NCBI GenBank assembly: GCA_903845115.1 | Contig: CAIMWE010000130.1 | Location: 1 to 53,895 of the forward strand | DNA from: an uncultured Acidobacteriota bacterium | Lineage (GTDB): Bacteria; Acidobacteriota; Thermoanaerobaculia; UBA5066 | Direction of reading: 5' to 3' | DNA length: 53,895 bases | Shown here: positions 1 to 53,895 of the stretch, piece after piece | How positions within the stretch are numbered: the first letter of the stretch is position 1 | Layout of the letters: every line of letters begins with the position of its first letter | The notes under the pieces: generated by a model | What the model saw: only the letters and a program-made list of their open reading frames with translations | What the model was told of the DNA's origin: nothing | The model's database searches: none | Program-made: the position numbers and the translations under genes

Positions 1-2
1 AC

Positions 3-164
3 AAGATCTTTGCCTCTGCCGGCCTCGCGGGTGTGGATTTATCCGAGGCCGCTTTCGTGATCATGCAGCAGGCGATAGAGGGAATGGACAGCGACCTGCG
101 GGCCGGGATGGCCGACATCAAGGGATCGGCCGGTTCCAGCTCCTTTCCCCGCCGCCACCGCTGA
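3..164 (+). CDS. C-terminal fragment of an unidentified protein
   Basis: An open frame enters from the left edge and ends at the TGA at 162-164, giving 53 residues that begin KIFASAGLAGVDLSEAAF. The segment is amphipathic and probably helical, with an acidic stretch (DLSEAAF...EGMDSDLRAGM) and a Ser/Arg-rich tail (SSSFPRRHR). The regular codon use suggests a real gene end. I do not recognise the family, and the start lies outside the window. No clear terminator follows. Confidence 0.45.
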   Translation, partial: KIFASAGLAGVDLSEAAFVIMQQAIEGMDSDLRAGMADIKGSAGSSSFPRRHR

Positions 165-495
165 GTCTCGGGTCGGACGCCTCCTCTGGCTTTCGTGTGT
201 GTTGACCCGGAAATCGGTTTCCGAGGGCGCGGGGTCGGCGCGAGCGACGCCAGTAGCGAGCTTGCGCCTTGCCAGAACCCCATACGGTGCCCAACTGGAG
301 GCGTAGGTGCCTCACTCATCTTCTAAACTTCCTCGCCACATTTGACGATCCCGATTTCGTAAGTCGCTGAATCGGTGTGGGTGCTCGAAGCGTCGGTTTT
401 CTCGCAACCCGAAATGTAGTGCCACGACTACCGAGTGCGAGACTTGAAATTACGCGGCCTGAGGCCCATATTGGTAGTGGAAGCGGGAGGGTCTC
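165..495. other. Intergenic stretch upstream of the transposase
   Basis: No convincing gene is visible. The stretch contains one copy of a short interspersed sequence (GGCGTAGGTGCCTCA, 293-307) that recurs elsewhere in the window. Near 413-422 it carries a GTAGTGCCA word that recurs in the same orientation just after the transposase gene (about 2208-2217). The left end of the insertion sequence probably lies inside this stretch but was not delimited. Confidence 0.4.
281..307 (+). repeat. Interspersed intergenic repeat, copy 1
   Basis: The words GGTGCCCAACTGGAGG and GGCGTAGGTGCCTCA form a short unit. Related versions occur at about 6203-6218 (opposite strand), 7005-7055, 34222-34237 and 41325-41385, mostly near gene ends. 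Within this copy, GAGGC and GCCTC can pair into a small hairpin. Confidence 0.4.
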
Positions 496-2222
496 ATGTT
501 CTTCCGGGTCAAGACCGTCGGGAGCAACAGCTACGTTCAGGTCGTCGAGAGCTATCGGGACGAAGGGCGTCCCCGCCAGCGCGTGCTGCTGACGCTGGGC
601 TCTCTCGATGAGCTCCGGGAGTCCGGTCATCTCGACTCGCTCCTTGCCTCGGGAAGCCGCCTGTCCGAGACGATGCTGGTCTTGACCGCACATCAGCGGG
701 GCGACCTGGAATCGACGCCCTCGCGCCGGTTGGGATCGGTCCTGGTGTTCGAGCGGCTCTGGGAGCAGTCGGGCTGCCGGGAAGTGGTTGAGCGCCTGGT
801 CGACGGGAGGAAGTTCGGCTTCTCGATGGAGCGGGCGGTCTTCTTCACGGTCCTTCACCGTCTTCTGACGAGCGGGTCGGACCGGGCGGCGCTCGGGACG
901 TGGCAGGAGGACTACGAGATCGAGGGGATCGACTCCTTGCAGCTGCATCAGCTGTACCGGGCGATGGCGTTCCTGGGCGAGGAGCTTCCGGAGGAGGAGC
1001 AGGCCGGAGCCACCCCCTTCTCGCCGCGGTGCGTGAAGGACCAGGTCGAGGAAGCGCTGTATCGGCGGCACCAGGACCTGTTCTCGGGTCTGGAGCTGGT
1101 CTTCTTCGACACGACGTCGATCTACTTCGAGGGGGAAGGCGGAGAGACGCTCGGTCAGCACGGCCACAGCAAGGACCACCGGCCGGACCTGAAGCAGATG
1201 GTGGTGGGGATGATCCTGGACGGCGAGGGGCACCCGGTCTGCTGCGAGATGTGGCCGGGGAACACGACGGACGTGACGACCTTGACTCCAGTGGTGGACC
1301 GGCTGAAGAAGCGGTTCGGGATCGTCCGGGTCTGCGTGGTGGCGGACCGCGGCATGATCAGCCAGAAGACCCTCGAGGCACTGGAAGAGCGGAAGCTGGA
1401 GTACATCCTGGGCGCCCGGATGCGCAAGCAGAAGGAAGTGACCGAAGCGGTCCTCACGCGGGCTGGGCGCTATCACGAGGTGACCCCGGAGCGACGATCC
1501 AGGAAGGACCCCTCCCCCCTGAAGGTCAAGGAAGTCTGGGTCGCCGACGAGAAGTCCGAGCGGCGGTACGTCATCTGCCGCAACGAGGAGGAGGCGCGCA
1601 AGGACGCGCACGATCGCGAGGCGATCGTCACCTCCCTGCGCGAGGCGCTACGACGGGGAGAAAAGAGCCTCGTGGGCAACAAGGGGTACCACCGGTATCT
1701 GCGGACGAAAGGAAAGGCCTTCTCCGTCGACGAGGACCAGATCGAAAAGGAAGCCCGGTACGACGGTACCTGGGTGCTGCGGACGAACACCGCGATCCCC
1801 ACGAAGGACGTCGCGCTGACCTACACGCGGTTCTGGACCGTGGAAGAGATGTTTCGGTCGATGAAGTCGCTGCTGACGACCCGACCGATCTGGCACAAGT
1901 GCGACGGGACGATCCGAGGCCACGTCTTCTGCACCTATCTGGCTCTCGTCCTGCGCAAGGCCCTCGAGGATCGGCTCGCAGCCGCAGGAATCGATGAGGA
2001 GTGGGCGAAAGTCCTCGCCGACCTCGATCGGCTCACCTATGTCGATGTCGAGAAAGACGGCAAGCAATTCCGGATCCGCTCCACGACGCTCGGTTGCGCC
2101 GGCAAGGTCCTCCAGGCCACCGGTGTCGCCGTCCCTCCGACCGTGACCCAACTTCAGAAGAAAGCCGGCTCATGACCCCCGGCCTCGTCGACCGAGTCAG
2201 GCCGCCCCGTAGTGCCAACACG
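413..2222 (+). mobile_element. IS1634-type insertion sequence (approximate limits)
   Basis: The element is recognised by its transposase (496-2175). The limits given are only the two same-orientation GTAGTGCCA words that flank the gene; I found no convincing terminal inverted repeats or target duplication, so the true ends are uncertain. The transposase frame is intact, so the element may still be active. The next gene (LysM protein) starts beyond 3.5 kb on the opposite strand and is not interrupted. Confidence 0.5.
496..2175 (+). CDS. IS1634 family DDE transposase
   Basis: This 559-residue protein has the usual length and layout of IS1634 (IS4-related) transposases. The N-terminal part (about 1-190) is helical. 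The DDE core follows: the first Asp in FFDTTSIYFEG (near residue 204), the family-typical GHSKDHRPDLKQMVVG and PGNTTDVTTL stretches, the second Asp in VVADRGMI (near 284), and a candidate Glu in FWTVEEMFRSMKS (near 450). An alternating beta/alpha pattern fits the RNase H fold. The start is the ATG after a purine-rich GCGGGAGGG. The frame is complete with no frameshift. Long frames on both strands across this gene are composition-driven shadows. Confidence 0.93.
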   Translation: MFFRVKTVGSNSYVQVVESYRDEGRPRQRVLLTLGSLDELRESGHLDSLLASGSRLSETMLVLTAHQRGDLESTPSRRLGSVLVFERLWEQSGCREVVERLVDGRKFGFSMERAVFFTVLHRLLTSGSDRAALGTWQEDYEIEGIDSLQLHQLYRAMAFLGEELPEEEQAGATPFSPRCVKDQVEEALYRRHQDLFSGLELVFFDTTSIYFEGEGGETLGQHGHSKDHRPDLKQMVVGMILDGEGHPVCCEMWPGNTTDVTTLTPVVDRLKKRFGIVRVCVVADRGMISQKTLEALEERKLEYILGARMRKQKEVTEAVLTRAGRYHEVTPERRSRKDPSPLKVKEVWVADEKSERRYVICRNEEEARKDAHDREAIVTSLREALRRGEKSLVGNKGYHRYLRTKGKAFSVDEDQIEKEARYDGTWVLRTNTAIPTKDVALTYTRFWTVEEMFRSMKSLLTTRPIWHKCDGTIRGHVFCTYLALVLRKALEDRLAAAGIDEEWAKVLADLDRLTYVDVEKDGKQFRIRSTTLGCAGKVLQATGVAVPPTVTQLQKKAGS

Positions 2223-2360
2223 TTTTCATGCCAGCGTAACCCGTTGAGTCGGCGTCAGTTTCCAATTTCGACCGTAGAAGACGAGCCTCAGCCCTACCGT
2301 CGTCGAAAATCAAAGTTCCTATTGCTACCAGGGCGCTCTGCTTCGCGCTGGCATGGCTGT

Positions 2361-3536
2361 CTAAAGCGGAATCACGAACCTTTGTCCCGGATAGATCAAG
2401 TTGGGATTGCCACCGATGGTCGTCTTGTTTGCGTCGTAGATCCTCTTCCACAAACGGTCATCACCGTAGAATAGGCGCGCAATCTTGCTGAGACTGTCTC
2501 CGGGCTTGACCACGTAGATTCTGTCCTCGCCTTGATGTGGTGTGGGCTGCGGGGGAGCCGACTTTCGCTTGGGAATCGGGATGGGCTTTGGAACTGGCGG
2601 GAGAGGAGGTTCGGGAGCCGGCGGTGGGTCTGGCTGCGGAACTCGGCGGCTGGCATTCACCATGATCTCGAATGGGATTTCAGCATCCCACAAGAGTGAC
2701 TTCGTGCATTTGTTGATCTCGAGAGCGTACATGAAACAGGTGAAGATGTGTGCCTTGTCCAGAGGCCCGTTCCTGGCGTCTCCGCCGCTGTTGGGTGCGG
2801 TGGCCATATCGGAGTGGAATTGCTCCATGAACGAGGTGCAGCTCGATGCGTACAGGGCGGTCAGGTCGTTGCGATACTTGTGGTAGGCGGGAAACATTCT
2901 CCGGTCGTTGTCAAAGTCGTAATAGTCTCTGATTGCGTACGACCCTCTGAAAGCCATCGTCGACCCGTCGCTGCCGACGATTCGAGAATCGGACAACGTG
3001 ATGTCGTTGATGCCGCCGATCACGGCCTGCAGCTCCTGGCTGAAATATGCTCTGCCGGCAACCGAGACCGGGGCCTCAGCGGCGGCGGGGCCTGGGGAAG
3101 GCATCGTGAAGGTGTCGATCGCGTTTGAACAGAGGTCCCGGAGCTGTACTTCGCCTGGAAACGCTCCCGATTGATCCACGTGCTCCTGAACCTTCTGTCT
3201 CACCCAGTCGACGATCCGGAGATGTGTCGCATTGACCTTCACGGCTGTGACGATGTCACCAATTGTCCCTGTGCTGATGTGTTCATTCAAATAGCTCAGG
3301 AACATTTTTTGCGCCAGGTGCGTGGTCTTTAGCCGGATCAGGTGCGAGAGCTGTCTCGCTTCGGCCTTCGCCAAACTACAGCAAAGATCCATGATCGCCT
3401 CCGCAGAAAGAGTACTACAGCGATCGAGCCGGGCGTGTCCGCTCGAGACCCGTACCGGGCTCATAGCGGATCTCGTGGCGTGACCGTTTGACGATGGCGG
3501 CGATGCGGCGCTGACTGGAACCTGTCTATTTGACAC
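2361..3536 (-). CDS. LysM-domain protein
   Basis: This 391-residue protein ends in a clear LysM peptidoglycan-binding domain (about 343-391): YVVKPGDSLSKIARLFYGDD, then an Asn/Ile/Pro-rich end with YPGQRFVIPL. A Pro-rich linker (about 300-340) precedes it. The first 290 residues contain Cys-bearing helices and no domain I recognise. No signal peptide is evident, so the protein may be cytoplasmic, phage-tail-like or released by another route; LysM in phage and secretion baseplates follows the same C-terminal pattern. The first ATG is used here, but Met49 (coordinate 3392) is a plausible alternative start. Base composition is less GC-rich than neighbouring genes, and the gene lies beside an IS, both consistent with recent acquisition. 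Confidence 0.75.
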   Translation of the reverse strand: MSNRQVPVSAASPPSSNGHATRSAMSPVRVSSGHARLDRCSTLSAEAIMDLCCSLAKAEARQLSHLIRLKTTHLAQKMFLSYLNEHISTGTIGDIVTAVKVNATHLRIVDWVRQKVQEHVDQSGAFPGEVQLRDLCSNAIDTFTMPSPGPAAAEAPVSVAGRAYFSQELQAVIGGINDITLSDSRIVGSDGSTMAFRGSYAIRDYYDFDNDRRMFPAYHKYRNDLTALYASSCTSFMEQFHSDMATAPNSGGDARNGPLDKAHIFTCFMYALEINKCTKSLLWDAEIPFEIMVNASRRVPQPDPPPAPEPPLPPVPKPIPIPKRKSAPPQPTPHQGEDRIYVVKPGDSLSKIARLFYGDDRLWKRIYDANKTTIGGNPNLIYPGQRFVIPL

Positions 3537-3778
3537 TTGACCCCTTATCGGACTTCGCGCAGAGGACGAGGCGCTAGTCAGATTCAGCGCATCGAAGGAG
3601 AGTTGTGCGGTGACGGAGTCGCGACAATGGCGCCATGCCGGTTGACAAGCTCAGCCCAGCGGAGCGCGAAAGCTCGGCCAAGTTTAGCCCCGTCAGGCAT
3701 GTCTCGGCTCGAGCTGGAGTGACCGGTCGCCAGGATTCCGGCGAGGAGACTCGGCTCCGCCCCCGTCGCTCCGGGCCA

Positions 3779-5077
3779 TCACGCCGCGACAGTCGCAGCT
3801 TCCCAGCACACGCCCAGGTTGGCGCTGACCAGGTCCACGCCGCGCGGATCGAGACGGCCGGAGCCGGCCATCTCGCGGAGGACCTTGAGGATCGCGTCGG
3901 GAGCGAGGTGCTCTCGGTAAGGGCGAGCCTGCGCGAGAGCCTGGAAGACGTCGGCCACGGCCAGGAGACGCGCGGGGGGATCGAGCCGGGCGCCCGCCCG
4001 TCGGAACGGATAGCCCCGGCCCGAAGGGGCCTCGTGGTGAAATGCCGCCCACTCGGCGATCTCGGAGAATGACCGAATCCTCCGGAGGATCTGCCAGGTC
4101 TCGAAGGTATGGTGCGCCAAGACGGCGTAGTCGGCAGCGTCGAGCAGCCCCTCCTTGTCGAGGACGTCGTCCGGCACCCTGAGCTTGCCGAGATCGTGCA
4201 GGAGCCCGGCGAGCTCCAGTTTCTCGCAGACCGTCTCCGGGAGGCCGGCCAGACGCCCGAGCACGACGGCCAGGCGCGCGACGCTCTCGGAGTGACGGGC
4301 GGTCCAGGGGCTCTTGGCGTCGACGATTCTCGCGAAGAGCTCGGCGAGTCGCCGGAGCTCACCCGGGGCCATCGGCCTCGCCCTCAGGGTCCGCCCCTCA
4401 TCGAGGATGAAGCGCTCGAGATGCCGGGGCTCGAGGACGAGCCAGAAGGCCTCGGCCTCCGAGACCTCGAGGAACGCGCCGACGAGTTCCGGAGCGAATC
4501 GGTCGCCCGCTGTCGCCTCCACGAAATCCCGGACCTCCAGCCGGCTCAGCAGGATGTCCTGCCGGGGCGCCTGAGCAAGGAGGGCGTCCACCCGATCAGC
4601 GAGATGCACCGCATTGGCGAGCAACGCGTCCTCCGATCCCGCATGGCCGGAAGCCAGATCGCGCCACCGGTCATGGTGGTGAAGGACGATGCCGGCGAGG
4701 TCGGCGAGCGGCTCGAACGAAAGGAGCATGTCGTGTCCGATCCGGCAGTGGTCCGGCGAGCCCGCCCAGTCCAGGTCGCCGGCCAGCCGCCGGTAAACCC
4801 GGCTCGACGAGACGCCGCAGTCGTGGAGCACTGCGGCCAGGAACAGCTTCTGTCGCGCCACCTCTGGAAGGCCGAGGCCGTTCGCCACCTCGGTCGCCAT
4901 GAACGCCACCCTCTTGCCATGCCCCACGTCGTCGACACCGACGAGGTCGAGGGCGTCGGAAAGAGCGAGGACGACCTCGTTCAGATCGAGGTGGGTGTCG
5001 GTGGAGACGGGAGACGCACCGAGCTGGGGACCACGCTCGGATATCGGATCAGCGGCATCGACGAGCCCGCGGTTCAT
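3779..5077 (-). CDS. HD-GYP domain protein with two HD domains
   Basis: The 432-residue protein contains two HD-type metal-binding modules. The first (about 35-190) has VGHGKRVAF, AAVLHDCGVS and LHHHDRW. The second (about 255-425) has ARHSESVARLA, AGLLHDLGKLRVPDDVLDKEG, AHHTFETW, FHHEAPSGRGYP and LLAVADVFQAL, which are the HD and GYP signatures. HD-GYP proteins hydrolyse cyclic di-GMP or relatives; the tandem HD arrangement resembles proteins annotated as HD-domain regulators. No membrane segment or receiver is present, so it should be cytosolic and must get its signal elsewhere. It diverges from the exported cupin gene across about 270 bp. Confidence 0.88.
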   Translation of the reverse strand: MNRGLVDAADPISERGPQLGASPVSTDTHLDLNEVVLALSDALDLVGVDDVGHGKRVAFMATEVANGLGLPEVARQKLFLAAVLHDCGVSSSRVYRRLAGDLDWAGSPDHCRIGHDMLLSFEPLADLAGIVLHHHDRWRDLASGHAGSEDALLANAVHLADRVDALLAQAPRQDILLSRLEVRDFVEATAGDRFAPELVGAFLEVSEAEAFWLVLEPRHLERFILDEGRTLRARPMAPGELRRLAELFARIVDAKSPWTARHSESVARLAVVLGRLAGLPETVCEKLELAGLLHDLGKLRVPDDVLDKEGLLDAADYAVLAHHTFETWQILRRIRSFSEIAEWAAFHHEAPSGRGYPFRRAGARLDPPARLLAVADVFQALAQARPYREHLAPDAILKVLREMAGSGRLDPRGVDLVSANLGVCWEAATVAA

Positions 5078-5346
5078 TCACGATCCTGACATCGCACGGT
5101 ATTCCCTTTCGTTCAGTTCTTCCATGCCGAAACAATAGACCGCTGCGGTCGAAAAGGGGGACCGCCGAGTGGCATAGTCGACGCCCCGACGCCTCGCTCC
5201 GACGGGCGCTCACCTCGCTCCGGAATCGACGCTCGCCATGGTCCGGAAACCTTGACTGAGTCGTGCCGCACGGCTCCGCCCATGGACGAGGTCCGTACGC
5301 TGGGGGAGAATCGAGTCGAACCGAATCGACATCGAGGAGGACGCTC

Positions 5347-5757
5347 ATGAGCAGACGGACGATGACGTTGGCGGGACTGTCCCTGGGGCTCGCCTTGATC
5401 GCATTTTCGGGAAGCGCGGGTGGCCAGCAGCCGGCGCCGCCCGCCACGAAGGGCGCGACGATCACTTCGCTGGCCGCCGTGGATCTCGGCCCGGAGATCG
5501 AAGGCATGGCGGGCCGCCAGCTTCGCATGCGCAGGATCTCTGTCGAGCCAGGAGGCTTCCTGGAACTCCACAGTCACAAGGACCGGCCCGGTACGGTCTA
5601 CGTGCTGGAGGGGAAATTCACCGAGACGCGCAGTGGGGTCGTCAAGGAATACGGGCCGGGAGAAGCCTGGTCCGAGAACAAGGAGACCAATCACCGCCTC
5701 GAGAACAAGGGAACCGGACCGGCGACCATCATCGCGGTCGACATCCTCAAGCAATAG
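5347..5757 (+). CDS. Exported cupin-fold protein
   Basis: This 136-residue protein begins with a Sec-type signal (MSRRTMTLAGLSLGLALIAF...) and probable cleavage near GSAGGQ. It is followed by a single cupin barrel: metal-ligand motif LELHSHKDRPGTVYVLEGKF (His, His, Glu) and a second-motif His in TNHRLEN. The ATG at 5347 is chosen because AGGAGG lies six bases upstream (5335-5340); an in-frame ATG at 5263 would bury the signal peptide. Many such small periplasmic cupins are annotated only as cupin domain proteins, and the substrate is unknown. A strong hairpin follows 68 bases after the stop. Confidence 0.85.
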   Translation: MSRRTMTLAGLSLGLALIAFSGSAGGQQPAPPATKGATITSLAAVDLGPEIEGMAGRQLRMRRISVEPGGFLELHSHKDRPGTVYVLEGKFTETRSGVVKEYGPGEAWSENKETNHRLENKGTGPATIIAVDILKQ

Positions 5758-5825
5758 AGGGCGGCCGCGCCGGACCCGGGCACCGGTTCGCCCACCACCG
5801 GACACCGGTTGGCGGTCAGCACCAG

Positions 5826-5847
5826 CCCCGCGATTCCCGTCGCGGGG
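5826..5847 (+). terminator. Hairpin terminator after the cupin gene
   Basis: A perfect 8 bp stem (CCCCGCGA/TCGCGGGG) encloses a 6-base loop and is followed by TTT. It lies 68 bases downstream of the cupin stop. The short T run makes efficiency uncertain. Confidence 0.6.
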
Positions 5848-5989
5848 TTTCGCGCGTATAGGGCGTTGTGGCGGAAGAGTTTGCGGGGAAGCCGTCGCGC
5901 GGAAAGTCCAGGAGCACGATCGTGCAGAGAGCGGACGGGTCGCCCTCGTGGACCGACGAGGTCTCCTTCGGCTCTCTCAGAGGGGCCCC

Positions 5990-6134
5990 ACGAAGTCAGG
6001 GGAAGATGGGCTGGCTTCGACCGGAGGAGCACCCCGAGTTGATGGCGAAGGGCGAGGTTCTCGGCCACGAGGCCGGCCCGAGACCGAAGAAGAGCGCCGA
6101 GGGTGCCGAAAGTGAGTCGGACGAGGCGGAGCAT
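5990..6134 (-). pseudogene. Remnant of an integrase-core (rve) transposase, N-terminus only
   Basis: Reading leftward from 6134, about 45 residues match the N-terminus of integrase-core transposases that begin with LLRSRAGLVAENLALRHQL and continue to LPLTSW. After that the similarity stops and the frame runs into unrelated sequence, so the catalytic core is missing. What remains (5691-5990) in this frame shows no domain. This looks like a deletion remnant. The insertion that brought it here may explain the absence of genes between the cupin and the vapBC pair. Confidence 0.6.
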
Positions 6135-6202
6135 CGGAACAGAATACGGGCCGAAGGTGAGCCATCACGGAGACTCGTGGAGTGACCCTAAGGTCGACGG
6201 GT

Positions 6203-6218
6203 TGAGGCACCTACGGCC
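6203..6218 (-). repeat. Interspersed intergenic repeat, copy 2
   Basis: On the minus strand this reads GCCGTAGGTGCCTCA, one base different from the copy at 293-307. It lies between the integrase remnant and the vapBC promoter. Confidence 0.4.
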
Positions 6219-6298
6219 CGCCCCGGACGCCCGTAAGGGATCTTGCCGAGGCACAGGCGTGACCGTTACGGGAACCACAGCTGAGGCTCGCTTGAGCT

Positions 6299-6315
6299 TG
6301 CATGCACATGCATGT
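6299..6315 (+). promoter_or_regulatory. Overlapping palindromes upstream of vapBC (candidate operator)
   Basis: TGCATGCA (6299-6306) and ACATGCATGT (6306-6315) are both perfect palindromes and lie 12 to 28 bases before the antitoxin ATG. Type II antitoxins of the ribbon-helix-helix class usually bind paired palindromes at this place to repress their own operon, so this is the likely operator. Confidence 0.55.
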
Positions 6316-6326
6316 AGGATGTCCCC

Positions 6327-6566
6327 ATGAGAACGACGGTCGAGATCAGCGACGAACATCGGGCACAGCTCCTGAAGCTCGCCGCCCAGCGCGGAGAGAA
6401 GGGATTCTCCTCGATTATCCGAGAGGCGCTGGACCTCTACATGAAGCGCTATCGGGCGCGGCGCGAGGCGGTCGCCAGCGCACTCCGGGTCAAGGGCAGT
6501 TTCTCCGACGAGGAGGCAGATGCTCTCCAGGAGTCGGTTAGGAAGCTGCGCGAGGTGTGGCGGTGA
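6327..6566 (+). CDS. VapB-type antitoxin (ribbon-helix-helix)
   Basis: The 79-residue protein starts MRTTVEISDEHRAQLLKLAA, the beta-strand/helix start of a ribbon-helix-helix DNA-binding antitoxin (about 1-45). A charged C-terminal tail (SDEEADALQESVRKLREVW) would wrap the toxin. It overlaps the next gene by 10 bases, the usual tight coupling in vapBC operons. Its expected role is to neutralise the VapC nuclease and to repress the operon at the palindromes just upstream. Confidence 0.85.
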   Translation: MRTTVEISDEHRAQLLKLAAQRGEKGFSSIIREALDLYMKRYRARREAVASALRVKGSFSDEEADALQESVRKLREVWR

Positions 6567-6952
6567 TCATCGCCGACACTGACGTCCTCATCGACTTCCT
6601 GCGGGGGCGAGGTGGTGGGGCGAAGCGCGTCGCGCTCGAGCTCGAGACGAGGTCCTTCGGTACCACCGCGATCACAGCGTTCGAGCTTCGTTCGGGTGCC
6701 CGCACCTCGAATCAGAGGAAGGGGATCGACACGCTTCTCGACGCCATGACGCTTCTCTCCTTCGGTCCCGAGGAAGCTCGAGTCGCGGCGGACCTCCGTC
6801 AACAACTCGAGAGCCAAGGCCAGGCCATTGGGATGGCCGACTACATGGTCGCTGCGGTGTGCATCGCCAACGACGCAGTTCTGCTCACCCGGAACCGCAA
6901 GCATTTCGAGCGAGTCGAGGGACTCAAGCTCTCCGCGTTCACTGGCGAGTGA
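6557..6952 (+). CDS. VapC-type PIN-domain ribonuclease toxin
   Basis: This 131-residue PIN protein starts at a GTG (6557) inside the end of the antitoxin gene. The acidic residues of the PIN active site are visible: Asp in IIADTDVLIDFL, Glu in TAFELRSGA, and Asp in GMADYMVAAVC; the family's final D/N position corresponds to LLTRNRKHFERV. VapC toxins cleave tRNA or rRNA when free of antitoxin. Length and motif spacing are complete, so the module is probably functional. No terminator hairpin with a T run was recognised after it. Confidence 0.88.
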   Translation: MAVIIADTDVLIDFLRGRGGGAKRVALELETRSFGTTAITAFELRSGARTSNQRKGIDTLLDAMTLLSFGPEEARVAADLRQQLESQGQAIGMADYMVAAVCIANDAVLLTRNRKHFERVEGLKLSAFTGE

Positions 6953-7372
6953 CCGCAGGGCGTCCTCTCGTTCGGCGTCGCGCCCGTATCACGGCGTGAC
7001 CCCGGACCTGTGCCTCGTCAGACATCCATGGGGTGCCCGAATGGAGGCATCCGTGCCTCCTTCAGCCGATCGAGGTGCCCGCGCTTCCCAGGGGTTGGCG
7101 CTTCTGGCTCGAGCCATTGAGGACAATCCTCCCGATTCAGCTCCCTCAGGGCCGGTATTCTTTCCCGGATGAGCAACGTCTATCGGTCGTGCGAGAGCTA
7201 TCAAGATACTGGGCTCGTGAAGATCCTGTTCTTCGAGGAAGGTCATCGACACGGGCAACGCGAAGCAGTCCCCGCACCGAATCGCGTCCCACGGGAGGCA
7301 AGGGGATCTGATCGCCCCCTGGGCCGACCCTTGGACGCCGGCAATGAATGACGACATCAACAAGGAGGTCGG
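6953..7372. other. Intergenic stretch without a supported gene
   Basis: Short frames on both strands lack recognisable domains. The stretch holds a copy of the interspersed repeat (7005-7055), including a 7 bp-stem hairpin GGAGGCA-TCCG-TGCCTCC. At its right end it has a strong ribosome-binding sequence (AAGGAGG) serving the pseudogene that follows. Confidence 0.45.
7005..7055 (+). repeat. Interspersed intergenic repeat, copy 3 (with hairpin)
   Basis: CATGGGGTGCCCGAATGGAG and GGCATCCGTGCCTCC correspond to 281-307 and to 41325-41385 (CATGGGGTGTCCGGGTGGGG). The last part folds into a 7 bp stem. Confidence 0.4.
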
Positions 7373-7970
7373 ATGACCACCCGCCGTACGCTCCTCCTCG
7401 CTCTCACCGGAGGCCTGCTCACACTTCCCCTCGCCCTCTTGGCGCAGAAGCCGGGGAAGGTGTGGCGACTCGGTGTTCTCTCGCCCCAGAACCGCCCGCC
7501 TTCCATCGGGTCGAGCGCCTACTATGGCCGGCTCGTACAGAATCTCCGCCTCCTCGGCTACATCGAGGGCGAGAACCTCCTGCTCGACTGGCGGTTCGCC
7601 GAAGGTCGCTATGATCGCCTTCCAGGCCCAGGAGCACAGCCAGGCCCTGATCTGGATCGTCGATTCGTTCTTCATGTCGCAGTGCCGGCAAATCGCCGAG
7701 CTTGCGTTGACAGATCAGCTGCCATCGACAACAGGCTATGTCCCCTACTCGGACGAGGGCGGTCTGATGGCCTATGGCCCGAGCCCCGCGACCCTTTGGG
7801 AGCGGCTCGCAAAGCAGCTCGACCGGGTCTTCAGGGGCGCTCGACCGGGCGACCTCCCCGTGGAGCAGCCGACGAATCTCGATCTGGTCATCAACCGCAA
7901 GACGGCTCGGGCGCTCGGGATGACCATCCCGCCTGATCTCCTGGTCCTCGCCGAGAAGGTGATCGGCTGA
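7373..7970 (+). pseudogene. ABC transporter substrate-binding protein (ABC_sub_bind), internally deleted and frameshifted
   Basis: The first part has a signal peptide (MTTRRTLLLALTGGLLTLPL) and the ABC_sub_bind start: GKVWRLGVLSPQNRPP, LLGYIEGENLLLDWRFAEGRYDRLP. At about 7615-7640 homology jumps to the family's C-terminal third in the +1 frame: QCRQIAELALTDQLP, GGLMAYGPS, GDLPVEQPTNLDLVINRKTARALGMTIPPDLLVLAEKVI, ending at 7970. Full-length members have about 320 residues, so roughly 120-150 residues are missing and the two parts are out of frame. A good AAGGAGG ribosome-binding site and ATG remain at the start. Confidence 0.85.
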
Positions 7971-8060
7971 GCCTCATCTTCCCGCAGGGCGGCAGCGCGT
8001 GGGCTTATCCTCGCGCCTGATGCAGGGCATGGTCTCCACCCCGCGAGAAGCGAGCCTCAC

Positions 8061-9452
8061 GTGAGGCGCTCGCTCCCCCTGGTTGCCTTGGTAGCCGCCC
8101 TTGCGTGCCTTGTCCCTGCGCCTGCCGTGCAGGCAGTCACGAGAGAGTCCTTCAACTACGCGATCCTGATCAGCAGGAAGACCGCCACCGATCCGAAGTG
8201 GGGCGCGGTCGCAGCCGCACTGGGAAAGAAGTACGCCACCGCGAAGATCTTCACCTACGGAGAGCTCGAGGACCTGGTTGGTCCACTGACGGCCTTTTCT
8301 CCCGACTACATTGCGTTCGTCTGCAAGCCGCAGGAAGCATCTCCCGGATTCGTCCGGCAGGCTGGCGAACTCAACAGACGCCTGGAGAACAAGCCCTACG
8401 GGACGGCCGTCTGGGCCATCGTGACCGGCTACGGCGTCGACGACGCCCTGCGGATCGCCAGTGACGCCGCCCCCCCGAGGATCAATTTCGGTCTGGGCGG
8501 AACACTCGGGTTCATCGATGCGCTCCCTTCGGGGGTGGCCTTCTCGGAGTTCATCGACAAGAAGCACGAGTGGCAGGAAAAGAAGAACGGTGCGAAAGCG
8601 AATCAGAGGGACGACGCGCCGGATGACCACATGATCCCGATGATCAAGCTGATAAACGGCAACACGGTCGACGGCGTCTGGACGAGCGGGCACTCCGACA
8701 GCAGTTCCTGGTCCGTCTACTATCCCGAGGGACCGGCAGACATCGTGGCCGAGAACGGTGGCCTTTCGGGATTGCTCGAGGGGGAAGCCGTGGCATCGGT
8801 CCACTCGACCAACCCCAAGGTATACCTGGGCATAGGCAACTGCCTCACCGCCAGAATCGAGGACGTGAATGCGTCCTACGCGCTTTCGTGGCTCCATTCC
8901 GGGGGGGTGAACCAGTACTTCGGCTATGTCCTGGAGACCTACTACGGCATGATGGGATGGGGAACGGCGGACAACTTCTTCTATCGTGGCGCGAGGTTCA
9001 ATCTCCCCGAGAGCATGTTCGTCGCCAGTCAGTCGCTCGTGCTGGCCATGAATGGACGGCTGGCACCCGGCGAGCTGAAGGACCTGGAATACGACAGGGA
9101 CGCAACTGTCGTGTACGGAGATCCTGCCTGGATGGCTACGGTGCCCGACTCCACGGCCAGGAGCGCCGAGCATTGGAGTACGCGGATCGACAGGTCGGTG
9201 GTCGGCGAGAGGATTCGATGGGAATTGACGGTCACGTTCAAGAGGGACGTTGACTTCTCACCGGGGAGCGGCCGGGACTTGCGACCGGTGTTCGTGTTCC
9301 TGCCGGAACGGGTGAAGAAGGCCAGGGCTTCCGGGAAGCTGTCGGGAATTTCGGCCCATCACGTCGCCAGCAACTTCGTCATCGTCAACTTTCGGGGCAG
9401 GATTCGTGCTGGCGAAACCAGGAAGTTCGTCTTTGACAGTGACGCGAGGTAG
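8061..9452 (+). CDS. Secreted protein with a clan CD (C25/caspase-fold)-like His/Cys pair
   Basis: The 463-residue protein begins with a Sec signal peptide (GTG start, MRRSLPLVALVAALACLVPAP, cleavage near VQA). The body alternates beta and alpha. VDGVWTSGHSDSSSW places His211 after a hydrophobic strand, and KVYLGIGNCLTARIED places Cys261 after another hydrophobic strand 50 residues later, the order and spacing of the catalytic dyad in clan CD peptidases. VVYGDPAWMATVP after the core resembles the GDP segment that closes C25 domains. A C-terminal beta-rich domain (about 375-463) could be an Ig-like or sorting domain. I do not recognise a named family, and catalytic function is an inference. 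Confidence 0.7.
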   Translation: MRRSLPLVALVAALACLVPAPAVQAVTRESFNYAILISRKTATDPKWGAVAAALGKKYATAKIFTYGELEDLVGPLTAFSPDYIAFVCKPQEASPGFVRQAGELNRRLENKPYGTAVWAIVTGYGVDDALRIASDAAPPRINFGLGGTLGFIDALPSGVAFSEFIDKKHEWQEKKNGAKANQRDDAPDDHMIPMIKLINGNTVDGVWTSGHSDSSSWSVYYPEGPADIVAENGGLSGLLEGEAVASVHSTNPKVYLGIGNCLTARIEDVNASYALSWLHSGGVNQYFGYVLETYYGMMGWGTADNFFYRGARFNLPESMFVASQSLVLAMNGRLAPGELKDLEYDRDATVVYGDPAWMATVPDSTARSAEHWSTRIDRSVVGERIRWELTVTFKRDVDFSPGSGRDLRPVFVFLPERVKKARASGKLSGISAHHVASNFVIVNFRGRIRAGETRKFVFDSDAR

Positions 9453-9597
9453 GGTTCGGGCGTGATCGCCCCGGCAGCGAGAGTCCACGTGGACGGAACC
9501 CTGAACGTCCGGTCGTTGCGCCGGGGAGAAGAAGGTGACGCCGCAGGACCCGGCTCCCGAGCCGAATGAAACCGCCCCCTCCCTGGTCGCCGGGCCG

Positions 9598-11172
9598 TCA
9601 GCCTCCCGCCGCAGACGAGGTGCGCCTCCGAGCCGGCCACGGGAGGGTCACGATGAAGCGGCTCCCTTGGCCGACCTCGCTCTTCACTTCGATAGAGGCC
9701 CCGAGCAGCTTCACGAGATGTTGGACGAGAGCCAGCCCGAGTCCGAGGCCCCGGTACTCGGGCGCCGTCCGGGTGTCGAGCTGCACGAAGGCCCCGAAGA
9801 GCTGCTTTACGTCCTCCGGTGCGATGCCGATCCCCGTATCCCAGACCGTAATCCGGGCGAGCCCCGCCTCCTCGTCCCCGGCGATGTCGAGACCGATCCT
9901 CCCGCCCCGGGGTGTGAACTTCGCGGCGTTGTCCAGGAGACACCGCAGGAGCTGGAGCAGGCGATGGGAGTCCGTCTCGACGGAAAGCCCGGGCGGCCCA
10001 TCCGAAAGGGAGACCTCCAGCCCCTTCTCGGCCGCCTCCCGCCGGAACCCGCGCAGGGCGGATTCGCCGACCTCCGCGAGGAGGCACGGGAAGAACTCGA
10101 TGTCGAGCTTCCCGGCTTCGATCCGGGCCACGTCGATGATGTCGTTGACGACGCCGAGCAGGTGATTGCCGCTCGACGCGATGACCGAGAGCTGGTTGAG
10201 GGCCTCCGGCGACAGGGTCCCCGGCGACTCCTCGCGCAGCAAAGTCGCCATGCCAAGCACAGCCCCCAGCGGGGTCCGCAGCTCGTGGCTCACGCTGGCC
10301 AGGAACCTGTCCTTGAGCTTCGCGGCCCGCTCCAGCTCTTCGTTGGCGGTCTCCAGCTGGGCGGTGCGCTCGACGACCCTCCGCTCGAGCTCGGCATTCA
10401 GCCGTCGAACCTCCAGGTCGGCGTGTTCGTGATCGGCGAGCGCATTCTTCAAGAGCTGCCACGAAACCGAGAGACCGATGAGGCCGGTCAGCCATGCGAG
10501 GCCGAGCGCGAAGGCGTCCGCCCTGCGAGGTGCGCTCAGAAGCTGCCGATACGGCTCCCACGCGATGGAGACTCCGAGCCCTCCTCGGACCTCACCGACC
10601 TTGTACCCCTGCTGGGCGTGGCAGCCGAGGCACTCCTTCTCGACGTTCAAGGCCTTGAGGAAGCGAATGCGGGCACCGTCAGAGCCGTCCTCGAACCCGA
10701 AGACCTCTCTGGCCCCATTCTCCATCCGGAGAAGAGCCTTCCTCTCCCATTCGTCGGGAGCGTTCTGGGGACGGATCGGCTTCAGGCTGGTGATGCGTCC
10801 CCTCGGGCCGTCTCCTTTTTTCTCCAGCTCGAAGACCATGCGGTTCATGTAGGCCGGATTGACGAGGGTGAGAGCCCTTCCGGACGGAGTCACGGCATCC
10901 CGTTCCAGATCGTCCGGCAGGTAGGGATTCGCGGGGGTCTGCTCCGTGTGCGGAACGTAGACGCCTCCCCGCAGGGCGGCCCATTCCCTGTAGGCCATGT
11001 CCTTCTTGACGCACTCCCGGGCCACCTGAACGACGGTCTGTTCCATGGCGAGTCTCGCTTCGCGGTCGCCCCGCCATCCAGCTCCCATGACGGCCAGAGT
11101 CCAGAACAGGGCAGCAACCACGAAGATGGCTCTGGGTCGACTTCGCAGGACCGCTCGCGGATCTCTCCTCAT
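9598..11172 (-). CDS. Membrane histidine kinase with CxxCH haem-type (Tll0287/DUF3365-like) sensor
   Basis: The start chosen (11172, MRRDPRAVLR) follows GAAGGAG; a longer frame adds 70 Arg-rich residues without a domain. Order in 524 residues: membrane segment (about 15-33, AIFVVAALFWTLAVMGAGW), extracytoplasmic sensor (about 35-210) with C181-L-G-C184-H185 and GYKVGEVRGGLGVSI as in Tll0287-like haem sensors, second membrane segment (about 220-245), coiled coil, HisKA with H296 in SVSHELRTPLGAV, and HATPase with LLDNAAKF, VWDTGIGIAP and GLGLGLALVQ. It probably senses redox or a small ligand through a c-type haem. Its likely partner is the receiver at 11615-11995. Confidence 0.9.
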   Translation of the reverse strand: MRRDPRAVLRSRPRAIFVVAALFWTLAVMGAGWRGDREARLAMEQTVVQVARECVKKDMAYREWAALRGGVYVPHTEQTPANPYLPDDLERDAVTPSGRALTLVNPAYMNRMVFELEKKGDGPRGRITSLKPIRPQNAPDEWERKALLRMENGAREVFGFEDGSDGARIRFLKALNVEKECLGCHAQQGYKVGEVRGGLGVSIAWEPYRQLLSAPRRADAFALGLAWLTGLIGLSVSWQLLKNALADHEHADLEVRRLNAELERRVVERTAQLETANEELERAAKLKDRFLASVSHELRTPLGAVLGMATLLREESPGTLSPEALNQLSVIASSGNHLLGVVNDIIDVARIEAGKLDIEFFPCLLAEVGESALRGFRREAAEKGLEVSLSDGPPGLSVETDSHRLLQLLRCLLDNAAKFTPRGGRIGLDIAGDEEAGLARITVWDTGIGIAPEDVKQLFGAFVQLDTRTAPEYRGLGLGLALVQHLVKLLGASIEVKSEVGQGSRFIVTLPWPARRRTSSAAGG

Positions 11173-11227
11173 GCTCCTTCCGCTCGCGGGGCCACCGTCA
11201 AGGCCAGCAGTAGCGCAGGGGGGGCGC

Positions 11228-11344
11228 CTATCCGGTCTTCTTCTTCGCCTGCTTGTCCTGCTTGGTCTTGTCCTTCTGCTGTTGCTTGCCGGAGTTCTGC
11301 TTCTGGCTCTTTTCCTTGTCCTTCTTACCGCCCTTGTCTCCCAT
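11228..11344 (-). CDS. Small Lys/Gln-rich protein (MGDKGGKKDKEK type)
   Basis: The 38-residue product starts MGDKGGKKDKEKSQKQ and is almost entirely Lys, Gln, Asp and Ser, so it is strongly basic and disordered. The internal ATG at 11344 is preferred over the longer frame because GGAGGG stands just upstream and because short proteins starting this way recur as conserved hypotheticals in diverse bacteria (from memory). It sits 55 bases upstream of the kinase start in the same direction. The function is unknown; nucleic-acid binding is possible from charge alone. Confidence 0.6.
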   Translation of the reverse strand: MGDKGGKKDKEKSQKQNSGKQQQKDKTKQDKQAKKKTG

Positions 11345-11614
11345 CGTGTCCCTCCGGTTCGCGCCGTCTCGCACTGTTTCAACGCAGTGGTACAGCAGCG
11401 ACGTCGGACCTATCTTCGCACCGTCTCGCATACAGATGCCAGATCCGTCGGACGGCTCATTGCGATTCTGGCGATCCACAGCGGGCGAGGCGAAAGGGGA
11501 GCGTTGCGGAAACGGACGGACCTGGTCGATCTCTGCCGCTCCCGATCCTCGCCACCTCGGAGGGCCTTTCGGCCCGGCGCGAATGCCCGCTTCCTTACCC
11601 GGCCCCGTTCCTCT

Positions 11615-11995
11615 TCACCCGCCCGCCCCGCTCGGCCACGACAGGTCGCCGATCGCGGCGGTGAGCTCTCGGCCGTCGACCGGCTTGCGGAGGAAGAGGT
11701 CGGCCCCCAGCCCGTAGCAGTCGACCCGGGCCGCCAGCGTGTCGCGCGACGTGACGACGACGATCATCGCGTCTGTCGTCCTGCGGACGAGCTCGACGAG
11801 TCCTTCGCCCTCCTCGTCAGGAAGTCCGAGGTCGATGACGACGACCGCGAAGCGATGCTCTTCCAGCTCCCGGCGGAAGGAACGTCCGTCGGGAACGCCG
11901 GTGACAGCGAAGCCCGCGAGGTCCAGGTACGCCTCGAGACTCTCGCGCAGGGCGTCGTCGTCTTCGACGATAAGGACGGTCTTCATCCCACTCAT
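11615..11995 (-). CDS. Stand-alone response-regulator receiver
   Basis: The 126-residue protein is a single receiver domain: acidic pocket in VLIVEDDDAL, phospho-acceptor Asp in VVVIDLGLPDEEG, Thr/Ser in VVVTSRDT and Lys in LFLRKPVDG. There is no output domain, so it would act by protein contact or in a relay, most simply with the kinase downstream (9598-11172). It resembles the receivers of the regulators at 24899 and 28637 (the DLGLPDE and RVDCYGLGADLFLRKPVDG regions), so the three are probably paralogues. Confidence 0.88.
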   Translation of the reverse strand: MSGMKTVLIVEDDDALRESLEAYLDLAGFAVTGVPDGRSFRRELEEHRFAVVVIDLGLPDEEGEGLVELVRRTTDAMIVVVTSRDTLAARVDCYGLGADLFLRKPVDGRELTAAIGDLSWPSGAGG

Positions 11996-12074
11996 CTCCG
12001 CTGCCCTTCCGGCCCCATGATCTGCACGCGCCCGGGCGAGGACTGCGCGCAGGACCCTGCAGCCCGCGGCGGGG

Positions 12075-12165
12075 TCAGACGAGCCTCCTCAGGACGACGA
12101 TTCCCGCGAGGCCGAGCAGCACCCCCAGCCCGATCATTCCCAAGGTTCCGAGGGTCGGTATCGAC
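12075..12165 (-). other. IPTL-CTERM sorting signal coding segment
   Basis: This segment encodes ESIPTLGTLGMIGLGVLLG followed by LAGIVVLRRLV: the IPTL motif, one hydrophobic helix and Arg-Arg. It is the C-terminal anchor of the giant protein and predicts a dedicated membrane protease elsewhere in the genome. Confidence 0.9.
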
Positions 12166-15100
12166 TCCGCCACGATCACGACGGAGGGGTTCGTCGTCGA
12201 GTTCGTGAACGAGCCGGAGGTCGCCTTGAGCGTGAAGGTCCCCACCGCGTCGACCTTGCAGCCGGAGAAGGTTGCGACGCCGGCGACGGGCCTGACCGGG
12301 TTGGTCGTGCAGGTGAGCGTCCCGGTGCCCGTGGCGATGGCGAGGATGACCGGGGTGTTGAAGGACGGGTCCGTGTTGCCGGAGGCGTCCTGGGCGGTGA
12401 CGACGGGCTGCTGCGCCCACGCCGCCCCCGCCATCGCGGTGGCGCTGGGGTTCGTCGTGAAGGCCAGCTGGCTCGCCGTGCCGACCCCCACCGTCACCGT
12501 GATCGGGCTTGACGTTGCCGACGCATAGCTACCATCGGCCGCCTTGCTCGCCGTGACGACACAGCTCCCCGCGCTCAGGCCGGCCAGGCGGTTCCCCGAG
12601 AGGGAGCAGGAGCCGCTCGTGAGCGCGAAGGTAACCAGCCCGCCGCCCGAGCCGCCGGTCGTCGCCAGGAGCGCGGAGGAGAGGACCGGGACGGTGGACG
12701 GGGTGGCCGTCAGGACCAGCGTCGCCTGGGTCGAGAGAGCGACGTTCACCGTCGCCGGCGCCGAGGTGGCCTGCGTGTAGACGGCGTCCTCCGCCTTCGT
12801 GGCCGTGAAGACGCAGCTCCCCGCCGCCAGCCCCGTCAGGGTGCTGCCGGACAGGGAGCAGGGGCCCCCGGCGAGGGAGAACGTCACGGCGCCGCCGCCC
12901 GAGCCGCCCGAGCTGCCGAGGTTCGAGGTCCCCGCCACGGGGATCGAGGCCGGGCTCGCGGACGCCGCCAGCGCCTGCTGCGGGGCCAGGATCACCGTCA
13001 CCGTCGCCGGGGCCGCGCTCGCCTCGGCGTACGTGGCGTCGGCCGCCTTCGTGGCCGAGACGTCGCAGGGGCCCGCCCGCAGGCCCGTCAGCGTGCTGCC
13101 GGAGAGCGAGCAGGAGCCGCCGATCAGCGAGAAGGTGACGACGCCACTGCCCGAGCCCCCCGTCGTGGTGAGCGCGCTCGTCCCGTTCGCCGCGATCCGT
13201 CCCGAGCTGGCGAAGAGCGTGAGGGTCGCCTGTGGGCTCTGGCCCACCGTGATCGTGATCGGGCTGGACGTGGCGGTCGCGTAGGTCACGTCCGCCTCCT
13301 TGGTCGCCGTGAAGGAGCAGCTCCCCGCGGCGATCCCCGTGAAGGTGGCCCCGGAGAGCGCACAGGGGCCGCCGACCAGGGCGTAGGTCACGGCGCCGGT
13401 GCCCGAGCCGCCGGTCGAAATGAGCGTTCCCGTGCCGTGGACGGCGACCGTGCTCGGGTCGGCCAGGAGCGCCAGCGCCGACTGGGGCACGAGGCCCACG
13501 GTCACCGTGACGGGCTCGGAGGTCACCCGCGCGTAGACCTCGTCCGCCTCCCGGGTCGCGGCGACGGAGCAGCTCCCCCGATCCAGGCCGGTAAGGGTGA
13601 TTCCGGTCAGCCGGCATGGCCCGCCGAGGAGCGTGTAGAAGACCTGGCCCGTGCCGGAGCCGCCCGTGACGGCGAGCACCCCGTCGAACCTAGGGTTGGC
13701 CTGGAGGATGCGTCCCGAGCCGGAACCGCCCTGGCCGGCGAGCGTCGGGCCGAGGTCGAGCATGCTCGGTTCGGACCGCACGGTCAGCGGCGTCTGCGGA
13801 ATCAGCTCCACCGCAACGGTGGCAGGCGCGGAGGTGACCTGCGCGTAGGTAGCGTCCGCCGCCTTCGTGCCCGTCACCCAGCAGCTCCCCTTCTGCAGGG
13901 CCGTCAGCGTCGCGCCGGAGAGGGTGCAGGGGCCGTCCACGAGGGCGTAGGTGACGGCGCCGGTGCCCGAGCCTCCTGTTGTCGTGAGCGTGCTCGCACC
14001 GCCGGCCGCGATCCAGGTCGGGCTGGGCACCACGGCGAGAGGCATCTGCGGAGCCAGCTCCACCGTCACGGTGGCCGCCGCGGAGGTGGCCTGCGCGTAG
14101 GCGACGTCGGCCGCCTTCGTGGCCGTCACCGAGCAACTCCCGAGCTGCAGACCGGTCAGCGTGCTTGCGGAAAGCGAGCAGGGGCCGTCGACGAGGGCGT
14201 AGGTCACGGCGCCGGTGCCCGAGCCCCCCGTCGTCGAGAGCGTGGCTGTCGCGTTGATCCACACCGTCGTCGGCGAGGCGAGGAGCGCCAGGGACGACTG
14301 GGGCGCCAGGCCCACCGTCACCGTCACGGGGGGCGACGTGGCAGAGGCGTACGTCGCGTCGGCCGCCTTCGTCGCCGTCACCGTGCAGCTCCCCCGCTGG
14401 AGCCCCGTCAGCGTGCTTCCGGAGAGGGAGCAGGGGCCGCCGACGAGGACGTAGGTCACGGTCCCCGTGCCCGAGCCTCCCGTCGTCGCGAGAGCGCTCG
14501 TCCCGTTGACGTCTATCGTCGTCGGCGAGGCAAGGAGAGTCAGGGACGACTGCGGCGCCAGGCCCACGGTCACCGTGACGGGCGCCGATGTGGCGGAGGC
14601 GTAGGTCGTGTCGGCCGCCTTGGTCGCCTCCACGCTGCAGATGCCGGGCCCGGTGCCCGTCAGCAGCGAACCCGACACCGAGCACGGGCCGCTCACCACG
14701 CCGTAGCTGACCAGACCACTTCCGGCTCCGCCGCTGGTGCTCAGCGTGCTGCTGCCAGTCACGTTGATCGTGGCCGGGTCCGCCGTCAGCGTCAGGGTGG
14801 GCTGGGGTGTCAGCCCGACCGTCACGGGCAGGGCCGCTGACGTCGCCGCGGCGTACCTGGTATCCGCTTCCTTGGTGGCGGCAACCGAGCAGCTGCCCGC
14901 CGCGATGCCGGTCAGGAGGCTGCCCGAGAGGGAGCAGGGACCGCTGAGCAGGCTGTAGCTGACCACGCCCGTTCCGCTGCCGCCGCTGGTTCCGAGGGCG
15001 CTCCTGCCGCCGGAGCTGATCGACGTCGGGTCGGCCAGAAGCGACAGGGGCGACTGCGCCGACAGGCCGGAAGTCACCACGATCGACCCGGAGGTCGTCT

Positions 15101-18100
15101 CCGCGTAGGCCGCGTCGGCCGACTTCCGGGCGACGACCGTACAGCCCCCTTCGCCCAGGCCGGTCAGCGTCGCGCCGGAGATCGAGCAGGGGCCGCTGAG
15201 CAGCTGGTAGGAAACGGCTCCGCCCCCGGAGCCGCCACCGGTCGTCAGGATGCTGTCTGTGTTGACAGTGATGGCCGTCGGCGCGGCGCTCACGCTCAGC
15301 GGCGTCTGCGCTGCGAGACCGACAGGAACGGTCCGAGCATCGGAGGTGGCGACGGCATACGTCCCGTCGGCCGCCTTGCTCACGTTGACGGCGCAGCTGC
15401 CGGCCCCGAGGCCCGTCAGGGCGCTGCCGGAGAGGGAGCAGGGGCCGCTCAGCAGGCTGTAGCTCAGGCTGCCCGTTCCCGAGCCGCCCGTACCGCCGAG
15501 CTGGCTGACGCCGTTGACCGTGAGGGCGCTCGGGTCCGCCTGGATCTCGAGCGTCGACTGGGGTGCCAGCCCCACCGTCACGGTAAAGGGCGCGGAGGTG
15601 GCGGCGGCGTAGCTGGAGTCCTCGGCCTTCGTGGCGCTGACCGAACAGCTCCCGGCGGCCAGGCCGTTCAGGGTGTCGCCCGAGATGGAGCAGGGACCGC
15701 CGAGCAGCGCGAAGGTGACGGCGCCGGAGCCGGAGCCCCCCGTGGCGCTCAGGATGGAGGAGCCGAGGACGGTGATCGTGCTGGCGTCCGCCAGCCCCGA
15801 CAGCGCCGACTGGGGCGCCAGGCCGACCGTGAGGGTGACCGGGCCGGAAGTGGTCGCCGCGTAGGTGGCGTCGGCCCCCTTGCTGGCGGTGACGACGCAG
15901 CTGCCGGCGCCCATGCCGCTCAGGGCGCTTCCCGAGAGCGAGCAGGGGCCGCCGACGAGCGCGTAGGTGACGCTTCCGCTGCCGGAGCCCCCGGTGGCGG
16001 CGAGGACGCTGCTGTCGCCGACGTTGACGACGGACGGAGTGGCGAGCAGCGACAGGCTCGACTGCGGCGCAAGGGCGACGGTCAGGGTGAGGGGGGCGGA
16101 AACGGCAGAGGCGTAGCTGGTGTCGGCCGCCTTCGTGGCCGTGATCCGGCAGCTGCCGGACCCGGTGCCGGTCAGCGTGCTGCCCGCCAGCGAGCAGGGC
16201 CCGTCGAGCAGCGTGTAGCTGACGCTCCCCGCCCCCGAGCCGCCGGTGGCGCCGAGCGCGCTGCTCCCGTTGACGCTGATGCTGGTCGGCGCCGCCGATA
16301 CCGACAGGGTGGACTGCGGCGAGAGGCCGACGGTCACCGTGATCGGGCTCGACGTCGCCTCTGCATACGCGAGGTCCGCTGCCTTGCTTGCCGTGACGGA
16401 ACAGCTCCCGGCTCCCGTGCCGGTCAGGCTCTCGACCTCGAGCGAGCAGGGGCCGCTGACCAGGGCATAGGTGACGGCCCCCGTTCCCGACCCCCCCGTG
16501 CTGGACAGGGTGCTGACGTCGTTGACGGCGATCGTCGACGGCGCTGCCAGGACCGACAGCGCCGACTGCGGCGACAGGCCGACCGTCACCGTCATCGGTG
16601 CCGACGTGACCGAGGCGTAGTTGCCTTCTGCCGCCTTGCTGGCAGAGACCGAGCAGCTGCCGGCGCTGGCGCTCGTCAGCCTGGTCCCGTCCAGGATGCA
16701 GGGCCCGCTCAGTACCTGGTAGGTCACTGCCCCACCGCCCGAGCCCCCCGTGGTCGTCAGCTGGCTCCACTCGCCGGTCTTGATGGTCGTCGGATCGGCC
16801 AGGACGGAGAGCGCGGTCTGGGGCGAGAGCCCGACGATGACGCCGATCGGGCTGGAGGTCGCGGCGCTGTAGGCGACCGACTCCGCCTTGCTCGCCGAGA
16901 CCGAGCAGGTGCCGACGCCGGTGCCGGTGAGCTGGTTGCCGACGAGGGTGCACGGGCCGCTGACCAGCGCGTAGCTGACCGCCCCCTCGCCCGAGCCGCC
17001 GCTGCTGCTCAGGATGCTGGCGCCGTTGACGCTGATCGTCGTCGGGCTGGCCGAGACGAACAACGCCGCCTGGGTATTGCGGCTGACGCTCACCGTGACC
17101 GGGTCGGACGTCGCCGCCGCGTAGACCGCGTCGGCCGCCTTGGTGGCGGTGACGGTACAGCTCCCGGCGCCGGTGCCGGCGAGGGTGCTGCCGCTGACCG
17201 TGCAGGGGTCCCCGCTCGCCACGGCATAGGTGACGGCGCCCCCGCCCGAGCCCCCCGTGCTGTAGAGCGAGCTGGCGCCGTTGACCTTGACGCTGGTCGG
17301 GCTGGCCGAGGCGACCAGCGCCGCCTGCGGACCGAGCGTGACCGTGACCGCGACCGGGCTCGACGTCGCCGCGCCGTAGGTGCCGTCGGCCGCCTTCGTG
17401 GCGGTGACGGCACAGCTCCCGGCGCCGGTGCCGGTCAATGTGCTGCCGCTGATCGAGCAGGGGTCCCCGTTCGCCACGGCGTAGCTCACCGCCCCGCTCC
17501 CCGAGCCGCCCCCGGTGCTCAGCAGGCTGGTGCCGTTGACGTGAACCGGGTTCGGTGCGGCCGACAGGGAGAGGACGCCCTGCGTGGCCGGACCGACGGC
17601 GATGGCGAGCGTCGCCGTCGCCAGGCCGCTCGTGGCGCCGGTGCCGGTGATGGTGTAGCTGATGGAGCTCTGGGCGGCGCTCGGCGTGCCGCTGACGACG
17701 CCGGTGCCCGAGTTGAAGCTCAGCCCGGTGGGCACCGCCGGAGCGATGCCGTACGTGACCGTTCCGACGAAGCTGCTGTTGGACGTCAGCGCCGCCGTCG
17801 GGGTCATGGCCGTCCCGGCCGTCGCCGTGATGGTCTGGCTCGAGGGAGTGAGCGCGGGGAGCGCCGGCGTGGCCGACGCACTGGCGCCGGCGCCCGTGCC
17901 GGCGGCGTTCGTCGCTTTCACCTCAAACGTGTAGCTCGTGCCGTTCGACAGCGGCGACACCGTGCAGGTGGTCGCGCCGGCGGTGGTGCAGCTGCCGCCC
18001 GGAGAACCGGTGACACTGTAGCCGGTGATGGCCGAACCACCGTTGCTCGTCGGCGCCGCCCAGCTGACGGTGACCTGGGCATTGCCGGCCGTCGCGCTGA

Positions 18101-21100
18101 CCGCCAGCGGCGCGCCGGGCACCGTGCGTGGCGTCACGCTCCCCGAGGTGCCCGCAGGGCCCGTTCCGATGCTGTTGGTGGCCTTCACGCCGAAGCTGTA
18201 CGCCGTGCCGTTCGTCAGGCCGGTGACGATGCAGTTCGTGGATGACGTGGTGCAGGTCTTGGTCGAATCCTGAACGGCGACGACCGTGTAGCTGGAGGCC
18301 GCCGGGGTATTGGCGCTCGGCGCGCTCCAGCTGACGGTGGCCTGGGCATTACCCGCCGCGGCCGAGACCGACTGCGGCGCACCGGGTATCGCACCCGGCG
18401 TCACGGAGGCGCTGGGGCTGCTGGGCGCGGAGGGACCGTGGGTGTTCGTCGCCACCACGGTGAAGGTGTAGGGAGTGCCGTTGGTCAGGCCGGTCACGGT
18501 GCAGCCGGTGCCGGAGGTCGTGCAGGTCTTGCTGCCGGAACTCGAGGTGGCCGTGTAGGCGCTGATCGTCGCGCCCCCGGTATTCGCGGGCGCCGCCCAG
18601 CTGACCGTGGCCTGCGTGCTCGCCGCCATCGCCGTCACGTCCGTCGGTGCGTCCGGGACGCCCAGCGGCACGACGCTGGCCGTGTCGGCCGGCCCGGCGC
18701 CGACGGCGTTGACCGCCCGGAGGCCGACGACGGCGGCGACCCCCTTCGTCAGGCCGGAGCTGATGGCGAGGGGGGACGAGGTCGAGACCGGATTGCGGGT
18801 GATCCAGCTGCCGGCGTTGATGCTGTACTCGTAGTTGGTGAGGGCCGAGCCCCCGGTCGCCCCCGCGCTGAAGGCGATCGACACCTGACCGAGGCTGCCT
18901 CCCGTCAATGCCGTGGCGCTGGTGATGGTTGGTGCACCGGGCGCGGTGGCGGGCGTGACGCTGACCGACGTGGAGGCGGCACCCGCGCCGGCCGCATTGA
19001 CGGCACGCAGGTAGACCGTGTACGAGGTGCCGTTGGTCAGGTTCGTAATGATGGCCGGAGTCGTCGCGGTCCCTGCCGAGGTCCAGGTTGTGCCATTCAG
19101 GCTGTATTCGTAGTCCGTCACCGGGTAGAGGCCGATGTCCCCGTTGTCGGCCGTCTGGGTCGGTGCCACGAAGGCGATCCTGGCCTGCTTGTCGGCGGGT
19201 GTCGCCACCAGCGACGTCGGCGCCTTGGGGCGGAGGTTGGCGATGGTGGCGCCGCTCGCGGTGTAGCCGAAGCCACCGCTGCCGGAGGTGTTGGTCGCCT
19301 GGACCCGGAAGAAATAGGTGCCGGCAGCAAGACCCGTGGCGGTGCAACTGAGCGACAAATTCGTGCCCGCACATCCGGTGGGCCCCGCGTAGCCGGTCGG
19401 CGGCGTGGTCGTCATCTGCACCGTGTAGCTCGAGATCGCTGCACCCCCGGTGTCGGGCGCGGTCCAGCTGACGGTCACGGTGCTCGCACCGCTGTTGGCG
19501 ACGGCCGTCACGGCCGCCGGGATATCGGGTGGATCGGCCACCGGCGTGACGCTGACAGCGCTCGACGCTATGCCGTTGCCCAGGGCGTTGACGCCGCGCA
19601 GCAGGATGCTGGAGGGCGACCCGTTCGTGAGACCGGTCACCACCACCGGGCTGGTGAAGCTGCCGGTCGAGGTCCAGCTCGACCCGGCATTCAGGCTGTA
19701 CTCGAAGCTCGTGACGGGCGAGCCTCCGTCGGCACCGGGGGTGAAGCTGATCGTCGCCCGTCCGTTGCCGGGGGTGGCGGCGAGGCCCGTCGGGGCGGCG
19801 GGCGTCCCGACCGCGATCGACGCGCTCGGGCCGGCGCCGATGGAATTGACCGCCCGCAGGAGAATGGTGTTCTGGCTGCTCAGCCCGCCGATGGTGAAGG
19901 CGTCGTTGAATACGTTGGCGGCAAGCCAGTTCGTACCGTCGAGGCTGTACTGATAGCCAAAGCCCAGCCCCGCCGGCGGGGTGAAGCTGATGGTCGCCTG
20001 GCCGGTGCCCGGTATCGTGGCCGCCAGGTTGGTGGGAGCGCCCGGCAGGGCTCCGACCGTCAGGTCCACCGCTGCGGTGCCGCTGCCAGCGGGATTGATG
20101 GCGGTCACGGTGTACTGCGCGGCGCCCGGACCCGATTGCTGGATGGTCAGATTGCCGATCCCCTGCTGGGAGATGGCTGACCCGGTCCTCGCCTTGAACA
20201 CGTGCTGCCAGCTGGAGCGATCCGCCGTCAGGTAGTCGTCCGGCAGCTGCACCTGATCGAAGATGCCTGTACTGCCGAGAGTCAACGTCAGCCGCCCGAG
20301 GGCGTCGATCTGCACCACCACTCTCGTTTTCGCGCCTGCCCAACCCATGTTGCTCGAGTAGGCCAGGACGCCATCCGACCCGGGAGTGGTCCCGGGGCTG
20401 CCGGACTTGGTGCCGTACATCACCCGGATGCCGGTGGCGCTGCTAGCGTTGCCGGCGTAGAGGTGGAACGCGATCGACAGACGGGTGCCGGCTCCCACCT
20501 CGCCGCCGGCGTTCGCGCCGTCGGGGTTGTCGGTGAAGCTGTAGCTCATCCCGTCCCCGGCGGGGTTAGGGTTGCTGACGTACATGTCGAAGCTGGTCCG
20601 GTAAGCCTGCGCGTTGACGCCGCTGCCGGCGCTTCCGAGAACGAAGAACGAGCCGGCTTGACTGTTCGAGGCAGGCGTCAATTCGACCCACGGGCCTGGC
20701 GACGACGACTTCCAGCTTGCGCTCCCGGTCGCGGTGGCGCCCTTCAGGTCGCTCGTGTCGAAGGTATTGGCGTACCACGACGCCAGTGCGCCCCCCGCGG
20801 GGCTGTTGACCGTCGGTGTGCCGCTGATGACGCCGGTCGTCGTGTCGAGCGTCAGTCCATCCAGAAGGGGTGGCCGGATGCTGAAGGTCGCCGCGGTGGC
20901 ACCGGTGTAGGCCGCCGAGGGCGTCAGCGCCGTTCCGGGCATTCCGGTCAGGGATTGCGTCGCCGGGCTCAGGCTCGGCACCGCGAGAGCGCTGACCGTG
21001 AGGGTGACCGTCGCCGTGGCGCTCACTCCGCCGCCGGTGGCGGTGATGGTGTACTGGGATTCCGCCTGGAGGGCGGTCGGGGTGCCGCTGATGACGCCAG

Positions 21101-24100
21101 TCGTCGTGTTGAAGGAGAGGCCCGCCGTCAGGCCGGTGGAGATGGCGAAGGTGGGCGCCGTGCTGAACCCGGCCGGCGTCAGCACCGCCGTCGGCGTCAG
21201 CGGCAGGTCCTTGGTGGCGGCGATGGTCTGCGTGGCGGGACTGAGCGCGGCAGACACGGCCAGCGACACGGTTGCGGTGGCCACGCCCGACGTGGAGCCG
21301 GTCCCCGTCACGGTGTACGTCGTTGCGAGCTGCGCCGTGACGGGCGTGCCGCTGACGACGCCGGTCGAGGTGCTCAGCGACAGGCCGCTGGGCAGGGCCG
21401 GGCTGACGGCGTAGCTCACCGTGCCGCCGAAGCCGCTGGGGGTGAACGCCGTGGTGGGGGTGATGGTGACTCCCGCGGTGCCGGTCACCGTCTGGCTGGC
21501 CGGACTGAGCGCCGGGGCTGCGGCTATGGCGATGCTGACCGCCGTGGTGGCCGTGCCGCTCGTCGCCCCGGTGCCGGTGATGGTGTAGGCGGCCGATGCC
21601 TGGCTCGCCGTCGGGGTCCCGCTGATGTCGCCTGTGCTGGTGTTGAGGCTCAGCCCCGTGGGCAGGCTCGGGCTGATGGCGTAGGTGACCACGCCGCCAA
21701 AGCCGATGGGCGTCAGCGCGGTGCTCGGCGTGATCGCGGTGCCGACCGTGCCGTTGAGCGTCTGCGTGCTCGGGCTGATGGAGGCGAGGTAGGTGAAGAG
21801 GCCGCTGCCGGTGGCGCTGCCGCCACCGGTGGTGACGATGACGTCTCGTGCTCCGGCGGTACCGGCCGGCGTGGTACAGGTGATCGAGGTCGCCGTGTTG
21901 GCGCTCAACGCCGTGCAGGCTGCACCTCCTATCGTCACGGCGATGGCGCCTGTCAGGTTGGTGCCGGTGATGGTCACGCTGGTGCCGCCGCCTGTCGGTC
22001 CGCTGGTCGGGTTGATGCCCGTGAGCGTCGGCGCCGCGAAAGAGTTCTTCAGCACCACGTCGTTGCCGTCACCTCCGGCGTAGGAGAGCACGTAGCTGAC
22101 GCCTCCCAGCGTCACCGTCGACCCCTCGGGCAGTCCGTTGAACGTGCCGACGACGGCACTGCTGCTTCTGTTGTCGATCAGGGTGTAGCTCGCAGAGGCG
22201 ACGAAGCCGGTCGCGCCGACGTTCAGCGTGAGCTTGGCCCCGCCCAGGTTGACGCTGCCGCCGCTGCCGATCACGACCTGGTCGTAGTTCGTCCCGGCGA
22301 CGGGAACCGCGACAGGATTGACGTCCAGCTTGACGGTGCTCGTGCCGTCCAGGGTCAGGGAGCCGAAGGTGAAGATGCCCGTCGGGATGCCGGGACTCGC
22401 CAAGCCCGGGGCGACGGTGGCCGCCGTCACGGTGACCGCGCCAAGCGATCCGTTACCCCCCAGCGTCCCGGCGGTGATCGAGCCCTTCACTGTCCCGGTG
22501 CCGTTCAGCATCTGGCTCCCGGTCCCCTGCTTGACGTAGGTCCCCGTACCCGTGATGCGGCCCGAGTAGATGGTGTTCGTGGAGTGGGTGCTCGTGAGCG
22601 TCGCGGACCCGAGCGCGATCTCGCTCGTTCTGGCGGTCCCGGTGCTCGTGAGTCCGGCCACGGTCTGGTTGAAGCCGTTCATGTCGAAGAGGCCGTCGTC
22701 GTAAACCGTGAGGATCTTGGTGGCCAGGAACTGGTCCGGGTAGGAGAGCCGGACCACGGCCGAGCCGGCGGTTCCGATGCCGTCCCCCACGACCAGACCG
22801 CCCGACACGGCCAGGCCGGCCGACCGGCTCAGCGTCAGCACGCCGTCGAGAAGGGTCGTCTGGGTGGCAGCCAGGTTGGCCTGGTCCAGCGTCGCGTTCG
22901 GGGAGCTGACCAGGAGGTAGCCGCTCGTCGGGGGGCTCCCGTCCGTGATGGTCGCCCCGGCCACCTGGGTGACGGAGACGCCAGAGTCGAGCCGGAGCTT
23001 CGAGGCCAAGGGTCGGGTCACCGGGGCGGTCACCGAGAGGGCGCCGGCGTCCGGCCCGCCGATTCGAACCGTCCCACCGTTCAGCATTGTTAGCTCGACC
23101 GCGGTGATCCCCAGCGCGCCAGAGGCCGTACCCAGCCCCAGGTCGATGGGACGATTGGCGGTCAGCGGCTTTACCCACAAGGTGAAGTTGGTGGGAGCCC
23201 TGAGGTTACTGTAGGCGAGGACGAGCTCGTCGGCGGTGACTGTGCAGTTGCCCCCCGCGCTCGCGACCGAGCCGCTGCTGCTCGCCTCGAAGGTGCCCGC
23301 CTCGATGCTGACCGGGCTCACGCCAATCGTTAAGAGCGACGCACCCGAGTAGCCCCCGCTCTTGAGGAATCGGACCGCCGTCTTGGCGGTCAGGACGACC
23401 GGGCCACCCGTGCTGGTGATGTACGTGACGTAGTCCATCACGATGGATCCCTGGGGAGCCAGGATGGTGACGCCATTGCCGCTGATGTCGGCATACCACC
23501 TCAGGTTGGTCACGTACGCGCCGAGCCGCACGTCGCCGGTGGTCGCAGTGATCGAGACGGCTCCCCCGGAGGACTCGACTGCGCGTGGATCCGTACCGAC
23601 CTTCATCACGTAGCCCACGACCCCGGTGCCGGCGACGATGGTGATGTCACCGGGCGCCTTGAAGGTCTCGTTGATGTTCTGGATGAAGAGGGTGCCGGTC
23701 GTGCTGAAGCCGATGGCGCCGGAGGTCTTGACCTGCACGCCGATGGTCGTGGCTGTCGTGTAATCGGGGGGTAGGGTCGTCACCCCGCCCAGGATCACGT
23801 CCCCGGTGTTGGCGACCTGGATGTCGCCGGTGACGGTGTTCAGCTCGATGTTCCCGGCTGCGGTGTCGAGCGGGTTGGCGGACGTCCCGATGCCGTTGGT
23901 CCCGAGGAGCTGGAGCTTGGGCACGGTCACGTTGGACGAGCCGGTCTGGGTGCTGCCGACGGACCCCACGACGGCCGTGACGATGTCGCGGACCTGGAGC
24001 TGGTTGAGAGTGAGCGTTCCGCCGCTCTTGATGTCGACGGCAAAGAGCTTGGTCGGCTTGTTGACCCCGGTGAAAGTGAGAGCGCTCGCCGCACCTGCCA

Positions 24101-24503
24101 GGAGGTCGATGGAGAGCTTCGAGACCGACGAAGATGTCAGGTTGATGGTCGCCGTGCTGGAGGTCGCGGGAGTGCCACTGCCACCGCTGTAGGAGAGGGC
24201 GCCTCCGGCCGCCGTAGAAGCGGCATCAAACGTCCCGCTGCCGAGCGTCAGCGCGAGGTTCCCGGACCCGTTGACGCTGACGGTCAGCTGGCCGTCTCCG
24301 TCCACCGTCTGCTCGGCCAGGGCCAGCGTGGAGGTCCCCGAGGTCCAGGTGAGCTTGATCGACGACGCGGCCAGGGCCACCGGCGCGGCGAGGAGGCCGG
24401 AGGCAAGGAGCACGAGGACGGCCGCGAGCCGGGCAACGGGGCCATGGCCGGCGGGGCCCGACGAGGGAGCGGGGGGGACCAGGGGTGCCTCGAGGTGCTT
24501 CAC
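12075..24503 (-). CDS. Giant IPTL-CTERM surface protein (4,142 residues), mosaic adhesin
   Basis: GTG start, then a Sec signal (about 20-46, VARLAAVLVLLASGLLAAPVA). Regions in order: beta-helix-like, haemagglutinin-type repeats (about 47-770) including an autotransporter-type repeat (near 650-705, GGNGSLGAVTV); an IPT/TIG domain (about 820-904); four putative Ig (He_PIG) domains (about 905-1485), the fourth interrupted by a lectin-like insert; eight fibronectin type III domains (about 1484-2213); a fifth He_PIG; 20 copies of an ~83-residue Ig-like repeat (about 2308-4007), nearly all with two Cys (GPCSL..., GSC.V.ATK); a Big-1-like domain; and the tail SIPTLGTLGMIGLGVLLGL then VLRRLV. That tail is IPTL-CTERM, a sorting signal with a Pro-Thr-Leu motif, transmembrane helix and basic end. 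The protein is predicted to be exported, processed and displayed for adhesion or biofilm. Minus-strand and plus-strand long frames overlapping it are shadows of the repeats. Confidence 0.93.
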   Translation of the reverse strand: MKHLEAPLVPPAPSSGPAGHGPVARLAAVLVLLASGLLAAPVALAASSIKLTWTSGTSTLALAEQTVDGDGQLTVSVNGSGNLALTLGSGTFDAASTAAGGALSYSGGSGTPATSSTATINLTSSSVSKLSIDLLAGAASALTFTGVNKPTKLFAVDIKSGGTLTLNQLQVRDIVTAVVGSVGSTQTGSSNVTVPKLQLLGTNGIGTSANPLDTAAGNIELNTVTGDIQVANTGDVILGGVTTLPPDYTTATTIGVQVKTSGAIGFSTTGTLFIQNINETFKAPGDITIVAGTGVVGYVMKVGTDPRAVESSGGAVSITATTGDVRLGAYVTNLRWYADISGNGVTILAPQGSIVMDYVTYITSTGGPVVLTAKTAVRFLKSGGYSGASLLTIGVSPVSIEAGTFEASSSGSVASAGGNCTVTADELVLAYSNLRAPTNFTLWVKPLTANRPIDLGLGTASGALGITAVELTMLNGGTVRIGGPDAGALSVTAPVTRPLASKLRLDSGVSVTQVAGATITDGSPPTSGYLLVSSPNATLDQANLAATQTTLLDGVLTLSRSAGLAVSGGLVVGDGIGTAGSAVVRLSYPDQFLATKILTVYDDGLFDMNGFNQTVAGLTSTGTARTSEIALGSATLTSTHSTNTIYSGRITGTGTYVKQGTGSQMLNGTGTVKGSITAGTLGGNGSLGAVTVTAATVAPGLASPGIPTGIFTFGSLTLDGTSTVKLDVNPVAVPVAGTNYDQVVIGSGGSVNLGGAKLTLNVGATGFVASASYTLIDNRSSSAVVGTFNGLPEGSTVTLGGVSYVLSYAGGDGNDVVLKNSFAAPTLTGINPTSGPTGGGTSVTITGTNLTGAIAVTIGGAACTALSANTATSITCTTPAGTAGARDVIVTTGGGSATGSGLFTYLASISPSTQTLNGTVGTAITPSTALTPIGFGGVVTYAISPSLPTGLSLNTSTGDISGTPTASQASAAYTITGTGATSGTATTAVSIAIAAAPALSPASQTVTGTAGVTITPTTAFTPSGFGGTVSYAVSPALPSGLSLSTSTGVVSGTPVTAQLATTYTVTGTGSTSGVATATVSLAVSAALSPATQTIAATKDLPLTPTAVLTPAGFSTAPTFAISTGLTAGLSFNTTTGVISGTPTALQAESQYTITATGGGVSATATVTLTVSALAVPSLSPATQSLTGMPGTALTPSAAYTGATAATFSIRPPLLDGLTLDTTTGVISGTPTVNSPAGGALASWYANTFDTSDLKGATATGSASWKSSSPGPWVELTPASNSQAGSFFVLGSAGSGVNAQAYRTSFDMYVSNPNPAGDGMSYSFTDNPDGANAGGEVGAGTRLSIAFHLYAGNASSATGIRVMYGTKSGSPGTTPGSDGVLAYSSNMGWAGAKTRVVVQIDALGRLTLTLGSTGIFDQVQLPDDYLTADRSSWQHVFKARTGSAISQQGIGNLTIQQSGPGAAQYTVTAINPAGSGTAAVDLTVGALPGAPTNLAATIPGTGQATISFTPPAGLGFGYQYSLDGTNWLAANVFNDAFTIGGLSSQNTILLRAVNSIGAGPSASIAVGTPAAPTGLAATPGNGRATISFTPGADGGSPVTSFEYSLNAGSSWTSTGSFTSPVVVTGLTNGSPSSILLRGVNALGNGIASSAVSVTPVADPPDIPAAVTAVANSGASTVTVSWTAPDTGGAAISSYTVQMTTTPPTGYAGPTGCAGTNLSLSCTATGLAAGTYFFRVQATNTSGSGGFGYTASGATIANLRPKAPTSLVATPADKQARIAFVAPTQTADNGDIGLYPVTDYEYSLNGTTWTSAGTATTPAIITNLTNGTSYTVYLRAVNAAGAGAASTSVSVTPATAPGAPTITSATALTGGSLGQVSIAFSAGATGGSALTNYEYSINAGSWITRNPVSTSSPLAISSGLTKGVAAVVGLRAVNAVGAGPADTASVVPLGVPDAPTDVTAMAASTQATVSWAAPANTGGATISAYTATSSSGSKTCTTSGTGCTVTGLTNGTPYTFTVVATNTHGPSAPSSPSASVTPGAIPGAPQSVSAAAGNAQATVSWSAPSANTPAASSYTVVAVQDSTKTCTTSSTNCIVTGLTNGTAYSFGVKATNSIGTGPAGTSGSVTPRTVPGAPLAVSATAGNAQVTVSWAAPTSNGGSAITGYSVTGSPGGSCTTAGATTCTVSPLSNGTSYTFEVKATNAAGTGAGASASATPALPALTPSSQTITATAGTAMTPTAALTSNSSFVGTVTYGIAPAVPTGLSFNSGTGVVSGTPSAAQSSISYTITGTGATSGLATATLAIAVGPATQGVLSLSAAPNPVHVNGTSLLSTGGGSGSGAVSYAVANGDPCSISGSTLTGTGAGSCAVTATKAADGTYGAATSSPVAVTVTLGPQAALVASASPTSVKVNGASSLYSTGGSGGGAVTYAVASGDPCTVSGSTLAGTGAGSCTVTATKAADAVYAAATSDPVTVSVSRNTQAALFVSASPTTISVNGASILSSSGGSGEGAVSYALVSGPCTLVGNQLTGTGVGTCSVSASKAESVAYSAATSSPIGVIVGLSPQTALSVLADPTTIKTGEWSQLTTTGGSGGGAVTYQVLSGPCILDGTRLTSASAGSCSVSASKAAEGNYASVTSAPMTVTVGLSPQSALSVLAAPSTIAVNDVSTLSSTGGSGTGAVTYALVSGPCSLEVESLTGTGAGSCSVTASKAADLAYAEATSSPITVTVGLSPQSTLSVSAAPTSISVNGSSALGATGGSGAGSVSYTLLDGPCSLAGSTLTGTGSGSCRITATKAADTSYASAVSAPLTLTVALAPQSSLSLLATPSVVNVGDSSVLAATGGSGSGSVTYALVGGPCSLSGSALSGMGAGSCVVTASKGADATYAATTSGPVTLTVGLAPQSALSGLADASTITVLGSSILSATGGSGSGAVTFALLGGPCSISGDTLNGLAAGSCSVSATKAEDSSYAAATSAPFTVTVGLAPQSTLEIQADPSALTVNGVSQLGGTGGSGTGSLSYSLLSGPCSLSGSALTGLGAGSCAVNVSKAADGTYAVATSDARTVPVGLAAQTPLSVSAAPTAITVNTDSILTTGGGSGGGAVSYQLLSGPCSISGATLTGLGEGGCTVVARKSADAAYAETTSGSIVVTSGLSAQSPLSLLADPTSISSGGRSALGTSGGSGTGVVSYSLLSGPCSLSGSLLTGIAAGSCSVAATKEADTRYAAATSAALPVTVGLTPQPTLTLTADPATINVTGSSTLSTSGGAGSGLVSYGVVSGPCSVSGSLLTGTGPGICSVEATKAADTTYASATSAPVTVTVGLAPQSSLTLLASPTTIDVNGTSALATTGGSGTGTVTYVLVGGPCSLSGSTLTGLQRGSCTVTATKAADATYASATSPPVTVTVGLAPQSSLALLASPTTVWINATATLSTTGGSGTGAVTYALVDGPCSLSASTLTGLQLGSCSVTATKAADVAYAQATSAAATVTVELAPQMPLAVVPSPTWIAAGGASTLTTTGGSGTGAVTYALVDGPCTLSGATLTALQKGSCWVTGTKAADATYAQVTSAPATVAVELIPQTPLTVRSEPSMLDLGPTLAGQGGSGSGRILQANPRFDGVLAVTGGSGTGQVFYTLLGGPCRLTGITLTGLDRGSCSVAATREADEVYARVTSEPVTVTVGLVPQSALALLADPSTVAVHGTGTLISTGGSGTGAVTYALVGGPCALSGATFTGIAAGSCSFTATKEADVTYATATSSPITITVGQSPQATLTLFASSGRIAANGTSALTTTGGSGSGVVTFSLIGGSCSLSGSTLTGLRAGPCDVSATKAADATYAEASAAPATVTVILAPQQALAASASPASIPVAGTSNLGSSGGSGGGAVTFSLAGGPCSLSGSTLTGLAAGSCVFTATKAEDAVYTQATSAPATVNVALSTQATLVLTATPSTVPVLSSALLATTGGSGGGLVTFALTSGSCSLSGNRLAGLSAGSCVVTASKAADGSYASATSSPITVTVGVGTASQLAFTTNPSATAMAGAAWAQQPVVTAQDASGNTDPSFNTPVILAIATGTGTLTCTTNPVRPVAGVATFSGCKVDAVGTFTLKATSGSFTNSTTNPSVVIVAESIPTLGTLGMIGLGVLLGLAGIVVLRRLV
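12480..17585 (-). repeat. Twenty tandem ~250 bp units encoding Ig-like repeats
   Basis: Counting from the protein's centre to its C-terminus, 20 units share the pattern L..A.P..I.V.G.S.L...GGSG.G.V.Y.L..GPCSLSG, then LTG...GSC.VTATKAAD..YA.ATS.P.TVTVGLAPQ. Units are diverged at most positions but keep the paired Cys. One unit (about 13560-13800) is enlarged by a second partial GGSGSG stretch. Such arrays commonly change length by recombination. Confidence 0.9.
20128..20797 (-). other. Lectin-like domain nested inside an Ig-like domain of the giant protein
   Basis: About 220 residues (WYANTFDTSDLKGATATG ... SFFVLGSAGSG ... DGMSYSFTDNPDG ... GNLTIQQSGPG) have the look of a legume-lectin/concanavalin beta-sandwich. 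They sit between TTGVISGTPTVNSPAG and AAQYTVTAINPAGSG, the two halves of one He_PIG domain. Confidence 0.6.
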
Positions 24504-24898
24504 TTGAGCCTCACAGGAGCGTCAGCGTCTTCGAGATCGCCTGCATCGCGTTCTTCCTGGTCGTCCTGTCCTGCCCGTTCCGGTCGATTCCGATCACGTC
24601 GTTCCCCTTCCCCTGGGCTCGAAGGCCTGAAGCCGGGCTGGCGGCGGTCGACCTCGCTCGTGGCTCCTCCTTCCGGCCGGGAGCGGACCCTCGCCGCGGC
24701 GTCGATCCGCCCCCGTTCCCTCGGCTGCTACGCGCGGACCTCTCCGCGCGTCGGCTGGCTCCCCGGATGATCTGGCGGAGCCCGACGGGGTTCAACGCGC
24801 AAGTTCCTTCAAGTTCCTGCATTTCCCTGCATTTCCTGGCACGGCCCGCCGCGGCCGCGCCTCCCCCCCGGCTCCCGTCGCGGCGGGCCCCTCGCCCG
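24504..24898. other. Upstream region of the giant surface-protein gene
   Basis: No gene is supported; a 103-residue minus-strand frame (24511-24822) has no recognisable domain and ends just before the giant gene. Near 24800-24840 there are two pairs of short tandem repeats (CAAGTTCCTT and GCATTTCCCT). The promoter and leader of the giant gene should lie here. Confidence 0.4.
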
Positions 24899-25609
24899 TC
24901 AGTCGGTCTCGAAGGGGACCGAGAGGGCGTAGCCGAAGCCGTGGTCGGTCAGGATCGGGGAGGCGCCGCCGCAGGAGAGGGCGATCGCCTTCCGCGTCCG
25001 GCCGACGATCGACTCGAGGGCCTGGCGCGCCCCCTCCCCCTGGCCCGGGTAGAGCTCGTCGTAGAGCCGGCGGCGCGAGACCGTCTCTCCCGCGGCCTGC
25101 GCGAGGAGGAGGACGAACCGGAACTCCATCGCCCTCAGCTCGAGCCTCTCCCCGGCGGGGGCAATCAGCGCCCGCTCCTGCCTCAGGAGGGTCCAGCTCT
25201 TCGGCGCGGGTGACGGCTGGGTGATTTCCATTTCCTGCGGCTCGGACCTCCCGGCCAGACTCCGGATCGCGGCCTCCAGCTCGCGCCCGTCCACCGGCTT
25301 GGCGAGGAAGAGGTCGGCCCCCCCCCGGTAGCAGTCCACCCGGGTCCCGAGCGTGTTGCGCGCGGTGACGACGACGATCTTGCTGCCGGTCGTCCGCCGC
25401 GTGAAGTCGACCAGCACCTCGCCCGCCTCGTCCGGAAGGCCCAGGTCGATGACGGCGACCGTGAAGGTGCGCTCGGCCAGCGCCCGGTAGTAGGAGAGCG
25501 CGTTCGGGACGGCGGCCACCTCGAGGCCGGCGATCTCCAGGAACGTCTCCAGGCTGGCGCGCAGGTCGTCGTCGTCCTCGACGAGGAGGACGCTGGTCTT
25601 CTCGGTCAC
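24899..25609 (-). CDS. OmpR/PhoB-type response regulator
   Basis: This 236-residue protein starts at a GTG that overlaps the stop of the upstream kinase fragment as GTGA. The receiver (about 1-120) has VLLVEDDDDL, AVIDLGLPDEAG (phospho-Asp), VVVTARNTLG and LFLAKPVDG. The winged-helix DNA-binding domain (about 140-232) has LELRAMEFRFVLLLAQ, VSRRRLYDELYPGQ and ILTDHGFGYALSVPF. It is intact and near the usual 230-residue length. Its cognate kinase in this copy is truncated, so the intact kinase at 29011-30933, from the sister copy, may drive it. Candidate targets include the giant surface gene just downstream. Confidence 0.9.
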   Translation of the reverse strand: MTEKTSVLLVEDDDDLRASLETFLEIAGLEVAAVPNALSYYRALAERTFTVAVIDLGLPDEAGEVLVDFTRRTTGSKIVVVTARNTLGTRVDCYRGGADLFLAKPVDGRELEAAIRSLAGRSEPQEMEITQPSPAPKSWTLLRQERALIAPAGERLELRAMEFRFVLLLAQAAGETVSRRRLYDELYPGQGEGARQALESIVGRTRKAIALSCGGASPILTDHGFGYALSVPFETD

Positions 25610-26012
25610 GCCCCATCCTCCCGCGATCGCCTGTCGAGCGCCACCGTGACCTCGAACCGCCCCGGGAGGTCTACCCGGAGCGCCGCGTCCCCTCCCAGGT
25701 CGCCGACGAGCCTCTTCATCAGGTGGAGCCCCATGCCGCTCCCCTCGGTCCCGGCGCTGTTGACCCCCCGCGTTCCCCGCTGCAGCAGAAGGTCCGGCGC
25801 GAGGCCGGGCCCGGCGGCGCAGGCGTTGCCGATCGTCACCTCGAGGCGCTTCCCGGCCCTGGCGAGACGGACGTCGACGGTGCTCCCTGGGTCGGCGTAC
25901 TTCCCGGCGTTCGCGAGCAGGCTGAGGAAGACCGTCTTCAGCAGCTCGGCGTCGGCATCGAGGAAGTATTTCCCGTCGGGACGGAAGTCGATCGGGTGCT
26001 CCCCCTCGCTCC
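25233..26012 (-). repeat. Direct repeat A (HK 3' end + RR 5' part)
   Basis: This ~780 bp segment corresponds to 28637-29419 in the same orientation. Similarity begins abruptly at TTCCTGCGGCTCGGACC and ends near CTCCGCCTCGCTCCC / CTCCCCCTCGCTCCC. The encoded kinase ends differ at about 8 of 127 residues and the receivers at about 6 of 97, so the duplication is not brand new. Confidence 0.85.
25606..26012 (-). pseudogene. Truncated histidine kinase (ATPase domain only)
   Basis: From HPIDFRPDGKYFLDADAELL to the stop, this is the HATPase domain of the full kinase at 29011-30933 (LLANAGKYAD, GNACAAGPGLAP, GSGMGLHLMKRLVGD). The sensor, membrane and HisKA parts are absent. The open frame continues to 26151, but the extra N-terminal 45 residues are unrelated to the kinase. 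It overlaps the regulator downstream by four bases. Without a phospho-acceptor His it cannot be a normal kinase, though the ATPase fold could still be made. Confidence 0.82.
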
Positions 26013-26186
26013 CAGCGCCGCAATCCGGAGCCAGGACCCCAGCAGATAGCCGGACGGGCCGAACGGAAAGGCACGTCCATGGTTCGAGTGGGGTTCCAGC
26101 GGCGCTGTCGCTGAGACTCGAGCTTCCTATCCCTTCGCGAAGTCGGTGCAATATGGGTACCTGTGAGTTATGATATAGTTTCCCAT

Positions 26187-26432
26187 ATGAAGACGACGGT
26201 CGAGATTAGCGACCCGTTGATGCGCGAGGCGCGAGCCGCCGCGGTCCGCGAAGGGCGAACGCTCCGCTCCCTCCTCGAAGAGGGGCTCCGCGAAGTGCTC
26301 GCGGGGCACAGGAAGAAGGGGCGAACGCTGCTGCGCGACACGAGCGTCGGAGGCAACGGCCTGCAGCCCGGGGTCGACCTCCAGAACGCTGAACAGATTC
26401 GCGCACTCACTTACGAGGGCCGGGGCGGGTGA
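26187..26432 (+). CDS. VapB-type antitoxin, second module
   Basis: The start at 26187 gives MKTTVEISDPLMREARAAAV, the same opening as the antitoxin at 6327, followed by GRTLRSLLEEGLREVL (DUF2191/VapB style) and a tail ending ALTYEGRGG, 81 residues in total. An in-frame ATG 24 bases earlier is less likely. The promoter region is notably AT-rich for this window (TTATGATATAGTTTCC). It overlaps the toxin gene by four bases (GTGA). It should bind DNA at its own promoter and neutralise the PIN toxin. Confidence 0.83.
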   Translation: MKTTVEISDPLMREARAAAVREGRTLRSLLEEGLREVLAGHRKKGRTLLRDTSVGGNGLQPGVDLQNAEQIRALTYEGRGG

Positions 26433-26863
26433 TCGCTCTCGACACGAATGTCCTGGTCGCCGCTCATCGAAGGGACGTACCGGCCCATGCGGCAGCTCGG
26501 CGCGCTCTCGCGACGCTAGCGGAGGGGCGGGAGCCATGGGCCGTGCCGTGGCCGTGCGTTCACGAGTTCCTGGCGATCGTCACTCATCCCCGTGTGTTTT
26601 CGCCTCCTTCGGAGCTCGACCAGGCGCTCGCCGAGGTGTCCGCGTGGGCGGAATCAGGCTCTCTCGTCTTTCTTTCCGAGGAGGATGGATACTTCGCCGT
26701 GCTAACGAAACTTCTCAGAGATGGGCGAATCTCTGGGCCCCGAGTGCACGACGCGCGGATCGCCGCCCTCTGCGTCCTGCATGGAGTGAAGGAGCTGTGG
26801 TCGGCTGACCGGGACTTCGGCCGGTTTCCCGAGCTGCGAGTCCGGAATCCTCTTGTCGGTTGA
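26429..26863 (+). CDS. VapC-type PIN-domain toxin, second module
   Basis: The 144-residue protein starts at the GTG of a GTGA overlap. PIN residues are visible: Asp in IALDTNVLVAAH, Glu in CVHEFLAIVTHPR, Asp in VHDARIAALCV and Asp in LWSADRDFGRF. This subgroup (with TNVLVAAHR and VHEFLAIVTHP) is common in bacterial chromosomal vapBC pairs. The pair lies in the segment between the two direct repeats, so it may have arrived with that segment or help retain it. Confidence 0.87.
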   Translation: MIALDTNVLVAAHRRDVPAHAAARRALATLAEGREPWAVPWPCVHEFLAIVTHPRVFSPPSELDQALAEVSAWAESGSLVFLSEEDGYFAVLTKLLRDGRISGPRVHDARIAALCVLHGVKELWSADRDFGRFPELRVRNPLVG

Positions 26864-27130
26864 CCCAGACGGTGTCGAATGGAAGACATGCATGACTTGA
26901 CCTGAATGCAAGAAGGCCTGTCTGGTGCGGTTACGGGGACTCCGTTCCGTGGCCATCAGCAGTCGAAGTTGTCGCCCCTGGTCGGAACGGCCCGCGAAGC
27001 GATCGATTTCGAAGGTCGCCTGCGCTCGGGCGGCAACATCCGCCGGAAGACCGGCCTCAGCCAGGAGCCCCGGTGCCCCGGGGTCCCGACAGCGACGCAC
27101 TGTCAGCGGACGGCCGCCCCTTCCCGCGCC

Positions 27131-28378
27131 CTACGTCCGCGGCGCCGCGCGGAGGGTATCGAACCACTTCCCCGCGTCCTCGACCTCGAACAGGAAGGTA
27201 CCCCGGTGGTCGGCCTTGGCGCCGGCGGGCACCGATGTCGTGGGGCCGGCCCCCATCAGCGTGTGGAGCAGCTCGGGAAGCTTGGCGATCGCGACAGGGA
27301 CGACCTCGTCGATGTCGCCGTAGTAACAGCGCATCTGCGTCCGGCTCTTCCACCGGCAGCCGTGCTCCTCCTGGAGCGTCTGCCAGTACGCCGTCTCCCC
27401 CAGGAGGCCCGACGCCACGAACTCGGGCCGGAGCATCTCCTTCACGCTCGCGGGCGTCATCCCCTTGAACGCCGCCCAGCCGATGCGGTTCGCGTAGAGG
27501 TCCCGGCAGGCCGCGAGGTACCGGGACTCGATCGCCGACGCGGCGAGCCCGTCCCGCCCGTAGTAGGACTCCTGCGCGAGGATCTGGAGCGCGACCACGC
27601 CTGTCAGGTAGGAGGCGTCGATCGGCTGCCGGTTGTGGATCCAGCGGTTCGTCGTGACGTAGACGTCGGTGGGCGCGCTCGCCGTGGCGGCCGCCGTGAC
27701 GGCGATCCCGGCGCCCTCGAGCCTCTGCAGAAAAGAGAGCGTCGCCCACCCGCCCTGTGACCAGCCGCTCAGGAAGAGGGGCCCCGGCGTGACCTTGAGC
27801 GAAGCGAGGACCCCCCGGGCGGCGAGCAGCATGTCGAAGCACGCCTGCTGCGTGCTCCCCTTGACGAGGTAGCTGTCGGGCTCGGACGACTGCCCCTTGC
27901 CGAAGTAGTCGGCCGCGACGACCACGTATCCCTGTCCCGCGAAGCGGGCCACCATGAGCCGCGTCTCCATCGACTCCTCCGGGGACGAAGGCACCTCCGT
28001 CTTCGAGAAGACCGTGCCGTGCTGGTAGGAGACGACTGGCATCGATGCGAGAGGCGTGTCGGGCACCGCGACGAGGCCCGAGGCGACCGTCGGCCTGTTC
28101 GACTGCTCGGGCACGACGGACGGGTACGTCACCCGGTAGAGCTTCACCGCGTAGCGCGCGGGGGGAAACGTCGTCGGCGACTTGTCGGCGAACCCCTGCT
28201 CGACGAGCTCGGTCGTCATGATCCTGCCGAGGCGCTCGACGCTGTAGCTGCCGATCGGCTCGTAGGAGACGCCCGACGGGACCGCGACCTGCTGCGAACC
28301 CGCCAGGGCGCGCAGCACAGGCAGGAGGGTGACGAGGACGACGAGGAGGCGCGGGGGGATGGAGCGGAATGCACGCAC
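27131..28378 (-). CDS. Exported alpha/beta hydrolase (secretory lipase-like)
   Basis: The GTG start at 28378 gives a 415-residue precursor with a Sec signal (VRAFRSIPPRLLVVLVTLLP, cleavage near ALAGS). An ATG at 28468 would add a 30-residue leader, so the start is uncertain. The catalytic triad is readable: Ser207 in FLSGWSQGGW, an Asp in CYYGDIDEVVP and a His in AKADHRGTF. The oxyanion-side MPVVSYQHGTVF and YVVVAADYFGKGQS also fit secretory lipase-type hydrolases. The protein should hydrolyse esters outside the cytoplasm; the substrate is unknown. It lies between two copies of an HK/RR segment. Confidence 0.85.
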   Translation of the reverse strand: MRAFRSIPPRLLVVLVTLLPVLRALAGSQQVAVPSGVSYEPIGSYSVERLGRIMTTELVEQGFADKSPTTFPPARYAVKLYRVTYPSVVPEQSNRPTVASGLVAVPDTPLASMPVVSYQHGTVFSKTEVPSSPEESMETRLMVARFAGQGYVVVAADYFGKGQSSEPDSYLVKGSTQQACFDMLLAARGVLASLKVTPGPLFLSGWSQGGWATLSFLQRLEGAGIAVTAAATASAPTDVYVTTNRWIHNRQPIDASYLTGVVALQILAQESYYGRDGLAASAIESRYLAACRDLYANRIGWAAFKGMTPASVKEMLRPEFVASGLLGETAYWQTLQEEHGCRWKSRTQMRCYYGDIDEVVPVAIAKLPELLHTLMGAGPTTSVPAGAKADHRGTFLFEVEDAGKWFDTLRAAPRT

Positions 28379-28636
28379 GGGCCCGGAGTATGAAGGAGCA
28401 CGAGGAGGGACCAAAAGGGAAACGGGACTTTGATCCTCGCTGGTAGCGCGGCTGATTGGCCGGGACATGCCGAGGTGGGCTGAACTGGCATGAGGGGTTC
28501 GGCGGCAGAGGTTCGTGAGGGGGGCGGGCGAGAAGGGGTAGCCGGTGGCGGTCAACCACACGCCTTCGTGTCGGCCCCTCCTGGTCGTTCGGCTCCGAAC
28601 TGGTCTCGGCGGTCCGAATACCGCGGTCGAGGGACC

Positions 28637-29014
28637 TTTCCTGCGGCTCGGACCTCCCGGCCAGGCTCCGGATCGCGGCCTCCAGCTCGCGCCCGTCCAC
28701 CGTCTTGGCGAGGAAGAGGTCGGCCCCCCCCGGTAGCAGTCCACCCGGGTCCCGAGCGTGTTGCGCGCGGTGACGACGACGATCTTGCTGCCAGTGGTGC
28801 GCCGCGTGAAGTCGACCAGCGCCTCGCCCGCCTCGTCCGGAAGGCCCAGGTCGATGACGGCGACCGTGAAGGTGCGCTCGGCCAGCGCCCGGTAGTACGA
28901 GAGGGAGTTCGGGACGGCGGCGACCTCCATGCCGGCGAGATCCAGGAACGTCTCCAGGCTCGCTCGCAGGTCGTCGTCGTCCTCGACGAGGAGGACGCTG
29001 GTCTTATCCGTCAC
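28637..29014 (-). pseudogene. Response regulator, frameshifted and lacking its DNA-binding domain
   Basis: From the GTG at 29014 the receiver is normal (VLLVEDDDDL, AVIDLGLPDEAG, VVVTARNTLG) up to DCYRGG. There a run of C has eight bases where the sister copy (about 25318-25326) has nine, which shifts the frame. The correct frame resumes as MDGRELEAAIRSLAGRSEPQE and then homology ends at 28637, before the winged-helix part. So it carries both a homopolymer frameshift and a 3' truncation. It is coupled to the intact kinase upstream by a GTGA overlap. Confidence 0.87.
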
Positions 29015-29419
29015 GCCGCATCCTCCCGCGATCGCCTCTCGAGCGCCACCGTGACCTCGAACCGCCCCGGGAGGTCTACCCGGAGCCTCACGTCCCCTCC
29101 CAGGTCCCCGACGAGCCTCTTCACCAGGTGGAGCCCCATGCCGCTCCCCTCGGTACCGGCGCTGTTGGCGCCGCGCGTCCCTCTTTGCAGCAGGAGGTCG
29201 GGCGCGAGGCCGGGCCCGGCGGCGCATGCGTTGCCGATCGTCACCTCGAGGCGCTTCCCGGCGCGGGCGAGACGGACGTCGACGGTGCTCCCCGGGTCGG
29301 CGTACTTCCCGGCGTTCGCGAGCAGGCTCAGGAAGACCGTCTTCAGCAGCTCGGCGTCGGCGTCGAGGAAGTACTCCCCGTCGGGTCGGAAGTCGACCGG
29401 GTGCTCCGCCTCGCTCCCC
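28637..29419 (-). repeat. Direct repeat B (HK 3' end + RR 5' part)
   Basis: This is the counterpart of 25233-26012, in the same orientation and separated from it by about 2.6 kb holding vapBC and the hydrolase. In this copy the kinase continues intact to the right and the regulator is cut off; in copy A the opposite holds. Confidence 0.85.
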
Positions 29420-30933
29420 CCGCTCGCTCCCCCCGCGAGGAGGGTGCGCAGGAGGGCCACGAGGTCCACCCGCTCGAGCCGGATCGGCCGCGACTCTCCC
29501 CACTCCCCGCGCCGGAGCGTGTCGTCGAACAGCCCTCCGAGCCGGTCGATCGCCTCTCCCATCATCCGCAGGCTGCGGACCTTGCGCCCCGGGTCGTCCG
29601 TCCTGCCGAGGATGTCGACGTTGGTCCGGAGGATGGCGAGGGGAGTCCGGTACTCGTGGGCGACGACGTCGACGAACTTTGCCTGCTGTTCCCGCAGGCT
29701 TCGCTCGCGTCGGGCATCCGCCTCGGCCTCGCGCGCCGCGTCCAGCGCTCGGCGCCGGTCCCGCCGGAGGGCGACGACGCGGGCGACGATCCCCGCCTGC
29801 AGCGTCAGGGCGCCGGCGAGCGCGGTCACGTTCATGCTTTGCAGAAGGGCGATCCGGCTGGTGATGGCCCCCAGCAGCTGCAGCGTCGTCCAGACGAGAC
29901 CCGCCGCGAAGATGAGGGTGGCCGTGAAGAGGAAGCCTCCTCCCGGGGTCCCCCCCCGCCACTGGCGGAAGGAGAGGGGGACGATGACCACCGCCATCCC
30001 CAGCACGACGGCGCTCGACAGGCGCGCCGCTTCGACAGGAGAGCCGAGCGCCACCGCGCCCAGCGCCGCGATCGGGAGCCAGAACCCCAGCTGGAACAGG
30101 ACGCGGAGCGCCCCCCGCCGGCTCTCCGGCAGGAGGACGTACCGATAGAAAAGGGAACCGAGCGAGACGGAGGCGTGCGTCGCGACGACCACCAGCGCGT
30201 CGGCGAAGCCCGGGTGAGAGGGGAGCAGGTACTGGGAGAGGAACCCCTCGTTGCCGAGGAGCGTGGCGATGATCCCCACCAGGTACGCCACGAGGAGGGC
30301 GTGGACCTCCTCGCGAAGCCAGAGCCACGCCCCGACGTTCACGAGGAGGAGGACCAGGAGGAGGCCGAGGTTCCCGAACAGGATGCCGTAGACGACGTTC
30401 TTCGCCGCGAGGAACTCTCCCGGCGCCCAGAGGCGCGGGAAGAGGATGGAGCTGTGGTCCGTCCTCAGGCGGAGGTAGAAGGTCCGGAGCACGGCGTCAG
30501 TCCGGGAGACCCGGAAGACGAATCCTCGGTAGGCTACCTCGCGCGCCGAGAAGGGGAGCAGGCACCCGGCCCGCCGCTCGGAGAAGGCGCCGGGCTGCGC
30601 CGGGTCGGGCTCGTGGAGCCGCAGGTCGTCGAGGAACGGGGGGAGGACCTCCAGCCACCACTCGCCGGCGGGGGCGTCGACGGTGAAGCGCATCCAGTGG
30701 ACCGAGCGCGTGAACCCGGCCGAGAGGATCCCGGGGACGGGCCTCCAGCGCTCCGGGGGGGCGGCGGCGACGCTCGCGACCGTCTCGGTCCCGGAGCTGT
30801 CGACGAGGACGGCGATGTCGCGAAGCAAAGGGGAAGGGGCCGGCGCGGCGGCCCCGGCCGCCGCCGCGAGCCCCCGTCCCGCGCAGGCGAGCGCGCAGAG
30901 GACAACCGCGAGGCGAGCCGCCCGTTCCCTCAT
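29011..30933 (-). CDS. 7TMR-DISM histidine kinase
   Basis: The 640-residue protein has a signal peptide (MRERAARLAVVLCALACAG), then a periplasmic 7TMR-DISM extracellular beta-sandwich (about 35-170: VHWMRFTVDAPAGEWWLEV, FYLRLRTDHSSILFPRLW). Seven membrane segments follow (about 178-390), then a coiled coil, HisKA with H426 in VDVVAHEYRTPLAIL, and HATPase with LLANAGKYAD, GNACAAGPG and GSGMGLHLVKRL. DISM receptors typically sense carbohydrates or other solutes. Its own regulator (28637-29014) is broken, so the sister regulator at 24899 is the probable output. It stands divergent from the plus-strand exporter operon. Confidence 0.92.
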   Translation of the reverse strand: MRERAARLAVVLCALACAGRGLAAAAGAAAPAPSPLLRDIAVLVDSSGTETVASVAAAPPERWRPVPGILSAGFTRSVHWMRFTVDAPAGEWWLEVLPPFLDDLRLHEPDPAQPGAFSERRAGCLLPFSAREVAYRGFVFRVSRTDAVLRTFYLRLRTDHSSILFPRLWAPGEFLAAKNVVYGILFGNLGLLLVLLLVNVGAWLWLREEVHALLVAYLVGIIATLLGNEGFLSQYLLPSHPGFADALVVVATHASVSLGSLFYRYVLLPESRRGALRVLFQLGFWLPIAALGAVALGSPVEAARLSSAVVLGMAVVIVPLSFRQWRGGTPGGGFLFTATLIFAAGLVWTTLQLLGAITSRIALLQSMNVTALAGALTLQAGIVARVVALRRDRRRALDAAREAEADARRERSLREQQAKFVDVVAHEYRTPLAILRTNVDILGRTDDPGRKVRSLRMMGEAIDRLGGLFDDTLRRGEWGESRPIRLERVDLVALLRTLLAGGASGGSEAEHPVDFRPDGEYFLDADAELLKTVFLSLLANAGKYADPGSTVDVRLARAGKRLEVTIGNACAAGPGLAPDLLLQRGTRGANSAGTEGSGMGLHLVKRLVGDLGGDVRLRVDLPGRFEVTVALERRSREDAA

Positions 30934-30985
30934 CGGCGCGGATTGTGCGCCGGGGGGGCCTCGGCGGCGGAAACGGACGGACAGG

Positions 30986-31084
30986 ATGACGCATCACCAG
31001 ATCGTGGCGAAGGTCCACGCGTATCATCGCGAGCTGGACCCGAACCGTTCCGCCAAGGATGTCGCCGAGGTGGAGTCGAAGTAG
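30986..31084 (+). CDS. Possible small protein (32 residues)
   Basis: ATG at 30986 gives MTHHQIVAKVHAYHRELDPN and a charged tail ending VAEVESK. A weak GGACAGG precedes it. It lies between the divergent kinase and the exporter operon and ends 66 bases before the adaptor start. I do not recognise it; it may be a leader peptide or a chance frame. Confidence 0.3.
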   Translation: MTHHQIVAKVHAYHRELDPNRSAKDVAEVESK

Positions 31085-31150
31085 GGATGGCAGGGCTCAC
31101 GCGGCAAGTGCCGGCGCCGTAACGGGCCCGATTCGAGGTCTGATGTGACC

Positions 31151-32302
31151 ATGAAGCGAACCCTCCTCTGGGGCTCTGCGACGGGCGCGCTCCTGCTGCT
31201 CGGCTTCTGCGCGCCCCGCTGGCTGTGGGGGCCCAGGGTGGACGCGATGGAGATGCGGCGGAGGGACCTCGTGCAGACCCTGGTGGTCAACGGGCGGGTC
31301 CTGGCCCCCCGGGTGGTACAGATCGGCGTGCAGCTGACGGGGATCGTGGCTCGCCGCCTGGTGGACGAAGGGGCGCGAGTCGAGCCGGGGCAGCTGCTTC
31401 TGGAGCTGGACGGCCGGGAAGCCCGGGCGAGCCTGGAGCAGGCCCGGGCCGGGCTCTCCCAGGTGCGCGAGGTCGGGCAGCCGTCGAGCCGTTCGACGCT
31501 GGCCCAGGCCGAGATGACCCTGACCGTGGCCCAGCGCCTCCACGACCGGAACGTGAGCCTCGCTCAGGACGGCATCCTCTCGCAGACGCAGCTGGACGAT
31601 TCGACAAAGGCACTCGAGATCGCGAGGGCGGCCGAGGTCGCGGCGCGGGCCCAGTCCCGGAGCGCCTCGGCCGGCAGCGACCTGAAGCTGGCGGAGGCGA
31701 ACGTGACGGTGGCCGAGGCCAGGCTTGCCCAGACCCGGGTGACCGCCCCCGCCAGGGGTGTCGTCCTGACCCGCACGGTGGAGGTCGGAGACCAGGTGCA
31801 GCCTGGCAAGGTGCTCTTCACGCTGGCCCTGGACGAGCCGATACAGCTCCTCATCCAGCCCGACGAGCGGAATCTCTCTCAGATCAAGGTGGGGCAGGAG
31901 GCCGTCGCCAGCGCCGACGCGTTTCCCGACCGGCGATTTCCCGCTCGGATCCGGTACGTGGCCCCGGGCGTGGACGTGACGAGGGGCACGGTCGACGTCA
32001 AGCTGGACCTTCCCGAGGCGCCTGACTACCTGCGTCCGGACATGACGGTCTCGGTGGAGATCCGCTACGGGGAGAGCAAGGGGGCCCTGGCGCTTCCGCT
32101 CCAGGCCCTCCGGAGCGGCTCGAGACCCTGGGTGCTCGCGCTCCGCTCGGGACGCGCGGTGAACGTCCCGGTGAAGCTCGGCCAGCGCGGGGAACGGGAG
32201 GCCGAGGTCGTCGAGGGCCTGAAGCCGGGGGACGTCGTCCTCCTGGATCCCGCCGCCAAGGAAGGGAACCGCTACCGGGCGCGCCTGAAGACCCCGGCAT
32301 GA
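31151..32302 (+). CDS. Periplasmic adaptor (HlyD/MacA family) of an ABC exporter
   Basis: This 383-residue protein has an N-terminal membrane anchor (LLWGSATGALLLLGFCAPRW). Its lipoyl halves are VLAPRVVQIGVQLTGIVARR and LAQTRVTAPARGVVLTRTVEVGDQVQPGK; they flank a long helical hairpin (about 95-185) with QARAGLSQVR and AEANVTVAEARL. A beta-barrel and a membrane-proximal domain (ALPLQALRSG, VVEGLKPGDVVLL) complete the fold. ATG 31151 is used; a GTG six bases earlier is equivalent. It overlaps the permease by four bases. Together with the next two genes it forms a MacAB/DevBCA-type exporter; no outer-membrane TolC gene is present here. Confidence 0.92.
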   Translation: MKRTLLWGSATGALLLLGFCAPRWLWGPRVDAMEMRRRDLVQTLVVNGRVLAPRVVQIGVQLTGIVARRLVDEGARVEPGQLLLELDGREARASLEQARAGLSQVREVGQPSSRSTLAQAEMTLTVAQRLHDRNVSLAQDGILSQTQLDDSTKALEIARAAEVAARAQSRSASAGSDLKLAEANVTVAEARLAQTRVTAPARGVVLTRTVEVGDQVQPGKVLFTLALDEPIQLLIQPDERNLSQIKVGQEAVASADAFPDRRFPARIRYVAPGVDVTRGTVDVKLDLPEAPDYLRPDMTVSVEIRYGESKGALALPLQALRSGSRPWVLALRSGRAVNVPVKLGQRGEREAEVVEGLKPGDVVLLDPAAKEGNRYRARLKTPA

Positions 32303-33516
32303 GATTCGAGCTCCAGGTGGCCCTGCGTTTCCTCCAGGAGGGGCGTGTGCAGACGGCCCTCATCCTGGCGGGAATCGGCACCGGCGTCGGGGTGATCATC
32401 TTCCTCTCGGCCCTCATCGCCGGCCTGCAGGAGAGCATCATCGAGCGGACGCTGGGGAACCAGGCCCACGTGATCCTCCAGCCGCCGGACGAGGTCGCCC
32501 GTCCCCAGCTGGACCGGGCGAACGAGGCGATCCTGGAGCACGTCCAGCGCCCGGCCCAGCGCCTGCGGAGCATCCTGGGATGGCCGGGGCTCCTGACGGA
32601 CCTGCGCCGCCGGCCCGAGGTGGTCGCGGCCACCCCGACGGTGGAGGGGAGCGCCTTCGCGCTGCGGGGCACCGCCAACCGGAGCGTGGCCCTCCGGGGC
32701 GTGGAGCCCGAGAGCTACGCCGGGATCCTGGACCTGCGCTCCAAGCTGACCGCGGGGACGTTCGACGTGACGGGGACCCACGCCGTGGTGGGGGTGGAGC
32801 TCGCCAAGGAGCTGGGTCTCGCGGTCGGAGAGACGTTGCGGCTGGTGGCGCCGAACGATCGAAGCGAGGTCTTCACCATCTCGGGGCTCTTCGACGTCGG
32901 AAACAAGGACCTGAACCTCAGGTGGGTCTTCATCAGCCTGCGCGCGGGCCAGACCCTGGTGGATCTCTCCGGGGGCGTGAGCACCCTCCAGCTGAAGGTG
33001 CGCGACATCTTCCGCGCCGAGGAGATGGCCCAGGAGATCCGCGCGGCGACGGGACTGAAGGTCGACAGCTGGATGACGCTGAACGCCCAGATCCTCATGG
33101 GCCTTCGCAGCCAGAGCAGCTCCAGCGTGATGATCCAGTTCTTCGTCATCGTGGCGGTCGTGCTGGGCATCGCGTCGGTGCTGGTGGTGAGCGTGATCCA
33201 GAAGGGGAGGCAGATCGGGATCCTGCGGGCCTTCGGCACCAGGAGGGAGCAGATCCTCCGGATCTTCCTGCTCCAGGGGGGGCTCCTGGGACTGGCGGGC
33301 AGCCTGGCGGGGATCCTCCTGGGGACCTTCCTGGCCCTCGCGTTCCAGAGCACGGCCACCAATCCAGACGGATCCCCGATCTTCCCCGTGGCCCTGACCG
33401 CGGTGCTCTACGTCCGGTCGGTCCTGGTGGCCCTGGGGACCGGGCTGGTCGGCTCGTGGCTGCCCGCCCGCCGCGCGGCCGCCCTGGACCCGGCGGTGGC
33501 CATCCGCTATGAGTGA
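32299..33516 (+). CDS. FtsX/MacB/LolC-type ABC permease
   Basis: The 405-residue protein has one N-terminal membrane helix ([20 protein letters not shown]), a large extracytoplasmic MacB-core-like domain (about 45-265, with [20 protein letters not shown] and [20 protein letters not shown]), and three C-terminal helices with the FtsX signature ([56 protein letters not shown]). It overlaps the adaptor by four and the ATPase by eight bases. It moves substrate by mechanotransmission rather than a classical pore; candidate cargo is a lipoprotein, glycolipid or peptide. Confidence 0.93.
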
Positions 33517-34228
33517 AGCGACGGCGGTCCTCGAGCTGCGGGGCGTGCGGAAGTCGTACCCCGGCGCCGTCAGCACCGAGGTCCTCCACGGCATCGACAT
33601 CAGGGTCGATCGCGGCGAGTTCGTCGCCCTGGTGGGGCCCAGCGGCTCCGGAAAGAGCACCCTGCTGAACATCCTGGGCCTCCTGGATAGACCCACCAGC
33701 GGCACCGTGGAGATCCTGGGAGAGGACTGCACGGGGCTGGACGACGCGGGACTGACGAAGCTCCGGGGCCGCAGCCTCGGGTTCGTCTTCCAGTTCCATC
33801 ACCTGCTGCCGGCCTTCACCGCCGAGGAGAACGTCTACCTCCCCCTCATGGCGGACAAGGGGCATTTCGAGCCAGGGATGCGAGAGCGCGCCCGGGACCT
33901 CCTCGGCCGCATCGGCCTGGAGGGGTTCGAGACCCGCCTCGCGTCCCGGCTGAGCGGCGGCCAGCAGCAGAGGGTCGCCATCGCCAGGGCCCTCGCCATG
34001 AGCCCGGCCCTGGTCCTGGCGGACGAGCCCACGGGCAACCTGGACCAGGCTTCCGGCCAGCAGGCCTTCCAGTTCATGCGGCGGTTCAACCGCGAGCTGG
34101 GTACCGCCTTCCTGCTGGTGACCCACGAGCCTCGCCTGGCGGCGCTATGCGACCGGACCCTCACGCTGGTCGACGGCCGCATCGTCGGCGGCGAGACGGG
34201 TCCGAAAGGGAGCCCGGCGGTGGCGTAG
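33509..34228 (+). CDS. ABC ATPase (LolD/MacB/DevA type)
   Basis: This 239-residue ATPase has Walker [10 protein letters not shown] (about 46-54), Q-loop [18 protein letters not shown], signature [15 protein letters not shown], Walker [13 protein letters not shown] and a switch His in LVTHEPRLA. The ADEPTGNLD and [12 protein letters not shown] stretches are typical of the LolD/FtsE/MacB group that works with FtsX-fold permeases. It is the last gene of the three-gene operon. A 6 bp-stem hairpin (34244-34260) lies between it and the convergent kinase remnant. Confidence 0.95.
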
Positions 34229-34260
34229 GTGACTCGGCTTCCACCTCGCTGTCGGCGAGG
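34222..34260. terminator. Hairpin between convergent genes, shared with the other kinase locus
   Basis: CCTCGC-TGTCG-GCGAGG (34244-34260) follows a GGCGTAGGTGACTCGGCTT copy of the interspersed repeat. The same hairpin and flanks recur at 41370-41406 after the second kinase. It has no T run, so it may act on both strands weakly or be a repeat boundary rather than a terminator. Confidence 0.4.
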
Positions 34261-34283
34261 ATTCCTACGCCTTCCGCTAGGTA

Positions 34284-34835
34284 CTAAGTCCCGCCGTCGG
34301 ATCGCGGCCTCGCTGGAAGCGAGAAGGAGAACGTCGCTCCCTTTCCCACCTCGCCCTCGGCCCATATTCGCCCACCGTGACGGGCCAAGATCCGCTGGAC
34401 GAGCGCGAGTCCGATGCCCGTTCCCTCGAAATCGGACTCCTTGTGGAGGCGCTGGAAAACCCCGAAGAGCTTCTCGACGTTTGCCATGTCGAAGCCCGCA
34501 CCGTGGTCCCGCACCCGGAAGACGGCGTTGTCCCCGTCTAGCGCCCCTTCGATCTCGATCAGGGGGTGTTCCGCCTTGGCCGAGAACTTGACCGCGTTCG
34601 ACAGCAAGTTGATCCAGACCTGTTTCAGCAACGACGCGCTTCCCTGAACGGGCGGAAGGTCTCCGATCCGGAAGTCGATCGGTCCTTTCAGGCCGGCGTT
34701 CTGAACGATCTCCTCGGCGGATGTCCGGGCCATCTCGCGCATATCTACACGGTCGCTGACCATCTCGGCTCGCCCCGCCCGCGAGAAGGTGAGCAGGTCG
34801 TCGACGATCAGGATGCTGGCTTTCCGCTCGCTCAT
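34284..34835 (-). CDS. Chimera: start of a response regulator fused to a kinase ATPase domain
   Basis: The 183-residue frame begins MSERKASILIVDD, the opening of a receiver, and its ATG overlaps the stop of the hybrid kinase upstream (ATGA), as a genuine operon partner would. Immediately afterwards it reads DLLTFSRAGRAEMVSDRV, the end of a HisKA domain, and then a complete HATPase (QVWINLLSNAVKFS, RVRDHGAGFDMA, GTGIGLALVQRI). The last 130 residues are paralogous to the end of the kinase at 41387-43972. A deletion joining similar ATC-GTC-GAC-GAC sequences in the two genes would produce this. It keeps an ATPase but neither the receiver Asp nor the kinase His. Confidence 0.8.
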   Translation of the reverse strand: MSERKASILIVDDLLTFSRAGRAEMVSDRVDMREMARTSAEEIVQNAGLKGPIDFRIGDLPPVQGSASLLKQVWINLLSNAVKFSAKAEHPLIEIEGALDGDNAVFRVRDHGAGFDMANVEKLFGVFQRLHKESDFEGTGIGLALVQRILARHGGRIWAEGEVGKGATFSFSLPARPRSDGGT

Positions 34836-37800
34836 TTCTGGTCCCCGGGCCGTTCCATCGCGTGGTCCGCGAGGAGTTCCGTGATCCGGTCGTAGTCGAA
34901 TTGCTCGGCGAGGCTCCGCACGGCGGCGGCCGTCTCCGGGTCGCTCCTGGCCAGGTCGGTCGTCAGCTTCAGGAGCTGATCGAGGTCGGCCCTGGCGATC
35001 GCCTCCCGGAGTTCCTCGAGGAGCGCAGCCGGGATCGGCCTGGGGTGCGACGTGACCGGCGTGGCGTTCTCTGCTGCGGGCTCCGGGGCGACGTCGTTCT
35101 CGAAGACGAACCGGATCCCCAGGTGGCGGCTGACCTTCCGGAAGAGTTCTGCCTCGCGAAACGGCTTGCCCAGGAAGTCGTCCCCTCCGGCGGCTTCCAC
35201 CAGCAGCCGGTCGTCCTCGAAAGCGCTCGCGGTGACGGCGATGACCGGAACCCGCCCTTCCTTCTCGCGGGATCGCAGGGAGCGGATCGCCTCCAGGCCG
35301 TCCATACCCGGCATCCGGAGGTCCATCAGGACGAGGTGCGGGTGCCAGGAAGAGAAGAGCTCCAGCGCCTGTCGCCCGTCGCTGGAGGTCCGGACCTCGA
35401 ATCCGACGCGCTCCAGCATCTGGCGGAGGACCTCGCGGTTGTCCTCGATGTCGTCGACGACCTCGATTCGCCGGCGGGCCTCCTCCGGCTGCAGGCCGGC
35501 CACGCGGCGGGGCGAGGGGACCTCCCGGGGAGTCGATCGCGTCGCGGGCCCCACCGGCAGCGTCACGGTGAAGACGCTTCCGAGGCCCACCTGGCTCCTG
35601 ACGGTGATGTCGCCGCCCATGAGACGAGCGAAGCCCCGGCTGATGGCCAGGCCCAGACCGGTCCCACCGCCGGCCTCCCGACCGGATCTGGTCTGCTCGA
35701 ACCGCTGGAAGAGCTGCGGAAGCTCCTCCTCGGAGATCCCCGGGCCGCTGTCCTCCACGTCGACGACGAGGAGCGGATCCCGCTCGCCGGTCGATCCGTT
35801 CCCGACCCTCACCATCAGCTTCAGCTTCCCCTCGGCCGTGAACTTCAGGGCGTTGCCGACCAGGTTGATCAGGATCTGGCGAAGCCTCCGCTCGTCGGTG
35901 ACGACGTGGCGGGGGACGGCGGCCGACAGGTCGACCTCGAAAGCGAGGCCCTTGGCCTCCGCCCGGATGCGGAACATCGACTCGAGGTCCCAGAAGAGGT
36001 TGTACACGTCCACTTCCGCGGGGTTGACCGCGACCCGCCCGGCCTCGATCTTCGACATCTCCAGGATGTCGTCGATGAGGCCCAGCAGGTGCTCCCCGCT
36101 CCGGCTGATCGACCGGAGCTGCTCCCGCTGCCGGGGGACCAGGCCGGAATCCCCGAGGAGGAGCTGGGAGAAGCCGAGGATCGCGTTCATCGGAGTCCGG
36201 ATCTCGTGCGACATGCTGGCCAGGAAGGTGCTCTTCGCACGGTTCGCGGCCTCGGCGGCCTCCTTCGCCTCGGCCAGGTTCCTCGCCTCGCGGGCGAGCA
36301 CGTGGTCGGTGATGTCCTGGATGGTCCCGGTCGAGCGCCGTGGCGTGCCGTCCTCCGAGAGCTCCGATCTCCAGCGCGCCCTCACCCACTTGACCCGCCC
36401 GTCCGGCATCAGCAGGCGGTGGTCGATCTCGTGAGGCGCGGAGTCCGAGAAGGAGGAGTCGTACGCCATCCGAACCCGCTCGCGGTCCTCGGGGTGGACG
36501 GCCTCGAAGAACGCCTCGGTCGAGGTCCCCCAGGCCGCCGCTTCCCGTTCGAACACGTGGAAGATCTCCGGGGAGCGGACGAGGATCCCGGTCGTCAGCT
36601 CGAGGTCCCAGCTCCCGAGAAGGGCAAGGGCCTGGGCTTCCTCCAAGCGCTCCCGGCTCGAGGCGAGGGCGTCTTCCGTCCGCTTGCGCTCGGTGATGTC
36701 CTCCTTGATGGCGACGTAGTGGCTCACCTGCCCGTCCGGGCCCGTGACGGGCGCGATCACGGCCAGCTCGATGTAGACCTCGCCGTTCTTCTTCTTGTTG
36801 TGCAGCTCTCCCCGCCACACTCTTCCGGCGACGAGCGTCTGCCACATGTGGACGTAGACGTCCGGCGCGGTCTCTCCCGACTTCAGCACGCGCGGGTTCT
36901 GTCCACGGACCTCCTCGAATTCGTAACCCGTCACCCGGGTGAAGTGCGGGTTCGCGTACTCGATGGCGCCGTCGAGGTCGGTGATCACGACGGAGACCGG
37001 ACTCTGCTCGATGGCCCGGGACAGCTTCCGCAGCTGGATATAGGTCAGGCGCCGCTCCGAGATGTCCCGAGCGACGCCGAGGACCTGGCCGGCGCGGCGG
37101 CCCGCATCCGGCATCAGGGTGATCGCGACTTCGGTCCAGACGGCCGTGCCGTCCGTTCTCAGCAGCTCCAGCTCATAGATCCTGTGACGGGCCGTCTCGT
37201 CACCGGCCTCGAAGGCGGTCCGCTGCGCCAGGACGCCCTCTTCGAGGGACTCCCGGCCCGCGGGGGACAGGTGGGCGCTCATCGGCTGGCCGATCAGCTC
37301 CTCGGGGGGGACGCCGAGCAACCGGACTGATGCGGGGCTGACGTAGGTGAACGTGCCGGCCGCCAGATCGCCGAGCCAGATCAGCTCCTGGGTGTTGGCG
37401 GCGATCAGGCGGTAGCGCTCGTCACTTTCGCTGAGGGCGCGCTCCATCCGCTTCCGATCCGTGATGTCCTCTTTCAATGCAACGAAATGGGTCGGCCGGC
37501 CCTCGTCGCCCGTCACGGGCGCCACGACCACCAGCTCGACGTACGACTCTCCGTCCTTCCGCCGGTTGATGATCTCGCCTCGCCAGATCCTGCCGCCGGT
37601 GATGGTCTTCCAGAGGTCCTCGTAGACCTCGGGCGGGGTCTCACCCGATTTGAGAAGGCGTGGATTCAGGCCGCGCACCTCGTCGAAGGAGTACCCCGAG
37701 ACCTCCGTGAAGCGCGGGTTGACGTACTCCATCGCGCCGGCGAGGTCGGTGATGACGATGGCCACCGGGCTCTGCTCGACGGCGCTGGAGAGCTTTCGCA

Positions 37801-39577
37801 GCTGCTGCGTGAGCTGCTCGCTCTCCGTGATGTCGGTCCAGACAGCGGCCATGTAGGCGCGATCGCGTAGCTCGAGCTGGCTGGCCCGGACGTGGACGGA
37901 GCGGATCTCTCCGTCGCGGCGCCGGTGCCGGGTCTTGAATTCAGCCTTACCGTCGGTCCGGATCCGTTCGATGTTGCGGAGGATCTCTTCCGATGAGTGC
38001 TCCGCCTGGATCCCCCCGATGCTCATCCGAGCGAACTCCTCCCGCGTGTAACCGAGGTCGCGGTGGGCCGCCTCGTTGAACTCGACGAAGCGGCCGGTCT
38101 CCGGGTCGACGAGCGCGATCGCGTCCAGGGCCTGGCCGACGATCTTGGAGAAGATCTCCTCGCGTGTCCGGAGGTCTTCCTCGGCCTGCCTGCGCTCGGT
38201 GACGTCGAGCCAGCAGCCGACGATCTCCTGCGGCTGACCGGCCTCGTCCGTCTCGAGCCGCGCCTCGTCCTGCATCCAGAGGTAGCGGCCGTCACGGTGG
38301 CGGAACCGGTACTCCCGCACCAGCGGCGACCCGGCGGCCAGGCGAGCGGCGCTCGAAAAGGCGGCGGCGGCATCCTCCGGGTGGAGGTGCTCGGCCCAGA
38401 ATCCCGGGATGTCGATGAAATCGGCGGGGCAGTGCCCCAGGACGGCGGTCACGTTCTCGCTGACGAACGTGGTCCTGAAATCGCTCGCCCGGCACGTGTA
38501 GAGAACGGCCGGCGTGGAGGAGACGAGGAACCGCAGGCGGCCCTCGCTCGTCTCGAGGGCGGACCGGGCGGCCTGCCGCTCGAGGTCCCTGGCGAGGACT
38601 TCGAAGGCAAACGAGAGGTCGTTGGCCGTCTCCTCGAGCAGCACGATCTCCCGGTCGCCGAAGAGGTCCTTCTCTCCGGCATAGGCCATCAGGGCCCCCG
38701 CCGTCACGCCGCCCTGCCGGAGGGGAATCGAGATGCTCGCCCGCAGGCCGCTTCGCTGCGCCCGCTCCCACCAGGGGCGCGCGACGGCGTCGCCCAAGAA
38801 GTCGTTGACCACGATCGTCCGTCCCTCGCGAATCGCCGTCGCGGTGGGACCGTGTCCTTCGGGGGAGTCTTCCAGGGGGATACGGAGGTCGTCGGCGTAT
38901 CCCGTCTCGTCGCCGAAGCTCGCCACCGGCACGACGACTCCACTCGCGTCGATCCAGCCGATCCACGCCATCTTGAACCCGCCGGATTCGACCAGGATGC
39001 GGCAGACCTGCTGCCTCAGCTCCAGGACGTCGGTCAGGTGGACGATCGCCTCGTTGACCCGGCTGAGCGCGAGGTACATCCGGTTGATTCGCTCCAGCTG
39101 GCGCTCGTGGACCTTGCGCTCCGAGATGTCGCGGACGAGGGAGAGCTTGCAGGCGCGGCCGCCGATCTCGACCGAGCGGGAGCTGACCTCGACCGGGAAC
39201 GACGTCCCGTCCTTACGTCGGTGACTGGTCTCGAAGACCGTCCCTGCCGGGCTGGCGGCGGCGGCGAAGTCGTCGGCGACGGTCGCCTCGAACCCCGGGG
39301 CCCGGAGGTCCCGGATGGTCAGCTGGAGTAGTTCCTCCGCGGCATAGCCGTAAAGGGCGACCGCGCGGTCGTTGGTCTCCAGCAAGCGTTGGTCCTCGCC
39401 AACGAGGAGGATGGCGTCGTTCGCGTGGCGCATCACGAGGGCCAGCCGCTCCGCCGTCTCGGCGCGCGCCCGTTCCGTCTCCCACCGCTGTCTCACCAGC
39501 GCGCTCTGGCGTTGAGTCCAGAGGACGCGGATTCCCCCGGCGCCGAGGGCAAGCAGCAGCGAGAGGCCCAGGGCCAA
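34832..39577 (-). CDS. Hybrid histidine kinase, multi-PAS/GAF, C-terminal part of a split gene
   Basis: This part has 1,581 residues from a TTG (39577), with the same frame continuing upstream through one TAG. Order: last membrane helix (about 1-15); PAS (about 38-155, with DISERK); GAF (about 185-325); six more PAS domains, repeatedly ending DITERK-like (two near-identical pairs start SRAIEQSPVSVVITDL / SSAVEQSPVAIVITDL); HisKA with His near 1122 in SMSHEIRTPMNAILGF; HATPase (ILINLVGNALKF near 1240); receiver with Asp near 1418 (LVLMDLRMPGMDG) and Lys in FLGKPFRE. The C-terminal tail lacks an HPt His. The natural protein would start at 41167. Confidence 0.9.
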   Translation of the reverse strand: MALGLSLLLALGAGGIRVLWTQRQSALVRQRWETERARAETAERLALVMRHANDAILLVGEDQRLLETNDRAVALYGYAAEELLQLTIRDLRAPGFEATVADDFAAAASPAGTVFETSHRRKDGTSFPVEVSSRSVEIGGRACKLSLVRDISERKVHERQLERINRMYLALSRVNEAIVHLTDVLELRQQVCRILVESGGFKMAWIGWIDASGVVVPVASFGDETGYADDLRIPLEDSPEGHGPTATAIREGRTIVVNDFLGDAVARPWWERAQRSGLRASISIPLRQGGVTAGALMAYAGEKDLFGDREIVLLEETANDLSFAFEVLARDLERQAARSALETSEGRLRFLVSSTPAVLYTCRASDFRTTFVSENVTAVLGHCPADFIDIPGFWAEHLHPEDAAAAFSSAARLAAGSPLVREYRFRHRDGRYLWMQDEARLETDEAGQPQEIVGCWLDVTERRQAEEDLRTREEIFSKIVGQALDAIALVDPETGRFVEFNEAAHRDLGYTREEFARMSIGGIQAEHSSEEILRNIERIRTDGKAEFKTRHRRRDGEIRSVHVRASQLELRDRAYMAAVWTDITESEQLTQQLRKLSSAVEQSPVAIVITDLAGAMEYVNPRFTEVSGYSFDEVRGLNPRLLKSGETPPEVYEDLWKTITGGRIWRGEIINRRKDGESYVELVVVAPVTGDEGRPTHFVALKEDITDRKRMERALSESDERYRLIAANTQELIWLGDLAAGTFTYVSPASVRLLGVPPEELIGQPMSAHLSPAGRESLEEGVLAQRTAFEAGDETARHRIYELELLRTDGTAVWTEVAITLMPDAGRRAGQVLGVARDISERRLTYIQLRKLSRAIEQSPVSVVITDLDGAIEYANPHFTRVTGYEFEEVRGQNPRVLKSGETAPDVYVHMWQTLVAGRVWRGELHNKKKNGEVYIELAVIAPVTGPDGQVSHYVAIKEDITERKRTEDALASSRERLEEAQALALLGSWDLELTTGILVRSPEIFHVFEREAAAWGTSTEAFFEAVHPEDRERVRMAYDSSFSDSAPHEIDHRLLMPDGRVKWVRARWRSELSEDGTPRRSTGTIQDITDHVLAREARNLAEAKEAAEAANRAKSTFLASMSHEIRTPMNAILGFSQLLLGDSGLVPRQREQLRSISRSGEHLLGLIDDILEMSKIEAGRVAVNPAEVDVYNLFWDLESMFRIRAEAKGLAFEVDLSAAVPRHVVTDERRLRQILINLVGNALKFTAEGKLKLMVRVGNGSTGERDPLLVVDVEDSGPGISEEELPQLFQRFEQTRSGREAGGGTGLGLAISRGFARLMGGDITVRSQVGLGSVFTVTLPVGPATRSTPREVPSPRRVAGLQPEEARRRIEVVDDIEDNREVLRQMLERVGFEVRTSSDGRQALELFSSWHPHLVLMDLRMPGMDGLEAIRSLRSREKEGRVPVIAVTASAFEDDRLLVEAAGGDDFLGKPFREAELFRKVSRHLGIRFVFENDVAPEPAAENATPVTSHPRPIPAALLEELREAIARADLDQLLKLTTDLARSDPETAAAVRSLAEQFDYDRITELLADHAMERPGDQK

Positions 39578-39613
39578 CAGCCGGGCCTCGTTCCGGGCCG
39601 GCTCGTATGCTTC

Positions 39614-41167
39614 CTACAGGTCCTCCTTCGCGAGAACGATCCAGGGCGTGCCGGGGACCGCGCGGGAGGCTCCCAGGGAGGGGACGCCCCGGTAGTCGAG
39701 CCCCTCCAGAAGCCCTCCATCACGGGAGGCGGACGAGGTGGATTCCAGGAGCGAGGAGCGGCGAAGCGGAAGGCTCAGCCCGAGCGGGACGCCAGGCCGA
39801 TATCGAAGGGGGCTGAGGGCGACGAGCGACGCCCCTTCGCGGCGAACGAGGATGGTCTCGGCCGTCTCGGTCTGGCTGGGCCAGAGCATGAGGAGCGGGA
39901 AGAGCCGGGCGCCAGTGTCGATTCTGAGCCAGGCCGCACCGACGAACTGGGTGCCGTCGTCCCCTCGCAGGGGCGCCACGACGTCCATGCAGACCGTCCC
40001 GCCCTCGACCGAATGGAGGTCGCCGACGACCACGTCGTTGGTCCGGCGTGCCTTTCGCAACAGCTCCGGAACCGGCGCGTGGCCCGGGCCCGACCTGGGA
40101 GAGAGCTCGACGGTCCCGTTGAGGTCGCGGTCGAAGAGCGTCAGTCCGTCGTAGCCGTAGGCGATCCGGAAGTTCTCGAGATAGGCCGACAGCCGAGCGG
40201 GGAGCGCTTCGACCTTCGTGACGTCGGCGGCCTTCCTGCGGTCGGGGACCATGAGATTCAGCCTGGTCAGGACCTGGGCGTCGCTCACTCGCTCCCGGTA
40301 CCACAGGGCGATCTGCAGGCTCTTGTATTCGGCGACGGCATTCAGCTCCGCAGCCAGTTCCGTCCTCGTCTGGCCGACGCGGCTCAGGAGGTAACCGGCC
40401 CCCAGCGACAGCACCGCCGCCAGGAGCGCAAAGAAGCTCCCGATGACGAGATGCCGCTGCCGGCGTTCCTGAGCCGGCAGGTCCGCGGCCGGCGTCTCGT
40501 CCCCGAACAGCAGCCGGGACGCCTCGGCCCTCGCCCCCGAAGCCACGGCGAGCGCCGCGCCGAGCGCCGCGAGGGCGGCGGCGGTCGGGAACCACATCGG
40601 CCTCGTCCCGCTGCCGAGGACGAACGGCAGGCCGGCGAGGATCGTGATGGCGGTGGTGGTGCAGGCGGCGGCCACGGCCAGGGCGGCCAGCAGGCCGGCC
40701 TTCCGCCAGAAGGGGCGCAGGGCCCGATTTCGGGCGAGAGCCAGAAGGCTCAGCGAAGCGACGAACAGCATCCCGGCCGCCGCGGGAGTCATGTGCGTGA
40801 TTCCCCTTCCGGCGGCCTTCGAGGCCTCGGTCGTCAGGAGCTCCTCCCAGTCCCATCGGGCATCGGGCCAGGCCATGTTCCGGAGGCCCAGGACGACCGC
40901 GGCCGTTCCGGTGGTGACGGAGGCAAGGGAGGCGGCCAGACGCGCGGCCGGCCGGTCCGGAGCGAGCTGGAGAGCGCCGAAGGCGGAGCAGAGAAAGAGC
41001 AGCGCGAGGGCGGTGGCGGGAGCCGTGAGACCGAGGCCTTCCTGGTGGAAGGCGCGGGGATGGCCAAGAAACTCTCCGACGAGCAAGGCCCCTGAGATCC
41101 CGCCGGCGAGGGTAGTGCTCAGGGCCGCCAGGAATCGCTCGAAGCGGCTCAGGCCTCCTTCAAGCAT
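39614..41167 (-). CDS. Membrane sensor module of the split hybrid kinase, N-terminal part
   Basis: The 517 residues begin MLEGGLSRFERFLAALSTTL and hold about six membrane helices (a MASE-like block, about 10-200), a seventh helix (LVIGSFFALLAAVLSLGAGY), then an extracytoplasmic Cache-like sensor (about 260-510: ELNAVAEYKSLQIALWYRER, YDGLTLFDRDLNG, GTQFVGAAWLRID) ending GTPWIVLAKEDL. The TAG follows directly, and the next codons read EAYEPARNEARLLALGLSLL, the expected juxtamembrane part and final helix. As made, this half has no kinase. The combined frame would encode about 2,111 residues. Confidence 0.87.
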   Translation of the reverse strand: MLEGGLSRFERFLAALSTTLAGGISGALLVGEFLGHPRAFHQEGLGLTAPATALALLFLCSAFGALQLAPDRPAARLAASLASVTTGTAAVVLGLRNMAWPDARWDWEELLTTEASKAAGRGITHMTPAAAGMLFVASLSLLALARNRALRPFWRKAGLLAALAVAAACTTTAITILAGLPFVLGSGTRPMWFPTAAALAALGAALAVASGARAEASRLLFGDETPAADLPAQERRQRHLVIGSFFALLAAVLSLGAGYLLSRVGQTRTELAAELNAVAEYKSLQIALWYRERVSDAQVLTRLNLMVPDRRKAADVTKVEALPARLSAYLENFRIAYGYDGLTLFDRDLNGTVELSPRSGPGHAPVPELLRKARRTNDVVVGDLHSVEGGTVCMDVVAPLRGDDGTQFVGAAWLRIDTGARLFPLLMLWPSQTETAETILVRREGASLVALSPLRYRPGVPLGLSLPLRRSSLLESTSSASRDGGLLEGLDYRGVPSLGASRAVPGTPWIVLAKEDL

Positions 41168-41324
41168 GAGGCGAACTGCCCAAGGCTCCCGGCCACGAGG
41201 CCTTCCTCACGAGCGAATTGTCTTCGTTCACTGGAGCGCGAGAGGTTCGCATGGACTGTCTCCGTCGCTCGACCATTGGTCCCGACTCACTCCGTCTGAC
41301 CGGAAACGAAGGGCCTGGAAGGAT

Positions 41325-41406
41325 GGCCCGTGCCCCGTCAGTATCCCCCATGGGGTGTCCGGGTGGGGGCGCAGGTGACCCGGCTTCTACCTCGCTGTCG
41401 GCGAGG
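41325..41406 (+). repeat. Interspersed repeat copy plus hairpin after the second kinase
   Basis: This contains CATGGGGTGTCCGGGTGGGG and GGCGCAGGTGACCCGGCTT, homologous to 7005-7055 and to 34222-34240, followed by the CCTCGC/GCGAGG hairpin at 41390-41406. From here the similarity to 34226-34355 continues into the coding ends of the two kinases, so the whole 3' region was duplicated together. Confidence 0.45.
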
Positions 41407-43972
41407 ATTCCACCGCCTTCCACGAAGTCCCGCTTTCGGATCGCGGCTTCGCTGGAAGCGAGAAGGAGAACGTCGCTCCCTTCCCCACCTCGCTCTCGGC
41501 CCACACGAGGCCTCTGTGCCGTTCGACAATCCTCTTGACGAGGGCGAGCCCGATTCCCGTCCCCTCGAACTCCGATGCGCCGTGGAGGCGCTGGAAGACG
41601 CCGAAGAGCTTGTCGGCATAGGCCATGTCGAACCCGGCCCCGTTGTCCCGCACGCGGAAGACGGCGAAGTCCCCCTCGACGCTCCCGCTCACTTCGACGG
41701 CCGGGTGCTCGGCATTCGCCGAGAACTTCACGGCGTTGGAAAGGAGGTTGAGCCAGACCTGCGCCAGCAGCGACGTATCGCCGTCCGCGTCGGGGAGGTC
41801 GCCGAGACGGAAGTCGATCCGGGCCCGTGCGGCCGGGTCGGGGATTACCTCCTCGAAGGCGGAGAGGGCCAGTGCCTTCATGCGGAGGCGGTTGCGGTGG
41901 ATCTCGGTCCGGTTCTTCCGCGAGAAGTCGAGAAGGTCGTCGATCAGCTGCGACATCCGGCGAGCACTCTTCCGGACGACCCCGAGGAGGCGCTGCCCCT
42001 CGGCGTCGAGGGAGGCGCCGTAGCTCTTCAACACCATCGCGGAGAATCCCTCGATCGCCCGTAGCGGGGCTCGTAGGTCGTGTGAGACGGAATAGGAGAA
42101 GGACTCCAGTTCCTGGTTGGCAGCCTCCAGCTCCTCGGTCCGGGCGACGACCCGTCCTTCAAGGTCGGCGTTCAGACGCTGGAGCTCGTCTTCCGCCTTC
42201 CGGCGCGAGGTTACGTCTCGGTTGCTCCCCCGAACCCCCAGGAAGCGCCCCTCCTCGTCCACCACGATCGAGCAGACGTGTTCGACCCAGCAGGTCGTCC
42301 CGTCCGGGCGCAAGACGCGGAACGCCATCGCGTCCCGGTCGCGACGGAGACCGGTCGCCCCCTTCTCCAATCTCGCTCTCTTGTGCGCGACGAGAGCGTC
42401 CCGGTCGTCGGGGTGAACGAGTGTTCGAAGAAGGCCGGGGTTGGCGATGAACTCCTCCGGCCTGTGCCCCGTCAAGAGCTCGCAGGAGGGAGAGCAGTAT
42501 ATGTAGCGGCCCTGCGGGTCCACCCAGAACTCCCACGCGGAGGTGTTCTCGGCGACGATCCGGTACCTTCTCTCGTTCTCCCGAAGAAGCTCCTCGCCGC
42601 GCTTGCGCTCGGTGATGTCGCGGCTCAAGACGACGAACCGCTCCCGTCCCCCGTCGGGGCCTCCCTTCGCCGCGATCGAGAGCTCGAACCACCTCTCGCC
42701 GTCCGGCATGGCGAGAGGGAACCCGCTCCCCATGTGGCTTCCCGTGCGAACGGCGTCGGTGATGGCGTCGCAGGCGACCCGTGCTGCACGCGGCGGAAGG
42801 ACTTCCTGGACGAGCTTTCCGAGAAAATCGTCCGGCTTCGCGAAGAGGAGCCCCGGGTTCGGCGCCCGGAAGTCGAAGATGCGGCCCTCCCGGTCGACGT
42901 CGAACATCAGGTCCGGGAGCGCCTCGACCGTCGCGGTCAGGTCCTCCTGCAGGGACCTCCGCTCCTCCTCCAGCCGCTTGCGCTCGCTGACGTCCCGCAA
43001 GAAAGCCACCATGAGCCCGCCCTCGATGGGGCCCTGCTGGACGCTGATCTCGACGTCGAAGACGGCTCCATCCTTGCGGCGGTGCCGAGACTCGAATCGG
43101 TCGCTGCCCTGCGACTGGACCGTGTGAATGTGGACGGCGGTCTCCTCGGGATTCTCGACGGCTTCCAGGTCGGCAATGCTCATGGAGAGCAGCTCGTGCT
43201 CGCTGTAGCCGCTCATCCGGCAATAGGCCTCGTTGACCTCCAGCAGGCGTCCCAGCGGGTCCGCCAGCCAGAATCCATCCATCGCGGTCTTGAGAATGGT
43301 CCCGTTGCGTTCGGTGCTCTCCCTCAGCGCCGCCTCGACCTTCCTTCGTTCGGTGATGTCGGTCACCGTCGCCTGGGCCCCAGCGTAGGCCCCGTCGGGC
43401 GCGAAGAGAGGCGTCGTCCCCATGATCGTCCATACCGCCGAGCCGTCTTTCCTCTGGTAGCAGAAGTCGTGCTCCTCGGCGATACCCTTCTTGCGGCGCT
43501 CCACGTTCCGCACCGCGATGGCTGCGGCCTCGTCCGTCATGAAGTCGAACACCGGTCTTCCCAGCATTTCTTCCGGGGAGTACCCGAGGACCTCGGCCAT
43601 CCGCCGGTTCACGAACGTCGTCCTGCTTTCGGCGTCGATTGTCCAGATCCCATCGTGCGCCGTATCGACGATCCGGCGGTACTTCTCCTCGCTCGCCCGG
43701 AGCATCTCTTCGGCCTTCTTGCGCTCGGAGACGTCGAGGACGTTCGTCATGAAATAGAGGGGCCTCCCGGAGGCGTCTCGCCGGATCGCCGTCCTGACCT
43801 CTCCCCAGAGGACGGAGCCGTCCTTGCGGAAGTACCTCTTCACGAACCGGGCGGACGGCTCATCGCCCGAGAGCACGCGGTCAAGGAAGCCCTGGGACTT
43901 CTCGAGGTCTTCGGGGTGCGTGAGGTCCGCCCATCGCGCCCGCGCCAGCTCGGCCTTCTCGTACCCGAGCAT
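41387..43972 (-). CDS. Multi-PAS histidine kinase, C-terminal part of a split gene
   Basis: This part has 861 residues counted from an ATG (43972) that lies inside a PAS domain (MLGYEKAELARARWADLTHP). Four further PAS domains follow, each ending in VSERK/ITERK, then a coiled coil, HisKA with SYSVSHDLRAPLRAIEGF (His near 625), DDLLDFSRKNRTEIHR, and HATPase with LLSNAVKFS, VRDNGAGFDMA and GTGIGLALVKRI. The HDLRAPLRAI type of HisKA is that of bacteriophytochrome-like kinases. There is no membrane segment. The frame continues upstream through one TGA into 44003-45070; the joined protein would be about 1,227 residues. Confidence 0.9.
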   Translation of the reverse strand: MLGYEKAELARARWADLTHPEDLEKSQGFLDRVLSGDEPSARFVKRYFRKDGSVLWGEVRTAIRRDASGRPLYFMTNVLDVSERKKAEEMLRASEEKYRRIVDTAHDGIWTIDAESRTTFVNRRMAEVLGYSPEEMLGRPVFDFMTDEAAAIAVRNVERRKKGIAEEHDFCYQRKDGSAVWTIMGTTPLFAPDGAYAGAQATVTDITERRKVEAALRESTERNGTILKTAMDGFWLADPLGRLLEVNEAYCRMSGYSEHELLSMSIADLEAVENPEETAVHIHTVQSQGSDRFESRHRRKDGAVFDVEISVQQGPIEGGLMVAFLRDVSERKRLEEERRSLQEDLTATVEALPDLMFDVDREGRIFDFRAPNPGLLFAKPDDFLGKLVQEVLPPRAARVACDAITDAVRTGSHMGSGFPLAMPDGERWFELSIAAKGGPDGGRERFVVLSRDITERKRGEELLRENERRYRIVAENTSAWEFWVDPQGRYIYCSPSCELLTGHRPEEFIANPGLLRTLVHPDDRDALVAHKRARLEKGATGLRRDRDAMAFRVLRPDGTTCWVEHVCSIVVDEEGRFLGVRGSNRDVTSRRKAEDELQRLNADLEGRVVARTEELEAANQELESFSYSVSHDLRAPLRAIEGFSAMVLKSYGASLDAEGQRLLGVVRKSARRMSQLIDDLLDFSRKNRTEIHRNRLRMKALALSAFEEVIPDPAARARIDFRLGDLPDADGDTSLLAQVWLNLLSNAVKFSANAEHPAVEVSGSVEGDFAVFRVRDNGAGFDMAYADKLFGVFQRLHGASEFEGTGIGLALVKRIVERHRGLVWAESEVGKGATFSFSLPAKPRSESGTSWKAVESSPTAR

Positions 43973-44002
43973 CCTCGCAAAGGCGTCGTTGACTCGAATC
44001 TC

Positions 44003-45070
44003 TCAGGACAAGGACGTGATCGTCTTGCCGACGACGGAGTTCTCGAAGAGGTATCGGAACTCTTCCTCGCTCCTCCGGAGGTCCTCCTCGGCCCTCTTGC
44101 GGTCCGAGATGTCCTGTACGAGCGCGACGAAGTAATCCACGGAGCCGTCGGGCTTGCGGACGCAGCCAGCTGACAGCTCCGTCGGGAGCGGCGTCCCGTC
44201 CTTTCGGACGAACCGTTTCTCGAGCGTGTAGCCTTCAATCTCGCCCCGAACCACGCTCTCGAACTTCGCCACGTCCTTCTCGAGATCCTCCGGGTGCGTC
44301 AGGTCGGCCCAGGTGAGCGGCTGAAGCTCGGCGCGGCTGTACCCGAGCATCTGGCAGAGCCTATCGTTGACCTCCAGCCATCCCTTCGTCGGTGATGAGA
44401 GGCCGACACCGATGAGCGGCAACCCGAACAGACGCTGGAAGCGCGCACTCGACTCGTGCAGTGCCTCCTCCGATCGCGTCCGCTCCGTGATGTCAGCGAT
44501 CGTCCCGCCGAATCGGAGCGCCTTACCGTCCTCACCACGCTGGGCGGCTCCTCTGAAGTCGCAGAACTTGATCGAGCCGTCTGCAGCGCAGACTCGCAGA
44601 TCGAAACTGAACGGCTGGCCCGTTTCCAGAGCGAGAAATGCGGCCCGGTGAAAGGCCGCCCGGTCATCGGGATGGACAAAGCTGGCGTTGGACTCGACGG
44701 TCGGGACATAGGACTCGCGAGACACTCCGAATATCCGGTAGGTCTCGTCGGACCACCAGACGACGTCGCTTCCGATGTCCCAGTCCCAGCTTCCTATCCT
44801 CGCGGTCCTCTGGGCCTCGTTCAGCTTCTCGACGAGCTCGACGTAGTTCGGAACAGCCGAGCGTGCGGGGCTGGCTGATTCCGCGATGGTCTCGGCCCGA
44901 CCCGAGCCGGACTGGAGTCGAGTCGAGGAGACCGTTCCGACCTCCAGAAGCGAGGCCGCCGCACCCGGAAGGACGAAGCTCTGGAGCCCTTGCTGGGCAA
45001 GGTCCCGGAGAAGCCTGTCCCGTTGCTCGGCCGTGCAGGGAACCACCACACTCCAGACCGACTCCGTCAT
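44003..45070 (-). CDS. PAS-domain N-terminal part of the second split kinase
   Basis: The 355 residues begin MTESVWSVVVPCTAEQRDRL, a ~75-residue N-terminal region I do not recognise, followed by two complete PAS/PAC units (about 80-200 with DITERTRSEE, about 205-325 with DISDRKRAEE). A third PAS opens FRYLFENSVVGKTITSLS and then meets TGA. After the TGA the same frame reads EIRVNDAFARMLGYEK, exactly the next part of a PAS fold. The usual residue at the interrupted place is Gly (GGA would need one change). As made, it is a soluble PAS-only protein. Confidence 0.87.
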   Translation of the reverse strand: MTESVWSVVVPCTAEQRDRLLRDLAQQGLQSFVLPGAAASLLEVGTVSSTRLQSGSGRAETIAESASPARSAVPNYVELVEKLNEAQRTARIGSWDWDIGSDVVWWSDETYRIFGVSRESYVPTVESNASFVHPDDRAAFHRAAFLALETGQPFSFDLRVCAADGSIKFCDFRGAAQRGEDGKALRFGGTIADITERTRSEEALHESSARFQRLFGLPLIGVGLSSPTKGWLEVNDRLCQMLGYSRAELQPLTWADLTHPEDLEKDVAKFESVVRGEIEGYTLEKRFVRKDGTPLPTELSAGCVRKPDGSVDYFVALVQDISDRKRAEEDLRRSEEEFRYLFENSVVGKTITSLS

Positions 45071-45275
45071 GGACGGCCCCCGGCCCAGGGACGACCCCGT
45101 CCCCTATCTACCCGCGTAACCGATGGGCCGTCGGACACGCCTCCCTCCTCGCCCCATGGAGATCCGGGAATGATATCCGGTGGGCCCGGTCGGCGGCTGA
45201 CGGCGAGCATCCCATCGTCTCTCGAGCGAGCCGGCCTCTGGGCGAGCGACGACAGAGTGTTCAGTCGGAACGAAA

Positions 45276-46340
45276 TCAAGGGCTGGTATCGCTCTTGCCG
45301 GTGCGTCTCTTCTCGAGGTAGCGCTCGACCCGCTTTCGCGTCGCGGCCGTGCATCGGTAGAGGCCCGTCACCGAAGTCCGCCTCACGACTTCCTCCATGA
45401 GCCAGTTCTGACGGGTCGGGGCCGAGATTCCGAGGGCCGCCAGTTCCTTGGAGGTGACCGTCGTTCCAGGGCCGAGCGATGGCACCGTCCGGAGGGGGGC
45501 CGCCTCGCGCTTTCCGGGCTGCGTTCTTCGGGGGGCTCGAGCGGCAGGCGCGATCGCCAAGGGCGGGGGGACCTTCTTCGCTATCGACGGGCGGGCCCTC
45601 CTGGACGGTGGGACGACGACCTTCTCCTCCTCCACGTCGATGCCGAAGAGCGCGGAGAGCCCGCTCGCGTCGAGACCGAGCGCCTTCCCGGCTTCCGGGA
45701 CGCCCGCCGCGACCGGAGCCGCCGCCGCCTCGGTGATCAGCTCTTCGTGGTCGACGCCTCGAAGGAGGAAGAGCAGCTCAGGCTGCTCGTCGAGGCGCAC
45801 GCCCACCCCGTAGAGCACGGCCGCCAGGTGCTTGCAGAGAGCGGCCCAGTCGGGACACGAGCATTCCATCCGGATCTCTTTCGGAGAAGGGAAGAGGCCA
45901 GTCCCTTTTCTCGTGACGACGTCCATCACTTCGCTCGCGAGCTTTCCGCGGAGCAGCTCCACGAGAGAGCCGATTCGCCCGGCCGACTCCTTCCGGATCG
46001 CGGCCCACTGCCGGGCCGGGACGGGAGCAATCGAGATCTGGATCTCGTAGAGGTCAGAGCCCGCGACGAAGGCGTCAATCCGCCCGGCCGTCAAGCCGAG
46101 ATGGAGGACCGAGCCGTTGCGGAGGTAGGTCCTGCCCCGCGGGAGGCGGTTCGAATAGTCGCTGTAGGCCTCGAGGTTGGCGCACCACGCTTTGCCCCAG
46201 AAGCTCTGGGCGATGGCCCGGCCGCCGGTCTGGACAGGGGAAGCGGAGAAGCCCTTCTTTCCGAGCTTGGCGAGCTTGCTCGCCGACCGCTGCCGCTTGA
46301 CCGCGGCCGGGACGTACGGACCCCATGAGTACCACGACAT
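45276..46340 (-). CDS. SWIM zinc-finger protein
   Basis: This 354-residue protein starts at an ATG sharing its A with the SNF2 stop (TGATG). The N-terminal part (about 1-140) has WYSWGPYVPAAVKRQRS and FWGKAWCANLEAYSDYSNRL, typical of SWIM proteins paired with SNF2 ATPases. The SWIM motif CxCxnCxH is in MECSCPDWAALCKHLAAVLY (about 157-170). After a Pro/Arg-rich linker (about 240-300), a C-terminal segment (TSKELAALGISAPTRQNWL) looks like a helix-turn-helix. It likely binds DNA or protein to guide the ATPase. Translational coupling supports a joint complex. Confidence 0.92.
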   Translation of the reverse strand: MSWYSWGPYVPAAVKRQRSASKLAKLGKKGFSASPVQTGGRAIAQSFWGKAWCANLEAYSDYSNRLPRGRTYLRNGSVLHLGLTAGRIDAFVAGSDLYEIQISIAPVPARQWAAIRKESAGRIGSLVELLRGKLASEVMDVVTRKGTGLFPSPKEIRMECSCPDWAALCKHLAAVLYGVGVRLDEQPELLFLLRGVDHEELITEAAAAPVAAGVPEAGKALGLDASGLSALFGIDVEEEKVVVPPSRRARPSIAKKVPPPLAIAPAARAPRRTQPGKREAAPLRTVPSLGPGTTVTSKELAALGISAPTRQNWLMEEVVRRTSVTGLYRCTAATRKRVERYLEKRRTGKSDTSP

Positions 46341-49063
46341 CACGCCTCCTCGAGCGCGCTCGCCACGTCGAGCGAGACGAGCTTCAGTATCTCGTCGTTG
46401 GTCATCTCCGTGACGAGGGTCTCCGCGCCCCCGTCGAGCAGCTCGCGAGAGAGCGCCCGCTTCCCTTCGATCAGAGCGTCGATCCGCTCCTCCACCGTCC
46501 CACGGCAGACGAGCTTGTGGACGAGGACGTTTCGCTTCTGCCCGATCCGGAAGGCCCGGTCGGTCGCCTGGTCCTCGACGGCCGGGTTCCACCACCGGTC
46601 GAAATGGATGACGTGGCTGGCGGCGGTGAGGTTGAGGCCCGTCCCTCCCGCCTTCACCGACAGGACGAAGAAGGGAGGGCCCTCCTCGGCCTGGAAGGCG
46701 TCGACGAGCTGTCTCCGTTTGCCCACCGGGGTCTGGCCGTGAAGCACGAGCCCCTCGCGCCCGAAGAGACCGGACAGGAATCGAGCGAGAGGTCCGGTCG
46801 TCTCGCGGAACTGTGTGAAGACGAGCGCCTTCTCCTGGCGGGAGGCGATCTCCTCGCAGAGCGCCGCCAGCCTGCCGAACTTCCCGCTCTCGGCCGGGTC
46901 CCATCCTCCGTCGCCCGTCCAGTGCGACGGGTGGTTGCAGATCTGCTTGAACCGCATCAGGAAGGCCAGCACGACGCCCCGCCGCTGCATTCCGTCGAGG
47001 GTCTCGAGGAGGCGGCGCAGCTCGTCGACGGACCGCTGGTAGAGCGCAGCCTGGGCCTTCGTGAGCGGGCAGAACGCCTTCATCTCCGTCTTGTCCGGAA
47101 GGTCGGCGATGACGCTCCGGTCGGTCTTCATCCGCCTCAGGATGTAGGGCCTGACGAGCGACCGGAGCGGTCCGTAGTCCGGAGGCGTCCGGGACGCCAT
47201 CCGCTTCGAAAGCTGGGTGAACTGCGCGGCCGACCCGAGGAGACCTGGCGAGAGGAAGTCGAAGATCGACCAGAGGTCCGAGAGTCTGTTCTCGACCGGG
47301 GTGCCGGTCAGGGCGATCCGGATCCGGCCATTGAGCGTCTTGGCCGCACGGGTCTGCCTGGCGTCGGGGTTCTTGATCGCCTGGGCCTCGTCGAGGCAGA
47401 CGGCGGACCAGGTCGCCTCCCTCAGCCAGGGGAGCCGGAGGAGCGAGCCGTAGGTGGTGATGACGACGTCCCTTTTCGGCAGGGCTTTCGCCTTCAGGGC
47501 CGCCAGCTCTTCGCGGGGCGTGGCCGACGAGTGGGCGACGAAGACCGAGAGGCTCGGAGAGAAGCGGTCGATCTCCGCCTGCCAGTTCGCGATGAGGGAT
47601 GCCGGGACGACGAGGAGGAAGGGCCCCTTCTCGCCTTGCCGCCTGAGCGCGAGGAGAAGGCCGAGGACCTGGATGGTCTTCCCCAGCCCCATGTCGTCGG
47701 CCAGGCAGGCTCCGAGGCCGAGGCGGCTCAACGTGAAGAGCCACCTCACGCCGGTCTCCTGGTAGGGACGGAGCTGGGCTGCCAGGCCCTCGCCCGGGTC
47801 TGGCAAGGCACCGGAGGGCTCCTTCATTTCCGCCAGGACCTTTCGCAGCCAACCCCCCGCCTCCACGCGCGACCAGGCGGACGCCGGCTCGTCGGCGCCC
47901 GCGTCTCCTCCGGCGGCGGCGCCGAGCGATACCCCGGAGAGGAGTCTCATCGCCTCGGCGAAGGGGACCCCTTCCTTCATCGCCTTCTTCAGGTCTCGCC
48001 ACCGGCCCAGGACCTCGGCCAGGCGCGTTCGGTCCACCTCGACCCACTTCCCCCGGAGGAAGGCCAGCCCATCCGCTCCCGCGAGGAGCCGATCCCATTC
48101 GGCCGGATCGAGCGTCTCCCCGTCGAGCGTCGGTTCGACCGAGAAATCGAGCATCGCCCCGAGCCCCAGGGCCGCGGGGGCCTCGCTCCCGACCGTCACC
48201 GTGACCGAGGCGCGCCTGGGACGCCGCGGGTTCCACCAGTCCGGGACCCGCACCACGAGGCCGCATTCCTCGAGGACCGGGATGTCGCGCAGCAGGACGT
48301 GCGCCTCGCGGACGGTGAAGGCGATGGGGTGGAACACCTCGCCCGACTCGAGAAGCGTGGCGACGAGAGAGCTGCGCCCCGCCGCGCGGTGGAGAGGGGC
48401 CAGAAGCGCCAGAAGCCGCTCCTTCTCCCGCGCGCCGGCGTACTCTTCGAGCGCCCGGCCGAGCGGGAGGTGCTTGACCCTGGCGGCTCCCGCGAGACGC
48501 GCGGTGTACGTGGCCAGGAACGCGAACGGCGTCCGTTCGTCTCCCTTCTTCTCGGCGAGGTGAAACCAGACACGGCCGACGAGGTTCCAGACGTCGTTCT
48601 TGGAACGGAGCCACGAGCCGACGTCGCCTTTCCATGCGTGCAGCTCGCTCTCGGCGGCGTCCTTGGTCAGGTTCCAGAGGTCTTCGAGCACCTCCGAGGT
48701 CAAGTACTCGCCCCCGGACATCGGGGGAGCTGCTGCTCCACGCGATTCGAGAAGGCCGGATGGCGGAGCGACCTGGAGAGGGGCCTTCGGATCCAGCTCC
48801 GGGACCGCGCAGAGCCTCTCCATGAAGAGGTGCCCGAAGTCGCGCCAGTACGCGAGGACCGGGGGAAGGACGGCCGCGACCTCCACCGCTCCCAGATGCA
48901 GCAGCCCTTCGCCCGGGCCGCGATGGAACGCCCCGGCAATTCTCGAGCCGACTTCCGGCGGAAGGAGAGCGGCCCCCGGCTCTCCCGGGACGACGCGAAG
49001 ATGCCCGCCCGGCGAGATGCCGAGCGAGAGGCTCGCCGGCCCGGTAGCCTCCTCCTCCGCCAT
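46340..49063 (-). CDS. SNF2/Swi2 family DNA-dependent ATPase
   Basis: The 907-residue protein has an N-terminal bacterial SNF2 accessory region (about 1-400, with DPAEWDRLLAGADGLAFLRG). The two RecA lobes follow: motif I DDMGLGKTIQVLGLL (near 458), Ia VVPASLIANWQ, motif II LDEAQAIKNPD (DEAQ rather than DEAH, near 557), III ALTGTPVENRLSDLWSI, then lobe 2 with LVFTQFRETTGPLARFL, SVKAGGTGLNLTAASHVIHF and VI QATDRAFRIGQ. Such enzymes translocate on duplex DNA and remodel nucleoprotein; bacterial versions with SWIM partners have poorly defined roles in repair or transcription. It is the first gene of a two-gene operon with the SWIM protein. Confidence 0.95.
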   Translation of the reverse strand: MAEEEATGPASLSLGISPGGHLRVVPGEPGAALLPPEVGSRIAGAFHRGPGEGLLHLGAVEVAAVLPPVLAYWRDFGHLFMERLCAVPELDPKAPLQVAPPSGLLESRGAAAPPMSGGEYLTSEVLEDLWNLTKDAAESELHAWKGDVGSWLRSKNDVWNLVGRVWFHLAEKKGDERTPFAFLATYTARLAGAARVKHLPLGRALEEYAGAREKERLLALLAPLHRAAGRSSLVATLLESGEVFHPIAFTVREAHVLLRDIPVLEECGLVVRVPDWWNPRRPRRASVTVTVGSEAPAALGLGAMLDFSVEPTLDGETLDPAEWDRLLAGADGLAFLRGKWVEVDRTRLAEVLGRWRDLKKAMKEGVPFAEAMRLLSGVSLGAAAGGDAGADEPASAWSRVEAGGWLRKVLAEMKEPSGALPDPGEGLAAQLRPYQETGVRWLFTLSRLGLGACLADDMGLGKTIQVLGLLLALRRQGEKGPFLLVVPASLIANWQAEIDRFSPSLSVFVAHSSATPREELAALKAKALPKRDVVITTYGSLLRLPWLREATWSAVCLDEAQAIKNPDARQTRAAKTLNGRIRIALTGTPVENRLSDLWSIFDFLSPGLLGSAAQFTQLSKRMASRTPPDYGPLRSLVRPYILRRMKTDRSVIADLPDKTEMKAFCPLTKAQAALYQRSVDELRRLLETLDGMQRRGVVLAFLMRFKQICNHPSHWTGDGGWDPAESGKFGRLAALCEEIASRQEKALVFTQFRETTGPLARFLSGLFGREGLVLHGQTPVGKRRQLVDAFQAEEGPPFFVLSVKAGGTGLNLTAASHVIHFDRWWNPAVEDQATDRAFRIGQKRNVLVHKLVCRGTVEERIDALIEGKRALSRELLDGGAETLVTEMTNDEILKLVSLDVASALEEA

Positions 49064-49112
49064 CGGCGACGGAGTATAGGTCCGCCGATCTACCGCAAAC
49101 GGACGGCCCGAA

Positions 49113-49142
49113 GCAGCTGGCCCACCGAGGCGGGCCAGCTGC
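49113..49142 (-). terminator. Strong hairpin after the primase-helicase gene
   Basis: A perfect 11 bp stem (GCAGCTGGCCC / GGGCCAGCTGC) with an 8-base loop sits between the stop of the primase-helicase (49196) and the start of the SNF2 gene (49063). On the minus strand TTCGGG follows instead of a long T run, so it may be factor-assisted. It separates the two transcription units. Confidence 0.65.
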
Positions 49143-49195
49143 AGTCCATGATCGCTGGCGGAGGGTTCCAGCGGACGGCCCGGAGGATACCGAAG

Positions 49196-50968
49196 CTACA
49201 GCTCCTTGAACCCCCAGAAGGGAAAGTCCAGCACGTATTCCCCGATCTTGCCGGGACTGTTCTCCCTGCTGGCGACCAGCCACAGCGAGCTCTTGCGCTC
49301 CTGCGTGCTGAGGGGGTCGAGCAGGTTCCAGTTGGGCTGCAGGATGATCGCGTTGTCGGCGCTGTACTCGATATCGCCGGATTCCTTGAAGGAGCCCATG
49401 TCCGGCATCCCGCTATAGCTACCTTCCACGCCGCGGGACAGCTCCGAGACCACCAGGAACGCGACGCGCTGCTCGTCGCGGATGGACTCCATGTGCCGCA
49501 GCCATTCGTCGATGCCGGTGCGCCGCTCGGAGAGGCTCTTGAACGGCAGCTTGTGCAGGCTGTCGACGACGACCAGGCACTTGTCGAGCCGGGTCTCGTG
49601 CTTGATGAAGTCGATCTGCCGCCGCATGATCTCCGGACTCAGCTTCCGGTCCGTGACGACCCGGAAATAGAGCAGCATCTTCCTCAGCTCGGCCTGCGCC
49701 CGGTCGAACCGGGCGGCGGTGTCGGCGTCGGGCTCCGGCTCGCGGAGCGCCTCTTCCGAGAGCCTGCTCAGGCGGCAGAGAGTCCGGAGGTAGATCTTCT
49801 GGCGGCCGTTCTCGAAGTCGTAATAGATCACCGGTACGCCCTGGCGGGCCGCCTCGGTCGAGACCTGCATGAAGAAGGAGGACTTTCCTGCCTTGGGCTG
49901 CCCCCCCATGATGTTGATGCCCCGGATGCCGTTGAGGGCCTGGTCCATTCCCTCGAAGCCGGTCGGAACGCCCAGGACGTTCTTGCCCTTGTCCTTCTCG
50001 AGGGCCTCCAGGAAGTTCAGGTGCTCCCGCTCCGGGGAGGTGAACGGGGAGAAGGCCCTCGAGCTCTTGATCATGCCCGCGACGGCCGCGCCGAATTCGG
50101 TCCCCTTCTCCCTGGCCAGCTGCAGGAGGTGGAAGTCGCGTTTCACATTGGACGGCCAGTTGAGGATCCGCACCTTGAACCCGAGGCTGGTGGCCAGGCT
50201 GCGGGCGGCGACCTGGGCTTCGGGGGTGTTGTTGAAGACGATGAGCACGTGCTTGACGAAAGCGAAGCGTTCGAGCTGCAGGACCTCGAGCGCCGACAGG
50301 CTGGGCACGGCGATGCACGGGTAGCCGAGCTCCTTGAGGGTGAGGAGATTCCGCTCGCCGTCGGTGATGATGAGGGCTCCGTTCTCGCAGCGGTCGATCT
50401 CCTCGAGGTTGAAGACCTGGAACTCGTGCCCGTAGAACTTGTCGTCCCCCATCCAGAAATGGTCCGTCTCGACGCCGGGTGAGACGCAGCGGGCCGCATA
50501 GCAGTTGCCGTCCTCGAGGAAGTACGGGAAGACCAGATACCGGCCATTGAAGCCGATCCGCATCTCGTCCACGGCCCCTCTGGATATGCCGTACGTGGCG
50601 AAGGAGGCGTACTGCTCCTCGGACATGCCGGCCTGGTACTTCTTCACGTCGGAGTTCATGGTCTTGCCCGGGAAGACGATGTTGCGCACGAAGGCCGACC
50701 GATCGGGATCGGACCCCGGCACGTGCATCGGGTCGATCCCGCGCAGCCGTCCGAAGTGCGTGGCAAAGCCGCCGGGCTTGCACCGATCGAGGCACTTGAA
50801 ATGGCCGTAGAAGAAGCTGTCGGGATCGAGATCGACGACCAACGTCCCGGGGACCGCGTCCTTGGCGGGCTCGCAGAACGGGCAGGGCGCCTGGACCGTC
50901 TGACCCACCGCTCGGGCTTCCGGAAGATGCCGCAGGTAGAACTGCCTGACAGGGTCGGTTGCGTTCAT
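49196..50968 (-). CDS. TWINKLE/T7 gp4-like primase-helicase with degenerate TOPRIM
   Basis: Order in 590 residues: a DnaG-type zinc ribbon (C29, C32, C59, C63 in PCPFC and FKCLDRC); a primase N-terminal region (LVFPYFLEDGNCYAAR); a TOPRIM-like domain (about 197-275: ALIITDGERNLLTL, then VLIVFNNTPEAQVAA); and a DnaB/RecA-type helicase (about 330-590) with Walker A GGQPKAGKSS (355-364), DFENGRQ, Walker B CLVVVDSLHK (D469) and LVVSELSRG. This is the layout of phage gp4 and TWINKLE. The acidic DxD of TOPRIM is replaced by Asn/Thr, so primer synthesis is doubtful while helicase motifs are intact. It may come from a phage or have a repair role. No phage genes adjoin it. Confidence 0.87.
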   Translation of the reverse strand: MNATDPVRQFYLRHLPEARAVGQTVQAPCPFCEPAKDAVPGTLVVDLDPDSFFYGHFKCLDRCKPGGFATHFGRLRGIDPMHVPGSDPDRSAFVRNIVFPGKTMNSDVKKYQAGMSEEQYASFATYGISRGAVDEMRIGFNGRYLVFPYFLEDGNCYAARCVSPGVETDHFWMGDDKFYGHEFQVFNLEEIDRCENGALIITDGERNLLTLKELGYPCIAVPSLSALEVLQLERFAFVKHVLIVFNNTPEAQVAARSLATSLGFKVRILNWPSNVKRDFHLLQLAREKGTEFGAAVAGMIKSSRAFSPFTSPEREHLNFLEALEKDKGKNVLGVPTGFEGMDQALNGIRGINIMGGQPKAGKSSFFMQVSTEAARQGVPVIYYDFENGRQKIYLRTLCRLSRLSEEALREPEPDADTAARFDRAQAELRKMLLYFRVVTDRKLSPEIMRRQIDFIKHETRLDKCLVVVDSLHKLPFKSLSERRTGIDEWLRHMESIRDEQRVAFLVVSELSRGVEGSYSGMPDMGSFKESGDIEYSADNAIILQPNWNLLDPLSTQERKSSLWLVASRENSPGKIGEYVLDFPFWGFKEL

Positions 50969-51086
50969 GGAGGTTGTCCCTTCGTAGTGGTCGTCGACAC
51001 CGGGCGAGGGCCAGATTGCCCCCCTCCCGCCCTCGTGTCATCAAGAAAGGTCAGAGCGCATCCTCCGGGGCTCGACAAGGGGCTTA

Positions 51087-51358
51087 GTACCCCGCTCCCT
51101 AAATGCGATGACGTGCGTTCGGAGCGCCGCGCGGCCAGAGGCGAGGCGTCGCGACGAACGTGGCCGTCCGACCTCGGAGGAGCGATAACAAAGCAGATGG
51201 CCGCGCGCCGCCCGAACCCAGGGGGCGCAAGGCGGCTGCGGGCGATTTCTGCGTTGCGCCTCCTCGGCGGAGAGCCAGCTCCAGCCTGCGTCGGCGCGCC
51301 TTGAAAGCGCCTCGCAGGCGCCATGCGCGCCCGTCACTGTATTTGTAGAGCGGGGTAC
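51087..51358. mobile_element. MITE-like element with terminal inverted repeats and TTA duplication
   Basis: The 272 bp element begins GTACCCCGCTC and ends GAGCGGGGTAC, with further imperfect inverted pairing to about 31 bp inward (AAATGCGATGACG versus AAATACAGTGACG). TTA stands directly on both sides (51084-51086 and 51359-51361), as expected of a 3 bp target duplication. No transposase is encoded. The interior is GC-rich and has long but featureless frames. It lies 28 bp beyond the end of the broken phoH gene. Confidence 0.7.
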
Positions 51359-51385
51359 TTAGGTGATCGAAGCGACCGTCGGAGG

Positions 51386-51917
51386 CTAGAGGAGAGTGCT
51401 GGCCAGCTCGGCGAGGGCGCTCCGCTCTCCCTTGACGAGGTTCACGTGGGCGAAGAGCTCCTGGTCCTTCATCCGGTCGATCGAGAGCGTCAGGCCGTTC
51501 GACTGGCTGTCGAGGTACGGGGTGTCGATCTGCTGGATGTCCCCCGTGAAGACGACCTTCGATCCCTCGCCGGCGCGCGCGCAGCTCGTCCGCCAGGGCC
51601 AGGATCCGGTGGTCGGGCTTGCTCTGGGCGAAGGCCTGGGTGACCCTCGAGGGGCCGGATCCGCCCACCTCCACGTAGAGCCGCCCGCGGTCGGGCCCGA
51701 GGGGTAGCCCGTCGGTCAGCGATCCGTCCCCGGCCAGCCGGTCGAGCTCGCGGATGAACTCCCGCGCCTCGAGGTTGATCAGGTCGTTTCCCCGCTTGAA
51801 GCGGTCCAGCTCCTCGAGGACGACGATCGAGAGGGCGACGTCGTGCTCCTTGAAGTTGTAGATACAGGTGTGATCGAAGAGGACGACATTCGTGTCGACC
51901 ACGAATAGCTTGTTCAT
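51386..51917 (-). pseudogene. PIN-PhoH (PhoH2-type) gene with most of the ATPase deleted and a frameshift
   Basis: From ATG 51917 the PIN domain reads FVVDTNVVLFDHTCIYNF, VVLEELDRFKRGND and [15 protein letters not shown], typical of the N-terminus of ~450-residue PIN-PhoH proteins. At a GC run (GCGCGCGCG, about 51580-51590) homology jumps, in another frame, to the last ~60 residues of the PhoH ATPase: [53 protein letters not shown], stop at 51386. Walker A and most of the ATPase (about 250 residues) are absent. PhoH2 proteins are RNA helicase/RNase toxins or stress proteins; this copy can make at most the PIN part. Confidence 0.87.
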
Positions 51918-51937
51918 TGTTCCTCTTGGGGATTCGG

Positions 51938-53617
51938 CTAGCTCTTCACGTCGTCCTCGGTGAACTCGAACGGTCCTTTCACCTCGCGGTTCGCTTCCTG
52001 CGCACGGAGCTGGACCCTTCGGATCTTCCCGGAGACGGTCTTCGGGAGGTCGGGGACGAACTCCAGCCTCCGGATCCGGCGGAACGGCGCCAGACGGCCC
52101 TTGAGGTCGTCGAAGATCTTGCGGGCCGTCTCGGCGTTCGGCTGGAAGCCGGGCGCCAGCGTCACGTATCCCTTCGGGAGGTACCCCCGAATCGGGTCCG
52201 GCGAGGGCACGACGGCCGCTTCGGCGACGCCCGCGCACTCGAGGAGAGCGCTCTCGATCTCGAACGGGCTGATCCGGTAGTCCGAGCTCTTGAAGACGTC
52301 GTCGGCGCGCCCGACGAACCAGAGGTACCCCTCGGCGTCGCGGGAGGCCGTGTCGCCGGTCCGGTAGTAGCCGCCCGACATGACGGTCCGGGTCCTTGCG
52401 AGGTCGTCGGCGTAGTTGATCATCAGGCCCATCGGCCGCGGCTCGAGATGGACGGTCAGCTCGCCCTCGTCCGCTTCCTTTCCGTCGGGGTCGAGCAGCT
52501 CCATCCGGTAGCCCGGCGCCGGCCGCCCCATCGACCCGACCTTCACGGGGAGGCCGGGCATGTTCCCGACCTGGAGCGTGGTTTCGGTCTGGCCGTAGCC
52601 GTCGCGGATCGTGATCCCCCACTCGCGCTGGACGCGCATGATCACTTCGGGGTTCAGCGGCTCACCGGCGCTCACCAGCTCGCCGAGCGATTCGGGACGC
52701 TGCCCCATCGGCTCCAGGATCAGCATCCGCCAGACCGTCGGTGGCGCGCAGAGCGAGTTGACGCGGTACTTCCGGAGGGTGTCGATCAGGAGCGACGGGA
52801 CGAAGCGGGCGTACTTGTGGACGAAGACCGTCGCCCCGGCGTTCCAGGGCGCGAAGAAGGAGCTCCAGGCGTGCTTCGCCCAGCCGGGGGAGCTGATGTT
52901 GAGGTGGACGTCCCCTTCCTTAAGGCCGAGCCAGTACATCGTCGAGAGGTGGCCGAGCGGGTACGACCCGTTGGTGTGGAGGACCATCTTCGGCAGGGCG
53001 GTCGTGCCGGAGGTGAAGTAGAGGAAGAGGGAATCGGTCAGCTTGGTCTGGATGTCCGACTTGAAGCTGACGAGAGAGGCGTAGGCGTCCTCGTACGGCG
53101 TCCACCCCTCCAGTCGCTCGCCCACGACGATCCTGGCGAAATCCCCTTCGAGCCCTTCGAAGCCGGGGGCGAGCTCGGGCGTCGTGACGACCAGCTTCAC
53201 GCGGCCGCGACGGATCCGGTCCTGCAGGTCGGTCCTCGTCAGGAGGAGCGACGAGGGAATCAGGACGGCGCCGATCTTGATCGCGGCGAGGACCGTCTCC
53301 CACAGCTCCTGCTGGTTGTCGAGCATCACCAGGATGCGGCTTCCCCTCCGGATGCCGAGGCGTCGGAAGAAGTTCGCGACCCGGCTCGACCGCTCCTTCA
53401 TCTCCGCGAAGGAGTGCTTCCACTCCTTCCCGTTCTCGTCGACGATCCAGAGCGCCGTCCGGTGGTTCCCTTCCGCGTAGGCGTCGAAGTAGTCGAGCGC
53501 CCAGTTGAAGTCCTCGATGTCCGGCCATTTGAAGCCGTAGTACGCCGACTCGTAGTCGTCGCGCCGCGTCTGGAGGAAGTCTCGCGCCTTCAGGAATCGC
53601 GCCAGCTGTGTGTGCAT
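51938..53617 (-). CDS. Acyl-CoA synthetase (AMP-forming, medium-chain/ACSM-like)
   Basis: The 559-residue ANL-superfamily enzyme activates a carboxylic acid with ATP and CoA. Visible motifs: P-loop LYFTSGTTALPKMV (Ala where Gly is usual), PPTVWRML, DGYGQTETTL, YYRTGDTASRD, hinge FKSSDYRISPFEIESALL, and the C-terminal catalytic Lys in KTVSGKIRRVQLR. The ATG at 53617 is chosen after GGGAGCGGG; the longer in-frame extension to 53782 is Arg-rich and unrelated. FKWPDIEDFNWALDYFD at the start matches acetyl/medium-chain acyl-CoA synthetases. The substrate is probably a short- to medium-chain or aromatic acid. It ends 20 bases before the phoH remnant. Confidence 0.93.
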   Translation of the reverse strand: MHTQLARFLKARDFLQTRRDDYESAYYGFKWPDIEDFNWALDYFDAYAEGNHRTALWIVDENGKEWKHSFAEMKERSSRVANFFRRLGIRRGSRILVMLDNQQELWETVLAAIKIGAVLIPSSLLLTRTDLQDRIRRGRVKLVVTTPELAPGFEGLEGDFARIVVGERLEGWTPYEDAYASLVSFKSDIQTKLTDSLFLYFTSGTTALPKMVLHTNGSYPLGHLSTMYWLGLKEGDVHLNISSPGWAKHAWSSFFAPWNAGATVFVHKYARFVPSLLIDTLRKYRVNSLCAPPTVWRMLILEPMGQRPESLGELVSAGEPLNPEVIMRVQREWGITIRDGYGQTETTLQVGNMPGLPVKVGSMGRPAPGYRMELLDPDGKEADEGELTVHLEPRPMGLMINYADDLARTRTVMSGGYYRTGDTASRDAEGYLWFVGRADDVFKSSDYRISPFEIESALLECAGVAEAAVVPSPDPIRGYLPKGYVTLAPGFQPNAETARKIFDDLKGRLAPFRRIRRLEFVPDLPKTVSGKIRRVQLRAQEANREVKGPFEFTEDDVKS

Positions 53618-53895
53618 GTTCCCGCTCCCTTTCTCGGGCCGCTTCGAGCGGCCATCTCCGGCCGATCCGCAAGGATCTTCCAAGCGTACCAGGCCCACCC
53701 TTCGGTCGACTTCGTGAACGCGTCCCGTCCGCCTCGCGAAGACGGGCGCTCTCACGCCGGGGTTGCGATCCTGGCGAGCCACAGGGGGGGACCGGGCCTC
53801 GTCGGAAGGAGCCGTCGGGGCCGATTCCCGGCTCGACGGGGCGTCACGGGAGGGGAGCCGGCGAAAGGCGAGAGCCGAGCGGGCAAGCCCGTTAG
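53618..53895. other. Upstream region of the acyl-CoA synthetase gene
   Basis: I see no gene in this 278 bp edge stretch. It should contain the promoter of the synthetase. Open frames in it are compositional. Confidence 0.35.

Follow-up and report, generated by a model that had tools for sequence, protein, structure and literature searches.

The window, a 53,895-nucleotide stretch of DNA from an uncultured Acidobacteriota bacterium, carries two direct copies of part of a histidine kinase-response regulator (HK-RR) operon. These probably stem from duplication of the operon long ago, and reciprocal loss in the two copies would then have left one kinase (HK-B) and one regulator (RR-A) as a single split system. 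Read in this way, the locus legibly shows how a signalling operon, once doubled, can be reduced by complementary losses to a single kinase and a single regulator. The two copies (Table 1) differ by 46 mismatches and one 1-base gap, and an ungapped scan recovers the same pair as two blocks; the longest exact run between them is 76 bp. They enclose a spacer of 2,623 bp (26014-28636), and the alignment thus bears out the layout given in the preliminary description, namely direct HK/RR repeats of ~780 bp bracketing ~2.6 kb with vapBC and a hydrolase gene. The outer flanks of the repeats supply the gene halves that are missing at their inner ends.

Table 1. Features of the duplicated locus, in window coordinates.
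Feature	Position	Strand	Evidence
Direct repeat copy A	25231-26013		736/783 columns identical to 28637-29418
Direct repeat copy B	28637-29418		Alignment with copy A
RR-A, complete OmpR-type response regulator	24899-25609	-	PF00072 (receiver) and PF00486 (Trans_reg_C)
HK-A remnant: ATPase domain (25606-26013) plus 30 bases of upstream kinase (26014-26043)	25606-26043	-	Repeat alignment, Pfam, shuffles
Putative vapB antitoxin, overlapping vapC by 4 bp	26187-26432	+	Position
vapC toxin, PIN domain, Mtu_PIN_fam	26429-26863	+	PF01850 (8.1e-12); TIGR00028 (5.6e-29), above cut-off
Alpha/beta hydrolase, esterase type, probably exported	27131-28378	-	Weak PF12146 and PF00326 matches; start codon chosen by eye
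Tyrosine recombinase gene scrap, 55 bp	28500-28554	-	93% identical to C198:18604-18658, inside a PF00589 gene
RR-B fragment, receiver only, frameshifted, truncated where the receiver domain ends	28637-29014	-	Repeat alignment, reading frames
HK-B, complete 7TMR-DISM histidine kinase, 640 aa	29011-30933	-	PF07696, PF07695, PF00512 and PF02518, all above cut-off

Each copy is broken by its own lesions. As had been proposed, domain searches and reading frames assign to copy B a complete kinase and a cut regulator, and to copy A a complete regulator and a cut kinase. HK-B contains 7TMR-DISMED2, 7TMR-DISM_7TM, HisKA and HATPase_c domains, and in the HK-A reading frame Pfam matches the HATPase domain alone. 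RR-A has a GC3 of 0.97 and starts with a GTG that overlaps the HK-A stop codon. RR-B has been damaged by a frameshift, a G-run being one base shorter than in copy A, and by a 3' loss that has taken the DNA-binding half; in addition, its receiver has Lys-Thr in place of the conserved Lys-Pro. HK-A has lost its 5' part and, through a flush internal deletion, a further 643 bp. Just outside the repeat, positions 26014-26043 align gap-free to HK-B at 30062-30091, after exactly 643 missing bases, and this 30-base match scores above every one of 1000 dinucleotide-shuffled versions of the adjoining 174 bases. The lost segment is the equivalent of HK-B residues 291-505, HisKA (417-474) included, and, 643 being no multiple of three, the deletion shifts the frame. 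Because the match to HK-B resumes beyond the gap, copy A must once have held a longer kinase, and position 26013 is a deletion scar. As HK-A continues across the deletion into more distal kinase sequence, the duplicated unit once measured at least about 1.45 kb. The earlier statement that both repeats end inside genes at the cargo junction therefore holds for RR-B, which is cut there, but not for HK-A, which runs past it.

The copies are old and have diverged mostly as genes under coding constraint. This follows from the distribution of the 46 substitutions, 30 of which affect the third base of a codon (binomial p = 1e-5, with sites past the frameshift read in the RR-A frame), and from the rates (kinase part: dS 0.176, dN/dS 0.22; regulator part up to the frameshift: dS 0.137, dN/dS 0.24). 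Repeats in frequent exchange are expected to remain more alike than these, and the 6% drift, the dS values and the shortness of the longest exact run indicate that exchange has not kept the copies uniform. An uninterrupted HK-RR pair on another contig of the same genome (C105), whose kinase is 53% identical, allows the changes to be polarised: 36 of the 46 can be placed and 10 receive no placement. Third positions account for 3/9 changes on HK-A, 9/13 on HK-B, 5/6 on RR-A and 5/8 on RR-B, although against this outgroup, at 69% identity, third positions are probably close to saturation. With a receiver-only regulator of the window, RR3, as the outgroup, 13 of 19 changes can be placed, 4 on copy A and 9 on copy B. 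The HK-A changes resemble those of neutral sequence, and their direction would fit decay of HK-A with constraint kept on HK-B and RR-A, but the contrast in codon positions between HK-A and HK-B is by itself not significant (Fisher p = 0.19). The neutral look of HK-A also fits a copy truncated from birth. For RR-B, the 5/8 may mean that decay is recent or that the count is too small.

Divergence of this kind could also be older than the arrangement itself. Two alleles, about 94% identical and from different strains or species, might have been joined by transfer and recombination, which would explain why the substitutions mostly look coding-selected (the same third-position excess) though each copy contains a broken gene. 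We consider this origin unlikely, since neither a donor nor a relative with the operon is found in the order, class or phylum genomes searched (see below). An identity of 94% is what one typically sees between strains or species, and the genome is a draft in 305 contigs, so that an assembly chimera joining strain variants of one operon also comes into question. It is nevertheless considered very unlikely: the copies show different and unrelated decay (the 643-bp deletion against frameshift and truncation), and 2.6 kb of other sequence lies between them, so that any false join would have to cross the spacer.

The topology of the outer flanks fits a single crossover as well as it does a duplication. 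In a Campbell-type integration, a circle bearing an internal fragment of the operon together with vapBC and the hydrolase gene would have integrated by one crossover, and recombination between the repeats could remove the cargo again. The outer flanks do complete the truncated genes, a crossover between the repeats would yield a single HK-RR operon, and 76 bp of exact match is long enough for RecA-dependent exchange. However, homology does not end cleanly at both cargo junctions, as HK-A carries an internal deletion and copy A continues for 30 bases across the 643-bp gap. Nor are the repeats identical or nearly so, as expected of a recent event, but 94% identical with dS about 0.14-0.18. In addition, no circle functions are recognisable in the spacer, where the only trace of a recombinase is a 55-bp scrap, and vapBC and the hydrolase gene differ in strand and GC3. 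Integration from a circle is accordingly judged unlikely, and the internal deletion and the repeat divergence rule out a clean single crossover as the best reading. Of the two routes offered in the preliminary description, the clean circle has thus given way, while tandem duplication, its second option, makes up the larger part of the present reading.

Reversibility of the cargo had been proposed as well. The topology permits repeat-to-repeat recombination, which could leave one HK-RR operon, but given the 6% divergence, the internal deletion and the lack of any recognised integrase or replication gene in the spacer, reversibility is unsupported. A combined scheme, in which the split system sits in a reversible layout, with HK-B driving RR-A, the spacer carrying its own addiction module and occasional recombination rebuilding the operon and dropping the spacer, seems very unlikely. 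An integrase-borne element would be expected to have a complete integrase and attachment sites. No PF00589 match occurs on the contig of the window (C130), the genome total being nine, and the spacer shows no recognisable integrase or replication gene beyond the recombinase scrap. When two 100-base stretches at the spacer ends are compared, there is no direct repeat of at least 7 bases, and the longest inverted match is 8 bases. The scrap, for which 0/500 shuffles reach the alignment score, is a fragment, not a gene, and sits near the RR-B break. The recombinase gene that it matches (L031, C198:17500-19107) lies at a contig end with its two halves in different frames, and short pieces 93-98% identical to this gene occur at C130:28500 and C269:9168.

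The remaining spacer genes do not resemble one unit, as vapC has a lower GC3 and vapBC and the hydrolase gene lie on opposite strands. GC3 is 0.70 in vapC, 0.83 in vapB and 0.95 in the hydrolase gene, compared with 0.91-0.97 in the two-component genes and the gene for the exporter fusion protein (MFP), which suggests that the genes arrived on two or more separate occasions. The pair resembles type II toxin-antitoxin vapBC systems in having a PIN-domain toxin and a small overlapping upstream gene, but differs in that the antitoxin is unrecognised by Pfam and NCBIfam models. The earlier assignment of vapBC therefore stands for vapC, a VapC-family PIN protein (TIGR00028), while vapB is named from its position. 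As had been suggested, vapBC might favour retention of the cargo; PIN-domain matches number 53 in the 5.85-Mb genome (52 above the curated cut-off, two on this contig), and a vapBC pair near a breakpoint is hence unsurprising. The same count amounts to a heavy vapC-like load, and a second vapBC-like pair lies near the left end of the contig at 6327-6952, with a PIN match at 6566-6922. The hydrolase gives weak matches to S33/S9 families (Pfam) and, in phmmer searches of the PDB, hits the uncharacterised 4ezi (1.7e-20) and the esterase 3h2g (4.3e-14). Of the label exported hydrolase in the preliminary description, the second word agrees with these esterase-like matches, and the first is probable, judged by eye from a hydrophobic N-terminus. 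Relatives with 43-45% identity occur in 2/395 other genomes of the phylum, and none is found at 1e-20 in 18 other genomes of the order.

Paralogs of the HK-RR pair within the genome include the C105 pair and RR3. Outside it, no kinase relatives are found at 1e-40 in 18 other genomes of the order, or at 1e-60 in 147 other genomes of the class and 395 of the phylum, these samples overlapping one another. A genome of the same genus, 77% complete, likewise gives no hit. A search of named genomes yields one distant kinase match, from Mucilaginibacter (23% identity), and when the whole block is compared at DNA level with 60 relatives, only short, weak matches appear. HK-B and RR-A contain the defining domains of 7TMR-DISM kinase/OmpR-type regulator systems but, apart from the C105 paralog, lack a close relative in the phylum sample. 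The ABC exporter that diverges from HK-B is present in 7/18 other genomes of the order, six of them readable on the kinase side (L046 ends just past the exporter; in G009 the exporter is split over two contigs). None of the six carries HK-B, an RR, vapBC or the hydrolase gene beside the exporter (protein matches at 1e-8), and the neighbourhood differs in all six. The block is thus not found at this place in the searched relatives, none of them preserves an intermediate, and the ancestral state is not readable from them.

In the preferred reading of duplication and reciprocal loss, for which we infer both the order of events and a duplicate of the whole operon, the ancestral HK-RR operon would have been duplicated, a tandem or near-tandem event being the simplest assumption. 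The copies would then have drifted 6% apart, mostly under coding constraint, before the inward-facing sequence decayed, RR-B losing its DNA-binding half and its frame, and HK-A its 5' part and the 643-bp segment. Between the copies, vapBC, the hydrolase gene and the recombinase scrap would have arrived or remained. The outcome would be one complete kinase and one complete regulator about 3.4 kb apart. Judging from their intact domains, HK-B and RR-A probably still act together as one two-component pair, and if so, annotation that expects adjacent partners would label both as orphans. On the whole, the locus looks like ordinary genome wear and not a mobile cassette, and layouts of the form repeat-cargo-repeat can arise by decay.

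Comparable wear is described for myxobacterial two-component systems. In a survey of these systems, large and small indels, frameshifts, pseudogenes and occasional duplications are treated as normal gene turnover, and frameshifts are reported through which RRs lose or gain effector domains (PMC4603909). Duplication, domain-removing indels or frameshifts, and pseudogenes are shared with the present locus, which differs in that two adjacent copies have suffered reciprocal losses and a vapBC-hydrolase spacer lies between them. The locus thus fits known turnover of two-component systems, with complementary losses as the twist. A narrow literature search turned up no description of a comparable reciprocal HK/RR loss.

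Other parts of the window contain further signalling genes and repeats. RR3 (11615-11995), with 76% DNA identity to RR-A, stops near the same point as the RR-B cut and adjoins a histidine kinase gene at 9598-11382, the N-terminus of which we take to be DUF3365-like. Between RR3 and RR-A, a minus-strand ORF of 4142 aa (12075-24503) appears from its translation to contain Ig/fibronectin-like and PKD-like repeats, with a signal-like segment at the N-terminus and a C-terminus of the IPTL type. An IS1634-family transposase lies near the left end of the contig (496-2175). At 34832-43972, histidine kinase-like genes follow one another, with repeats both within and between them, including 34213-34804 versus 41359-41943 (74%) and 36665-37036 versus 37433-37804 (73%).

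Follow-up and report, generated by a model that had tools for sequence, protein, structure and literature searches.

The locus and its primase-helicase gene

The window, by which we mean the whole 53,895-nucleotide stretch analysed here from a contig of an uncultured Acidobacteriota bacterium, carries on its minus strand, a strand not given in the original prediction, a gene for a TOPRIM-dead primase-helicase (49196-50968). According to the ORF list and the translation, its reading frame is uninterrupted over 590 amino acids, starting with ATG at 50968 and stopping at 49196. The predicted protein begins with a zinc ribbon (residues 24-68; 50765-50899, minus strand like all parts and motifs of the gene given below). 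It continues with a primase RNA-polymerase domain fold assigned from an AlphaFold model and fold match (residues 100-305; 50054-50671), within which secondary structure and alignment delimit a TOPRIM core (residues 196-285; 50114-50383), and ends with an SF4 helicase domain of the DnaB_C type placed by Pfam PF03796 and by its fold (residues 310-590; 49199-50041). This C-terminal DnaB_C domain is the only one recognised by Pfam (88.6 bits against a cut-off of 27, E = 5.6e-25), and a match to PHROG 239 (DNA primase/helicase) spans residues 26-558. The primase half had no PDB sequence match by phmmer; its fold was found by structure search instead.

On one side of the gene, an SNF2 ATPase and its SWIM-finger partner occupy 45276-49063. 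The SNF2 domain scores highly against the ZorD and DpdE models, as is expected of most SNF2 proteins. On the other side, 115 bp upstream of the gene, lies a MITE-like 283-bp repeat (51083-51363) whose ends form imperfect inverted repeats of 46 nt, CTTAGTACCCCGCTC...GAGCGGGGTACTTAG. Copies of it stand at more than 20 sites across this genome, often at contig ends, and several contain about 80 additional bases in the middle of the element. Beyond the repeat, a PIN-PhoH reading frame (51387-51917) has an intact PIN domain followed by a frame change into the last ~64 PhoH residues, the ATPase middle being missing; this is the mark of a pseudogene or, alternatively, of a deletion made in assembly. 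Elsewhere in the window, a minus-strand ORF of 4142 amino acids (12075-24503) with fn3, He_PIG and TIG domains, many near-identical repeats of ~85 amino acids and a hydrophobic tail probably encodes a giant surface protein, and a DDE transposase (PF01609; 496-2175) marks an insertion sequence close to the start of the contig.

The catalytic acids of the primase half are replaced. In an alignment that included T7 gp4 and plasmid/phage TOPRIM-DnaB proteins, and for which the T7 numbering was checked, D203-G-E205-R-N207 (degenerate TOPRIM motif 1 in place of E-G-E-x-D; 50348-50362) falls on E157-G-E159-x-D161 of T7 gp4, and N246-N-T248 (degenerate motif 2 in place of D-x-D; 50225-50233) falls on D207-M-D209. 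The original prediction of lost TOPRIM acids beside an intact zinc ribbon and intact helicase motifs was correct in this respect. The motifs it quoted are exact in the translation (ITDGERN at 201-207, VFNNTPEAQ at 244-252, the CPFC...C...C zinc ribbon and GGQPKAGKS) and correctly placed against T7 gp4. A check of the 81-member family alignment for misaligned acids nearby revealed none: position 207 (T7 D161) is never Asp (Asn in 73 members, Ser in 6, Gln or Gly in the remainder), position 248 (T7 D209) is never Asp or Glu, and position 246 (T7 D207) is Asp in only four. The third acidic site of TOPRIM is likewise unconserved in the family. What persists of motif 1 is E205, invariant throughout, and position 203, which is Glu in 55/81 and Asp in 21/81.

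The rest of the primase half is well preserved. All 81 sequences keep the zinc cysteines C29, C32, C59 and C63. Conservation of the TOPRIM core (50%) is on par with that of the zinc-binding part, and R256, K265, R267 and W271 within the core are invariant or nearly so across the 81 members, which together argues that the core has been retained for some function. These four residues would suit a role in nucleic acid binding. In AlphaFold models, the N-terminal 309 residues form a complete primase fold (pLDDT 92.9; 86.7 for the full chain). Residues 100-309 of the model match the RNA-polymerase domain of T7 primase with Z 19.7 (188 residues aligned, 3.0 A), and the primase half scores Z 15.5-18.7 against DnaG and 17.5 against human TWINKLE; the full-length model matches the folds of T7 gp4 and human TWINKLE over their whole length. 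As judged from alignment and model, the primase scaffold is kept and its catalytic acids are gone. From these residues we infer that priming activity has been lost.

The helicase half retains the Walker A motif (P358-K-A-G-K-S363; 49880-49897), the catalytic glutamate E386 of motif H1a (T7 E343; 49811-49813), the Walker B aspartate D469 (T7 D424; 49562-49564) and R568 at the arginine-finger position (T7 R522; part of A566-S-R568, 49265-49273), all located by alignment. Each of GKS, E386, D469, E509, K528, A566 and R568 is present in 81/81 members. This invariance extends to two substitutions at NTP-sensing positions: E509 (49442-49444) replaces the H3 sensor, which is His465 in T7 and Gln in DnaB, and A566 replaces the lysine that contacts the gamma-phosphate in T7 and DnaB. 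The segments DFENGRQKIY and DSLHKLPFK are also strongly invariant. With E509 and A566, the protein might hydrolyse NTPs weakly or in a changed manner, or work as a switch-like ATPase and not as a processive motor. The fold of this half matches DnaB and G40P best (Z ~30), followed by T7 gp4 (~26) and RadA structures (~22.7).

Family distribution and transfer into the window genome

A scan of 84,980 species genomes yielded 118 stretches with relatives, the best 80 of which were examined. All 80 are full length and 49-74% identical to the window protein, and those assigned to a group belong mostly to Desulfobacterales and Desulfobulbales. Together with the E-value of the DnaB_C domain, these orthologs exclude a chance resemblance. 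Entries titled only 'Deltaproteobacteria bacterium' were labelled Myxococcota, which we took to be an artefact of naming. Of 395 genomes sampled from the phylum of one relative, 17 are carriers, a count that includes the window genome as well as G405, from which the nearest relative, L003, comes. The gene is always present in single copy, so that a patchy distribution goes along with deep, lineage-like inheritance. Neither the protein nor the profile found a relative in 2.9 million viral contigs, and matches to phages and plasmids are remote (22-29% identity).

The loss of the acids had been regarded as an oddity of one gene. It turned out to be a property of the whole family and is partly common to a divergent relative, L120 of genome G436 (8304-10061, minus strand; 608 bits). 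In this protein, TOPRIM reads EGEEN and RND, meaning that the acids are partly lost, and one cysteine of the zinc ribbon is substituted. Motif 1 at its fourth site and DxD at its first Asp had thus changed before L120 split off, unless the changes arose twice. Since the same acids are missing in about eighty relatives, the family is apparently an old and functional chromosomal lineage, found mainly in part of the Desulfobacterota, and not one decayed gene. It is apparently undescribed in the open-access literature that we searched for bacterial TWINKLE-like or inactivated-TOPRIM helicases.

The window genome is an outlier in this distribution: no other carrier turned up in its family (14 genomes), its class (149) or the sample drawn from its phylum (396), each count including the window genome. 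A carrier frequency of 4% in the donor phylum against zero relatives in 395 indicates that the host phylum differs from that of the donors. In the tree, the window gene is nested among Desulfobacterales sequences in a clade with 100% support, and similarity to Desulfobacterota loci is confined to the ORF. It is a single gene acquired horizontally from Desulfobacterota. The transfer must be old enough for complete adjustment, as codon usage is fully host-like: it correlates with that of host genes at r = 0.977, compared with 0.45-0.72 for the genes of the relatives, and GC3 is 0.917 in a host whose genes range from 0.85 to 0.95 (0.48-0.73 in the relatives). Since the transfer, 74% protein identity and every motif have been kept. 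Taken together with the codon adjustment, this makes retention under selection the natural reading.

Mis-binning of the contig was rejected on account of the genome-wide occurrence of the 283-bp repeat, the native SNF2/SWIM flank and the host codon usage. An origin of the present copy from a prophage or phage was rejected on the lack of relatives in viral contigs and the remoteness of phage and plasmid matches. In line with the prediction of a free-standing chromosomal gene, no phage genes surround the window gene or its orthologs, and no phage match exceeds 29% identity.

Gene neighbourhoods and relation to known primase-helicases

No operon is common to the 80 ortholog loci (best 80 of 118), the neighbours varying by clade. 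They include enolase, alanyl-tRNA synthetase, a HerA-type ATPase, a DnaE-type polymerase, DnaJ, TPR and unknown genes, i.e. mostly housekeeping or unrelated functions. Further neighbours are, as we read them from sequence, presumably TrmFO-like and Maf-like. A recurring defence partner was not found among the neighbours. An acyl-CoA-synthetase-like gene stands beside none of these 80 orthologs, two AMP-binding matches being weak (22% identity), and a search for a shared regulatory dyad upstream of them returned A/T-rich dyads and nothing more.

A role shared with the SNF2/SWIM and PIN-PhoH genes, as originally proposed, is not supported. An SNF2 or SWIM gene resembling those of the window occurs at 0/80 ortholog loci (best 80 of 118). 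The host family has the SNF2/SWIM pair as native genes: the SNF2 protein has a full-length ortholog of 61% identity, accompanied by a SWIM gene, in a family member lacking a primase-helicase of the window type, and a 72% paralog, L108, carried by a different contig, C286, of the window genome. The primase-helicase gene, in turn, is an import absent elsewhere in the class, and the PIN-PhoH neighbour is out of frame and has no ATPase middle. The L108 paralog breaks off near residue 772, where the end of an IS3-type-looking transposase adjoins on the opposite strand.

A different situation is found in the Desulfatitalea clade (L042, L046, L051 and L055). Here, the gene lies downstream of a DnaE2-like cassette on the same strand, either directly after the DnaE2-like gene (L051) or separated from it by a DnaJ gene (L046 and L055; DnaE and DnaJ by Pfam). 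From its sequence, we take this cassette to comprise a LexA-like repressor, a DUF72-like protein, a Y-family polymerase and a DnaE2-like polymerase, an arrangement which suggests that the gene may be under SOS control in that clade. Presence of a second DnaE showed no clear association with the gene (about 9/22 carriers versus about 5/20 non-carriers by our reading). Apart from this one clade, there is no conserved neighbour pointing to replication or repair.

T7 gp4 resembles the family in length and in joining a zinc domain, a TOPRIM primase domain and an SF4 helicase within a single chain. It differs in being phage-encoded and in keeping all TOPRIM acids, and identity is only about 15-18%. 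Moreover, the second pair of zinc ligands is CX3C in the family instead of CX2C, with a long insertion between the pairs. In a tree of helicase domains computed without TWINKLE sequences, with long branches and an uncertain root, the family groups with plasmid/phage TOPRIM-DnaB proteins (support 94/86), and T7 gp4 forms a separate clade with the T7-like cyanophage S-SRP01 (100/100). A T7-specific origin can thus be rejected moderately firmly, and the family appears to descend from plasmid/phage-type TOPRIM-DnaB stock. Proteins of this type (PHROG 239, PHROG 19) are nearest both by sequence and in the tree, and the FKESG motif is common to them and the family. Examples are those of the Deltaproteobacteria Smac51 plasmid (UQZ91326.1), Lactobacillus pJBL2 and Streptococcus phage phi-SsuFJZZ32_rum, with 22-25% identity. 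In contrast to the chromosomal family, they are replicon-borne and keep both EGExD/DxD (EGEID, DNDD) and the sensor lysine. With DnaB, the family shares the RecA-type motor and the DnaB_C domain; DnaB has neither zinc nor primase half, and its sensor Gln and Lys are Glu and Ala in the family.

TWINKLE is the only replicative helicase of mitochondrial DNA, whereas the window host also has DnaB and DnaG, each encoded by its own separate gene. Metazoan TWINKLE has a gp4-type architecture and has lost primase activity but retained the N-terminal half (PMC9860392, PMC7231222). The originally proposed parallel to TWINKLE therefore stands for the architecture, the dead primase and the retained N-terminal half. 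It does not extend to the zinc ribbon, as TWINKLE has also lost zinc binding (PMC9860392) and the bacterial family keeps the cysteines in 81/81 members, nor to the helicase domain, which groups away from T7 gp4.

A putative accessory ring helicase

We favour, as the probable though by no means certain function, that of a chromosomal accessory ring helicase of the DnaB/gp4 type (SF4) whose inert primase half grips single-stranded DNA. The protein would assemble as a hexamer, and the ring would move along single-stranded DNA by NTP hydrolysis. In human TWINKLE, the dead primase half binds single-stranded DNA and grips it against slipping of the ring (PMC9860392). By analogy, the inert zinc-ribbon/TOPRIM half might serve as a non-priming grip on single-stranded DNA that loads or steadies the ring. 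As the host has its own DnaG and DnaB, the protein is probably accessory and not the main replicative helicase; it may perform an occasional cellular task, for example fork restart or the processing of gaps or lesions. A more specific version is a bacterial counterpart of TWINKLE, i.e. an ancient chromosomal helicase that lost priming, kept the scaffold and loads itself beside DnaB for fork restart or translesion synthesis. We consider this a tentative proposal with perhaps one chance in a few.

Somewhat less probable still is a non-helicase function, in which the RecA fold would act as an NTP-dependent DNA clamp or sensor, similar to RadA or KaiC, and the zinc and TOPRIM parts would recognise a DNA or RNA structure. 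The invariant substitutions E509 and A566 would fit such a switch ATPase, as would the match to RadA structures (Z about 22.7) and an invariance of DFENGRQKIY and DSLHKLPFK beyond the ordinary need of a helicase. Yet none of Walker A, the catalytic Glu, Walker B or the arginine finger has been lost, and DnaB and G40P are the better matches (Z about 30).

We regard it as unlikely that the family is a domesticated replication protein acting as a dominant-negative primase-helicase against invading phages or plasmids. Its plasmid/phage-type TOPRIM-DnaB descent and patchy distribution (17/395) would be compatible with such a role. The matches to anti-phage systems in PADLOC, however, are marginal (mads_8, 20.7 bits; RTasDnaG-like, a DnaG-like DRT model, 16.9 bits), cover the generic ATPase and include no confident match with partners. 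Furthermore, the mostly housekeeping neighbours (enolase, alanyl-tRNA synthetase, TrmFO, Maf, DnaE and others) and the single-copy, lineage-like inheritance speak against it.

Priming through other residues, or another metal-dependent activity of the substituted TOPRIM, is more improbable again: the surviving part of motif 1 (E205 and the acidic residues at 203), the fold and the intact zinc ribbon speak for it, but the equivalents of T7 D161 and D209 are missing in 81/81 and that of D207 in 77/81 members, and the third acidic site is unconserved. That the window copy is a functionless, decaying transferred gene or sits on a mis-binned contig is very improbable, for against its absence from all relatives of the host, the broken PIN-PhoH neighbour and the transposon-like repeat nearby stand an intact ORF with all motifs, fully host-like codon usage and a contig tied to the genome by the repeat and native SNF2/SWIM genes.

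Proteins that have given up priming but kept the primase scaffold are known chiefly from animal TWINKLE, where the role of the inactive half is only beginning to be understood. An independent, conserved bacterial case that keeps its zinc ribbon would make this role testable in free-living cells having both DnaB and DnaG, and the two invariant changes of ATP-sensing residues are directly testable as well. Such a case would show that ring helicases of the mobile-element type can be taken over for cell functions.
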